Shown here: positions 1-64,000 of the stretch, piece after piece
Position numbering within the stretch: position 1 is the first letter of the stretch
Layout: every line of letters begins with the position of its first letter
DNA from: Sphaerolaimus hirsutus
Taxonomy: Eukaryota; Nematoda; Chromadorea; Monhysterida; Sphaerolaimidae
Assembly: GCA_964036195.1 (NCBI GenBank)
Contig: OZ038456.1
Location: forward strand, 7,626,001-7,690,000
Reading direction: 5' to 3'
Length of the DNA: 64,000 nucleotides
Position numbers and translations under genes: made by a program
The notes under the pieces: model-generated
The model's database searches: none
Seen by the model: only the letters and a program-made list of their open reading frames with translations
What the model was told of the DNA's origin: nothing

Positions 1-519
1 CACTGCATGACATTTTACAGATGTCCCCACACACTCCAGTACTCCTTCTACTGAAAATGCAAACCATTATTATCAATAATTGTTACTTTACACTTGCTAC
101 CTATTGCATGCAACTACCTACTGCATGTAAGTTCTGCAAAGTAATGGAAAGATTTGTCACCCGTTTTTCATGTTTAGGTGTAATTATAAAGTTTTTCTGG
201 CCTTGCATGCAAGATTCTGATTTTTTATTAAAATTTCTGTACATTTTTGTAAAATTTTTGTAAAATGGTTCCATTTTATTATTTTATTATGATTTTGGAA
301 TAAAATAAAATAAAATAAAATGAAACAAGAATAAAATACAAATAAAATACATTTTTATACAATTTTTATACAATTTGTATACAAATGATTTTTATAAAAC
401 CAACCCTGCTCATATACGCTTATTTGTGTAGAGATGTTGGCTTATATGTCCAGTGATACCATATTTGGTCACGTTTATTACCGGTTTGGGTATGTAAATG
501 CGTGTTATTTACTAAGAAT
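1..519. other. AT-rich sequence without a gene
   Basis: No exon-like open frame with splice sites is seen on either strand. A short (TAAAA)n run lies at about 299-322, followed by further AT-rich low-complexity sequence. Confidence 0.6.
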
Positions 520-657
520 TTCGGAAAAAGTTCTGGCGAAATAATAACCCCCCCCTCCTCCCCTCGAACAAGCCCCCCTCGAACCCCCCCCCCCCCCCCC
601 TCAAAATTTCTACTCTGAAAAAATAAACCCCCTGGTAATATTTAGAGGAAATACGGA
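520..657. mobile_element. Fragment of CCGTATTT-family TA element
   Basis: The segment has the C-run / TCGAA modules of the family and ends in GAGGAAATACGG, the characteristic right terminus. The left end is missing, so this is a truncated copy. Confidence 0.6.
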
Positions 658-1016
658 AATTGTGTATAATCACCGTCATTCTGACACAGTGAATCCCGAA
701 AAATCCCGGGTTACCCGAAAAATCGGAAATTTCATACAGTGTCGAATTTTTATGTAAAACGTCAAATTTTCTTTCATTTTTTCGGCGGTTTGTTTGACAT
801 TTGTTCAAGACATTTTACATGACTTTTCACACTTTGCGTGACATTTTGTCCTTGCAAAGTGTGAAAATTCCCCAGAGTGAATGAGTGAATATTGTCAGAA
901 AATTATAATACTAAATACCTATCACAAATGCAAAGTGCTTCCAATAATGGAAATTTTGGTAACTAAGCGGCAAAACACGTTAAACTCAATTGATGCAGAA
1001 CATAAATGCCCCCGCA

Positions 1017-1192
1017 TAGTGTTGTGAAAAGCGCCAGCCAGAACTTTGGCACCAAGCGCCAAAAGCGCCATGGCGCTTTTCTGACCCCTAACGCCAAGCG
1101 CCAATGGCACAGGAGAAAAATGGCGCCTAGCGCCAGTAGCGCCATAGCGCTTTTTGCTTTGGCGCTAACGCCATGGAGCTTTTACAGCACTA
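1017..1192. mobile_element. hAT-type MITE with GCGCCATGGCGC core
   Basis: The terminal inverted repeats are TAGTGTTGTGAAAAGCGCC and the complement of GGAGCTTTTACAGCACTA. The 8-bp sequence CCCCCGCA flanks it on both sides (1009-1016 and 1193-1200), a hAT-length target duplication. The interior is made of permuted GCGCCATGGCGC-like words. It is non-autonomous. Confidence 0.8.
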
Positions 1193-1614
1193 CCCCCGCA
1201 TTTATTGGCCCATTATTTACCTAATCATAATTAATTGGAATTGGGCACAATAGGATGTCATCTGATCAAAATCTCTATGACAACGGGTAATGAAAAGTAA
1301 TGATGGCAAAATCTTTCAATGGCTCTGCACACACTACCTAGGTATAGGTAATACCTAGTTTTCATCCGAAATTTTGAAAATTCATAAATCGGATTTTAAT
1401 ACGTCTCAGTTTACCAGAATGGGGTGGCCGCTATTTTGGTTTAGTACATCAATTTTAATACAAAAATACAACTAAAAATCCAAAAATAGTATTGAATATC
1501 TGAATTTTATATTTTTTGGCGAAAATATCTAGGATCTTTCTGACTGCGAAATTAAAATGTGAAACTAAAACTCCGAAAAAATCTATAGTTCGAAGAAAAA
1601 AAAAATTGAATTTC
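1193..1614. other. AT-rich sequence without a gene
   Basis: No gene or convincing repeat boundary is visible. Confidence 0.5.
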
Positions 1615-2086
1615 TTTTTGCCATCGTTAAGGACTAGTGACACGTGTGATGTATATTGAATTCAAACAGTGGAGTGGAGTACTTTATTTTTCATGGTTCA
1701 ATTTGCATCCGCTGAATTTTAATTTGACTGTCAAACAGGGGATNNNNNNNNNNNNNNNNNNNNNNNNNNNNNNNNNNNNNNNNNNNNNNNNNNNNNNNNN
1801 NNNNNNNNNNNNNNNNNNNNNNNNNNNNNNNNNNNNNNNNNNNNNNNNNNNNNNNNNNNNNNNNNNNNNNNNNNNNNNNNNNNNNNNNNNNNNNNNNNNN
1901 NNNNNNNNNNNNNNNNNNNNNNNNNNNNNNNNNNNNNNNNNNNAAACAATTTTGAATTTATTTTGCCATCGTTAAGGACTAGTGACACGTGTGATGTTTA
2001 TTGAATTCAAACAGTGGAGTGGAGTACTTTATTTTTCATGGCTCAATTTGCATCCGCTGAATTTTAATTTGACTGTCAAACAGGGA
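1615..2086. repeat. Direct duplication flanking an assembly gap
   Basis: About 125 bp starting at TTTGCCATCGTTAAGGAC (1615-1742) recur nearly unchanged after the gap at 1961-2086. This may be a real tandem duplication or a false duplication at the gap edges. Confidence 0.75.
1744..1943. other. Assembly gap, 200 N
   Basis: Exactly 200 N. The identical length of the second gap suggests a fixed placeholder rather than a measured size. Confidence 0.99.
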
Positions 2087-2089
2087 TTT

Positions 2090-2517
2090 CCGTATTTCCT
2101 CGAAATACCCCCAGGGGTGATTGTTTCTGAGTGAGAATTTTTTTTTTGGGGGGGGTTAATGAGGGGGCTATTTCGAGGGGGGGGGCTTATTGTTTCGCCA
2201 GAAATTTTTGAACTCCAGTACTAATTTGTTGTTTGTAATGTACGGAGACGTAGAAAAATGCAACGATAATCACATGTAAAAGAGTCTAGAGTTACACAAA
2301 ATTTAGGTATGTAGATGGTATAAAACAGGCTCTAACATAACACAGTCATTGTTGTTAATGTGTTCTGCATTGTCTGGATCACAAACTGTAGCTTTTGTCA
2401 TTTACGTTTTCTTTACACTCAAAGGGGGATATTTCGAGGGGGATGGTGGCTACTAAAATTCATAGTGTGCATTTGTAGGGCGTATTTCGAGGGGGGGGGT
2501 ATTTCGAGGAATTACGG
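2090..2517. mobile_element. CCGTATTT-family TA element (subfamily A)
   Basis: It starts CCGTATTTCCTCGAAATACC and ends GAGGAATTACGG. The interior holds G-run / TATTTCGAGG modules and the conserved core around ACACAGTCATTG and GTGTTCTGCATTG. There is no open frame, so it is non-autonomous. Confidence 0.85.
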
Positions 2518-3588
2518 TAGTTAACACCGCATCTAACGGTATTATTTTTTGGTATAAATATGTTAGCACCGACAAGAATTTGATCTTTATTCAGATATAT
2601 TATTGAGTCTAGAGTAACGCAGATAACTTTATTTTACGTTCAAACTGAGACTTCAGAAGTAGAATATGTAACAAAAATAATTCTTTGAGAACAATCCACG
2701 AAGAGTATCTTAGATTATGAGATCATCACAAAAAACTTGAAACTTGAAACAACATTATTTTAATTTATATATCTTTCACACTGGCTCATATAAAAATATT
2801 GGATTGCACGTTTCATTTATGATCACAGTGATATTTGACGTATACTCGGGGATAACACAGTTACATGCGCACATCATGTCTTACGCAGCGACAAGCCATC
2901 AAAGAACTTTATGTACCCAATTAGATACGAAAAATACAGATAGCAAAGATTTAGAAAAAACCCCCACATTTTTCGTGCACAAAATGGTTTTTTAATCTTA
3001 TTCACATTGTAACAACTGTGATTTTTCAATGACGAAGTCATGATCGAGTGTTTTTTTCAGAAAATGTATAGCGTGCGGTCGCCGAGTACTTATAAATATG
3101 GTAAAGATTCAAAAACAGACATTAATGAATTTTTAGAGCTATAAATAAATGCATACAAATTACTGTTATAAATAAATACAAATGAACCATGAACCCCAAA
3201 AAACAGAAATAAAAAGCCTAATTTTTGAGAAGCAGACAAATCCTCCCTGATTAATGATGAAAAAGCAAAATGTCTGACCACAAATGGACCACAATCATTG
3301 GAGGCAAAAGGCCCTGTAAATGTCAAATGTCATGTCATGTAAAATGCTTTCGAAAATAGTAAAATGTCATGCAAAGTGTCTAAAGTCATGTAAAATATGC
3401 CCTGGAAAATAGCAAAAAAAAATTATCTGTGTTTACCTAGTGTTTCTTTACCATTTTGCAGAGAAAATTTCACATGAATTTTGACATTTTACAGGGGCAT
3501 TTAAATACAAGGTCAGGGCGTGGCCCCTGCCCAATTTTTTTTTTGCTTTTATCATCACCTTTCCCAGCAATTTGTCTGCTAAACTGAT
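2518..3588. other. Sequence 3' of globin gene with element relics
   Basis: A degenerate copy of the TACTCGGCGG inverted-repeat family lies at about 2846-3093. A CCCTGTAAAATG-type foldback lies at about 3305-3510. No gene is seen. No AATAAA is obvious directly downstream of the globin stop codon. Confidence 0.5.
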
Positions 3589-6500
3589 TCACTTCATCTC
3601 ATTCAAATAAGTCTTCACTTCTTTCGTGAATTCCTTGTCCAAATGCACCCAGGCAGCCTTCTCAGCTGGACTAACGTTGCCCAAATGACCTTCCAGAAAC
3701 TGAAAAGCGTAGACATTTGCAGGTGATAATGAGCTGACAATGTCAAATGCTTATCCAAAATACGTTTTCTGTACTTGACTAGTTTTAAAAAGTATACATA
3801 AAGGTGAATATAGTTACTTTTTATCGAAGAAATCAGAGTTGTTAAAAGGTACGTACGTTTACTCGAAAAATACGCGTACGCGAGTACGCGGTAAATACAT
3901 TTACATATAACTTTTCAAAAAAAATACCGTATGCACTTGTACGCGTACACTTTTAAAGCGTACACGTACGGAAAATGTATTTATGAAAGTTCAATGTGGG
4001 GACATATTTATAAAGTAACTACACTGCTATGTATTTACAGAAGTGGTTCCATCGAATATTTTAGATATGCGGGGGGGGGCGCCTTTAAAAATTTCAAAAT
4101 TCACAACCAAATCGAAATGGTTGTGGAGACAATGGATGTGGTAAACGAGTCGGGAGAACGATGATTTTTATCTCCTAGAAAAAAGAGACCTTGAAAACTA
4201 TATAATCTGTCATTTGCTGTTAGGAAAACATACGTTCTGCTGTACACGTATGAAAAAGTTCCCACTTTTACACATTCTATAAAGAAAAGTAGTCGTTTCT
4301 TCACTCACAATAAAGTACCCACATTTACGCGTACGTACGAGTAAAAAAAAAGTATTTTACATTTTCTATACTTTTAAAAAAGTTCAGTAATTCTAACAAC
4401 TCTGGAAGAAATGTAAACATATGTACCATATGCCCTTGAAATATCTCCCGGGTGTTTATTTTTTTCATAGTGGTAATTTTGTGGGGGCGCGATCAAACAA
4501 AGGGGTTTACTATTTCACCAGAGTGTTCTTTTTGTTGGTAACTTAGGTAAACATTTTAAAATGCTACAATAACCGCCATGTATAAGAGTATATTGACTTA
4601 TAGTCTCTCCCAGTATGTTGATGGCACAAACCCTGTCCTGATGGTGCTGTGCATAATAGTCTACTGCCAGAATGAGATGTCTGTCAACTGCAGTTGATGG
4701 GGATTAAGAATAAGTCATTCTAGTAAACTCAAATGCCTTCAATGCCGATTTATGAGTTTACCAACATCTCGCAGTAAACTAGTGTGCGCACACGCTATGT
4801 AACACAGTCATTGTTTTTAACGTGTGTTCTGCATTACCCGGATCATAAACCACAGCTTTTGTCATCTACATTCTCTTTACACTCTTTTTAGGGGGGAGGG
4901 GGTATTTCGAGGGAGGGGGTTATTGATTCATAGTGGCCATGTTGAGGGGAATTTCGTGGAAATACAGTACTCAAGTATACATATTTATGAGTATACTCGG
5001 CGGACCGCAAAGTATGCACCCAAAATTATTTATGTCTTGGTCGATAACGCTCGAGCTGGATACTTATGTATGCACTTTCACAAAAAGCAAGATGAGGAAT
5101 GTTTTTCCCGTCATGTTTTTTATTCTTTTTTTACTTGAATTTTCGTTTAATGATGACGTCATGATGGAGTGTTTCCGCCAGAAGAATGCATAGCATGCGG
5201 TCCGCCGAGTATAAAAACAAATACATGTTTAAAACACCTATCCTCTACACTATACAGAGTCCTAACTTCACCCCAGGGGACAGATTTAATACTCCCTACA
5301 GATTTGTAGGGTAGGGCGTACGCCCGATAGATTTTTTAACGTTCAGCCGCATCGACGCACAAGCACCGAGGGCAAGCCGGTTAGTAAAATATACGAAACC
5401 ATCCCTTAAGGTCGCCGATATTGCAATATGACGTATATCGCTTCGATTTTGGCCCAGAAATCACTATTTCGTCATTTCTTGGCCGTCTGCCAATTCGCTT
5501 TTTATTTTATTTTGTTGGGCGGGTTACTCGCATAAGTCGCGCTTTTGTACGCTCGTGCATGCATTTCTTTCTTGTCGCTGCCCTCATGGTTTCGGTTGCA
5601 GACAGTGAACACTAAAAAAGTGACCACCTGACTACACAAAAGCGCGACTTATGCGAGTAACCCGCCCGACAAAATAAAAAAAAGCGAATTGGGAGACGGC
5701 CAAGAAATGACGAAATAGTGATTTCTGGGCCAAACTCGAAGCGATATACGTCATATTGCAATATCGGCGACCTTAATGGATGGTTTCGTATATTTTACAA
5801 ACCACCTTGCTCGCGGTGCATGTGCGTTGATGCGGCTGAACTTTAAAAAATCTACATGGCGTACGCCCTACCCTACAAATTTGTAGGGAGACTTAAATCT
5901 GGCCCCAGACCCCACCCCCCAAAAAAGAGCTCACCTTAACCCAGGCGGGCCAAAAGGCCTCCCAATGGGCGGGCTGCATGTGGAACGGCTTATGTTTGTT
6001 GACCATTTCCCTGGCGTAGGCGCGCATCAGCGAGGGCTGGTGCATCGCCGCCACGCTCAGGTGCACCGCCAGAAGTAGACGCAGCCCCTGGGCGGTTATT
6101 GGGACGGTTATGGTAGTGTGACTTGAGACTGAGAGCCTGTTGTGTTGTATGGTAGTGGTGTTGATTTGGTGAACTCGTGAAAATGTGGTTTGGAGTGCAT
6201 TTCCTCGAATTACCCCCCGGGGGTTTATTTTTTCAGAGTGAAAATTTTGAGAGAAAAACGTGAAAAATGCAACAATAACCACCATTTATAAGTTTTTACA
6301 GCCTCATATTAGGATGTAGACGGTATAATAAACGATGTTCTAACGTAACACAGTATGTGTTTTGAACGTCTGTTATGCATTTCCCGGACCACAAATTCAA
6401 AGTGCCCATTTTGATGGGGGGTATTTCGAGGAAATACGGTAGTTTGGACACCTTTGGGTTTACCTGGTGCCGTTTCGGCAAATTGAGAAGTGGGAAGGCA

Positions 6501-9500
6501 AAATGGGAAAAGTGAAGTGAAATGGCAGGTAGATTAGCAAAAGCGAAGTGAATTGAGAAGTAAAATAGCAAAAGCGAAAAGAAATTACCTACTTCTCATT
6601 TTTATTTATTTTTACTTCGCTTTTGCCAATTCACTTCGCATTTGCCGTTTTACTTCTCACTTCTCAATTTGCGGAACTGACCCCAGAATGAATTATCTTT
6701 GAATGAATGAGCAGTTGACAGACTTGGGGAATCAACCCCTGGTCAATTAAAATAAAACATCCAGACTCCCTGAAGAATTGGGGACAATTTCAAACGTTCC
6801 CGTTTGCACAAGTGTATTGCGCACTGCCATTAACGATGCCCAAAAAAGATTCGAAAATTCGAAAAAGTTATCGAATTTTCGAATTTTTTAGGACCTTTTG
6901 AATTTTTAATCACGCAGTGAAAAAAAATCGATTTTTTTCAAAAGATTCAAAAATTCGAAAACTTTTTCGAATTTTCGAATTTTGTTGGTGATTTTTGTTT
7001 AAAATGAGTAAAAATGCAGAGCCTTAACTAAAATATCATATTCACATGTATTTTTTGTAGCAGCAAAAGCAAAATATTTATGCGGTAACAGCGGTAAGGC
7101 TGTAAAACGTTCAAAAAGTCTGACCAAAAATACGAAAATATAATAATTTGATGCAAAAAATTCGAAAAGTAACAAAAAGATTCGAAAATTCGAAAAGTAA
7201 TAAAAAAGATTTGAAAATTTGAAAATTCAAAAACTAAATTCGAAAATTCAAAAACTATTTCCGGAAAAAATTTGAAAAGTCATTTTAGAAAAAATACTTA
7301 AAAATTTAAATACTTTTTTCGAGAGGGTTTGCCATTGTTAACTGCCATAGGTGTTCACTGTGTAAAATTCAGTGTAAACATTGTGAACGAAAGTGTGGAT
7401 AAAAATTGCACCTGACTGATAAAAAAACAACTTTGGAAAAGTTTGCTCCCAGGCTCCCAGTGCTACCTCTTGTTACTCGCTGTTATTGTCTTGTCGCTGA
7501 AATAACGGCTTTACGCACACCAGTTGACAATTGACATCGGTTGTCAACTGGGTCGAGTGGTTTCCATTCGGATTTTAGTGGCGCTAGTGATGGAATGGCG
7601 CCATGGCGCTGGCATCATTTGAGAGCGCCAGAGGACGCCGCGCCATGGCACACTTTTTCTTTTGCGCCATTGACGCCTGGCGTCCACTTGGTAAATTGCG
7701 CCCGGCGCCGCCTCCTAAACGAGCGCCAAAATGGCGCCAGCAGGGTCTCAAGGCGATTATTGCAAAAAAAAGTACCGTTTTTCCTCGTAATACCCCCGGG
7801 GGGTTTATTTTTTCAAAGTGAGAATTTTGAGGGGGGTTAAACGAGGGGGGGGGGTATTTCGAGGGGGGGGGGGGTTATTATTTCGCCAGAAATTTTTTGA
7901 AAACCAAGTACTAAATTGTCGTCTGAAACGTACGCAGACATCGAAAATGCAACAAAAATCGCCATTTATAAGACTCTAAAGACTTGTATAAGTGTGTAGA
8001 CGTATAATCACTGTTCTCACATAACAGAGTCATCGTTTTTAACGTGTGTTCTGCATTACCCAGATGACAAACCGCAGCCTTTGTCATTTACGTTCACTAT
8101 ACACTAAATTTGGGGGGGGGGGGGTATTTCGAGGGGGGGTTTATAAGGATATTTTTTCCATTGATCCATGGAAGTTGACAAAAATTGAATTTCGACGATT
8201 TGAATCCACTGATTTATCAGTTTGCACGTTCAACGTTACATCATTTTCAGCTTCTGATTTTTTTCCGATTCAGCAGATGAACCATTCAACGAGTTATAAT
8301 CACCCACTTGCGCCACTTAATCATTTTATCGGCGAAAATCGGTTTTCGACAGATACCGTATTTCCTCAAAATACCCCCCCCCCCTCGAAATACCCCCCCC
8401 CCCCCCCTCGAAATACCCCCCTCAAAATGGACACTATGAACTTATAAGGTAAATACTCATACATTACACAGCGACAGGCAGAAAATTGAGGGTATTGACA
8501 TAGGTTTGCCTATACGGGAGGTATCCAGAGAAAAGACCTTCTGAGTGGCAATTGTGCGCTTGCGTGCAAATTTTTTCACAAAACTTTGGAAATTTGTAGT
8601 GAAAGTGACATTTTCCTGAACTTTTCTTGTCTCACCCCAGGAAGGGGGGCCCCCGCCCCCCCTGGATACAACCCTGCAGATACTGGTTCTTCAACCAATG
8701 TTTTCACACACACTCTAATGCCAACGGTTGATTTTAATATCAAGCAAAAATATAACATTTTGTCACACATGTTCGCTTTCTTGATGTTGCCACAAACAAA
8801 AATGAAGCCAGCCTGGGGATGGAAAACAACACCTTTGAATGACCTGATTTTTTAATGGCAGAGATTTTTCCAGTTATACCTATTTTAATGGGAGTGTTTG
8901 TTTACAGAGGCTGGTGACCCTGTAAAATGCCATGTAAACTGTCATGCAAAGTGTCAAGAGAAGGTGACAAGACACATACTGCCTAGACATTGTTTTATTC
9001 ATATTCATTCATTCATTCCAATCCAAAAGTGAAGTTTAATCAACTACGTTACATCTTTTTGTGTCAGTGCCAACATTGTGGAATGTATTTGACGTGGTCT
9101 GTGTGTGTTTCATTCTGTAGATTTGTATAGCAACTTGAGTTGAGAAACTTGACTTTAGACATCATTGAATAGATATGACAAGCAATTACCGTATTTCCTC
9201 GAAATACCCCCCCCCCCCTCGAAATAAACCCCCCAAAATGGGCACTATGAATTTGTGGTCCTGGAAATGCATAACAGACAAATGCAAATGTTAGAACATC
9301 GTTTATACCGTCTACATCCTTATATAAGGCTGTAAAAACTTAAAAATGGTGGTTTTTGTTGCATTTTTCACGTTTTTCTCTCAAAATTTCCACTCTGAAC
9401 AAATAAACCTCCCGGGGGTAATTCGAGGAAATACGGTATGTGAAATTGCGTGCAAATACCTAGTGCAAAGGTACTAAAAAATTCTGGCTACCGTATTTCT

Positions 9501-10175
9501 TCTAATAGAAGAGCAAAATGTATTGCAAAATATGTTTAAAAGTCATATAAAATTAATGTTTTTGATATGATTCAATGGGAAACCCCGACTCGAAATTTTC
9601 TGAATTTTCGAGTCGAGTCGGGCAAAAACCTCGAGTCTCGAGTCTGGGCCATATTTTTCCGATCGAGTCAGTCGAGTCGAGTCGGCACCCTATTTTACCC
9701 TCGAGTCACGGGTCGAGTCGAGTCGAGTTCGAGTCCTAGTTACACGCCAACACCATACTTATGCACGCACATTCACAAAAAGATGGTTTGAAAAGGAAAA
9801 AGTGGAGTCGATTAGAACCAACACGTTTCACGCTTGAAATCATTTTTCTTTTTGAGAACACTTTTGATCTTATAACGAATGACGTAATAATTGGGTGGTT
9901 TTTCACAAAAATACATATAACACCATCAGCAGCCCTAGGAAAAGTTCAACAAAATGAAACTAGGAAAAAAGCGCCACAGAAAAGGCTGCCTGGCACCATG
10001 AAGCAGCATTTTTGGTGCCATCAGATGGCGCCAGCGCCATGGCGCCATTCCATCGCTACTTTAACAAAATATGCACACCTGTTTTTTGAAGCGATCATTC
10101 TGTGGCACATCGTTCGGTTTCACATTTTCGCTGCCTTTGAAAAACTTCTGCAACTCTGGCGCCGCGGTGAACAAG
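3589..10175 (-). CDS. Globin gene (5' exon not found)
   Basis: Three exons splice in phase. Exon a is 10175-10079, 97 bp, entering in phase 2 and opening with LFTAAPELQKFFKG, the B-C-D helix region. Exon b is 6087-5935, 51 codons, with the E and F helices and G-helix start. Exon c is 3699-3589, 36 codons plus TGA, with the end of G and the H helix. Acceptors TTTCAG, CGCCCAG and TTTTCAG and donors GTGTGC and GTGAGC bound them. The F-helix reads MVNKHKPFHMQPAHW. The His, ten residues before the W, fits the proximal F8 histidine that binds haem iron. The distal E7 position (FKKQGLRLL) is Gln instead of the common His. The phase-2 entry matches the ancient B12.2 globin intron; the other two introns (E helix and late G helix) are unusual. 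About 120 residues are visible. The first exon (A-B helices) must lie upstream, beyond or displaced by the retrotransposon. Globin family is firm; the subtype is unknown. Confidence 0.85.
3834..4404. mobile_element. hAT-type MITE, CAGAGTTG termini
   Basis: The ends are CAGAGTTGTTAAAAGG and CTAACAACTCTG. The 8-bp duplication GAAGAAAT lies at 3826-3833 and 4405-4412. The interior is rich in alternating CGTACGCGTACG. It lies in the last globin intron and is the uninterrupted paralogue of the copy at 24851-25897. Confidence 0.9.
4430..4975. repeat. Broken CCGTATTT-element pieces around a small palindrome
   Basis: Internal sequence of the TA family is seen at about 4432-4545 and 4795-4960. Between them is a palindrome-like unit (about 4668-4735, CAGAATGAG ... 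GTCATTCTAG) that recurs at 22373-22465 and 24069-24150. Confidence 0.55.
4992..5214. mobile_element. TIR element, TACTCGGCGGACCGC termini
   Basis: The ends TATACTCGGCGGACCGCAAA and TGCGGTCCGCCGAGTATA are inverted copies, with TA at both edges. Relatives, mostly decayed, are at about 2846-3093, 21490-21550 and 58594-58900. Confidence 0.8.
5277..5904. repeat. Large foldback (inverted repeat, ~280-bp arms)
   Basis: The left arm from CAGATTTAATACTCCCTAC to about 5555 returns as its reverse complement from about 5633 to CTTAAATCTGG near 5902. The loop is about 80 bp. Arms differ by scattered substitutions and contain CGCGACTTATGCGAGTAACC. The foldback starts about 30 bp downstream of the globin exon b donor. 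No transposase frame is present. Confidence 0.85.
6198..6439. mobile_element. CCGTATTT-family TA element, left end truncated
   Basis: It begins inside the terminus (TTCCTCGAATTACCCC) and ends GAGGAAATACGG followed by TA. It lies in a globin intron. Confidence 0.75.
6466..6686. mobile_element. MITE of the GGTGCC ... GGCCCCAG family
   Basis: The left end is GGTGCCGTTTCGGCAAATTG and the right end is CAATTTGCGGAACTGACCCC followed by AG. The interior consists of inverted AAGTGAAATGGCAAAAGCG words. It is the same family as the element that forms protease intron 6 (48308-49351). Here it lies inside a globin intron in an orientation unrelated to splicing. Confidence 0.8.
6831..7340. mobile_element. 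hAT-type MITE rich in AATTCGAAAA
   Basis: The ends are TAACGATGCCCAAAAAAGAT and GGTTTGCCATTGTTA. ACTGCCAT occurs on both sides (8-bp target duplication). The interior is almost entirely TTCGAAAATTCG words. Related stretches occur at about 29305-29520, 30680-30835 and 41720-41880. Confidence 0.8.
7575..7750. repeat. GCGCC-rich MITE relic
   Basis: It contains TAGTGATGGAATGGCGCC and repeated GGCGCCATGGCGC words but lacks a clean second terminus. Confidence 0.6.
7775..8446. mobile_element. CCGTATTT-family TA element with inverted right part
   Basis: The left terminus is at 7775 and the normal interior runs to about 8154. About 200 bp of unrelated sequence follows, and then the right end of the family in reversed orientation (CCGTATTTCCTCAAAATACC at 8356 to GAACTTATAAGG). 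An inversion or a second partial insertion explains this. Confidence 0.65.
8447..9188. other. Intronic sequence, no gene seen
   Basis: This lies in the globin intron between exons a and b. It holds a short G/C-run patch at about 8640-8670 and a CCCTGTAAAATG scrap at 8925-8965. Confidence 0.45.
9189..9436. mobile_element. CCGTATTT-family TA element (short)
   Basis: Both termini are present: CCGTATTTCCTCGAAATACC and GAGGAAATACGG with TA on each side. It lies in a globin intron. Confidence 0.85.
9570..9745. repeat. CGAGT simple-repeat patch
   Basis: Repeated GAGTCGAGTCGAGTC words occur in both orientations, resembling the interior of a decayed MITE like the GATCCC element at 55063-55470. Confidence 0.65.
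9960..10060. repeat. GCGCC-rich MITE relic
   Basis: Words such as GGCGCCAGCGCCATGGCGCC lie just downstream of the globin exon a donor (- strand). Confidence 0.55.
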
Positions 10176-10876
10176 CTGAAAGTGTCGAGTTTGTAATGAT
10201 TTTATGGCTGGGAGATTGCGAAATATTATGGTTGCTGGAAAAATTCAATTTTGGGGCGTCAGATTTTATGCTGTTTTTAGTTAGCACACTGTGTGAGGTG
10301 ACAAATTTCAGACAGATTTTCATATTCATGTATTTAGACTAGAAGTAAATATAATGACCACCTAGTGACAAAATGACACAATTTGAAGGAGCCTTAGCCT
10401 ACGGAATGAGACAACCATATATAAAAAATAACCTCTCATTTTGAAATGTGGTCATGTTTAATGCCTGATTATTATTTTTAAATACCATATTTGCTTGAAT
10501 AATTCAAGTGTCACAGGCTCAAATTTTGGTGAATGTGAAGGTGACAAGCAAACATTGGGACATTGCACTGTCTGTTTTGCACCACAACAATGTACTGTAT
10601 ACCCGCCGGAGCACAAAATTACTTATGTTTTAGTCGATAACTATTTACCGTATTTCCTCGAAATACCCCCCCCCCCCCCCGGGGGTGATTGTTTCTGAGT
10701 GAGAATTTTGAGGGGGGGGGGGGGGTTAAACGAGGCGGGGCTTTTTATTTCGCCAGAAATTTGTTCAACTTCCAGTTCCAGTACTAATTTGTTGTTTGTT
10801 ACGTAGGCAGACGTCGAAAAATGCAGCAATAAGCACCATGTATAAGAGTCTATAGACGTACATATTTATTCAAGTA

Positions 10877-11296
10877 CCGTATTACCTCAAATTATCCCCC
10901 CCCCCTTGAATAAACCCCCTCTCGAAATACCCCCCCCCCCCTAAAATTCGGCTGAGGAAATAACCCCCCCCCCTCGAAATACCCCCCCCTAACATTGAGT
11001 GTAAAGAGAACGTACATGACAAATACCGCAGTTTGTGATCTATACACTGCAGAACACACGTTAAAACTGAAGATTGAGTGACGTTAGGGAAGGGTTTATG
11101 TGAATATATGCCTATAAACACATGTACATCTATGTAATTGTTTGATTTGTATACGTCTGACTATGGGGAATTTCCGAAAATTTCTGGCAAAATAATAGAC
11201 CCCCCCTCGAATAAACCCCCCCCCCTCGAATTATCCCCCCCTCAAATTTTGCTGGCGAAATAATAAACCCCCTGGGGGTATTTCGAGGTAATATGG
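10877..11296. mobile_element. CCGTATTA-type TA element (subfamily B)
   Basis: It starts CCGTATTACCTCAAATTATC and ends TCGAGGTAATATGG, with TA at both edges. It sits inside another family member. Confidence 0.75.
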
Positions 11297-11591
11297 TATG
11301 TAAATAGATGGTAAAAACAGGTTCTCTAACATAACACACACAGCAAAAAATGGGTGTGTGGATGTGCGGTGAAGCGTCGGGAAGTGTCTTCACGCCAACA
11401 CTTCTTGAACGCTTCACCAAGCTGCCAGCGCCTCCACACACATCACAAAAATCTGCGTGAAGGCACTTCACGCTTCTTAATATGGCGCTCCCACGCAAAT
11501 GAATACGCGGGGGAAGCGTGTGGAAGCGCCAGCGCCGTGAAGTGTCTTCCACATGTTTGGATGCGCGTGAAGCGCGTGGTGAAGATAGGTG

Positions 11592-11960
11592 TGAAAGAGC
11601 TACCTGATAATTAATGGCATGATAAAGTGATAAAAAGGTATTTAGAATATAGATTTATGTATTTAGAGTTTTTGCCAAGCCATTAAATAATCAAGCAACT
11701 CTTTTAGTAAATAAATAAAGAAGGTATTTATACGGATATGCAAAACCGTACATAAATACTTTATGAAATCAAATCAACGTCCAAACATATTTATGTCTTC
11801 ATATAAGTGAGCGAGATCAGCGCGGTGGTCATAATAATATTTCTGTCCTAATAATGGCTTAATGACTTATTTTATAAGATTACAAAAGGAATGAGATCTT
11901 AAAATGGAATGCGTGTTTTTAGGAAAGACATAAAAAAACGGAAGGAATGCATTTCCTTCA
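11592..11960 (-). repeat. 3' LTR
   Basis: 369 bp, TG...CA termini in either reading. It differs from the 5' LTR at three positions. Confidence 0.95.
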
Positions 11961-11970
11961 CTTTCCCCCT
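11961..11970 (-). promoter_or_regulatory. Polypurine tract
   Basis: On the minus strand AGGGGGAAAG directly abuts the 3' LTR, as expected for the plus-strand primer of reverse transcription. Confidence 0.8.
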
Positions 11971-12164
11971 AAAATGAAAGTCCCTCAAGTGAAATGATGA
12001 GGTCCCCAGTCAAGTGAACATAACATTAACTACCTATATGGTCCACTTCCTACTACCTAAGTCACCTACTTACTTAACAATGAAAAACCCAAAAAATATC
12101 ACCATTTACCTGACACAAACACCTTCCCCCTAACTAAAGTGGACCATAAAAAACAACACAAAAA

Positions 12165-13122
12165 TCACTCTGAATCTGGCAGGTAATTCTCCTGAGAATG
12201 GGAACGGGCGGCGGCCAGGCCCTGAGCGCGCTGGCGGCGCACCTCAGTGTCGGTGAGCGAGTTGGCAGAGCTGCTGGCGACGGCGCCGACGCGCACCGAG
12301 GATGTCTTGGTGGCGGCGCTGGCGTGCGTCGCGTCGGCACTCGCTGCCGGACTATGAAAAAGCGATTCATAGTTGATACGCGAATACAGATGCAAAAAAA
12401 ATAAGAATTCCACCTGGCGGCGGAACTCGAGCCACTGCTAGACACAGCAAAGCGCACGGACTGCAAACGCTTGCGGCGCTCGACAATATTGGAGATCTCC
12501 AAATTGAACATGTGTATGCAGTGGTGCAAAAACGTCTCGCGGCCTTGATCAGCCTCAATGATGGCTTCGAGATCTTTGAGCCCAATTGCGCCCACGCCAG
12601 CATCTTTCAGCGTCGCGTGCTCAGCCTCCACGGCAAAGCGCTGCACTTTGCAGCGAACCTCGGTTGGCGCCAACTTGGGCGCCTCCCGCTTGACACTCAC
12701 AGCGCAAGTGACCTCGGGTTCGCGAAGCGCGTAGGAGCTGGGCGCCTACATATTAAAGATATTTGAAAATAGATAATAGAGATGTAATATTAAAAAAAAG
12801 CGGCCAACTAGTAACGAAAAATTTTAGGCCGAAGTAATTTTCAAATGAATTTGATTTTGCAAAAATTTGTTTTTGAAATGAAAAGCAAAATCAAAAGGTA
12901 GCAGTGTGCAAACCCACCAAGGTGCACACTCTGGCTATATGGCCTGGCATGCCACACTTGTAACAGTGGATTCCCTTGCGTCCGTACGCCGGATAAGCTT
13001 GCAAGCCGGCGCCAGGCGGCGCGCGCGGCACGTCCAAAGCAGCCGGCAACCCGCCCTGAGCGGCAGCGAAGCCACCTCGCGCGGCGGCGGCGCCCACGAG
13101 CGGCGGGCGGACCACGGAAAAC
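12165..13122 (-). CDS. Putative spliced third ORF of the retrotransposon
   Basis: Three GC-rich blocks join in one frame through GT-AG introns. Exon A 13122-12918 follows acceptor TTTCACCCTAG and ends at TTG before GTGGGT. Exon B 12745-12414 follows TTTAATATGTAG and ends CCGCCAG before GTGGAA. Exon C 12351-12165 follows TTTTTCATAG and ends in TGA. The introns are 172 and 62 bp, AT-rich, and phases match at both junctions. Exon A encodes an Ala/Gly/Pro/Arg-rich stretch and a CCHC zinc knuckle (CYKCGMPGHIARVC). Exon B contains a charged, probably helical segment around ISNIVERRKRLQSV. Exon C is Ala/Ser-rich and ends ENYLPDSE. Exon A has no suitable early ATG, so a start would come from an upstream exon, perhaps gag. 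The product is about 240 residues and I do not recognise exons B and C. They could be an accessory or env-position ORF, or captured host exons. Confidence 0.55.
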
Positions 13123-16100
13123 CTAGGGTGAAATAGATGTGAAATTGGTACCTTCAAAATTTCACCAGCACAATCTATTTCAACGACATTTTTATAGACC
13201 GTTACAACTTCAAAAGGCCCAGTAAACAATGGTGACACCTTTTTGTGAGCATCAATGGGTGAAAATATCTCTTTCCGATAAACTAAATCGCCAGGCTGTA
13301 AAATGTTGTGTGTTCGATCAGGGTTTTGCATGCTCATCAACTTTTCAAAACACCGATCGCGTTCTTCCTGAACATGCACATTTTTTGATGTCGAAAACAA
13401 AACACGAACGAGATTCGAACTTTGTGTGTGCAAAAACAATGTGGGTAAATAACCATGCAGCAAATAAAATGGTGGATGTCCCGTTGTTTTGTTGTTCGCG
13501 CAATTCATTTGTAACGTTACTTCGTTTAATTTACTTGTCCAATCGGCACTCGAAGTACCATCAGTACTCAACAACGCTGCGCACAAACCCTGTTGCAATG
13601 TGCGATGTGTGTGTTCAACTAAACCATTAGCGCGCGGATTGTATGGTAAAATGTACCCCAAATGAAAACCATAAACATCTGAAAGGCGTTTCATCGCAGC
13701 ACCTATCCACTCAGCGCCGTTGTCACATACAACTTCAAACGGTGCTCCAAAGCGCAGAATAATGTGATTGAGTAATGTTTTCGCAACTACAGTGGAAGTG
13801 CGCCGTTTCAAAGCAACAAACACAACATATCGGGTACAGTAATCAATTGCGCTAAAAATCGTGTTGTAACCAGCATAATTAGGCATGCTGATCAAATCGC
13901 AACCTATTTTTTTAAATGGTGTCAATTGTGGTTCTGAATTAATTGGTTCAGTTTGTATCGTTGCACGTGGTTTAATTTTCGAACAAATTTCACAATTCTG
14001 ACAAAATGTTTGCACCTCAGCAATGATTCCAGGCCAATTTGCAAAATTACGCAGCAAAGCTAATGTGCGGGCAAATCCAGAATGCATACCTAAATTATCG
14101 GAATGTGCAGCTTCAATCAAACGAATACGCAAATGGAATGGCGCCCATGGTTTCCAGTCACTCTGTGTCCGATAGAACAGAATGCCGTTACGCACAATCA
14201 AATGAGGCGGCAATTCTTCTAAGCGCAAAATTGCAACAACAGTCTCATCCTGGGACTGTTCAAATAACCAATCAATCTGTGGAAATGTCACCGTTCTGCG
14301 ACTCGAATCACTCAATTGTGCAGCAGATGCCTGCACACAGTCAATCAAATCTATCGCTTGTTGATAAGCAGGGTCTGAACACACATTTTCAGACGGTGGC
14401 AAGCGAGATAAAGTATCAGCCACTACATTTTCATTCCCATGCAAAAATTGGAACTCGACATCTTGTGTACACATAAAAAGTGACCAGCGCGTCAACTTAC
14501 TCTTGTCAGATTTAGTAATTGCATCTATTATGCCTCGATTATCTGAACGCACTATCACATGCTGACCGTCGAGAATGTCACTCAAGCGCAAAAATGCAAA
14601 CGCAACTGCAAGCGCTTCCTTCTGTGCGGCTGAATAGTGTTTGTGAGCATTCGGAATGTGTTTTGACACAAAAGCTACAGGCTGTTCTACACCTTGCGCA
14701 TTCAATTGTGTACACACAGCTCCTAAACCGTATTCGCTGGCATCGCATGTCAAATAAAACGTCTTTCCGAACTGTGGAAACGCCATGACTGGAGCTTGTG
14801 TTAAAGCTACTTTCAACTTATCAATGCACACGCGGTCATGATCAGTCAATTGCAAGGGTGTCGAACCTTTCTTTGGAATGTTTCCCTTTAAATGGCAAAA
14901 CAGTGAATTTGTTAGAGGCAGCCAATCCTTGATGAACCCTTGAAAAAATGTGAATTGTCCTAGCAACATGCGCAATTCTTGCTTAGTGGTGGGTTCAGCT
15001 TGAGCTATAATCGCTTCTACTTTGGAAAATCGTGGCAATAAACCATCCTTATTCACTGTAAAACCTAAAAACTCCAAACCATCACGAAAAATCTTGCACT
15101 TAGATGGCTTCATCTTCAAATTCGCCCACCGAATGCGGCAAAACAAGTTAAACAAGTGTTGAATGTGCTGAAATGGATCGGTTGACGCCACTATGATGTC
15201 ATCAATATAACACCAACAGTAAGGCTGCGCTGGCGCGGTGCCAGTATGCGACGCATCATGCAATCCTGACAACATTATATCCATCATACGCTGGAAAGCA
15301 GCTCCAGAGTTCGTTAAACCAAAAACTAAACGCAGAAAACGCCATTGTCCTTGGCTGCACACAAAACTACACATGTCTCGAGTGGCTTCATCTGCCAACG
15401 GGATGTTATGGTAGCCTAAACGGATGTCAAATGTGCTAAAAATTGTCCGTCCGCCAAGTTCCTGCAAAATATTCGCTATGCGCGGCAATGGATACGCGTC
15501 TCTGATTGTCTTTTTATTCAAACTAGTCAAATCCAAACACATTCTAAATTTTCCATCCTGTTTCAAAGCTAACACCAAAGGAAAACTAAATGGTCCATTA
15601 GATCTTTCGATTATACCTTTCGACTCAAGATCTTTCACCATTTGTTGCACAAATAATCGTTTCGCAGGCGTTTCATAGCGTGCAGCTAATTTCATTGGCT
15701 GTGTGCCAGGTTCAAGGTCAATTTTAAATCTCAAAATGTCAGTGCAACCAACATCGGTTTCGTCTAAAGACCACAAATCAGAAAACTGGTAAATTAAATC
15801 TTTCAACTTTCGTTGTACCTGTTCCGATTGTTTTTCTATTCCCGTCTTTGCCAAAGATTGCCAAGCAGCTTCTCCACGTTCTTCATCGACAGGTGGATTG
15901 AAACTTAATTCGCCAGCAGGTGGTGGTCGCTTCACTTCAACTGCAGCAAAACTTTTCACGGGTTGAAACACGGAATCGACCAGTTCAAATTTGCCAATTT
16001 TAGCATTTTTCGCAATATGCACACAATCTGAAGTGCTGTTATGTACAGTCAACTTCACCACTCCCTCCGACAAAACTTCCGGTAAATCAAAGCGAGAAAC

Positions 16101-16920
16101 TACACCGTCAGCCAGCAAGGCGTTGTCTGAAAGACCACACATATAAGCTGGCGCTGTGGTATCGGGGAGAAAACTAAAGCGATTCACAGTGGCTAGCACA
16201 TTTCTAGCGGAATGTGGTGGCAGCGTAATGCGCGTGTAAGCATGCAATGCAGTACAATTTGCTAATTTGGTTTCTGGCGTTGGAGTATCAGACGGCAAAC
16301 ATGTTAAATAGCCAGGCGGGCCATTTTGCGCCTTGCACTCAGACTCACTGGCAGGCATCCATTTCACTGATAATGGTACGACAGGCTGTCCATTTTTGGC
16401 ATTTCGATTTTGCTCTAAAATGACAGCAATTAAACGGTGTCCATCTAAAGCAGCAAGCAAATCAGTGCCCACAATAAATTCCTTGGTGGCATTTGTCACT
16501 TGTCTGTCATTCACAACCATTATTTCGGTATCAACCATGTATTGGCGGCCATCCAATGGGGATGTGTGGAAAATGCGAGCAGAATATCACGCCAAATGTT
16601 TCGCTTCAATTGCGCCACCTACAGTTTCCAAAGTGCCATGATTGAGGATTTGCAGCTTTTTTAACTCTTCTTCAACATTCATGCCAGCGCGCGACCATAT
16701 GGAAGCCAACAATGTCATGGGACAAACACTCGTGGAACTACCCGAGTCCAACAGTGCAGAAATGTCGACATTGTGGATTGCAATTGTGGTCATTGGCACA
16801 ATTGAACTAGTTGACAAGCGTGTCGTGATCAAACTCGAGTCCAACAACTCCTTAGGCTTCATCGCTTTCACTGAATTTGTGTCAAACATGACTGGAGCAA
16901 GCCAAAAATTTCTATACGCA
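12891..16920 (-). CDS. pol: pol: protease, RT, RNase H, integrase
   Basis: Protease lies at 16920-16500 with the active-site motif ALLDSGSSTSVCP and, after an in-frame TGA at 16589-16587, the closing motif FIVGTDLL. The long frame 16556-12891 (1221 codons) follows. RT (roughly residues 270-480) has CWCYIDDIIVAS. RNase H (about 590-730) has LTCDASEYGLGAV. Integrase (about 800-1120) has a zinc module with HX6H and CX2C, a D...D-35-E triad (CDLISM, VVCDNGAEW, NGLVEH) and a GPF motif (LFTGPFEVV). No chromodomain is seen. Instead the C-terminus continues into a GC-rich Ala/Gly tail with a CCHC knuckle. The protein copies element RNA to DNA and inserts it in host chromatin. It is expected to be made with Gag through a frame change, because protease/pol lie in the -1 frame relative to gag. 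Given the breaks this copy is probably inactive. Confidence 0.9.
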
Positions 16921-18949
16921 GCACAGGGTCAAAATGCACCCTCTCAAAAGCTCCTAAAGTGCAAGTGATATGGCAATTGCGCACAAATGCAATGGAATTT
17001 GTCGTTCCACTATCGGCATGGGATTGCCAGTACGCATCTATCATGCTCAAATTGTTGTCAACAGCAGCGTGCCCATTCGAAACATGTTTTACTGCCCTAG
17101 CTTTCGCATATTTGTTTGAATCTGTGGCACCAAGCGGCTTCCTATTCGCCAATTCTGGCTTATAAGCAGGCGATTCCGGATTGAAGTAACACTTATCAGG
17201 TGCATGTGGCATGGGACGCGAATGTCCCTTCCAAGTACATTGTGCGGCGGGTGGGGATGGCTTGAAATCGTTTCGCACCCTAGCTGGCGTATTACCAGAT
17301 GACTCCGCTTTAGCGCCAGAATCAGCAGATCGATTCTCGTTACGCCGAAAATTGTCGCGCGTTTTACCAAAATTGTTGTCGCGCATTTTACCAAAATTGT
17401 TGTTGCGATTACTGCGGTTATTTCATTGTCTATTGGGATTGCGGCGCAAAAAATCTGAACGAAAAGCATCTAACTCGCCAGCAACCTGTCGCAATGACTT
17501 TGTTCCATTATCAATTTGCTGGCGCAAAGGCAAAGTCATCCATTGACCCCATGGAACGCCAGGGTCCAATGAATCGAGCAATTTGCGCCCCACAGTTTGC
17601 AGACGCTGCGTCGGCGTACCCTTATTTGTGACACATTCTGGATATAGCTGAACCAAACGTGTACAAGACGCAATAACAGATTCATCAGGGTACTGTTTCG
17701 CCTTGCACCACTGGTCTGCACCTCGAAATCCACGAGACAATTGCATATATTCATGCAATTCTTCATAAACACGCTCAGGCACAGTTTTCAACTCGGCGCC
17801 TAAAGATTTGTAAACAGCAAGGGCATTGCCCTTCAAACGGTGCAAAAACAAAAGTGTCCAAAAGCACGGTCTCTCAATTAACGCGACTTGACTGATGGTG
17901 GCCATGACCGTGGTCCACCAATCTTTCAATTTCAATTTTCCAGGCAAATCACTTTCATATTCGGGTACATTATCGACTAAAAACGTCACATAATATCCAC
18001 CAAGGCCAGGGCCATTTGCAGCAGCAGGCGGCAAAGCAGGGATTCCCGATGAAAATTGTGAATTCGGATTGTGCAAATCTTGCGCAGAAACAAAAGCAGG
18101 CTGGTTTGTAAACGCAGGCACATTGCCAGGCGGCGTGGGGACTGTTTGTGATTGCAAAACATCGGAAACTGCTGGCGCGAAAGGCGCTTAATCAGACAAA
18201 GGATGTGACACGGGGGCAGCAGGCGCCACATTGGCAGAAACCCTACTTAATTGTAAACCTCGGCACATCGCCTGAATATTCTGGCTCATTTCCATAATTG
18301 ATGTGTTCACATTGTCAAGTCCACGACCCAAATTGGCAACTTCATCGCGCTGTTTGTCAGCCTCAGCTTGCACATCAGCAAAACGCTGATTATTACGCTT
18401 TTCCATCGCATTCAAAATAGTTAAAACACGATGCATATTTGTATCCGCAGCAATTATGCGATTCAAATTTGTACCAGCAACATTTTCATTCACGCTAACC
18501 GAATGCGTCGGTTCCGCCGATTGCGTCGGCTGTGCATCCCTACCTACAGTTGGATCTACCGAATGTGTCGGTTCTTGTGCTACATTGTTCAAAGGAGCAG
18601 ATATCCTATCAATTTCACGTTGTAACTCTTCAGAGCTGATTGTGGAATGAATTGGCGACGTGCCAAAATCGACGTGCTCAACAGGTGCGGGATTCGACAC
18701 AAAATCTAACGCGTTTTGTAAATTTGCATTTCCCGGTTCATTTCCATCTGTTGGCAGCGTGCCAAGTTCTGTTTGTGATATTGTAGGTGAAACTACTTCT
18801 TGTGACACTTGTGCACCACGCCCCTCTACCAAAAAACGCTCACCGAGGGCAGTAACATTGCCATCGGCATCTAAATAACCCAACTCTAGAGCCCTTTCCC
18901 AGGAACAAAATCTTCCCTGGGGATCAAAAAATTTTGGCATTGTGCTCAC
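16868..18949 (-). CDS. gag: gag of the LTR retrotransposon, interrupted
   Basis: The frame opens at ATG 18949 and stays in one register to 16868, but is broken by TAA at 18190-18188 and TGA at 17425-17423. The N-terminal part contains FFDPQGRFCSWERALELGYL. The middle (18157-17426) has the Trp-rich, helical capsid-like segment (KLKDWWTTVMATISQ) typical of Ty3-type Gag. The part after the TGA is Asn/Arg-rich (nucleic-acid binding) and has a C-X4-H-X5-H-X4-C cluster (CTWKGHSRPMPHAPDKC), an unusual zinc ligand pattern. Its end overlaps the start of the protease frame by about 50 bp, where a -1 shift would be needed. Gag should assemble the particle in which reverse transcription occurs. The stops may be inactivating mutations; programmed readthrough of two different stops is less likely. 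Confidence 0.8.
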
Positions 18950-19213
18950 ATAAAGATGTCACCAGCGCGAAAAGTGGAAAAATAACTCACTGCCTCTTTG
19001 CAAAACCGGCGCGGGACATCGACATCTTGAGCAGCCACAAATTTGACTAGATTCGCGGACGAGATACGCGGAGCAAGAAACGGAGCAGAGTGCCGAATTT
19101 TATTTTTGAATTATCGCGAAAATTGGAACGCAGCCAATTGGAATGCAGCCAAACTGTAAGGAAACAGTTGTCCGAAAATTCCGGACAAGCGCGCGTGCAA
19201 ATGACAAGGCAAT

Positions 19214-19230
19214 CGATGCCGTGCTCGCCA
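19214..19230 (-). promoter_or_regulatory. Candidate tRNA primer-binding site
   Basis: Two bases inside the 5' LTR the minus strand reads TGGCGAGCACGGCATCG. It begins TGG, complementary to a tRNA CCA end. The tRNA was not identified. Confidence 0.55.
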
Positions 19231-19232
19231 AG

Positions 19233-19601
19233 TGAAAGAGCTACCTGATAATTAATGGCATGATAAAGTGATAAAAAGGTATTTAGAATATAGATTTATG
19301 TATTTAGAGTTTTCGCCAAGCCATTAAATAATCAAGCAACTCTTTTAGTAAATAAATAAAGAAGGTATTTATACAGATATGCGAAACCGTACATAAATAC
19401 TTTATGAAATCAAATCAACGTCCAAACATATTTATGTCTTCATATAAGTGAGCGAGATCAGCGCGGTGGTCATAATAATATTTCTGTCCTAATAATGGCT
19501 TAATGACTTATTTTATAAGATTACAAAAGGAATGAGATCTTAAAATGGAATGCGTGTTTTTAGGAAAGACATAAAAAAACGGAAGGAATGCATTTCCTTC
19601 A
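19233..19601 (-). repeat. 5' LTR
   Basis: 369 bp, TG...CA, followed by target duplication GGTG. It should contain the element promoter. No TATA box was assigned. Confidence 0.95.
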
Positions 19602-19782
19602 GGTGAAGCGTGTGGAAGACACTTCACCCAGAATCTCGTGATGTTGGTGGAAGCGTGTGGAAGCGTGTGGAAGCGCGCCGCTTCACGCGCATCCAGCCCG
19701 CTTCCACACGCTTCACGGATCCATTTTTTGCTGTGACAGTCGTTGTTTCTAACGTGTGTTCTGCATTTCGGGTTACGTACCC

Positions 19783-21238
19783 TATCCCCCCATGGACATC
19801 TTCCCCCCTGGGTTGATATAGCCCTCGAGGACTACTTCCGCCCGAGGACTACTTCACCCTGACTTTTATAACGTGGGCGGAAGTAGTCCTCCATACAAAA
19901 TAGCATTAAATAGTACATTGAAAAGTCCCCCGCCCACTCTAATTACTCTATTGGGGCATCTGTTTGGCCACGGGAATGTGTGCTATGTTATGTTTTCTTT
20001 TATCTAATGTGATGCAAGAACAACACTTGCATCAGTTTAAAATTATTTATTGATGCGTGGCGCTCCACAATTATGCACGCGTCTGTTAGGCCCATTGGCA
20101 TCAATTATCGATTGTGTGAGTGCATGAAGAAAAATGCATGCAACTTCAAAACTCAATTTCTCGGCCATTTCTCAGCCGATTTTCACCACTGAACACTTAA
20201 AATGATCAGAATCACATGGAGATTTCATTTTTAGGTGTTGCATGTGTTGCATTATGGTAATCATAACAGACAAAACGCCAATGGACCACAGACAAAACAT
20301 TAATGCAACACAGACAAAACATCAATGCAACACAGACAAAACGCCAATGGATCACAGACAAAATGCTTTGGAATTTTGTCGTGTTGCATTGGTGTTTTGT
20401 CTGTGTTGCATTGATGTTTTGTCCGTGTTGCATTAATGTTTTGTCTGTGTTGCATTGATGTTTTGTCTGTCATGATTACCATAATGCAACACATGCAACA
20501 CCGCTGCACCATGAACTGCTCTCTTCCTGTTCAAAAAGCGGATCGGTATTTCAAGTGGTCCGTCGGCACAAAAATTGGAGTAAACGAGTGCCTAAAGAAC
20601 AGCACATTTTTATTTTCCTTCTTACTATCTTTATATTTTCTTGATTACTAATTTCCTTTCTCGTTCGCTCTACAAGAACAAAATATAACTTTCCGATTTT
20701 GTAGAATGATATGTCTGTTGACTAAACATATTTATATATTCACAACCCACTGTGCACCGTTTTTCTACTGTATTTAAGATGTATCGCACTTCGCAGTACA
20801 GTAAGGCGCTGAATTTCTTCGACGCTCAGCGAAGCGGAACATAAGTAAACCAAACTTGTAGAGTATCATGTATGCCGTGTATACATAAGTGGGGGGGGGG
20901 CTGTGGTCAAGTTTTGAGGTAGATTAGGTGGTGAAAAAAGATCAAACAATAGGAAACATAACATTATCGGGGCGGATTAGCGTTGAAAGTCGATGCCTGG
21001 GAAAGTGATCAGGCAATCGATTGTCAACGCGGCAGAACAGATGCCCCTGGGTCGCGGGCAACGGGTCAAATGCAAAGCAAGGCCGCGTGCAGCGGGTCAA
21101 TGTAATGCACACAATAGGTATTACATTACATAAATATATATAATGGGTTGATATAGTCCTCATAACTCAAGGACTGTCGGGCGATATAGTCCTCGAGAAC
21201 TATATCATCCCCCGGGGGAAGATGTCCATGGGGGGATA
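19783..21238. mobile_element. TIR element, TATCCCCCCATGGACATC termini
   Basis: The left end TATCCCCCCATGGACATCTT and right end AAGATGTCCATGGGGGGATA are inverted. Inner repeats read GATATAGTCCTCGAGGACTA. The 1.4-kb interior has no transposase frame and contains the palindromic repeat 20234-20502. Confidence 0.75.
20234..20502. repeat. Palindromic element with 22-bp internal repeats
   Basis: The ends GGTGTTGCATGTGTTGCAT and its complement bracket several ACAGACAAAACATCAATGCA units on the left and their complements on the right. The whole unit can fold into one hairpin. Confidence 0.8.
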
Positions 21239-21430
21239 AATACCTGTAATCCTGCATTTCCCGGATCAAAAACTGTAGTGATGTCGTGTAAATACGTTCC
21301 CTTTACACTCAATATGGGGGGAGGGTATTTCAAGGGGAGGGGGGCTAATAAATTCAAGTGGCCATTTTGAGGGGTGTATTTCGAGACGGGTGGTAATTCG
21401 AGGGGGGGGGGGTTATTTCGAGGAATACGG

Positions 21431-21933
21431 TATGTGTTCCTAAGTCAATTTTTTCGCCTAAAAAACTTTTTTGGAACCATTTTGATTTTATTAACGATGA
21501 CGTCATGATGGAGTTCTTCCTTCAGAAAAATGCATAGCGTGCGGTCCGTTGAAAATAGAAAAAAATCAAATTTACAATTTGTAGAATGCAGTGCCATTAG
21601 CTTCATTTATCGGTAATTTTGCGAGTTGCGCGGTTAGAACTTTTTGGTGCTCAAGAGACATTTTTTGTATGGATTTTGATAAGTATTCACGTAGGTGTGT
21701 TTATTTCCTTTCTGAATATCGTGAATTCAGGTACTGAAGTCGTTATGGAACTGCGAATTGATATTCATTTCATCACGCAATGGTAAAAAAATAAAAATAA
21801 ATCACAAAACGAAATACATTAAACATAAAATTACATAACACGTAAATATTTGCAAGGTAAACAAAATGTCATGCAGGATGAAACGATCATTAATCTATCA
21901 ATACAAAAGCATACAAATGTATAAATTAAACTA
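21431..21933. other. AT-rich sequence with TACTCGGCGG-element relic
   Basis: GATGACGTCATGATGGAG and GCATAGCGTGCGGTCCG (about 21490-21550) match the right half of the 4992-5214 family. No gene is seen. Confidence 0.5.
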
Positions 21934-22223
21934 CCATATTACCTCGAATTATCCCCCCCCCCCCCCCTTGAATTACCCCCCCCCCCCCCTCGAATTAACC
22001 CCTACTCAAATGGGCTAGGGAAAAAATAGACCCCTCCGAAATACCCCCCCCCCCCGGAACTATGTATATCATGTATTCAATGTACATGATGTATTTAATT
22101 ACTGCTAATTTCCATTGCAGCTACACATAGACTAGATTAGCTATGTATTTACGTTTTCATGTCCAAATATACCCTGTTTTGGGCACATTTATTACCTGTT
22201 GAGGGTATTTCGAGGTGATACGG
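21934..22223. mobile_element. CCATATTA-type TA element (subfamily B)
   Basis: The termini are CCATATTACCTCGAATTATC and TCGAGGTGATACGG. The C-run interior is shortened. Confidence 0.75.
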
Positions 22224-23371
22224 TGGACTACTAAAAATTCCAATTCATTTAAATTCGGATAAAGCGGCACATAGATAGGTAAAAAAACAGAACTTCTCGA
22301 AAAGCAATGCGTTGCAAAAATCGCCGGTTTGAATATTTAGAATATATTTATTAATATCATAAATCATCCGTAAACGCGTTTGAGTTCTCCAGAATGACTT
22401 ATTTTAATCTCTATCAATTAGAGTTGACAGACACCTCATTCTGGTAAACTAAATGCGTTCTCAGCCGATCCATGAATTTAAACTCGGCGGACATGAAACG
22501 AATCAGCGATTCGGCCCTTCGTTACCAATGACGAATGTTTTTTAATTCGAACTTGAATGGACGGATTCCATTCGGTTCACGATAAATTTGATTCAATCCT
22601 ACTTTTTATGCGAGAACGATGTGAATTTGATAGATAAATCATTATAGAAAGTCGGATTGTTAGTCTTAGGTAAGATCTTATCGTCGCAGTCCCGATAAAT
22701 TCATTTCAAAAAATTACGTATGAACTTACCGCTGCGTCCAAGTTACCTGTTGCGTTTTATACGAACGAAGTAAAAGACGCATGATTTCCGTTCGCGTCAA
22801 CGATAATGACCGCAGGATGCAATGAAGTCAACACAAGTGTCAACTCGTGTGTGGGCTGCCATTAGCGACCAATTGCGGTCGCTTAATCGCATTCCGCAGC
22901 CATTTTTGTTGACGCTGACGAGATCCAGCGTCTTTCATACTTGGTAACATTCTCGCAACGGTAACTGGACGTGTGCCAACTAAGAATATTACGCAGTTGT
23001 ACGAAAATTCCTTAGACCATTGACTTCTATAATGTCCGTCGAGTTTACTAGGTCAATTTCGTTTTACCGGCAGTTAAAGTCTGCGCAGGTGCCAGCAAAT
23101 GTGCACTATTTTGCAAGTGACTAGAGTGAAAAGTGAAATGGCGACATGTCTCTATCCAGTGTATAATTATTGTATGCTAGGTTATGTGTTTTAGGATTCA
23201 AATTTATCACCTAATTCAAACTTTCATTGCATAATTTAAATTAAATTAACTTAAATCATTCAACCGTGTTGATTCATTTGAATTTGACTTAAATTTCAGT
23301 TTTCACCAAAAATCACAGACACGGTGCAAACTAGTGTGCGCAGCGCCAATGTGTTTCATAGCTGCAGGGCA
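22224..23371. other. No gene recognised
   Basis: It holds the small CAGAATGA...TCATTCTGG palindrome at about 22373-22465 and, at about 23250-23340, decayed sequence related to the CTACACACACTAG MITE (55552-55788). I see no exon. Confidence 0.45.
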
Positions 23372-23594
23372 GGTGCCAGTTCCGCAAATTGAGAAGTAAA
23401 TAAATGGCAAATGCGAAATGAATTGAGAAGACAATTGGCAAAAGCGAAGTGAAATGGCAAGTGAATTGGCAAAAGCGACGCAAAACAAATAAAGGAAAAA
23501 GTTATTTCCATTAGCTTTTGCCAATTTCCTTCCTTATCCACTTCTCACTTCTCATTTCACTTCGCATTTCCCATTTCACTTCTCACTTCTCCAG
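23372..23594. mobile_element. MITE of the GGTGCCAG family, right end truncated
   Basis: The left end GGTGCCAGTTCCGCAAATTG matches the protease intron 6 element. The right side keeps ACTTCTCACTTCTC but lacks the final GCGGAACTGG. Confidence 0.75.
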
Positions 23595-23799
23595 TACTAC
23601 ACTCTGGTCTCAGGTGTCACAATTCACCCAGAAATCGCCTCAGTGCGTGACTGGCGAGTTTCAATTAGTCCATTAGGAAATTGACTTTAGCCTTATGTAT
23701 TTATAGGTAGATGGTTTTAAGATTACGGTATTTACTTTAGTTTCAACATTTCATCACGCATGCAATGTCGCCGCGACAAACCTACATTGAATTAATCTA

Positions 23800-23928
23800 C
23801 CGTATTTCCTCGAAATAACCCCTTGAATCACACCCCTCGAAATACCCCACTCAAATAACCCCCCAGGGCTACATCTGCGGGTATTGTGAAAAAAGCAGTT
23901 TTTGTGGTTCTATTCAAATGTGATACGG
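23800..23928. mobile_element. CCGTATTT-family TA element (very short)
   Basis: CCGTATTTCCTCGAAATAAC ... GTGATACGG, with TA flanks. It is an internal deletion derivative. Confidence 0.7.
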
Positions 23929-23951
23929 TATCTAAACGTTACTGTTGAGTA

Positions 23952-24339
23952 CCGTATTTCTTCTAATAGAACGGCATACCTCCAATTGAACGGCACCCCC
24001 CCCCCAATGGCGCCACAGAAGCTAGTTTTCAACCAAAATTTGAAAACTTGTAGATCTGCATTGAATGCATTTGAGTTTTCTAGAATGAGGTAACCGTCAT
24101 CTACAGTTGACGGAGAGTAAAAACGACTCATTCTAGAAAACTCAATGCGTTCACTGCTGATTTACGAGTTTTCAAAAAGGAACATTGAAAACTAGCTTGT
24201 GTGGCCACAATAGAACGGTAGGTTTTGGCACTTTTTCCACCAACGAAAGAAATAGAACGACAGCTTGCAATAGAACGGCAGGTTCCTAAATAAGTTGACG
24301 AAAAAATAGAACGGCGCTCGTTTATTATGAGAAACACAG
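23952..24339. mobile_element. CCGTATTT element, TCTAATAGAACGGC subfamily (C)
   Basis: It starts CCGTATTTCTTCTAATAGAA. The interior repeats AATAGAACGGCA words. The right end is decayed (GAAACACAG). An inner palindrome, TTTGAGTTTTCTAGAATGAG, is present. Confidence 0.75.
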
Positions 24340-24350
24340 TATCTAATATA

Positions 24351-24801
24351 CCGTATTACCTCGAAATACCCCCATGGTGGTTTATTATTTCGCCAGCAAA
24401 ATTTGAAGGGGGGTTAATTTGAGGGGGGGGGTTTATTCGAGGGGGGGTCTTATTATTTTGTCAGAAATTTTCGTAAGGACCGTAGTAAATAGTAGGCATT
24501 TTCGTACCCAAAATAGGTAATAAATGTGTCCAAACAGGATATATTTGGACATAAAAACGTAGATAGCTACACAAACTACTCTACGTGTAGCTGCAATGCA
24601 AATTAACAGTAATATACATCATGTACATTGCATACATGACGTATTTATTATGTACATGACATACATCATTCCGAAGGGGGGGGGGGGGGTATTTCGAGGG
24701 GGGGGGGGTTATTATTTCCCCAGCCCATTTTGAGGGGGGTTAATTCGAGGGGGGGGGGGTTAATTCAAGGGGGGGGGGGGGGATAATTCGAGGTAATACG
24801 G
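24351..24801. mobile_element. CCGTATTA-type TA element (subfamily B)
   Basis: CCGTATTACCTCGAAATACC ... TCGAGGTAATACGG with TA on both sides. The right part has several long G runs (24678-24782). Confidence 0.85.
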
Positions 24802-24850
24802 TAAGCTAGACCTCATATACTAACGTGCGGTCAAGCTGTAGCTTATAGTG

Positions 24851-25897
24851 CAGAGTTGTTAAAAGGTACGTACGTTTACTCAAAAATACGCGTACGCGAG
24901 TACGCGGTAAATACATTTACATATACTTTTCAAAAAAATACCATAGACACTTGTACCGTACACTTTCAAAGCGTACGCGTACGGAAAATGTATGTATGAA
25001 AATTCAATGTGTCAATGTGGGACATATTTATAACGTAACAACCGTATTTCTCGAAATACCCCCCGGGGGGTGATTGTTTCATAGTGGTTCCGAGAGGGGG
25101 GGGGGGTTAAGCGAGGGGGGGTATTTCGAGGGGGGGGGTTATTATTTCACAAGAAAATTTTTGAAAACCAAGTACGAAATTGTCGTCTGAAACGTACGCA
25201 GACGTCGAAAAATGCAACAAAAACCGCGATTTATAAGGTTCTGTAGACTAATATTAGTATGTAGATGGTATATACACTGTTCAACGTGACACCGACATTG
25301 TTTTCACGTGTGTTCTGCAGTACACAGAACACAAACTACAGTTATTGTCATGTACGTTCCCTTTACACTCAATTTGGGGGGGGGTATTTCGAGGGGGGGG
25401 GTGATTGTTTCATAGTGGTCCCGAGAGGGGGGGTCAAACGAGGGGGGGGGGGTATTTCGAGGAAATACGGTACACTGCTTGCTATGTATTTACAGACTTG
25501 GTTACATTGAATATTTTAGATATGCGGGGTTGTGCCTTTAAAAATTTCAAAATTCGCAACCAAATCGAAATGGTTGTGGAGTCAATAGATGTGGTAAACG
25601 AGTTGGGAGAACGATGATTTTTATCTCCTAGAAAAAAGAGACCTTGAAAACTATATAATCTGTCATTTGCTTATAGAAAAACATATGTTGTGCTGTACAT
25701 GTATGAAAAAGTGCCCATTTTTACACATTCTATGAAGAAAAGTAGTTGTTTCTACACTCAAAAAAAGTACCCACATTTACGCGTACGTACGAGTAAAAAA
25801 AAGTATTTTACATTTTCTATACTTTGGGGTGAGTAAAAAAAAATACTTTATGTTTACATATACTTTAAAAAAAAATTCAGTAGTTCTAACAACTCTG
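24851..25897. mobile_element. hAT-type MITE (CAGAGTTG) with nested TA element
   Basis: The 8-bp duplication TTATAGTG lies at 24843-24850 and 25898-25905. It is the same family as 3834-4404. Comparison with that copy shows that 25042-25470 was inserted later. Confidence 0.9.
25042..25470. mobile_element. CCGTATTT element nested in a hAT MITE
   Basis: The uninterrupted paralogue (about 4010-4030) reads GTAACTACACTGC. Here the element separates GTAAC(A/T)A from TACACTGC. The target was therefore TA, duplicated on insertion, and the element itself starts CCGTATTT and ends AAATACGG. Confidence 0.9.
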
Positions 25898-26056
25898 TTA
25901 TAGTGAATGAGTCATGAAAGGCAACTTAATGGACAGATAATAGGTGTTTCACCTGTGACATTGCGTGCCCGTCGCCAACTAAATTGCCTCCATCGGGAAA
26001 TGAATATAAGTTTAATGAACCGCTGGTTTCAATTTTCATGTGATTGTAAAATACTA

Positions 26057-26500
26057 GCAGGATTCTCTCCGACCTTCGGTCGGGTTTAGTGGTTCTCTAC
26101 AATTAATACCATTGGAGAAAATATGATACTTTAGTTAAGTTTGCCCACATGCTAGGCATGTGTTTTGAAATGTGGTATGTAATGTACCAACAATAACAAG
26201 ACCAATACCAAAGATGCAATGTTTTGGAATGGATTTTTGTAAACTTCTGTAAAATGGTTGGGCATGAAACTTGGTAGTAAAATGTGGACAGTTTGCGATT
26301 TGGTATGATGGTGTGCAGTGTGCATTCTGTGTGGTATAGGTTTTGTGATATGATAGTGTGGTTTTTGCAAGGTGTCAAACTTTGTTGTAATCTTCAATTG
26401 GTTACATTTGTGCTTTGCTGTTCTTTTTGTGTTTGTAAATCCTTGTGGTATTAATTGTAGAGAACCACAAAACCCAACTGAAGGTTGGAGAGAATCCTGC
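26057..26500. mobile_element. TA-flanked MITE with ~55-bp TIRs
   Basis: The left GCAGGATTCTCTCCGACC and right inverted GGTTGGAGAGAATCCTGC continue for about 55 bp to AATTAATACC. TA flanks both ends (26055-56, 26501-02), suggesting a Tc1/mariner-type insertion. Confidence 0.8.
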
Positions 26501-26514
26501 TATAGGTACCCACT

Positions 26515-27055
26515 ACTCAGAGGCTTGCAAAAACTGACACCCCAATGGGGACCCCCCTCCAAATGGCACCCCCTGGGGAACCCCCCAAAAGTGGCACCCC
26601 CTGGGGAACCACCCAAAAATGGGACCTCCTAGGGCCCCACAAATATGGCACCCCCTGAGGACCACCAAAAAATTGCACCCGTTAGGGACCCCCCAAAAAT
26701 GGCACCCATTGGGACCCCCCAAAAATAGCACCCCCTGGGGACCCCCAAACATGGCACCCCCTAGGAACCCCACAAAAATGGCACCCCCTGGGGACCCACC
26801 CAAAGTTGGCTCCCCCTGGGGACTCTCCAAAAATGGCACCCCCCTGGGGACCCCCCCAAAATGGCACCCCCTATGGTCCTCCCCCACAAAAAAAAATATA
26901 GCACCCCCCTGAGGACCACCAAAAAATTGCACCCCTGGGGACCACCCAAAAAATGGCATACCATGTGGACCCCCTTGAAATGGCACCCCCATATGTACCT
27001 CCAGAAAATGGCACCCCCTTGAGACCCCCCAAAAATGGCACCCCATGGGGACCCC
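26515..27055. repeat. Minisatellite, ~28-bp unit
   Basis: Tandem copies of ATGGCACCCCCTGGGGACC plus CCCAAAA run through the block with frequent small length changes. Open frames across it (Gly/Cys/His/Phe/Trp-rich in one direction) are by-products. Confidence 0.9.
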
Positions 27056-27500
27056 CTCTAAATCCTGTAAACACAGTCCCTAGTTTGGAAACTCCTGTAA
27101 ACTCAGCCCCTAATTTGGAAACTCCTATAAACTCAGCCCCTAACTTGCAAACTCTCGTAAACTCAGCCCCTAACTTGCAAACTCCCATAAACTCAGCCCC
27201 TTATTTGTAAGCTCCCATAAACTCAGCCTCTAATTTGAAAACTCCCATAAACTCAGCCCCCAATTTTGGAAACTCCTGTAAACTCAACCCATAATTTGGA
27301 AACTGCTGTAAACTCAGCCCTAATTTGGATACTCAAATAAACTCAGCCCCTAATTTAGAAACTCCCATAAACTCAGCCCCTAATTTGGAAACTCCCTTAA
27401 AATCAGCCCCTAATTTGGAAACTCCCATTAACTCAGCCCCTAATTTGGAAACTCCCATAAACTCAGTCCCTAATTTGGAAACTCCAGTAAACTCATTTTC
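27056..27500. repeat. Minisatellite, ~30-bp unit
   Basis: Tandem AACTCCCATAAACTCAGCCC plus CTAATTTGGA, about 15 copies with few substitutions. Confidence 0.9.
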
Positions 27501-28640
27501 AGGTTTATGGTAATGTAGTGTGAACATGGTATGAATATTTCAAAAAATCACTATCATCAATCCACAAATGCATCAATTCACAATTTTCAATTTTTTAGCC
27601 CCAGGGGTTAGACTTAAAAGGTTATGGTAATGTACAGTAGAAATGGAGTGCACATCTCAAATCACTGCAATAAAAAACCCACAAACGCATCATTTCACAA
27701 ATTGAAAGTTTTTGTGCCCAGGGGTTCATTATCAGGGTTTTAGTAACGTGGTGTCAAGATGGAGTGCATATTTGAAATTGCTACAATCAGAAACCCACAA
27801 ACACATCATTTTATGATTTGAAAATTTTGGTCCTGGGGGTTCATTTTCAGGGTTATGGTAATGTAGTGTCAAAATGAAGTGCATATTTCAAATCAAGGCA
27901 ATCAAAAAGCCACAAATGCATCATTTCACAATTTCTTATTTATTAGCCCCATGGGTTCAATTTAAGGCTTACAGTAATGTAGAGTTGAAATTGAGTCATT
28001 TCAAATCAGTGCAATTAGAAACCTGCAAAATGCATCATTTCACAATTAGAAATTTTTGGGTCTAGGGGTTCAATTTCAGGGTTTTAGTATTGTAGTGTCA
28101 AAATGGAGTGCATATTTGAAATCGCTACAATCAGAAACCCACAAATGCATCATTTTATGATTTGAAAGTTTTTGGCTTAGGGGGTTCATTTTTATGGTTA
28201 TGGTAATGTAGTGTCAAAATGAAGTGCATATTTCAAATGAGTGCAATTCATTTCACAATTTGAAAGTTTTGGCCCCATTTTGGGTTCAATTTCAGGGTTA
28301 TCGTAATGTACTGTCAGAATGGAGTGCATATTTCTAATCATTGTAATCAGTAACCCACAAATGCATTATATCACAATTTATATTGTTTAGCCCCGGGGGC
28401 CTCACTTAAGGATTATGGTAATGTTATTGTTAACTCCCATAAACTCAGCCCCTAATTTGGCAAACACCCATCAACTCAACTCCCATAAACTCAGCCTCTA
28501 ATTTGTAAACTTGTGTCAACAGCCCCTTATCTTTAAACTTCTGTCAACTCAACCCTAATTTATTAACACCCATCAACTCAACCCTGAATTGTAAACTCAG
28601 CCCCTAAAAACTCAGGTCAACCCCCTATACATGTGCAATT
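27490..28640. repeat. ~115-120-bp tandem repeat and degenerate tail
   Basis: Units containing GGTTATGGTAATGTAGTGTC, GGAGTGCATATTTCAAATC and CACAAATGCATCATTTCAC recur about seven times to about 28425. Degenerate copies of the 30-bp unit (AACTCAGCCCCTAATTTG) then follow to about 28620. Confidence 0.8.
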
Positions 28641-28887
28641 GCATTCTTGGGAAGCAACTTTGCCATCTACTAACCCTGTTTGTCAAGATTGTGGATCGTG
28701 TTTGTAAAGGGCATTTGTACTAATAAATAGTGACTGCATTGTGTGCAAAAACACACACGAATCGGGCACAATGAGGCCTGTGATTGTGCCTCCTATCTTT
28801 TGCATTGAAGCATCCTTAGCGTGCAGTTCTCTCGAAATTGTATAGGTGTTGATGAAGACTGTAGCCATTTGACATTTATTTAGTAAC

Positions 28888-29088
28888 TGGTAATGGAAAA
28901 GCGCCATGGCGCTGGCGTCAGGGTGAAAAAGCGAAAAGCAAAAAGCAAAAGCAAGCGAAAAGCACAAGCAGAAAGCGCCATGGCGCTTCTGGCGCTTGGC
29001 GCCATTTGCGCTTGGCACTGGGGTTCGGAAAAGGGCCATCGCGCTTTTGGCGCTTGGCGCCAAAGTCCTGGCGCTTTTTCCATCACTA
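28888..29088. mobile_element. hAT-type MITE with GCGCCATGGCGC core
   Basis: The left end TGGTAATGGAAAAGCGCC and right end GGCGCTTTTTCCATCACTA are inverted apart from a few changes. TTAGTAAC is duplicated (28880-28887, 29089-29096). Confidence 0.8.
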
Positions 29089-29169
29089 TTAGTAACAGAA
29101 AATAAATAATTTATGGTGTATTCACGATATGACGAGACCATAACATCATGATTAAACAATAATGTAAAA

Positions 29170-29525
29170 GCGTCATGGCGTGGCTAGTGATGGAATGGCG
29201 CCATTTTAAGGCGGTGCACAAAAGCACCACTGGCGCCTGTAGCCAAAAGCATTGGAACCCCATTGAAGCGTATTACCAATCATGTGCCAATCACCCGTGT
29301 GGAACGATGGCAAACCCTCCAAAAAGTATTTAAATTTTTAAGTGTTTTTTCCAAAATGAATTTTTGAATTTTCGAATTTTTCCTGAAATTAATTTTCAAA
29401 TTTCGAATTTAATTTTTGAATTTTCGAATTTTGAATCTTTTTTGGCAATTTTCGAATTTTTTTTGCTATTTTTCGAATTTTTTCAAATAATTTTCGAATT
29501 TTTTGGAAAAAATTGAATCTGAAGC
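29170..29525. repeat. GCGCC relic followed by AATTCG-rich hAT relic
   Basis: TAGTGATGGAATGGCGCC occurs at about 29190. From AACGATGGCAAACC (29302) onward the sequence is AATTTTCGAA-rich, as in 6831-7340, without a matched right terminus. Confidence 0.6.
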
Positions 29526-29529
29526 TTTA

Positions 29530-30840
29530 AATGCAGAATTTGGACTGCTTTGGAAGTGACTATACTTGGCAGATGTGATACTCTACAAATAGATGTGATT
29601 TATCGTATTTCTTCTAATAGATGAGCACCATTCTATTTTTTCATCAACTTTTTCCCTGCCATTCTATTAGAGGTGCCGTTCTATTAGAGGTTCCGTTCTA
29701 TTGGAGGCTGCCATTCTATTTTTTTCACCAATTTTTTTTACACATTTCTCATTTCAAAAAAGCTTTTTTTTATAAAGCTTCAGCAATATTTTAATATCAG
29801 AGCATCAATTTCAGAATAATGCTTTGCATGTTATCACAATCCATTTTTGACTCATTTTTGTGTTTTGGCACACTCCCAACATAATTCCCACCTGTTGTTC
29901 TATCGGAGGTGCCGTTCAATTGGAGGCTGCCGTTCTATTGTTTTCATGAGTGCAAAAATGTGCCAAAACCTGCCATTCTATTGGATGTGCTGTTCTATTG
30001 GAGGTATGCCATTCTATTAGAAGAAATACGGTATGTCCTCGGCTGGCAAACAGCCAACCAAAAACTTGTTAACCTCCACTCCACTTCATCCCAACTCCGA
30101 ACCAGTTCAGGGAGCCATAAGCTCACTGCAGACTGTGGTTATGAAGTCATGATGGAGTGTTACCTCCAGAAAAATGTAGGCTGAAATGTGGCCTGAGTAT
30201 AGCACACTGAACGTACTCAGTGCATGCAGTGCTAACTTCACAAAATTCAGGTAAATACTTCTCAAACCAATACTCTTATTCTTTTATTCAGATGGGAGGG
30301 ATATGGTAGATTTCATTGTGAGGTGTAATATCACTGGAGTATATCTTTGATCACATCTTTTACTTATAAATATGTGCAGTTCATATGGGCCATCCCAGGC
30401 ACCTGTAAAATGCTCTGTGAAATGTTAAATGTTATGCAAAGCGTCTAAAGTCATGGAAATGCTGTGGAAAATTGCAAATATGTTAACCATTTTTTCCGGG
30501 CATTTTTCATAACATTTGACACTTTGCACAACATTTCTCATTTTACAGGGCATTTTACATTTCAACGTTGAGGACGTTTTTTTTGTTTTGTTTCGCTTTT
30601 TTCATACGTACCGCATATGAATTGTCAATTTATTGAGCATGTTGAACTTAAGAGTACGTTTTGTCGCTTTAAAACTCTCTGAAAAAATTCGAAAAGTATT
30701 TTCGAATTTTCGAATTTTTTGAAAAATAAATCGATTTTAAAGTGTTCTTTTATAGGGGCGATATAAAAGTTTGAAAATTCCGAAAAAATTCGAAAATTCG
30801 AAAATGTTTTCGAATTTCGAATCTTTTTTTTGCCATCGTT
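29530..30840. repeat. Duplicated block, copy 1
   Basis: Apart from the element at 29603-30031, it parallels 40856-41885 along its length. Both copies contain GGCTGGCAAACAGCCAACC-like sequence, a GTCATGATGGAGTGTTA stretch, a CCTGTAAAATGCTCTGTG foldback and a final AATTCGAAA tract ending TTGCCATCGTT. Confidence 0.75.
29603..30031. mobile_element. CCGTATTT element, subfamily C
   Basis: The termini are CGTATTTCTTCTAATAGA and TCTATTAGAAGAAATACGG. The paralogous empty site at about 40923-40945 reads GATTTATATCTTTGG, consistent with insertion at TA. Confidence 0.85.
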
Positions 30841-30964
30841 GCCCGTGTGGCGCCTTTGGCATGGCACCTGCCCTAGATTTTATTAGGCAGGCTCGCCTGA
30901 AAAGAAAGGGCGTGGCGGGGGTGCAAGGTTAATTCGAGATTTAGCGTACCGCAATAATTAGATA

Positions 30965-31270
30965 CCGTATTTTCTATTAGAAGAGCGCCGTTCTCAATAT
31001 GTTTTCGTCAATTTTTTACCTGTCGTTCTATTGGAGGCTGTCGTTTTTATTTTCTTTGCCAATTGTCCTACACACATTTTAATTTGAAAATATTATTTAT
31101 TAGCTTGATCTTTCAATGATACGTGAGCAATATTTTAGTATCAGAGTTAGTGATGGAATGGCGCCATGGCGCTGGCGCCATTTGAGGGGCGCCGAAGGGC
31201 GCCGCGCCATGGCGCCATTGGCGCTTGGCGCCCTTTTTCTGTGGCGCCCCAGGCGCCTGGCGCCCACTTT
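30965..31270. repeat. Subfamily C left end plus GCGCC relic
   Basis: CCGTATTTTCTATTAGAAG starts a truncated copy. At about 31147 TAGTGATGGAATGGCGCC begins a GCGCC-rich segment that runs to about 31270. No right termini are present. Confidence 0.6.
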
Positions 31271-31352
31271 CTACGCAGAACTGTAATTTACTCTACCTTA
31301 AGTAACACATCAGAATGTATTTAATTGACCTAGATCGCAAAAATGTAGGTAC

Positions 31353-32180
31353 CAGAGTTGCGAAAAACGTATTTACGTTTACCCGAAATACCCGGTTATT
31401 CAGGTATTTATACTTACATTTACGTTTATGCTTTCCAAAAATACCGTTACGCTTTTGTTACGTTTTCCTGGCACAATTACCCGGGTACCAGAGAAAACGT
31501 AAAATATATGCTACATGGAACCGTATTGTTTGACAAATGTAGTGTATTATGATAAGTTCAACATGTTCTAATGTTGAGGAGTTCTATTCCGCAATTGGAG
31601 AACTCAAACACCAATTTGTAAGTGAAAAGTAAAAAGTTGAAGGAAATTATTTTTGTGAGGGAGAACTGAAATGCAAATAAAAAGTAATTTGAATGTTTTT
31701 TCATGACTGGCCATTTGTCTTTTTACTTGCCATTTCACTTACAAATTTACTTTTCTTTCAATTTTTACTTGCTTTTCAACCTGCCATTACTTCTCACTCA
31801 TACATTTTTTTAGTTCTCCTGTTACGGAAATTAGCACCTTAAGGCCCTACACCCACTAGTTGACAACGACGAAAAATGTCAACTCCAATCCCCATTCAAT
31901 ATCCCGATCCCATCATTCTAAATATATATATAAAATACGGGTAAGCAGAAAATGTCGATGGAGATCATATGAACATCCATAATGTTGTAAAAAAAAACAT
32001 TGTGTTTTTTGTATTCTCTGATAGCGGAAGCACTTAATATAATTTTTACGTTAAGTTTTATTTTACGTTTTCCCCGGTATTTTAAAATACTTTACGTTTT
32101 AGTATTTATACTTTTGATTTGAAAAAGGTATTTACGTTTACGTTTACATTTTCCAAAAATACAGTATTTGTACAACTCTG
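31353..32180. mobile_element. hAT-type MITE, CAGAGTTG / ACGTTTACG-rich
   Basis: CAGAGTTGCGAAAAACG ... TTTGTACAACTCTG with 8-bp duplication GTAGGTAC (31345-31352, 32181-32188). The ends are rich in TTTACGTTTACG. The interior contains an inverted repeat of AAGTGAAAAGTAAAAAG words at about 31610-31800. Confidence 0.9.
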
Positions 32181-32204
32181 GTAGGTACCGTATTGGGGGT
32201 GCAC

Positions 32205-32500
32205 TGATATTGCACATCTGCCCGTGCCCGTTACGCACATTTGCCCGTTTTTTTTCACTTGACACTTTTCAAGTGATTTTCAGATATGAGTCAAGTGAAA
32301 AAACGCTGCGCATGACATTAGTGAACTTTTTTTCACTTCACTCATATCTGAAAATCACTTGAAAATGTGTCAAGTGAAAAAACAGTGAAAAATAGCTATT
32401 TTTCACTGTTTTTCACTTGACACATTTTGAAAATCACTTTAAAAGTGTCAAGTGAAAAAAACGGACAATGTGCGTAACGGGCAGATGTGCGTATCAGGCC
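32205..32500. repeat. Palindromic element, GCACATCTGCCCG termini
   Basis: The ends TGCACATCTGCCCGTG and CGGGCAGATGTGCG are inverted. The interior is a hairpin of CACTTGACACTTTTCAAGTG words. Confidence 0.75.
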
Positions 32501-32593
32501 TGCCCGCCGTATTTTTACTAATAGAGGGGCGTCTCCACTAGAAGGGCAGTTAAAAAGTTTATGTAGACCAAAGTAAAATGTGATTTGCATATA

Positions 32594-32989
32594 CCATATT
32601 TCCTCGAAATACCCCCTCAAAATGGACACTATGAACTTATAACCCCCCTTGAATTAGCCCCCCCCCCCCCAAAATATAGTGTACACAGAACGTAAATGAC
32701 AAAAACTACGATTTGTGATCTGGGAAACACAGAACACACATTAAAACAATGACTGTGTTATGACAGAACAGGGTTAATGCTGTCTACATATTATATAAGT
32801 CTATAGAGTTTTTGGCGGTTTTTGTTGCATTTTTCAACGTCTGTGTACATTACAAACAACAATTTAGTACTGGGATTTCAAGAATTTCCGGTGAAATAAT
32901 ACCCCCTCGGAATGCCCCCTTCCTCTTTTAACCCCCCTCAAAATTTCCACTGAAAAAAAAAATCCCTGGGGTAATTCGAGGAAATACGG
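32594..32989. mobile_element. CCGTATTT-family TA element (reverse-type interior)
   Basis: CCATATTTCCTCGAAATACC ... TCGAGGAAATACGG with TA flanks. Its core is reversed compared with 2090-2517. Confidence 0.85.
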
Positions 32990-33743
32990 TATGCAAACAA
33001 ACGATTTACATTTTCAGCTCGCATCCAGACAAACAAATGTCTATCAGTGGCGAGGTGATTAGTGTAATATATGATAAAAAAAATACCACCTGAACAAACA
33101 ATACAAATGGTCGCGCAACATTTAAATTTGCCGATTTGAAATAAATTATCATCGGCCAAATGTGATTTGTATGCATGCATAGGCGGCGCAAGGTCCCAAT
33201 TTGCGCTTGTGACATTCACATTAGCCTAATATTCATATTGTGACACCTTTTTATCTGAGCACTTATGTGAAGTTGGCAGCAAGCCAAAAATTACGAAATC
33301 GCTATAAATATAAATAAAATTGGCCTAAAACTAGGTATATAATCATGTATATAGCAGAGTTGTTAGAATTACTGAACTTTTTAAAAGTATATGTAAACGT
33401 AAAGTGTATTTTATTTTACTCATCACAAAGTATAGAAAAACGTGAAATACTTCTTTTTTACTCGTACGTACGCGTAAATGCGCGTACAAAATTTATTCCA
33501 GTAAATTGCAAAAGCGAGCACTTTTCTTCATAGAATAAATATGTAGAAACTGGGTACGTTTTCGAAGTACCCCACTCAAAATGGCCACTACGAATTACCT
33601 AATAGACCCCCGTCAACCCCCCCCCTCAATTGAGTGCAAAGAGAACGTAAAAAACAAAACCTTCAGTTTGTGTTCTGTGAAATGCAGGACACACGTTAAA
33701 ACAATGACCGAGTCACGTTAGAACAGGGTTTATACATATATTA
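32990..33743. other. No gene; hAT left end and TA-element fragments
   Basis: A CAGAGTTGTTAGAATTAC start at 33355 with CGTACGTACGCG words to about 33520 is a truncated hAT MITE. Sequence at about 33560-33735 is interior of the CCGTATTT family. Confidence 0.5.
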
Positions 33744-34435
33744 CCGTATTTCCTCGAAATACCCCCCCCTCGAAATACTTCCCCTAGTTTGACCCCCCCC
33801 CTCTCGGTACCACTATGAAACAATCACCCCCCCCTCGAAACCCCCCCCCCAAATAGAGTGTAAAGGGAACGTACATGACAATAACTGTAGTTTGTGTTCT
33901 GTGTACTGCAAAACACATGTTAAAACAATGTCTGTGTCACGTTAGAACAGTGTACATACCATCTACCGTATTTCCTCGAAATACCCCCCGGGGGGTGATT
34001 GTTTCATAGTGGTCCCGAGAGGGGGGGTTTAAACGAGGGGGGGGTATTTCGAGGGGGGGGGGTGATTGTTTCACAAGAAAATTTTTGAAAACCAAGTACG
34101 AAATTGTCGTCTGAAACGTACGCAGACGTCGAAAAATGCAACAAAAACCGCCATTTATAAGGTTCTGTAGACTAATATTAGTATGTAGATGGTATGTACA
34201 CTGTTCTAACGTGACACCGACATTGTTTTAAACGTGTGTTCTGCAGTACACTGAACACAAACTGCAGTTATTGTCATGTACGTTCCCTTTACACTCAATT
34301 TGGGGGGGGGGGGGGTATTTCGAGGGGGGGGTGATTGTTTCATAGTGGTCTCGAGAGGGGGGGGGGTCAAACGAGGGGGGGGTATTTCAAGGGGGGGGGT
34401 ATTTCGAGGAAATACGGTACATACTAATATTAGTC
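33744..34435. mobile_element. CCGTATTT element with a second copy nested in it
   Basis: The outer copy starts at 33744 and is cut at ...ACCATC. The inner copy spans 33966-34417 with both termini. The outer copy resumes with CATACTAATATTAGTC and enters the gap. In the intact relative the joined sequence has a single TA at this point. Confidence 0.85.
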
Positions 34436-34635
34436 NNNNNNNNNNNNNNNNNNNNNNNNNNNNNNNNNNNNNNNNNNNNNNNNNNNNNNNNNNNNNNNNN
34501 NNNNNNNNNNNNNNNNNNNNNNNNNNNNNNNNNNNNNNNNNNNNNNNNNNNNNNNNNNNNNNNNNNNNNNNNNNNNNNNNNNNNNNNNNNNNNNNNNNNN
34601 NNNNNNNNNNNNNNNNNNNNNNNNNNNNNNNNNNN
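34436..34635. other. Assembly gap, 200 N
   Basis: Exactly 200 N, inside a TA element full of long G runs, a plausible cause of the break. Confidence 0.99.
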
Positions 34636-34670
34636 TCTGGTTCAATTTTTTCCCCTGTTTTTTCCTCCTA

Positions 34671-35120
34671 CCGTATTTCCTCGAAATACCCCCGGGGGGT
34701 TTATTGTTTCAGAGTGAGAATTTTGAGGGGGGGTTAAACGAGGGGGGGGTATTTCGAGGGGGGGGTTTATTATTTCGCCAGAAATTTTTTGAAATCCCAG
34801 TACTAAAATGTCGTCTGAAACGTACGCAGACTTCGAAAAATGCAACAAAAATAGCCATTTATAAGACTCTAAAGACATTTATAAGTGTGTAGACGTACAA
34901 ACACTGTTCTCACATAACAGAGTCATCGTTTTTAACGTGTGTTCTGCATTGCCGGGATGACAAACCGCAGCCTTTGTCATTTACGTTCTCTATACACTAA
35001 ATTTGGGGGGGGGGTATTTCGAAGGGGGGGTTTATAAGTTCATAGTGTCCATTTTGAGGGGGGGTATTTCGAGGGGGGGGGGTATTTCAAGGGGGGGGGG
35101 GGTATTTCGAGGAAATACGG
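34671..35120. mobile_element. CCGTATTT-family TA element, full length
   Basis: CCGTATTTCCTCGAAATACC ... TCGAGGAAATACGG, TA flanks, 450 bp. This is a good reference copy for the subfamily A consensus. Confidence 0.9.
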
Positions 35121-35947
35121 TATTTTCCGGCTCATAATTTGCAACACGCTGCTAAATGCCACCGTGTGCCAAGCCAATCATAAAAACCTGTAGACACTGT
35201 AAAATGTGAAATGTGATGCAAAGTGTCAAAAGTCATGTAGTCAAAAGTCAACCTGTAAAACCTGTAACTTGCAAACGTCAGGGATATAAAATTGGCACTT
35301 GAAGTAATGGTGTCAATGTCAAACTTTCGATGGCGCGAGCTGAACGAAGTTTTTCACGGAGCTTGAATAAAATATCAGTGGGCTAAAAGCTAACAGAACT
35401 ATGGCACGCCAACCCAATCGAAAAAAATGCAAATTAAACGCATTTTTGTGTATATCCCATTATCATACAGACATCTGTTCAAACAGGAGTATGAAAAGCT
35501 TCCTTAAAAACCACCCGCGAATTAAAAAGAATCAGTATACAATATTGTGCAGAATCAAAAGCCAAGGCCTTCACAGAAGCGACGGTGAGAAGCAGGAAAA
35601 ATGTGCGTGTGATCTGTAAGCACCGAGGGCTCAAGACATTCACAGATGTTCACGCTTACTTCACAGCGCTTCACAGAATTTGCGATTCGCACCTTGAAAT
35701 ATCAAATACCTAAAACTAAAATTCCAGCAGGGAGATTTTTTGAGATTTTTTCAAGTATGGGAGATTTTTATCAGATATTTAATTATATTTTCCAAATGAC
35801 ATGAGAGATTTAATTAGGTATATTTCATTTTTAGAGATATTTTCTGAGATTATATTTAATTACATTTTCTCAAAATCGACCATTTTTTGGAACGCTAGTT
35901 GCGAATAGCCTTCACTTCAGAATTTCTTCCAAAGGATATAGGATATA
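35121..35947. other. No gene recognised
   Basis: It holds a CCTGTAAAATG scrap at about 35185-35275 and CTTCACAGCGCTTCACAG words at about 35645-35690. Otherwise it is AT-rich without exons. Confidence 0.45.
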
Positions 35948-36387
35948 CCGTATTACCTCGAATTATCCCCCCCCCCTTGAATTAACCCCCCCCCTCGAAA
36001 TACCCCCCTAAATTTCGGCTGAGGAAATAATAAACCCCCCCTCGAAATACCCCCCCCCCCTAAGATTGAGTGTAACGTGAACGTACATGACAAATACCGC
36101 AGTTTGTGATATGTACTATGCAGAACACAGGTTAAAACTGATGATTAAGTGACGTTAGGGAAGGGTTTTTGTGTATATACAGTAATATATGTCTATAAAC
36201 ACATATAAATCTATGTGATTGTTCGATTTTTCTACGTCTGCGTATGGGGAATTTCCGAAAAAAAAATTTCTGGCGAAATAATAGACCCCCCCCCCCCCTC
36301 GAATAAACCCCCCCCATCGAATTATCCCCCCCTCAAATTTTGCTGGCGAAATAATAAACCCCCTGGGGGTATTTCGAGGTAATACGG
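35948..36387. mobile_element. CCGTATTA-type TA element (subfamily B)
   Basis: CCGTATTACCTCGAATTATC ... TCGAGGTAATACGG. It ends about 190 bp upstream of the protease transcription start proposed here. It serves as the empty-site reference for the hAT insertion in 50214-51665. Confidence 0.85.
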
Positions 36388-36576
36388 TAATATAAATATT
36401 CTTCTTCTCAAATTACCCCAGCAATAGTAGCACTAGGTTACGTACACTCCTGGAAAAATGTCTTTATCCTTTTGAAGCGCTGTGAAGGCACTTCATCTCA
36501 ATGTTTCTTGTCATGCGTGAAGCACTTCACCAAGGTGCCTCACATTAGATCTCACCATCATTTTCCCTCCATTAGA

Positions 36577-36581
36577 TCAGT
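36577..36581 (+). promoter_or_regulatory. Possible initiator (TCAGT)
   Basis: TCAGT, the arthropod initiator word, lies 53 bp before the start codon of the signal-peptide exon. No TATA box stands 25-30 bp upstream. Confidence 0.25.
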
Positions 36582-36633
36582 TGAAATCATTCAGCTACAG
36601 AGCGCTGCACCAACAAATCATAAATACAAAAAA

Positions 36634-39600
36634 ATGCACAAGTTTGCAGTGTTCTGCGTGCTTGCAACATTCACAGTGTTGGCACGCAGCCAACAGGTTG
36701 TCAATGTGACTGGTGACAGCAGTGTACAATCTACAAATTGGCCTCAGAACTACGGGAATGAGGAGGTTCATAGGTGGACATTCCAGCGTGTGGATTCTGC
36801 ATGGTGGATGGTGAGATTTTACATGGTTGTTGAAACGTATTTAGGTACCTTTCTCGATAAATATGTATACTCGAGTACACAAATATGTTTAAGTTTTCTC
36901 TGAAAAAGGTCGTCGCTTTATGTATACTTTTAACATACTTGAGAACAGAAAATGTATTTCGGGTAGCCTTTTTCAAGGCATAAAGAAGAAAAAATCTTCT
37001 AAAAATCACATTTTCCAGAAACTACACGTGCACGTCGACAGCGATTTCTCGCTCGAACAGAGCGACAATGGCGACTGCTATGACTTCGTCGCGATATACG
37101 ATGGTATTACGCCGCCCACCGAAATTTGCGGTCACGCTCAGCCTCAGGCCACGCCACGAATAAGTGGGTGCTCAGCACTGGGGGCAGCCCCAGGCCCTGT
37201 AAAAAGCCCTGTAAAGTGTCATGCAAAATGTCAAAAGTCATGCAAAGTGTCACAAGTCATGTAGAATGCCCTGTCAAATGTCATGCAAAGTGTCAAAAGT
37301 CATGTAAAATGCCCTGCCAAATGTCATGAAAAGTGTCAAGAGTCATGTAAAATGCCCTGCCAAATGTCATGCAAAGTGTCAAAGGTCATGTAAAATGCCC
37401 TGCAAATGGCAACCGAGTTTGACATGACTTTACATGAGCTCTGACTGCATGACCTTTGAAATTTTACAGGGTCTGGTATTGGTGCCAGGTGTAAAAAGGT
37501 ATTTACCTTTAGCAGAAATACCCGGGTATTCACCAACCAGCGGTAGCATAAGCTGGGTGACATCCGTTAAAGTGTTTTAAAGTAATCTTTAAAAATGCAC
37601 AAAAACACTTTTTGCAGAAGCGTGTGGCAGCACGCCGCCAGCCGATTTCGAGGCCACCGTATCCACGATTATTTACAGTGGATTTCTGCACGGATACCGC
37701 GGTCACTAAGACTGGGTTCAAGCTCACAGTTTCTACAGGTATTTATTAAAGCGCTTTAGGTAGAATTGAGAGTGTGAAAATTTTTGGGTTTGGCTTTACT
37801 CAGCCACGCATTAAACTCGTTGAGTTTCTGTGTTTTTGTTTTACACTGAAGCACGGAACTGAAAGACTTCGAAAAACTCTAAACACATGGAAACACAGAA
37901 ACACAGAAAATACAGAGATAGTTTTATTGAGTTTTTTGCCGTTAAAATCAAAGAATACTGCCGTATTTGCTTGAATAGTCCCCCTCTTGAATAATTTCCC
38001 CCTCGAATAATCCCTCCCCCTGTAAGACGAGTGAGGAAATAATAATTCCCCCCCTTTAAAAATCCCCCTTTAAAGATTTGATTTATTTGCTGTACCTTAT
38101 TTTAACAAAAATTGCACATTATTGTGTTTATAAAGCATATTTCTTAAAATGAGTTGATAGAAACATGCTTGAAAATTTTGACAAAAGAATAATTCCCCCC
38201 TCCTTGAATAATTCCACCCTCGAATAGTTCCCCCCTCAAAAATGTCTGACGAAATAATAATCCCCCAGGGAGATTATTCAAGCAAATACGGTATGCTGTA
38301 TTTCACGGATGCAAAAATGTATGTGTACAGATCAATAGATTGATGCACACATTAGGCTTCCAAATTCAAGGACAAAAAAGTATCAAAATACAATTTATTA
38401 TCTATGGGACATATGACAATGATGGGAATCGTGATTGGAGCATTGAAAAGACACTTGCACCCACCCTTAGTTTCCAAAAGGATTTGGAAGTAAATTTGCC
38501 CCACACAGTTCGCACAATTCATTTTGAGTGTGCTTAGTCTGCCCGTATCAGCCAGTGGAGTAAAATGTGCATAAAGCCGAGATTACAGCTCGGCGTGATT
38601 TTGACGTAAAATGATGATGTAAAATGACGTCGCAAAATAAATTACATGAGTGTGGATTACAGGTCTACAATTTTTTATGGATAATATATGAATCAATACA
38701 TTAATCGTGTTCAATACTGAGTGTTATCAGCCAAAGCTAGAGAAAAGTGAAAAATTCAATTTTTTTCCATTTTACATCAGGGAACCAACTTTACATTTTA
38801 TGTCAATGGTTGCATGCAATCATTGATGTGAAATGTAAGATTAGTTCCCTGATGTAAAATGATGTAAAATACAAAAAAAATGAATTTTTTAATTTGTTCT
38901 AGCTGTGGCTGACAATACACAGTATTGGACACGATTAAGGTATTGATTCATATATCATACATAAAAAATTGTAGACCTGTAGCATCATCCACACTCATGT
39001 AATAAATTTTATGATGTAATTTTATGTCATCATTTTACATCAAATAAGAGTAAAAGACCCTGTAAAACGTTATGTGTCATGTAAATGACCCTGTGAAGTG
39101 TCATGTATTAAGCGGGAATTAGAGCTCAGCGTCGATTCGACGTGGAATGACGACGTGAAATGATGTCGTGTAATTAATTTCACGACATCATTTCACGTCG
39201 TCATTTCACGTCGAATCGACGCTGAGCTCTAATTCCCGCTTAAGGTTGCGAACTACCGTATTTCTTCTAATAGAAGGGCACCCTTCTATTTTTTCATCAA
39301 CTTTTTTACCCGCCCTTGTATTGGAGACACCCTTCTATTGGAGACTGCCCTTCTATTTTTTTCGCTGATTATTTAACAATTTTTTTTTCCATTTTGCCAA
39401 GATTTTTCAAAGTGTTATGTCAGAGACAGTTCATAGGATTATGATTTATAGAGTTCATTCAACATTTGATGTTAAAATAGCACCAAATCAATGGATAAAA
39501 GCCACTAAAGTACAGTGTCTGCTGATATTTTCTTAATTTTTTCATGCATTTGGCACAATTCCAGCACTTTGTGTACCTTCTGTTGGAGACCGCCTTTTGG

Positions 39601-42600
39601 TAGCGCATGTTTATTTGGTGGCCCAATTTTCATGTTCAAAAACCGGGTCATATCGGCATACAGAATTTACACATCACTAATCCGATCACAAAAATTGAAT
39701 CTGCGGTTTGTCCTGATCATTTCAAGTGCTGAACAATCCGAATCGGTCCAGAAATGGCCCAGTTATAAAGCTTTAAAGTCAATGTGCAAATCATCCATGC
39801 AAAATGTACACCTTTTTATGGACCCCACTTCTCTCGGGACTGGGGGATTATTTGAGCAAACCAAAATAGTCAGTCATAGCCCAGACCCCAAGCCCCAACA
39901 TACTCAAATGGCATCGAAATCACTAATCAGTCAATGTACATGGTCCGGCTGAAAAGTCCCCGGGCAGTGCTCGCCATTCGGGCTAGGGGTAAGCTACGGT
40001 CATCAAATTTTGACAGGTCGAGATATCAGGTGTTTTGAGTTACCAGCCAAAATTTTACCCCTCTAGCTCCATCCACTGCGGAACTGTGGGGGTTACAATT
40101 TCGGTCATTTTGTACTGATGTACAACTGGTGCTCTAGCTCAATGCTGCTTTAAGTTGTAATCATGAAACTTTGGTTAGTGTAAGCCACCAGTGTTGGTAA
40201 TGTGCTGATTATATTCAACACTTTTACCAACATCGTTGCTTTTATGGTAAAATTAATATGCAGATCAGGGTGATGTGCAAGAAACGTGGGAACTGCGATG
40301 GATGTTTTTGGTGATCATCTGAGATCATGTTGTATTGCAGTGATTTTAATGTGGTTTTGAAATGTGCAGTAAGTGAGTTGTGTGTTTAAAATTTCCCTGT
40401 TTCATTACTAATCTGTAGTGGACACATTACCTGTGTTCAACAGCAGTGGGCATGCAAAATGCATCCTGTATTAACCACTTTTTCAGAGGGAGAGGCAGAA
40501 TGATGAATTTGGTAGTGAGAGTAGTGATGGTAATGACAATATGAACTAGGCTTATGATATCATAGGTAATGTTGGTTAGTACTGGCACATTGCCAACACT
40601 GGTGGCTTACACTAGCCAAAGTTTCATGATCACAACTTAAAGCAGCATTGAGCTAGAGCACCATTTGTACATCAGTACAAAATGACCGAAATTGTAACCC
40701 CCACAGTTCCGCAGTGAGTGGAGCTAGAGGGGTGAAATTTTAGGTGAAAACTGAAAACACCTGATATATTAACGTGTCAAATTTTTATGACCGTAGCTTA
40801 CCCTTGGCGCGAATGGCGAGCACTGCCCGGGGACTTTTCAGCCGGACCATGTACAACAGAATGGGATTGGACTGTTTTGGAAGTGGCTATACTCGGCAGA
40901 CGTGCTTACCTACAAATAGATATGATTTATATCTTTGGCTGGCAGACAGCCAACTGAAAACTTGTGAACTGATTCACCACTGCACTCCATTTCATCCTGA
41001 CTCCAAACCAGTTCAGTCAGCCGTAAGTTCACTGCGGACTGCGGTTATGATGTCATGATGGAGTGTTAGTGTTACCACCAGAAAAATGTAGGGTGTAATT
41101 TCGCCCGAGTATAGCACACTGAGCGTACTCAGTGCATACAGTGCTAACTGCACGAAATATGGGTACTTCTCAAACCAATACTCAAAACCACTCTTATACT
41201 CCAGCGACATTACACCTACAATGAAATCTACCATAACCAATCTGAATAAAAGAACAAACAAAAAAATTTTCATCATATTTATCAAAGCAATTTGATTAAT
41301 ATGATGAAAAAATTTTATGTTTGTTCATTTATTCAGATGGGATATGGTAGGTTTCATTATAAAGTGTAATGTCACTGGAGTATATCTTTGATCACATCTC
41401 TTTTACTTATAAATATGTGCAGTTCCTATGTGCAGTCCCAGACACCTGTAAAATGCTCTGTGAAATGTCAAATGTTATGCAAAGTGTCAAAGTCATGGAA
41501 ATGCTGTGGAAAATGGCAAATACCTATGTTTGCCATTTTTCCAAGGCATTTTCATAACTTTTGACACTTTGCATGACATTTCACATTTTACAGGGCAGTT
41601 TACATTTCAACGTTTTTGGACCTTTTTTCTGTTTTGTTTCGCTTTTTCATAACCACTGCGTATCAATTTTCGTTGTATTTAGTACGTTGAACTTAAAGAG
41701 TGCCTTGAATTGCCTGAAAAATTCGAAAAGTATTTTCGAATATTCGAATTTTCGAATTTTTTGAAAAATAAATCGATTTTTAAGTGTTTTTTCTAAGAGG
41801 TGAAATAAAAATTCGAAAATTCCGGCAAAATTCGAAAATTTGAAAATGTTTTTGAATTTTCGAATCTTTTTTTGCCATCGTTAGTCATTTGACACTTTAC
41901 AGGCCTGGGAGTGGCCCCTGGTCACCGGCATCATTTCTCTGGACATTTTCGCATTCTCTCCAGGTACGACCACATCAACTGGAGGGGGCGCCACTTGCGG
42001 AGAGCCCGATGCCCAATACCCCCCCGCCTTGGTAGTCACCGATCACACCATCGTTGGCATGTCACAGGTCCGGTGTTTGTGACCAGTGGCTGTGTGCTGG
42101 TGGAACGGCATTGAACAAATGGGGCAACACGGAAAACTTACACAAATGTCCCAGGCTCCCAGCATGCACTATGTATTTAGGATATTTATAGATATTAATT
42201 GAATTATATAAATGTCGGAAAACCTCAAACATGTACGACCTTTTATACTTATATTTTTCCCAGGATTTCCCAGAAAGATTTAATTAGGTATATCTAGGGT
42301 TGGAAAAAAAACGTTTTTTTTAACTCGATGTTTTTTTTAAAAAAAAAAACGTTTTTTTTTAAAGCTCGCAGATATGACCTAGTGTCAACATATATAGGTA
42401 CATATATCAGACACTGGCAATACTCTGTGATGTTAAATATGACCATATAATGGCTGTGGAGCCATGGGATAGCATTATAAGTGGTGATTTGTGTCAAAAA
42501 TATCCATTTTTCGTCGACATATTGTTCGTATATCGCCTTATAGTCGAATGTTTGTGACTTCAGGTAAAGTTTGGCACGGAATGGTGATCAAACAAAGTTA

Positions 42601-45600
42601 TAAAAGGAGGTTGTTACTTTGGGAGTAAAGTTAAACACTGTGGAGGTACATGGAAGCACATTATCTCAATATTATATATTACAGCAACATATGTCAGCTT
42701 ATTCACCCATGGTAGCACATAGAAATGGATGTTTTGATACTAAAAATGCAACAAAACCAATGAAAACAACCACCAATGTCAATTTGTGTGTGAAATTGCG
42801 CGCTTGCACGCAAAAATTTTGCAAAATACTTAGTGCTTAGTACAAAAAATTTCGGCCGATGTTTTAAAAAAAAAAAAAACATTTCAGACGTCATGTTTTT
42901 GTTTTTTTTAAACGTTTTTTAAAAAAAAAAACGTTTAAAAAAAAACATCGGCCAACCCTAGGTATATCTTCATTTTGGGCGATTTTCTATGTATTTCAAA
43001 AATGCCAAAAATATCACATTTAATTGTTTTTTATCCATACTTTCCTTTAATTTTATTATATTCTCTTTTTGAGAGATATTTCGAGACAACTCAATGTATA
43101 TGAGTCAGTCTACGAGTCAATAGCCACTCCAGGAACAAAAGCTGGACACCGAAAAAAAAATGAAAATTGTGAAAATGGTCCTAAGGTACTCCAATGGGTC
43201 CAGTAAGTTATGCAATACATGTAAAATTTTCATTCGTATATATCGCATATACTTGAAAGTGAATATTTCCAAAATGGGGCATTTCTGACTAAATTTGCTA
43301 TTTGGTGCCCAACTATCAATACATAATAGCTATATTTTATACCATTGGAAAGCTGAAATTGTGAACTTTCATTATCCACTGCTGACCAGTAGGTTCAATG
43401 TCATAAGTTTATACATAAGGTTTCAAAATGTACTGCATGAACTAATCTGGGTCAATCAAATCACATGTGAGGCCAAAACTAAGGAGACGTAACGGCTATA
43501 TTTTGTACCGTTGCGAAGCTGAGAACCTCCTCTTTCAGAATCCACAGCCTCCCCAGAAGCTCGCGTTAGCATTTTTATACCTAAGATTTCAAAACGTGCT
43601 GCACACACTACTCCTGGTTCCGACCTCACATTTGATGCTATCGACCCTCGATTATGCCACACAGCACGTTTTGAAATCTTATGCTAACGCGAGCCTCTGG
43701 GGAGGCTGTGGATTCTGAAAGAGGATGTTCTCAGCTTTGCAATGGTATAAAATATAGCCGTTACGTCTCCTTAGTTCCGGCCTCACATGAGATGCAATCA
43801 CCCAAGAGTAGTGCATGCAGCACGTTTTGAAATCTTAGGTATAAAATCGTGACAGTGAACCTTCTTGAGAGTGGTAGATTCTGAAAAAGAATTTTCTCAG
43901 CTTTCCAATGGTATAGACCACAGCATTTAGTTTTTCCTGATTCCGACCTAACATTTGATGCTATCAACCCTCGATTAGGCCACACAGCACGTTTTGAAAT
44001 CTTAGGTATAAAAATGCTAACACGAGCCTCTGGGGAGGCTGTGGATTCTGAAAGGGGATGTTCTCAGCTTTGCAACGGTATAAAATATAGCCGTTACATC
44101 TCCTTAGTTCTGGCCTCACATGAGATGCGATCACCCAAGAGTAGTGCATGCATCACGTTTTGAAATCTTAGGTATAAAATCGTGACCGTGAACCTTCTTG
44201 AGAGTGGTAGATTCTGAAAGAGAATTTTCTCAGCTTTCCAATGGTATAGACCACAGCATTTAGTTTTTCCTGGTTCCGACCTCACATGTGATGCTATCGA
44301 CCCTCGATTAGGCCACACAGCATGTTTTGAATACTTAGGTATAAAAATGCTAATGCAAGCCTCTGGGGAGGCTGTGGATGCTGAAAGGGGATGTTCTCAG
44401 CTTCGCAACGGTAAAAAAATATAGCCGTTACATCTCCTTAGTTCCGGCCTCACATGAGATGCGATCACCCAAGAGTAGTGCATGCAGCACGTTTTGAAAT
44501 CTTAGGTATAAAATAGTGACCGTGAACCTTCTTGAGAGTGGTAGATTCTGAAAGAGAATTTTCTCAGCTTTCCAATGGTATAGACCACAGCATTTAGTTT
44601 TTCCTGATTCCGACCTCACATTTGATGCTATCGACCCTCGATTAGGCCACACAGCACGTTTTGAAATCTTAGGTATAAAAATGCTAACGCGAGCCTCTGG
44701 GGAGGCTGTGGATTCTGAAAGGGGATGTTCTCAGCTTCGCAACGGTACAAAATATAGCCATTACATCTCCTTAGTTCTGGCCTCACATGAGATGCGATCA
44801 CCCAAGAGTAGTGCATGCAGCACGTTTTGAAATCTTAGGTATAAAATCGTGACCGTGAACCTTTATGAGAGTGGTAGATTCTGAAAGAGAATTTTCTCAG
44901 CTTTCCAATGGTATAGACCACAGCATTTAGTTTTTCCTGGTTCCGACCTCACATGTGATGCTATCGACCCTCGATTAGGCCACACAGCACGTTTTGAAAT
45001 CTTAGGTATAAAAATGCTAACGCGAGCCTCTGGGGAGGCTGTGGATTCTGAAAGGGGATGTTCTCAGCTTCGCAACGGTATAAAATATAGCCATTACATC
45101 TCCTTAGTTCTGGCCTCACATGAGATGCGATCACCCAAGAGTAGTGCATGCAGCACGTTTTGAAATCTTAGGTATAAAATCGTGACCGTGAACCTTCTTG
45201 AGAGTGGTAGATTCTGAAAGAGAATTTTCTCAGCTTTCCAATGGTATAGACCACAGCATTTAGTTTTTCCTGATTCCGACCTCACATTTGATGCTATCGA
45301 CCCTCGATTAGGCCACACAGCACGTTTTGAAATCTTAGGTATAAAAATGCTAACGTGAGCCTCTGGGGAGGCTGTGGATTCTGAAAGGGGATGTTCTCAG
45401 CTTCGCAACGGTATACAATATAGCCATTACATCTCCTTAGTTCTGGCCTCACATGAGATGCGATCACCCAAGAGTAGTGCATGAGGCACGTTTTGAAATC
45501 TTAGGTATAAAATCGTGACAGTGAACCTTCTTGAGAGTGGTAGATTCTGAAAGAGAATTTTCTCAGCTTTCCAATGGTATAGACCACAGCATTTAGTTTT

Positions 45601-48600
45601 TCCTGGTTCCGACCTCACATGTGATGCTATCGACCCTCGATTAGGCCATACAGCACGTTTTGAATACTTAGGTATAAAAATGCTAACGCAAGCCTCTGGG
45701 GAGGCTGTGGATTCTGAAAGGGGATGTTCTCAGCTTCGCAACGGTATAAAATATAGCCATTACATCTCCTTAGTTCTGGCCTCACATGAGATGCGATCAC
45801 CCAAGAGTAGTGCATGCAGCACGTTTTGAAATCTTAGGTATAAAATCGTGACAGTGAACCTTCTTGAGAGTGGTAGATTCTGAAAGAGAATTTTCTCAGC
45901 TTTCCAATGGTATAGACCACAGCATTTAGTTTTTCCTGGTTCCTACCTCACATGTGATGCTATCGACCCTCGATTAGGCCATACAGCACGTTTTGAATAC
46001 TTAGGTATAAAAATGCTAACGCAAGCCTCTGGGGAGGCTGTGGATTCTGAAAGGGGATGTTCTCAGCTTCGCAACGGTATAAAATATAGCCATTACATCT
46101 CCTTAGTTCCGGCCCCACATGAGATGCGATCACCCAAGAGTAGTGCATGCAGCACGTTTTGAAATCTTAGGTATAAAATCGTGACTGTGAACCTTCTTGA
46201 GAGTGGTAGATTCTGAAAGAGATATTTCTCAGCTTTCCAATGGTATAGACCACAGCATTTAGTTTTTCCTGGTTCCGACCTCACATGTGATGCTATCGAC
46301 CCTCGATTAGGCCACACAGCACGTTTTAAAATCTTAGGTATAAAAATGCTAACGCGAGCCTCTGGGGAGGCTGTGGATTCTGAAAGGGGATGTTCTCAGC
46401 ATCACAACGGTATAAAATATTGCCGTTACGTCTCCTTAGTTCCGGCCCCACATGAGATGTGATCACCCAAGAGTAGTGCGCGCAGCATGTTTTGAAATCT
46501 TAGGTATAAATATGCTAACGCGAGCTTCTGGGGGGGCTGTGGATTCTGAAAGAGGATGTTCTCAGCTACGCAACGGTATAAAATATAGCTGTTACGTCTC
46601 CTTAGTTCCAGCCTCACATGAGATGCGATCACCCAAGAGTAGTGCATGCAGCACGTTTTGAAATCTTAGGTATAAAATCGTGACTGTGAACCTCCTTGAG
46701 AGTGGTAGATTCTGAAAGAGAATTTTCTCAGCTTTCCAATGGTATAGACCACAGCATTTAGTTTTTCCTGGTTCCGACCTCACATGTGATGCTATCGACC
46801 CTCGATTAGGCCACACAGCACGTTTTAAAATCTTAGGTATAAAAATGCTAACGCGAGCCTCTGGGGAGGCTGTGGATTCTGAAAGGGGATGTTCTCAGCA
46901 TCACAACGGTATAAAATATTGCCGTTACGTCTCCTTAGTTCCGGCCCCACATGAGATGTGATCACCCAAGAGTAGTGCACGCAGCATGTTTTGAAATCTT
47001 AGGTATAAATATGCTAACGCGAGCTTCTGGGGGGGCTGTGGATTCTGAAAGAGGATGTTCTCAGCTACGCAACGGTATAAAATATAGCTGTTACGTCTCC
47101 TTAGTTCCGGCCTCACATGAGATGTGATCACCCAAGAGTAGTGCGCGCAGCATGTTTTAAAATCTTAGGTATAAATATGCTAACGCGAGCTTCTGGGGGG
47201 GCTGTGGATTCTGAAAGAGGATGTTCTCAGCTACGCAACGGTATAAAATATAGCCGTTACGTCTCCTTAGTTCCGGCCTCACATGAGATGTGATCACCCA
47301 AGAGTAGTGCGCGCAGCATGTTTTAAAATCTTAGGTATAAATATGCTAACGCGAGCTTCTGGGGAGGCTGTGGATTCTGAAAGAGGATGTTCTCAGCTAC
47401 GCAACAGTATAAAATATAGCCATTACGTCTCCTTAGTTTTGGCCTCAGTCTTGATGCAATCACCTCATGTCACCATTCCATGCTAAAATGCTCAATTTTG
47501 CTATATATAAGAGGAAACAGAAAAAATGAAATATCATTTTTTTGTCAGTGTTATACAAGCAAGACTTTAAGAAAATAAAATTTTTTTTGATGTGTCCAAC
47601 TTTTGGCTACTGACTCGTAGACTGACTCATATATATACACATTCAATAAACCCCATTTTTCAATGCTAGCCCCATACAACAAAAAATAGCAAAAGAATCA
47701 CACCGCAGTCGATCGTGGGTGGGGAAGAAGCGGTTGCGCACAGCTACCCCTGGCAAGTTTGGCTGGTTGCCACGGGCAGGTGGAGTTGCGGAGCCTCACT
47801 CATCGACCCATCCTGGGTGCTCACCGCCGCCCATTGCGTCGAGGATGGCGGGTGCGTTTTGCGGCAAAAATGAAAAGCGCCATGACGCTGGCGTTTGGCG
47901 TTAGCGCCAAACGACGCCCCGGTGGTGAAAGCGCCATGGTGCTTATAAGCTTTGCGCCATTTTGTTGTAGCTTCAATGACGTTTGGCGCTGGAGGTCAGA
48001 AAAGCGCAATGACGCTGGTGTTTGGCGTTAGCGCCAAAAAAACCGCCTCGGCGGAGAAAGCGCCATGGTGCTTTTGCAGCTTTGCGCCATTTTGCTGTAG
48101 CTCCGTTGGCGTTCGGTGCTGGGGGTCAGAAAAGTGCCATGGCGATAACCTTGGCGTTTCTTCCTTCACTACCCCCCCAAAAAAAAACAAAAAACAAAAA
48201 CAAACACCAACATCAACTGCAGATCAGCACTGCCGGCATCAGCATTTTCCGCCCGTCTGGGCGCCCACGACAAAAACAGCCCAGAACAAACGCGCGCTGT
48301 CAGCGAAGTGCCAGTCCCGCAAATTGAGAAGTGAGATATAAAATGGCAAATAGCATTCAAAAAAATCACCGATTTTTTTGAGAATATATATAAATATATC
48401 ACTCCAAATTATAAATTAATTATAAATAATTATAATTAATAAATTATAAATTATAAATATATAAATATATAAAAATATTTTTATTATATAAATTATATAT
48501 ATTTAAAATATATGTAAACATATCACACAGAATTTGAAAAATATATAAATATATATTAATTACGGGTTATTTAAATCTAGTGTGATTTTCGAAAATATAA

Positions 48601-51600
48601 ATGATGGTTTTTTTTTAAATGCTAATGGCAAATGCGAAGTGAATTGCAGAGTTGTACAAATACTGGTATTTTTGGAAAACGTAAACGTAAATGTAAATAC
48701 CTTTTCTAAATTGTGAGTATCAATACTGAAAACGTAAAATACTTTTAAAATACCCGGGTAAACGTAAAAAAAACGTAAACGTAAAAATTTCTTTGAAGTG
48801 CACCACCCATGATCAAGTGCATTGAAAAACACTTTTGTTTTTCCTATTTCAACCATTTCTCTGCTGATACGATCACATTCTTGCTTACCTATGTTATTTA
48901 TCAAACAATTAAGAAGCTAATTGGCCAAAAACAAATTGTACTTATTGTATCAGAAAAAAGTTCTAAAATGTACTGTTTTTGTGTATTTTCCATACGATTT
49001 TTACGTTTTCTCTGGTACCCGGGTAATTGTGCCAGGAAAACGTAACAAAACGTAATGGTATTTTTGGAAAACGTAAACGTAAACGTAAATATAAATACCC
49101 AAATAATCGGGTATTTCGGGTAAACGTAAATACGTTTTTCCAACTCTGGTGAATTGAGAAGTGAAATGAGAAGAAAATTGGAAAAGCGAAGGGAAATGGC
49201 ATGTAAATTGGCAAAAGCGGAATAAAAAATAAAATAAAAAGTAAATTCCCTTCGCTTTTGTTAATTTCCTTCTCAATTCATGTCTTACTTCTCATTTCAC
49301 TTGCATTTGCCATTTTACTTGTCACTTCCCAATTTGCGGAACTGGCCCCAGGTCCACATGCACGCGCAATATGGAAATAGTTCGGGCAATGATATAGCAC
49401 TGATCAAATTGGCAACCCCCGCAACGATTACGTGCGTTTTTGCCCAATTTTTGTGGGCGTACATGACAATTTTTAATATTGAAATGTATTTCGCAGGCCA
49501 AAAGTGAAGTCGATTTGTCTGCCGACCAGTTCTGATTCGTGGAGGGATGATAACACCACTGTGGTTGTTTCTGGTTGGTTACAGAGTTAATAAAATACTG
49601 GTATTTTTGGATGATAATTAATGAAAGATTGGTATGGTAATTAATGGACACACCCCTAGGAAATTGATGAGAAAAATGTGTTGTCCCATTAATGAGGCTG
49701 CATAGAACAAATAACCCTGACAACAAAAAAACATGGTCTAGTTTTTATGATAACATAATTTATGACATTTGACACTTGTCCTAGACCGTGAAGCTCATTA
49801 AATCAAGATCAAGGCATTACATGTAAAATATTTCACTTACAACCCACAAACACTGTTGAAAAATTAAAAAAAATTAACAGCTAATTTTCCTATTTAACAA
49901 TGTTTCACACATTAGTTATCATTAACACTGGGCAGTTGGCATTGAAAACACAAATTGTAGTGACTAGACTTTGCAGCTGTCAGGAGCATTTAAAAAAACC
50001 ACAAGCCTTTCAATTCCACAGGCTGGGGAACCTTATCCCAAGGTGGCTCCACTTCCCAAAAACTCCAGCATGTAGTAGTTCAATGTGACATCACCCAGTG
50101 CGAGTCGGCCTATCAAAGCATGAGGCCCATTGCCGACAATGAAATGTGCGCCGATGGCCCAGGCAAGGACTCTTGTCAGGTATTAGGGGACTTGCATTCC
50201 AAAAATGCATATACCGTATTACCTCGAATTAACCCCCCCTTGAATTAACCCCCCCCTCGAAATACCCCCCCTAAATTTCGGCTGAGGAAATAATAAACCC
50301 CCCCCTCGAAATACCCCCCCTAAAATTGAGTGTAACGTGAACGTACATGACAAATACCGCAGTTTGTGATCTGTACAATGCAGAACACACGTTAAAACTG
50401 ATGATTAAGTGACGTTAGGGAAGGTTTTTTGTGTATATACCAGAGTTGGAAAAACGTATTTACGTTTACCCAAAATACCTGGTTATTTGGTTACTTATAT
50501 TTACGTTTACGTTTACGTTTTCCAAAAATACCATTATGTTTTGTTACGTTTTCCTAACCAAAATACCCGGGTACTATGGAAAACGTAAAACGTCTGATCT
50601 TTAGTAGCTTTTTAGTGGCCGTTCCCTCAGACGAAACTGCATATTTCCATGAATTCTCTACAGATTTTGATTGTCGAGCACTAAAAATGATCAGAATGAT
50701 GTGGCGATCCCATTAGTGCAGCGATTAGGATGATTACAAACCATAGCTAAAACATTTTATAAACTCCGATCATAGTAACCATTGTCTACCGCCCATAGTC
50801 GATGCCACACAGATAATGTAGGTAACTGTATTTTGTCATAATCTGACAACAAATTATGAACAAAATAGTGAAAGAAATGTCATATTTATGATTAAAAATT
50901 CAACACAATTCTAGGTACTCTCTTCAGATAGGTGTGGCAGATTTCAAAGTATATTTGATGGGGTGTTTTTCCAAAAAAAGACTAAAAACAGTTGTAAAAG
51001 TTTCAATGCACTGAAATTACTGTCTTCAAGTTCCCCTTACATCGGTGGCTGTAGAGTGGCCATTTAGCCATGGGCTTGTGAAATTTGCTAAAATAATCAA
51101 TGTGGGAACAAAATAATTTGAATGAAACTTATGTATCTGATTTAATTACAAAAAGGTGTAATTTTTGCTCAATTTTTATGTTTATCTCATCGCTGTTTGT
51201 GTTAGATCATTATCATTTGTTATAGTTGTCTCACTCATGTTGTTGATTATGGTGAGCATGTAGTGCTAAAGACATGAAGATATTGCATGGACATCAGCGA
51301 TTCCAAAGCACAGTGGCAAATATGACACATATAACATTTTTACGTTTACGCTTTTTTTTACGTATTCCTTGGTATTTTAAAAATACCTTACATTTTAGTA
51401 TTTATACTTTTGATTTGGAAAATGTATTTACGTTTACGTTTACGTTTTCTAAAAATACCAGTATTTGTACAACTCTGGTATATACAGTTATATATGCCTA
51501 TAAACACGTATACATCTATGTAATTGTTCGATTTTTCTACGTCTGCGTATGGGGAATTTCCGAAAATTTCTGGCGAAATAATAGACCCCCCCCCTCGAAT

Positions 51601-53872
51601 TATCCCCCCCTCAAATTTTGCTGGCGAAATAATAAACCCCCTGGGGGTATTTCGAGGTAATACGGTATCCACAATTTTCAATATTTCAAAATCGCATTTT
51701 AAAGTTTAGCAATGGCCCGACGGCGCCATGTTAAGGCGACAAAGATTGCCCCGCACTTTTTAGATAGATCGGACATTTCTCTACAAGTTTTGTATCTACC
51801 AATTTTGTCGGCCGGCAAATACTTACGGAGTTATTATATTTTAGAAATCACCTAAAATTGGGAACTGAACATTTGGAATTAAAAGTTAAATAACTTCTTA
51901 ATGGTGCATCGTAGGCAAAAACCAAGTACACCACTGCAAAGCCCGAGTCTAAGAGTACCCCTACCTAAATACCTAAGCGTATTTGATATATAGTGCAAAA
52001 TAGATTTGGAGATTCACGTGTGTACTTTTGGAAATGAAACTTTTTTTCTATGGGAATTCCGACCTGCTCTTCACGAGCGATCCGAATCACGCCTGCACTT
52101 TTGGAAATGAAACTATTTTTTGGATCTGTGCATTTTTGATATGAGGCTCCGGCGGTCTGAGATGGATTTATGCATTTTCGACATGAAAGTCCTGTTTTTC
52201 ATAGGGGACTGGTCATGGATATGTGAACTTTAGATGTGAAGATTGCGATTTTTCTGAAAACCGGTACCACTGTATCTCAGGAACAAAATGGACTATAACG
52301 CTGATTTTTTTTCTAAAATGGGCAAAACTATACGTGAATGTCGAATCCACGCCTAACTAGATTTTTATGGATTTGGTGCTCGTGTACTTTTGGAATGGAT
52401 CTCCCCATTTAGTCTGCTTCACAGAAGTTATGGGTCTTTTACCATATTGTGTCCAATGGACTTTTTCCAAGCCCGCTCCACATTAGACTAGGGATGGCTG
52501 GTGTTTTTTAACCGTCTCTAAAAAAAATGTATGTGTTTTTTTAAACAGAGGCATCGAAACTGTTGTTTTTTTATTAAAAAAACGTCAGCCAAATTTTTTT
52601 GTATTTAAGCACCAGGTATTTTGCATTTTTTGCGTTCAGGCAAGCAATTCACAGACACATCACCATTGGTGGTGGTTGTTTTCATTGGTTTTGAGGCATT
52701 TTTAAGGTAAAAATAATAATAATAATTTGTGTAATAATGAGCCGTGATATTTTATTGTAGAATACAATATCCAGCCAATGTGCTCCCACATACTTCTACA
52801 GTGTGAGACATCACTGTCAATGTATTAGCCTTCTGTTATAATCTCATCTAAGCCCTATTCCATGCAAAACTTGACTTGGAGTCACAAACATCCAACAAAA
52901 GGCAATATACGTAACAAGTCGATAAAAAATGGATATTTTTGACAGAAATAATGTTTTTTATGCTATCCCATTGCTCCACAGCCATTCTATGGCTATATTA
53001 AACATCACAAAATACAGGCAATTGTTTGATATACCTGTATAGCTTTTAAAAAAAACATTTTATTGTTAAAAAAACGTTTTAAATTGAAAAAAAGTTTTTT
53101 AACAAACAGGGTCGTTAAAAATATAGTTGGCTATCCCTACATCAGACTGTTTGCTGTGAAAATCACTTCACAGATCATCAGGGCAGATCGCAGATATTGA
53201 GCTGAAGTGACTTCACAATTATTCATGGCACATCACACACACATTGAGTTAAACATAGAAAAATTATGTGTGATGCACCATGAGTGTAATGTGGTGCTTT
53301 CACGGACACATGATGTCAATCACAGACCCTGTAAAGTAGTGTCAAACGCCATGCAAAATGTCAAGCAGTGTTAATTGTCATGGTAAATGTAAAGTTAAGT
53401 GCCAATTGTCATGCAAAGTTCAGTAATACAACTTTTTTTGGCTTTGATTGACATTTTACATTTACTTTAGACAGTCTGGGACTGCCGCATTGTGTAGTGC
53501 ATTTTATGAACATTGACAATCGTGATGATAGTTGAAGTATGTGGATTATGGAAGTGTCAACAAACAGGCCACACCCATCATTCTTCACGGTGCATCACAC
53601 ACCAATTGATAGCAGCGGAAATCACTTCACTGTGCCTCACAGCGAATCATACTCACTGATTTCTAGTCACTTCACAGTCCTTCACCTATCTTCACATTCT
53701 ACCCCACTTGCAGGGTGACAGTGGGGGACCCCTAATTGCCCGCAAAAATGGTCGCTACGTTCTGGCTGGAGTAGTTTCTTGGGGCTATGGATGTGCCAAA
53801 GTTGGCTATCCAGGTGTTTATGCTCATGTGCCCTACTACAGGGATTGGATCCAAGAGAAAAGTGGCCTGTGA
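36634..53872 (+). CDS. Secreted CUB-domain trypsin-like serine protease
   Basis: Exons: 36634-36810 (signal peptide [22 protein letters not shown] start), 37019-about 37163 (CUB core [10 protein letters not shown]), about 37618-37738 (CUB end [17 protein letters not shown]), 41964-42067 (linker), 47709-47851 (IVGG start, catalytic His in LTAAHC), 48223-48307, 49352-49431 (catalytic Asp in NDIALIKL), 49497-49573, 50022-50179 and 53714-53872 (catalytic Ser in GDSGGP, stop TGA). All later junctions obey GT-AG and phase; only the exon 2/3 junction is unresolved. Asp in GKDSCQ before the active Ser predicts trypsin-like cleavage after Arg/Lys. The protein is about 400 residues. The residue before IVGG is Ser (GMSQS), not the usual Arg/Lys, so activation may differ or a small exon may be missing between 42067 and 47709. 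CUB domains bind proteins or glycans; digestion, moulting or immunity roles are all possible. Confidence 0.9.
37185..37480. repeat. CCCTGTAAAATG foldback in protease intron 2
   Basis: Tandem CATGCAAAGTGTCAAAAGTC / ATGTAAAATGCCCTG units end in a reversed TTTTACAGGGTCTGG. The family recurs at about 3305, 30395, 41445, 53330 and 59737. Confidence 0.7.
37961..38291. mobile_element. CCGTATTT element, TTGCTTGAATA subfamily (D)
   Basis: CCGTATTTGCTTGAATAGTC ... GATTATTCAAGCAAATACGG with TA on the right. C-runs are shorter than in A/B. It lies in protease intron 3. Confidence 0.8.
38575..39050. repeat. Imperfect ~470-bp palindrome
   Basis: The arms contain ATTACATGAGTGTGGAT and ATCCACACTCATGTAAT, and GGGAACCAACTTTACATTT-like sequence near the centre (about 38820). 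The outer words (GCTCGGCGTGATTTTGACG) resemble the adjacent TTAA palindrome. Confidence 0.75.
39108..39243. mobile_element. TTAA-flanked near-perfect palindromic MITE
   Basis: It reads TTAAGCGGGAATTAGAGCTC ... GAGCTCTAATTCCCGCTTAA, with arms of about 63 bp and a central TAATTAATT. TTAA at both ends fits a piggyBac-type target. Confidence 0.8.
39256..39600. mobile_element. CCGTATTT element, subfamily C, right end missing
   Basis: CCGTATTTCTTCTAATAGAA with GGGCACCCTTCTATT words. It merges into unrelated sequence before any right terminus. Confidence 0.65.
39935..40855. repeat. Foldback with ~260-bp arms
   Basis: The left arm from TGTACATGGTCCGGCTGAAA to about 40200 is reversed at about 40590-40855 (ending GCCGGACCATGTACA). 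The arms contain the GTGCTCGCCATTCG and CCACAGTTCCGCAGT words. No transposase is visible in the about 390-bp middle. Confidence 0.85.
40856..41885. repeat. Duplicated block, copy 2
   Basis: It parallels 29530-30840 without the 29603-30031 insertion. It ends shortly before protease exon 4. Confidence 0.75.
42295..42960. mobile_element. hAT-type element, TAGGGTTGG termini
   Basis: TAGGGTTGGAAAAAAAACG ... CATCGGCCAACCCTA with 8-bp duplication GGTATATC (42287-42294, 42961-42968). T- and A-runs form the subterminal hairpins. A related copy is 52489-53139; decayed ones lie near 57412 and 60397-61045. Confidence 0.85.
43099..47635. mobile_element. TIR-bounded element carrying a satellite array
   Basis: The left TATGAGTCAGTCTACGAGTC and right GACTCGTAGACTGACTCATA are inverted, each next to AAAGCTGGACACC / GTGTCCAACTTTTGG. 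Everything between is mostly the tandem array. It lies wholly in protease intron 4. Confidence 0.75.
43300..47460. repeat. 333-bp dimeric satellite array
   Basis: Repeat period is about 333 bp, made of two diverged ~166-bp halves. One half carries GGTATAGACCACAGCATTTA, the other GGGGAGGCTGTGGATTCTG. Both share CACGTTTTGAAATCTTAGG. About ten dimers lie in one orientation. The leftmost units (43300-about 43640) are reversed. Toward the right (46400-47430) only the second half repeats. Open frames recur with the period and are not genes. Confidence 0.9.
47860..48165. repeat. GCGCC-rich MITE in protease intron 5
   Basis: AAAGCGCCATGACGCTGGCG and GCGCCAAACG words occur in direct copies, starting about 10 bp after the exon 5 donor. 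Confidence 0.65.
48308..49351. mobile_element. MITE that constitutes protease intron 6
   Basis: The intron begins GTGCCAGTCCCGCAAATTG and ends CAATTTGCGGAACTGGCCCC plus AG. These are inverted copies of one another and match the termini of the elements at 6466-6686 and 23372-23594. Exon 6 (ending at 48307, GAA) and exon 7 (starting at 49352, GTC) join in phase 0. A hAT MITE (48647-49148) is nested inside, so the core element is about 530 bp. Confidence 0.85.
48647..49148. mobile_element. hAT-type MITE nested in intron 6
   Basis: CAGAGTTGTACAAATACTGG ... CGTTTTTCCAACTCTG with 8-bp duplication GTGAATTG (48639-48646, 49149-49156). Confidence 0.9.
50214..51665. mobile_element. CCGTATTA-type TA element with nested hAT MITE
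   Basis: CCGTATTACCTCGAATTAAC ... TCGAGGTAATACGG. Its interior is interrupted at GTATATAC. It lies in protease intron 9. Confidence 0.85.
50441..51477. mobile_element. hAT-type MITE, CAGAGTTG / ACGTTTACG-rich
   Basis: The 8-bp duplication GTATATAC lies at 50433-50440 and 51478-51485. The relative at 36176-36186 shows the single, uninterrupted target. Confidence 0.92.
51666..52488. other. Intronic sequence, no exon seen
   Basis: Protease intron 9. Repeated phrases such as TTTGGAAATGAAAC occur at about 52020-52110, with no recognisable terminus. Confidence 0.4.
52489..53139. mobile_element. hAT-type element, TAGGGATGG termini
   Basis: TAGGGATGGCTGGTG ... GTTGGCTATCCCTA with flanks CATTAGAC / CATCAGAC, an 8-bp duplication with one change. 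It is related to 42295-42960. Confidence 0.8.
53140..53713. repeat. CACTTCACAG-rich foldback in protease intron 9
   Basis: AAATCACTTCACAG words in both directions bracket a CCTGTAAAGTAG foldback (about 53330-53475). Confidence 0.5.
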
Positions 53873-54400
53873 TTAACAATGTTGGCACTGAGCCATGTTT
53901 AGTGAATAGTCTAAATTATAAACTAGAAACGTGAAATGACTGATAAAAAGGTAGCATAATTTTTTTATTGAGACCATTGTGGTGTGAACGTTTTCTGTAG
54001 AATATTGCTTTAGTAATACAGAAACTGTATTCACATTCATATACATAAAATGTCTATAAATGGGTTTTAAGGATAATGGCACTACACACACAGCAAAAAA
54101 AAGTCAGAAGCCGGGAGTCATAATCCATAACCAAAAACGAAATCGGAACTCAAATCAATCGAATGTTTCAAAAATGTATGGCGGCCTCTTTTTTATAACT
54201 AAAAGCGTTTCAACGCACTTCTAGTCATTACTTCCGACTTCTAGTTATGATTTTTGTTCAAGTGCTGTGTGTGGTGCGCATTTATGTATGTATTAATGAA
54301 TATGTATCAATTTTTAAATTGAACCACGATTTATTTCGGTTGACGGTATTTTCAGTCTCGCGCATGGCTCGGCTTGGGTTGCCAGCGAGACGGGTCAAAT
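53873..54400. other. Protease 3' flank; small TIR unit
   Basis: No canonical AATAAA was found close to the stop. A unit at about 54083-54275 has CACACACAGCA ... TGCTGTGTGTGG ends and CGACTTCTAGTTATG / inverted words. Confidence 0.4.
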
Positions 54401-54620
54401 GTAGTGATGTAAAAGCGCCATGGCGCTGGCGCCTTGTGCTAGCGCCAAAACAAAAAGCGCCATGGCGCTTTTGGCGCTATTTTTTATTAGCGCCAAGAAC
54501 AAAATGCCTGGCGCTGCCGCTTGGCGCTAGCGCCAAAGTAAAAAGCGCCATGGCGCCATTTGCTCTGGCGCCATTGGCGCTTGGCGCTAGTGGTCGGAAA
54601 GCGCCATGGCGCGTTATTTT
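54401..54620. repeat. GCGCCATGGCGC MITE
   Basis: It begins TAGTGATGTAAAAGCGCC and consists of GCGCCATGGCGC / GGCGCTAGCGCC words. The right terminus is unclear. Confidence 0.65.
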
Positions 54621-55062
54621 ACTTATCAATACACTTCTAGCAGAGTAGCACTTGAAATGACACTCTACCGCATACAAACTGAGCATTTCCGCATCATACT
54701 AAGTGACTAGCATACTAAATGATGCACCTCCCGCCACAGGCGGCATCGCGCCTCACATAAAAACAGATGCGCAATGGGTGACAACTAAACGCACACCCGC
54801 ATCCACAAAAAAACAGAGCGACACTCAATCCCATCACACTACACCTTTGGTCTGCGCTGCCACTGACGGGTTTGCATTTCTACGCACATAAGCCCGGCAC
54901 GCACATTCCAACACATTCCAGCATTTCTCATGCCAACATAACTACCTAATAGCATAATTGTGACATTCATTTCCACAGTAGTGTTCAGTTCTCCTGCCGC
55001 CTTTGAGGATGCGTCACAAAGGCATCTTTAGGTACCCATTGAGAGGATTAAGAGGCCGCCAT
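54621..55062. other. No gene recognised
   Basis: Between the converging protease and MACROD genes. There are a few modest open frames but no splice-supported exon. Confidence 0.4.
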
Positions 55063-55470
55063 TAGGGTTCAAACGGAATCCCGATCCTGATCCCGAGAAT
55101 CTCCCAAGTACGGGATCCCGATCCCGGAAAAAATAGTGACGATTATAAAAAGTGACAAAATTACATTGTTGCGTGCAAAAATGTGAACGCAAACTCCCAG
55201 CGTCCATTTGATGTCACTTTTCTGGCATCCAACAGTGTTTGAGACCTTTATGAACAACTGTGAATGCCATAACAGTGACAAAAATCTCTATCCCTAGACC
55301 CCAATCCCGATCCCGATCCCGTGACCCCAATCCCAGCCAATCCCGATCCCGATCCCGAATTCTCGAAATACCAATCCCGATCCCCATCCCGAAACCCCAA
55401 TACCGATCCCGAAATCTCAAAAAGTGAATCCCGATCCCGATCCCGAAAAGTCAATCCCGTTTGAACCCTA
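55063..55470. mobile_element. hAT-type MITE with ATCCCG repeats
   Basis: TAGGGTTCAAACGGAATCCC ... CCGTTTGAACCCTA with duplication GCCGCCAT on both sides. The subterminal regions are GATCCC hexamer arrays in inverted halves. Confidence 0.9.
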
Positions 55471-55551
55471 GCCGCCATGTGCATGATGTGTCTATGTGCA
55501 TGCCGGGTTTATGTGCGTAATAGGCCTGGCCCCTGCATTGGTTCATTGTGC

Positions 55552-55788
55552 CTACACACACTAGTTTTCACCGTGACTTCGTGTGAAAACTGAAATTTGT
55601 TCAAATGCAAATTAATGAACACGGTTGAATGATTTTATTCTATTTAAATTGGAATTTAAATTAATGAAAGTTAAAATTTGAAAATTTTCAAACTAAAACA
55701 CATATAGCATACAAAAAGAGTAGGCTGGATGTCGCCATGTGGCCATTTCAGTTTTCACATCGGTCACGGTGAAAACTAGTGTGTGTAG
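55552..55788. mobile_element. MITE, CTACACACACTAG termini
   Basis: CTACACACACTAGTTTTCAC ... GAAAACTAGTGTGTGTAG, AT-rich interior. A decayed relative is at about 23150-23345. Confidence 0.8.
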
Positions 55789-56009
55789 AGCCATTATAAA
55801 GGCGGGGCCATCGACTAGAGAACCTACCGAAGCGAAAATTAGCAGAACGGAAAGTGTAATTTACCTTTATTTCTTGTGTATTCTGTCGGTGATTTTTTTC
55901 GACCATTTTTAACGCGAAGAAAAATTGCGCCGGAAGGAATTCAAACCACAGCATAAAAAACGTCGTCTAGCGATATTTCAAGGACATATATCGAATGGGA
56001 AAGGCCTTA

Positions 56010-56421
56010 CCGTATTTCTTCTAATAGAACGGCATACCTCAAATAGAACGGCACCAATAATAGAACGGCATGTTTTGGCCCGTTTTTGCGCTCACGAAAA
56101 CAATAGAACGGCACCTCCAATAGAATGGAGGCAGGTAGAAATTACGTTGGCAGTGTGCCAAAACACAAAAATATATAAAAATGGATGGCGAGAACGATCA
56201 AAGCGCATTCAAATAGATATTAACTTTCAAATTGATGCTCTGACATTGAAATATGGCTCAAGGTTCATTGAAAAATAAGGCTATGTTCAAAAAAGAAATG
56301 GCTGAAAAAAATTGGTGAAAAAATAGAATGGCAGCCTCCAATAGAACGGCACCTCTAATAGAACGGCAGATAAATGTTGACGAAACAATAGAACGGCGCT
56401 CCACTATTAACAGAAATACGG
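56010..56421. mobile_element. CCGTATTT element, subfamily C
   Basis: CCGTATTTCTTCTAATAGAA ... TTAACAGAAATACGG with TA flanks. It lies just downstream of the distal MACROD terminal exon. Confidence 0.85.
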
Positions 56422-56583
56422 TATTTCAAGTTCCGACATAAAGTAATCAAAATACCACAATGGAAATTTCCTTGTCTGTAAACAAAAGATGATTCGAGCA
56501 AAATGGCTTTTAAACATCTAATTAATAAGAATAGAAACCTCCTTGAACATCTTACACAGTCTTTGAGAAGAATTTTTTGGAAA

Positions 56584-56664
56584 TCATTTGAAATAATCAG
56601 CCATCAGACGTCTGTATATCTTTACATCTTTGTCCAAGAAAACGCAGAAAATTATTCGCTCAAC
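56584..56664 (-). CDS. MACROD: MACROD distal terminal exon (alternative b)
   Basis: After acceptor TTTTTCTCGTAG it reads [19 protein letters not shown] and ends in YFK plus TGA, 26 codons plus stop. This is the typical C-terminal strand-helix of MACROD proteins. It fits the phase-0 donor at 57206. No AATAAA is evident just downstream. Confidence 0.85.
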   Translation of the reverse strand, partial: VERIIFCVFLDKDVKIYRRLMADYFK

Positions 56665-59600
56665 CTACGAGAAAAATTGAGTTGTCATACAAAAAAAAAT
56701 CATACTGAAGAGACCGCATTCTACCCAGAGAATGTTACTATATTTTTATGGATTAAATCACGTGCAGTCAAATTATGCACCATAATTAATCATAGTGAAA
56801 ACAGTGTAATGCAATGAGGAAAAGTGTAATGCGATTTGTCTCTTTATTCAGGTGAATAAATATATGGTAATATATTCAAAACGTGTCATTACGGTATTTA
56901 CCTAGTCCTGCAAATACCAAATATCGTCCAAGGGCAATTTCAAACAATCACCCATAAGACGTCTGTAAATATCCTCATTTTTGGGCACAAACACGCATAA
57001 AATTATGCGTTCAATCTGCAACGAAATTGAAATTTCGTGCAGGGGTATCTTGAATTTCGACCCCACCCCCCCAAATTTTTTTCTCGAATTTTTCGCAATT
57101 TACTCATCTAAATACACAAATTTGCTAGCGGTTTAAAAAAATCGAAACCAAATATGCGATTTAAGAACACTTGTTGAAAAACACCATTAATTACCCTAAA
57201 CATACCCGTTTCTCTTCTCGGTCAGCCTTCAAAAATTCCTGGCAAGTAGCCAAAGCGACGTGCGCAGCTGGCTCGTTCGGATAACCGTATACACCGGTGG
57301 AAATGCACGGAAACGCCTGGAACGGTGGTGAATCAAGGTGTTATACCTGACGGACAGAAATAGAAGGGATGCTATCCAGTGGCGTAGCCAGCATTTTTGA
57401 GTGGGGGGGTCGGATTGTATTAGGAATGGCCGGAGTTTTTTAACTGTTATTTTTTTTCAAACGTTGTTGTTGTTCTTTTTAAACAGAGGCATCGAAACCG
57501 TTTTTTTATTAAAATAACGGCAGCCAAAATTTTTAGTACTAAGCACTAGGTATTTTCCATTTTTTGACAAATATATAAGCTTTTTCAGTGCATAGAAGGC
57601 CGAAAGGGGAAAAAAATCGCTAGCAATCGGTTTAAAATTGCTAAAAACAGACATATAACCACGCATACAGCAGGAGAGCACGAATTTGAAGGTGAAAAAC
57701 TATAAAAAGGTGCGAAAATTAGTGATTTTGAGCGAAAATTGGGGCAAAATTTCTCAAAAACCACTCCAGATAGATAGATGAGCGATTGGGGGGGGGGTCT
57801 TTGGGGGTAGTAGCCAAAAATTTTGCCTCGGGATAAATAGATAGCTGGCGGATTTGGGGGGGGGGCAGCCCCCCCCCCCTAGGAGACCCCTGCCTAGATT
57901 GTATACGGAGGCCCGCGAACGGGGGGGGGCGCCGCCCCCCCCCCCTAAAATTTGATCCCAGTAGCAGGGAAGTTGAACCGTGGCGCGGGCGCCATTCGTT
58001 GGTATTGGCGTCAAAGATCGCTGTATATGAATGTATTTTATAAATAATACAATAATACGCCGCCCCCCCCCCTGGCTACGCCACTGATTTTTTGACCGTA
58101 TTTTGATGAATTAAGGTCACGTGGGAAATTGTGCACCAAATCCACCGAAAGTTGGAGCAATGTGATGTGATGAGAAACAGTTTTTTTTTTAAATATGTTC
58201 GTTTATTCAGATGCAATATGGTACATTTCATTGTAGGGCTTACCGTCAGTAGGCTGTCAATCAATGATGTATTCCACCAGTACACAAATGCTTGATTGAA
58301 AACTATCGAAAACGTGGTTTTTTCAACGACCAGGGTTTTTTAAAATAAAATAAAAAACATTTGATAACGAACTATGGTTTTTACATCATTTTCCACGGCC
58401 CGCTGCAGCGACTGTTTATAACATGAAGCCAATCTATTTGGATGCTCGCCAACTGGTCCCACGGTGTGAATCACATCTGACAAAATGGACGAAAATTGTC
58501 AATTTGGTAAGTATACAGATCCCATAAACCGTATTTAGAAGAAAAAAAATCACGTCGTAAATTATGCATCAAATTCCTCCATAGTGTTATACTCGGCAGA
58601 CGGCAAAGTATGCGCCAAAAATTACTTCTGTCTTAGTTGATAACGAGCGAGCCGGATATTTAACGGATATGTACGCACTTTCACAAAACGAAAAATATTT
58701 TAAAAATGTAACGGGGGATTCGCGTACAAGCGGCGGATGTTTTTTCTCGGAGCGTTTTTTTGGCACAATTTTTTTTGATACATGATGACGCCATGATAGC
58801 ATATTTCTTTTTCTGCATATTTAATGATAGCACATTTCTGATAGCATGTTTCTTTCGGAAAATGCATATCACTCACTGCCCGCCGCAAAAAGTATACGTA
58901 AAATTACAAGCGTCTCTCGAAACCGTACAGGCGTCGGGCGGCACATATAAATAAAAAATATTTTTAAAAACCATTTTTTTTAAACTGACACTTTGCAGGC
59001 AATCTGTATCCCCCAGTAATCACAGCGTGGCCAGTGTCACAAGGCGCCAGTGCCCCACTTTCGATTTTCAACTCGTCCCCAGCCGCCCGATGAATAGCCC
59101 CGTCGACGCCTGAGTTTTGAGATTGAATTGGGATTGAATTTATCCACTCGATTTTTTGGGCCGCCCGAGTTAAGGGATTATTAAAGGGAGCCCATTTTAT
59201 CATTTCTACATCATTTCTACGGCCCGTTGCAGCGACTGTTTAGAACTTTTAGGAAAAATACTTTTACGAAAGGGTGAGGGGGATAGGGTTGGGACGATAT
59301 ACCGTCTCGAAATATCGATATCGGATATCGACCAACTTTGCATATCGAAAATCGAATATGGATATCGACAGTCCATATCGTATCGATATCGAATATAGAG
59401 TGTCAGACAAGAATATCAAATATTGATATCAAAAAGTCATATTGTTCCAACCTGAGTGGGGGGACTATAATCGAACACATGCGAAATAAAATTCATACCT
59501 CCACCACCCCTCAATCCTTTATTAGCCGCATTGACAATGCCGCCAATTTCCAGCTTTGTGATATCGCCCCGGAAAAGTGACACGCGTTTGGATAAGTCAC

Positions 59601-60050
59601 TGCCTGTGTAAAAATGTGAATTTTTTGTACAGCTTTTGAAAGATAACTAAAAACGCAGAAACTTTCTCATCAAAATTTGTCAATAAATACTTTCCTTGTC
59701 ACTTGTCTACTCGAGGAACTGGCCCCAGGTTCCACTCCCAGACCCTGTAAAATGTTAAGCAAAGTTAGGTAAAATGCCCTGTAAAATGGCAAACGCAGTT
59801 TGCCACTTTCCAGGGCATTTTACATGACTTTTTACACTTTGCTAACATTTTACATTTACAGAATCTGGGACAGTGCCCCCAGTTCATACCTTCAAAAGCA
59901 AAAAGAAAAAAACCCACAAAATCACACCTTCCCCACTGGGATTATTCTGACAATCTTTCATCCATGTCGGTATGCGCTCAAGTGGAATATAACCGCTACC
60001 GCACGCGTAGACTTTGCGCTTTTCGTTTAGGGGCATTTTCAGGTAGTGAT
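56584..60050 (-). CDS. MACROD: MACROD-type macro-domain ADP-ribosyl hydrolase (5' partial)
   Basis: Exons on the minus strand: 60050-59928 ([13 protein letters not shown], the segment before the macro domain), 59603-59499 ([19 protein letters not shown]), 59109-58990 ([11 protein letters not shown]), 58476-58373 ([20 protein letters not shown]), 57316-57206 ([18 protein letters not shown]), then either 57015-56902 or 56664-56584. All junctions are GT-AG and phases match, giving about 215-225 residues. The NAAN, GGGGVDGAIH and ISTGVYGYP loops that bind ADP-ribose are intact. The Asp of VDGAIH and following His are the residues associated with catalysis in this family. MACROD enzymes remove mono-ADP-ribose from acidic residues and deacetylate O-acetyl-ADP-ribose. 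The 5' exon(s), which could encode a targeting peptide, were not found upstream of 60050. Introns are full of small transposons. Confidence 0.93.
56843..56848 (-). promoter_or_regulatory. Polyadenylation signal AATAAA
   Basis: AATAAA on the minus strand, about 55 nt after the stop codon of the proximal terminal exon, so that exon could end a transcript by itself. Confidence 0.55.
56902..57015 (-). CDS. MACROD: MACROD proximal terminal exon (alternative a)
   Basis: After acceptor TTTCGTTGCAG it reads [19 protein letters not shown] and continues LMGDCLKL with a longer tail, ending WYLQD plus TAG, 37 codons plus stop. It is homologous to the distal exon over the first ~22 residues but diverged, and has the same entry phase. 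Both cannot be joined in one message without passing a stop. Confidence 0.85.
   Translation of the reverse strand: MERIILCVFVPKNEDIYRRLMGDCLKLPLDDIWYLQD
57377..58086. mobile_element. TIR element CAGTGGCGTAGCCAG with nested repeats
   Basis: CAGTGGCGTAGCCAGCATTT ... CCTGGCTACGCCACTG. It has G/C-run interiors and a decayed TAGGAATGGCCGG-type element near 57420. It lies in a MACROD intron. The related unit 61395-61837 has CAGGGACGTAGCCAGG ends. Confidence 0.8.
58594..58900. mobile_element. TACTCGGCAGAC-type TIR element, decayed
   Basis: TACTCGGCAGACGGCAAAGT ... CACTGCCCGCCGCAAAAAGT, with the ATGATGACGCCATGATAG core, matches 4992-5214. It lies in a MACROD intron. Confidence 0.6.
59207..59246 (-). 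pseudogene. Fragment of a duplicated MACROD exon
   Basis: About 40 bp are nearly identical to part of the 58476-58373 exon (core AACAGTCGCTGCAACGGGCC against AACAGTCGCTGCAGCGGGCC). They lie in the upstream intron, without usable splice sites and with a nearby stop. Confidence 0.7.
59284..59455. mobile_element. hAT-like MITE with ATCGATATCG repeats
   Basis: TAGGGTTGGGACGATAT ... ATTGTTCCAACCTGA. The interior is (ATCGAT)-rich. The flanks match only 6 of 8. Confidence 0.65.
59737..59869. repeat. CCCTGTAAAATG foldback
   Basis: CCCAGACCCTGTAAAATG ... CAGAATCTGGGA with inverted CATTTTACAGGGC words in the MACROD intron 59604-59927. Confidence 0.75.
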
Positions 60051-60292
60051 CTGAAAATTGGGAGACTAGCGTTGGAAAATAAATGTTTTTGTAAATCTAT
60101 ATGCACATCTAACTATCAGATAACTATTTACACGACCGCTGCTCAGTGTAAAATGTAAAGTGTTTGTCAAGTGCCATCTGAAATGTAAATCTCGTGTGTA
60201 TAGATGAAAAAAACGGATGTAAAACGACCGATATAGAATAACACGGTTTTTTAAAAGCTAGCAGATGTTGCTTGTGTCAACATATATAAATA

Positions 60293-61045
60293 CCGTATTT
60301 CCGCTAAATACCCCCGTCTTGAATAAACCCCCCTCGAAATACCCCCGTATTGAATGATGTACACCATGTATACAATGTACATTATGTATTTATTGGGGTT
60401 GACCGATGTTTTTTTTAAATGTTTTTTTTTATTTAAAAAACGCCGTTTTTGAAACAACAACACGATGTCCGAAACGTTTAAAAAAACATTGGCCGAAACA
60501 TACTAAGCACTATTTATTTTGCAAAATTTTTGCGCGCAAGCGCGCAATCTCACACACAAATTGACATTGGTGGTTGTTTTTTCCCGGTATTTTTAGTATC
60601 AAAGCATCCATTTATGTGCTACCAAGGGTTAATAAGCCGTCATACGTTGTTGTAGTATATGATATTCATAGGTAATGTGCTCCAGTGTGTAACATCACTC
60701 CCAAAGTAACAACCTCCTTTTATAACCTTTTTTGATCACTATTCCGTGCCAAACTTCTCGTGAAGTGACGAACATTTGACTATAAGGCGAAATATGAACG
60801 TGTCGACAAGAAATCGACATTTTTGACACAAATCACCATGCTATCCCGTTATAATGCTATCCCATGGCTCCACAGCCATTATATGGTCATATATAACATC
60901 ACCGAGTCTTGCCACTTGTCTGATATACCTATATAATGTTGACACAAGGCCATATATAGAGGCTTTGAAAAAAATGTATTTTTAATAAAACAACGTTGTT
61001 TTTTAAAAAAAACCATGGAGTTGAAAAAACGTCTTTTTCAACCCT
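60293..61045. mobile_element. TA-element fragment followed by TTGACCGATG hAT-type element
   Basis: CCGTATTTCCGCTAAATACC begins a truncated copy. From about 60397 GGGTTGACCGATG ... TTTTTCAACCCTA spans a ~650-bp relative of 42295-42960, sharing ATGGCTCCACAGCCATTATA in the interior. Confidence 0.65.
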
Positions 61046-62937
61046 AGTAAAAGCCCATTCTTTACTATTTACGATATTTACGAAAAGTTCTGGCGAAATA
61101 ATAAACACCCCTCGAATAAGCCCCCCATATTAAATGGAAGTGGTGATTTCCACCAAAAAACTTCTTGACAGCGTGTGAAATTAGCACCAGGTCAAATTCC
61201 AAAAACTCCACCCACCCCTGACTTGGGGCGCCATGGTGTTCCTGGTTACGCGCCCCCCAGCAGAAGCCATTTCCTGGATGATGAGGGGGTGTTTTTGGTG
61301 GAAATATTGCATGTATATCCAATTTAAATGGGGGAGTTATTGACCAATTTTTGCAAAAATTTGGCAGTCAACCAAAAAATACATCAACAGAATACAGGGA
61401 CGTAGCCAGGATTTTGGAGCGGGGGGGGGGCGGATTGTATACGGAGCCCGGCGAACGGGGCGGGGGGCGGCGCCCCCCCCCCCCTAAAATTTTGCCTCTG
61501 TAGTAAGGGAATGGCGCCATGGCGCTGGAGCCATTCATAGGCGTGACGCCATGGCGCTACTGGCGTTGGCATTGGCGCCAAAACAGCTGTATATGTCTGT
61601 TTCTTACAGGCATATACAGCGACACGGACAGGAATTTGGGGTTTTTTTACTGGTTTTGAGGCCGCGGATACTGGTCAACCCAAAATATATGTTGTGTGAC
61701 GGTAAGATGCGCGCTTGCGCGCAAAATTTTTTAAAACTGCGACAAAAATGTCTTCTGGAAGTGCCATTTCTGGCACATTTTTTTGTCCGGCCCGGGAAGG
61801 GGGGGGGGTGGCCGCCCCCCCCCTGGCTACGTCCTTGACAGAATACCCATTATTAGTTCCCCTCGGATAATTTCTATTTTTGTCAGATGATTCTAGAGGC
61901 GGAAACTATTCAGTGGGGGCAAGGAAGTATCCAGGGGGGGGGGGCGTTCCCGGTTGAGACCTGAAGAACACGGAAAAATGCAACTTTATGTACGATTTTG
62001 CAAGGTGTAGGTAATGCAATTTTTTTGGCGTGCATTGTGCTACCAGACGTTTGGATTATCACAATATTGCTCCCTGTAGCCACAAATCCTTCAACATTTT
62101 CTCAACGGTGGTTTTTTGTATTTGTATGTATATTTACCTACATATACAGCGTTTCATGGCGCTGGCGCCAACGCCACCATGACATTGCGCCTACTAATGG
62201 CGCCATTCCGCCGCTCTATAGGCAATTTGGAGAGTTTTCCTCACTAAGCTAACAGGTTCCATTCAAGTAATGGGAACTAATACAGGATCTACGATATATT
62301 TACTTCTGTACAAATGAAAATGAAATAACGTACCAACGCGTGCACAAGCGGGGGTACCCCGATGCGTCCCAAGCACAGCGATCTCCCTAAAAAGTTGTCA
62401 AGTGTCAAAGTTTTCAAAGGGAACTTTATACATACTCGCTTTTAAAAGAACAGTTACAGATGGGATAGCAAAGGCTTTGAAAATCTGAAAATTTGAGAAA
62501 GAAAAATAAATAGAAAATGCGAAATTTCCGCTGTAGACATACGGAAGCATATAAAAAATGTAAAAATGGCATTTTCCAACGTTATATAGTAAAAATTTTT
62601 TTATTTTTCCAGGTGTTTTTAAAATACTTCGCCTTTAATTGAACACCCAAAAAAGTTTTTTCCCATTCAGTTTACACCCTCAAAAATACAATGACATTAA
62701 CCTCAAAAAAACCCGGGAGAAACAAACCAGCACAAGAGATGATTTTTCTCAATATTCTGGGACCGTTCATTCGATCAGAAAAAACTCGAAACTTGAATCG
62801 CCGCTAAAATACTATAATGGAAGTTGACATTTGAGTACACGATTTATTTTTTGCGCAATATTCAGTTGACAGAGTTCAATACGGGGGGTGTTTAATCCCA
62901 ACGGGTTCATATATCGCCGAGAATTGTTTTTTTGTTG
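61046..62937. other. Upstream of known MACROD exons; repeats, no firm exon
   Basis: It includes the TIR element 61395-61837 (CAGGGACGTAGCCAGG ... CCTGGCTACGTCCTTG), CCGTATTT-family interior at about 61085-61340, and a GCGCC relic at 62155-62210. The missing MACROD 5' exon could be here. Confidence 0.45.
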
Positions 62938-63289
62938 CCGTATTTCCTCGACATACTCCCTCAAAATGGACACTATGAACTTATAACCCCCCCCCCCAAT
63001 TCAATGAGGACGTAGATGACAAAAGCTCCGGGAAACGCAGAACACACGTGAAAAACAATGACTGTGTGACGTTAGAACAGGGTTGATACCGTCTATGTAC
63101 TTGTATGAGTCTATAGAGTCTTATGAATGGCGGTTTTTGTTGCATTTTTTGACGTATGTGTACGTTACAAACAACGATCTAGTACTGGGATTTCTGGCGA
63201 AAGAATAACTCCCCCCTCGAAATACCCCCTCCCCTCAAAAATCTTAACTCTAAAAATAAACCCCCTGGGGGTATTTCCAGGAAATACGG
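62938..63289. mobile_element. CCGTATTT-family TA element
   Basis: CCGTATTTCCTCGACATACT ... TCCAGGAAATACGG with TA on the right. It has a reversed-type interior as in 32594-32989. Confidence 0.8.
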
Positions 63290-63642
63290 TATATACTATC
63301 CAAAAAGGAATTGCACTTTGAATACTAGAAACTGACGAGAAGTAGAAAACAATTAAATCAAGGCAGCGGGGATCAGATTAAAACATAATAAACACAAAAT
63401 AGGCACCCGAAACGAGGATCTTTTTTACAACATCAAACTATTTTTTTAGAATTTTCTATCCCACATGGGAGCCTCAGACATCACAATTGTTGGCGCACCG
63501 CACACTCAAAATTTTCAAGGGCGGTTCGAACGTTTTTGAGTTCCGCCAAGGCAGAACTCCAAGGGCAGTTCGAACATTTTTATTTAGGAAAAATGTGGCA
63601 TTTTTGGGACATTCGGATGAAGTTCACACGAATCCGGATGAA

Positions 63643-64000
63643 TTCACACAGTTTTTGTCCATTTGCATATCATAACAAAACGTTTCAAAAACATTGGGAC
63701 ACTTTCAATTCCGCCCTTGACTAAGAGATACGCCCTTTAGAGAAGGTTGTTATGGGAAACACATCTTATTTATCTTACCAAACATATTTGTGAAAAAAAT
63801 TTATAGGTAGATCTAGGCTTTGTCTTTTTTTAGTAAAGTAAATTTTTTTTCACAAATATGTTTGGTAAGATAAATAAGATGTGCTTCTCTTAACAACCTT
63901 CTCTAAAGGGCATATCTCTTAAGTCAAGGGCGGAATTGAAAGTGTCCCAATGTTTTTGAAACGTTTTGTTATGATATGCAAATGGACAAAAACTGTGTGA
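63643..64000. repeat. Long inverted repeat cut by window end
   Basis: The left arm, from CACACAGTTTTTGTCC to about 63800, returns in reverse from about 63838 to the last base. The loop is about 40 bp. Words GGGCGGTTCGAACGTTTTTG just upstream suggest the element begins near 63515. Confidence 0.85.

Follow-up and report, generated by a model that had tools for sequence, protein, structure and literature searches.

How introns originate is an old question, and the locus described here poses it for a single intron: was this intron of a protease gene made by the transposon that fills it? The sequence belongs to Sphaerolaimus hirsutus (assembly GCA_964036195.1, contig OZ038456.1, forward-strand positions 7,626,001-7,690,000), and the whole stretch of 64,000 nt that was analysed is referred to as the window. 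The intron lies in an S1 protease gene with the following parts; residue numbers of the intron site follow chymotrypsin numbering.

47709..47851, plus strand: His57 exon of the S1 protease
48223..48307, plus strand: exon upstream of the intron
48308..49351, plus strand: GT..AG intron in phase 0 between residues 87 and 88, a family X MITE with two nested insertions
49352..49431, plus strand: exon downstream of the intron
49497..49573, plus strand: S1 protease exon
50022..50179, plus strand: S1 protease exon
53714..53871, plus strand: Ser195 exon

A Pfam search of the plus strand over 37708-47700 revealed no clear exon of this gene, and protein searches with single short exons returned no matches. 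The intron itself resolves into the following segments.

48305..48307, plus strand: GAA codon where the left target copy would lie; paralogues read CAG (L052, L053) or GAG (L054)
48308..48351, plus strand: left terminus of X, GTGCCAGTCCCGCAAATTG..., source of the donor GT
48353..48622, unstranded: AT-rich MITE flanked by TA, with ends GCATTYAAAAAAA and shared with paralogue C1
48647..49148, unstranded: hAT-type MITE with ends CAGAGTTG and an 8-bp duplication
49305..49348, plus strand: right terminus of X, ...CAATTTGCGGAACTGGCCC
49349..49351, plus strand: CAG, interpreted as the right target copy and source of the acceptor AG

The inverted intron ends described in an earlier note on this DNA were recovered as arms of 42 nt (48310-48351 and 49305-49346) that are 88% complementary. 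Its observation that the element ends coincide with the splice junctions also holds, since the donor GT reads at 48308-48309 and the acceptor AG at 49350-49351, element sequence of X reaches both junctions, as in an introner, and only 9 of 20,000 random GT..AG intervals from the window had an equal end-to-end terminal-repeat score. The predicted splice join, GAA|GTC, is in phase 0 and yields a complete S1 protease domain, whose best match in the PDB has E 5.6e-44, in agreement with the restored trypsin segment of that note. Two of its statements need amendment. X does span the intron from donor to acceptor, but the intron as a whole is not one transposon, two later MITEs being nested inside; and the left terminus does supply GT, but the AG is better read as part of a second CAG target copy than as part of the right terminus. 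Without the nested inserts the intron core measures 262 bp and aligns over 219 columns with each of two copies of the same family, at 83.6% identity for copy B and 72.1% for copy A. The donor GAA|GTGCCA is weak, judged by eye.

The nested hAT-type MITE has both an 8-bp duplication (GTGAATTG, at 48639-48646 and 49149-49156) and CAG...CTG-type ends, and paralogue C1 has an empty site in its place. Exact 8-bp repeats flank three copies of this MITE, and two further copies were read by eye. MITEs occur at high density in the 64-kb window, where other introns also hold them but with ends that miss the splice sites. A second candidate for a transposon-made intron, at 49574, where a hAT terminus begins 9 bases past the donor, was rejected: the tblastn matches of 13 of 20 retrieved loci stop at residue 129, the position of that intron, so that the paralogues seem to have this boundary in common, with the hAT element as a later guest.

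Further members of X and of the related family X2 occur elsewhere in the window.

6467..6686, plus strand: X copy A, near a minus-strand globin exon
23373..23591, plus strand: X copy B, with CAG on both sides and the right arm mostly lost
37179..37488, unstranded: X2-family MITE
59691..59728, plus strand: right-end fragment of X, lying upstream of an exon that encodes a Macro domain in a minus-strand gene
59729..59882, unstranded: MITE of family X2

The earlier note had assigned the same termini to the elements at 6466-6686 and 23372-23594; both are indeed copies of X, but the second lacks most of the right arm while keeping the final CAG. When copies A and B were excised as if they were introns, no unusual open frame appeared within the window: the 95% level of controls lies at 38 codons on the smaller side, and A reaches 34 (minus strand) and B 30 (plus strand). 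A Pfam search around copy B found no domain, and copies A and C, compared in the window only, have no common target duplication longer than 2 bp. Scans of the 64-kb window with Rfam and for tRNA genes gave no matches, and a search of viral contigs with X, the hAT MITE and the protease exons found no relatives.

The target site was examined in 39 two-ended X elements (78 ends), some of which are duplicates of one another. Both families comprise elements of about 150-260 bp with GGGGCC-type and GGTGCC-type termini at opposite ends, counting in the last G of CWG. A CWG adjoins 61 of the 78 ends and is found at both ends in 25 of the 39 copies; the two target copies agree in 15 of these 25 and disagree in 10, and a second scan of GT-type elements found agreement in 15 of 23. 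Since such agreement is too low, a strict 3-bp duplication is doubtful; one paralogous empty site agrees with a 3-bp CWG duplication. In 24 of the 39 copies one end has GT and the opposite end GG, an asymmetry that is common across the family, also outside genes.

These features are reminiscent of NuwaI, a member of the PHIS (PIF/Harbinger-related) superfamily that, as characterized in the relevant parts of PMC4482050, is confined to animals, makes CWG duplications and has terminal inverted repeats (TIRs) that usually begin with GGG. X and X2 resemble it in a putative CWG target duplication, in termini beginning with G's and in the animal host, but have GT instead of GG at one end and are about 150-260 bp long; the likeness rests on termini and target, and NuwaI elements are not described as introns in those parts of PMC4482050. 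X and X2 would be short non-autonomous elements that insert at CWG and duplicate it in the manner of NuwaI, one end beginning with GG and the other usually with GT, and the autonomous element mobilising them would be of Harbinger type, with GGGGCCAGTTCC-type ends beside CWG. An element landing on an exonic CAG with its GT end first would produce exon-CAG|GT...C-CAG|exon, in which the first CAG remains exon, the donor GT comes from the element and the acceptor AG from the second CAG. Once CAG is duplicated and the left end is GT, the insert reads CAG|GT...CAG|; its removal by splicing would give back the exon and leave message length unchanged. On this sequence evidence we consider that the window intron was probably made by X inserting at a CAG, with splice sites drawn from the element and from the target duplication (probability roughly 0.8). 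The insertion would have struck the residue 87 codon before the duplication that yielded the C1 copy; two MITEs would then have entered X, and the left CAG would have drifted to GAA (Gln to Glu). That the left target copy is GAA and not CAG counts against this explanation, and we infer its descent from CAG.

Comparison of paralogues bears directly on this reading. The window gene was set beside 21 loci chosen for retrieval from the same genome, and 20 of the 22 could be scored at residue 87/88. The site is uninterrupted in 14, L060-L063 having an unbroken CAG-GTG at the codon, and carries an intron in six: the window gene, L010, L052, L053, L054 and L071. X-type elements of at least three kinds fill all six introns, and family X proper was seen to form the intron in two genes only, the window gene and its C1 copy. 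L071 falls outside the clade of the window gene; its 192-bp insert is X2, with 84% identity to the copy at 59729 in the window. The neighbour of L071 in the tree, L064, is among the loci without an insert. L053 has two inserts 23 bp apart, each flanked by CAGs and with the frame kept at both joins. The upstream one recurs in L054 and is absent from the window gene, L010 and L052, and the window gene retains the uninterrupted homologous site:

48281..48292, plus strand: CCAGAACAAACG, empty site containing a single CAG, occupied in L053 and L054 by an X2-type insert

Empty counterparts thus exist for the L053/L054 insert and, in 14 of 20 loci, for the intron at 87/88. Were X a guest in a pre-existing intron, its ends matching the splice sites by accident, as the density of MITEs in the window and the mismatched MITEs of other introns might encourage one to think, the exactness of both ends to the base and the rarity of an equal terminal repeat among random intervals would be hard to explain; the filling of this intron by X-type elements in six paralogues already contradicts accident, which we regard as extremely improbable.

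A more serious alternative, though still an unlikely one, is that the intron at 87/88 is ancient, that X entered the CAG of its old acceptor, which was kept by duplication, and that a single deletion then joined the GT of the old donor to that of X, so that nothing but X was left. The GAA on the left flank fits this history. So do protein fragments from metagenomes: 24 of 99 with at least 5 upstream residues lose detectable homology just before residue 88, half of the 24 have a final Q, the residue expected from a CAG acceptor, and in six of them (P0125, P0128, P0142, P0147, P0154 and P0174, from two sequence families) at least 13 unrelated residues precede the homology. The final Q is weak evidence, however, because Q is likewise the last residue in 12 of the 64 fragments that the first classification placed among those with homologous upstream sequence, and endings in Q, K or E number 35 of 64 in that set against 15 of 24; P0240, at least, is a false positive among the 24. 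Moreover, 14 of the 20 scorable paralogues have no intron there, the L071 insert is independent, and an ancient intron leaves the insert 23 bp upstream and an insert in a globin gene unexplained. The earlier note had named an intron at the same position in distant relatives as grounds for giving up its proposal; these fragments suggest one at the 87/88 codon in other animals, so that the objection has some substance. An ancient position with X as later occupant was first favoured from the fragments and was given up on the paralogue evidence. The chymotrypsin L001, from a bacterial MAG record, is intronless and uninformative on introns. Because insertions have occurred independently at this codon within the genome, and because parallel gains have been published (PMC4457414, in the portion considered), an insertion hot spot is likelier than a shared ancient intron.

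Insertion at a CAG as the source of introns gains from inserts in other genes. X2-type inserts occupy two codons of S1 genes, a globin gene and the S1 gene L069, all at non-homologous positions, as expected of introners. The globin insert, 170 bp between CAGs, leaves 132 open codons across the join, and the Pfam globin match (E 2.1e-9, residues 1-95) spans that join at residue 66.

L012:2075-2244, minus strand: X2 insert of the globin gene

The inserts might instead simply break genes, the loci being pseudogenes in which nothing is spliced. L052, whose insert begins with GGGCC and which therefore has no GT at the junction, fits this, as does a CTG-flanked X copy without AG in a potassium-channel-tetramerisation-like exon of L024. 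But the window gene has open, protease-like sequence in its other exons despite X and its two nested insertions, and the joins of C1, C6 and the globin gene are in frame, which makes general decay very improbable. Among 23 X copies picked regardless of genes there was no clear excess of open reading across the join over random joins, 2 of 23 reaching the 95% level of the latter against 5%. The proposal of the earlier note that this family generates introns is supported, for X and X2 in S. hirsutus, by the paralogue comparison and the inserts in other genes, as far as sequence comparison reaches.

X and X2 look like new introner families, in an animal. Introners with TIRs and target site duplications (TSDs) are already known, and reports from animals are rare: in the part of Gozashti et al. 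(2022; PMC9860276) used here, only two animal groups are given among animals and land plants. The elements of that survey are likewise non-autonomous, fill introns up to the splice sites, leave message length unchanged and take one splice site from the element and the other from the target duplication. Here, in contrast, the duplication is a 3-bp CWG whose CAG copy serves as acceptor, and several related families are found at one codon; the host may belong to either reported group. Fungal introner-like elements, in the sections of PMC4457414 considered, also show parallel gains through separate insertions at or near one intron position, but within a 15-bp window between species, whereas here a single codon is shared by paralogues of one animal genome. 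The gained introns of notothenioid slc26a2, as outlined in the sections of PMC12357937 drawn upon, are again animal introns from transposon-like sequence with converging insertion sites, but element, gene and host all differ.

Here the coding sequences of related genes in one animal genome show inserts next to an empty site and suggest a simple rule, CAG duplication plus a GT end, by which the message would survive. We lean towards the view that a CWG-targeting element of NuwaI type needs only a single base change to become an introner, as T in place of G at the second position of one terminus would create a donor, and that the GT/GG asymmetry reflects past success of spliceable copies, gain being ongoing and repeated at one codon. 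Repeated use of one codon means that a common intron position need not imply common descent, and S. hirsutus seems to gain introns by the landing of transposons in coding sequence.

The genes of the window mark it as eukaryotic DNA from an animal. Six exons of the plus-strand S1 protease gene, when spliced in silico, yield a protease domain of 233 residues that matches solved trypsin and plasminogen structures over its full length.

Exons of the joined S1 protease domain
47709-47851, plus strand, exon
48223-48307, plus strand, exon
49352-49431, plus strand, exon
49497-49573, plus strand, exon
50022-50179, plus strand, exon
53714-53871, plus strand, exon

The intron at 48308-49351 (residue 87/88, chymotrypsin numbering) starts with GTGCCAGTCCCGCAAATTG and ends with CAATTTGCGGAACTGGCCCCAG, and its terminal arms of 42 nt are 88% complementary, an equally good terminal repeat being recovered in 9 of 20,000 random GT..AG intervals of the window. 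Two MITEs are nested within it, one hAT-type (48647-49148, 8-bp repeat GTGAATTG) and one TA-flanked (48353-48622). Without them the intron measures 262 bp and is identical at 83.6% and 72.1% (219 aligned columns each) to two window copies of a short MITE family, X: copy B (23373-23591), from which most of the right arm is missing, and copy A (6467-6686). The sequence bears out the earlier note, which had described this intron as a transposon with inverted ends at the splice sites. The paralogue on contig C1 (L010) carries the same intron with a visible hAT empty site, so the hAT element of the window intron came later. This hAT-type family, with ends CAGAGTTG / CAACTCTG, has five copies in the list below, all with exact 8-bp duplications.

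Copies of the hAT-type MITE
48647-49148
31353-32180
50441-51477
3834-4404
24851-25897

A long tandem array (43600-47450, 166-bp and related periods) lies immediately 5' of the protease exons. Intron 49574-50021 opens with 8 bases followed directly by a hAT-type terminus, as if its donor lay inside the target duplication; this is probably coincidence, since other S1 genes in the genome stop matching at the same residue.

A protein search revealed at least 153 genome-wide matches to S1 exons, and 20 fetched regions were compared with L010 and the window gene. Residue 87/88 is uninterrupted in 13 loci (among them L067, read by eye) and in L064, an exon covering it was sought and not obtained in L055 and L070, and six loci carry an intron there.

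Element at residue 87/88
X: window gene, L010
X2, a related MITE family: L052, L071
Third sequence, left end X-like (GTGCCAGTACCGCA, GTGCCAGTTCCACA): L053, L054

Beyond its left end the third sequence gave no blastn alignment to X. In a tree, the window gene, L010, L052, L053 and L055 form one clade (support 0.992); L071 is placed far from it, adjoining L064 (support 0.80), and its intron was therefore gained separately. The three kinds of element in the window's clade reflect either separate insertions or replacement. A bare CAG-GTG occupies the site in L060-L063. In L052, the nearest C6 paralogue (G000 C6:1599001-1604500), the X2 insert starts with GG (GGGCCTATCC, versus GTGCCTATCC in L071), so that the donor may have been lost or a different pair of splice sites may be used; read by eye, it may splice at internal GTAAAACG and TTTTACAG, adding 12 in-frame codons, or stay unspliced.

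A clean gain is provided by a second insert of 176 bp in L053, 23 bp upstream (ACACCAG, then GTGCCACTCCC ... GAGTGCCCCCAG, then AACAAACG), which is enlarged in L054. The site is a single-CAG CCAGAACAAACG in the window and is also uninterrupted in L010 and L052; removal of both inserts from L053 restores ...AHNKYTPEQTRAASQVHVHELYN with the frame kept.

The intron at 87/88 could instead be old, with X a replacement. When an alignment of 16 exon-sized segments was used as query, 734 short proteins matched, and among the 120 listed, 24 of 99 with at least 5 residues upstream lost detectable homology at residue 88 (6 of these with at least 13 unrelated residues upstream, and one, the fragment P0240, a false positive), a pattern suggesting that other animals, too, have an intron at this codon. 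As a sign of such an intron, the Q preceding residue 88 is weaker than it appears, because 12 of 64 short proteins without sign of an intron also have it. For known S1 introns near Asp102, the available text of PMC7914634 gives position 109/110 in phase 0 and position 149 in phase 1, not 87/88. The S1 paralogues make an old intron with later replacement less likely and favor gain by insertion. A fish-like, intronless, cDNA-like chymotrypsin beside a poly-C end (L001, JAQYVL010000146.1), in a record labelled Desulfobacterales MAG, is a probable contamination or chimera.

When 81 bases of the left terminus of X were used as query, at least 41 matches were found in the 348 Mb genome, a floor because 40 of 138 candidates were scored. 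In 20 + 20 fetched stretches (some near-duplicates; L049 includes copy A), CAG or CTG adjoins 61 of 78 ends of 39 two-ended elements, some from near-duplicate loci. Both ends are so flanked in 25 of 39, with direct-repeat agreement in 15 of 25, and a second scan found agreeing flanks in 15 of 23; a strict 3-bp duplication should do better. GT at one end and GG at the other mark 24 of the 39. NuwaI transposons, Harbinger-related and known from animals, are characterized by CWG duplication and GGG ends in the available text of PMC4482050, and the putative membership of X is read from such duplication and end marks. At 59691-59882, within an intron of a minus-strand Macro-domain gene, a decayed X copy carries an X2 element inserted precisely at its right end, the site being CCCCAG.

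Scanning the fetched loci and the window produced 49 candidate GT..AG elements before merging, the top open-reading ones lying in a globin gene (L012), an S1 gene (L069) and an SR-rich reading frame (L017). The globin gene holds a 170-bp X2 element with CAG on both sides, and the gene's Pfam globin match spans the join. In L069 the element lies 5' of the protease domain and the Pfam match is entirely right of the join, so that the left exon is backed only by an open frame; Pfam gave no support for L017. A CTG-flanked X copy in L024 interrupts a putative potassium-channel-tetramerisation-like domain and has no AG, as predicted for CTG. That small unplaced contig (G000 C521:9700-12500) bears at least two X copies about 600 bp apart or less, adjoining a repeated proline-rich reading frame and the channel-tetramerisation-like exon. 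The window has a minus-strand globin exon (5931-6099), with copy A upstream in the gene's direction. Among loci fetched regardless of genes, long open reading crossed the join in 2 of 23 X elements against 5% of random joins; with no clear excess, most X copies probably lie outside exons.

Introners occur in many eukaryotes, though among animals and land plants they are reported in only two groups according to one survey (PMC9860276). Among the introner papers listed in PMC, we saw none on CWG-flanked or NuwaI-type introners. CAG kept on both sides and a GT belonging to the element are features of anatomy, from which we infer the process: insertion would leave CAG on both sides and the element would provide the GT. 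On the evidence of the S1 paralogues, the note's further claim that this element family makes introns is supported.
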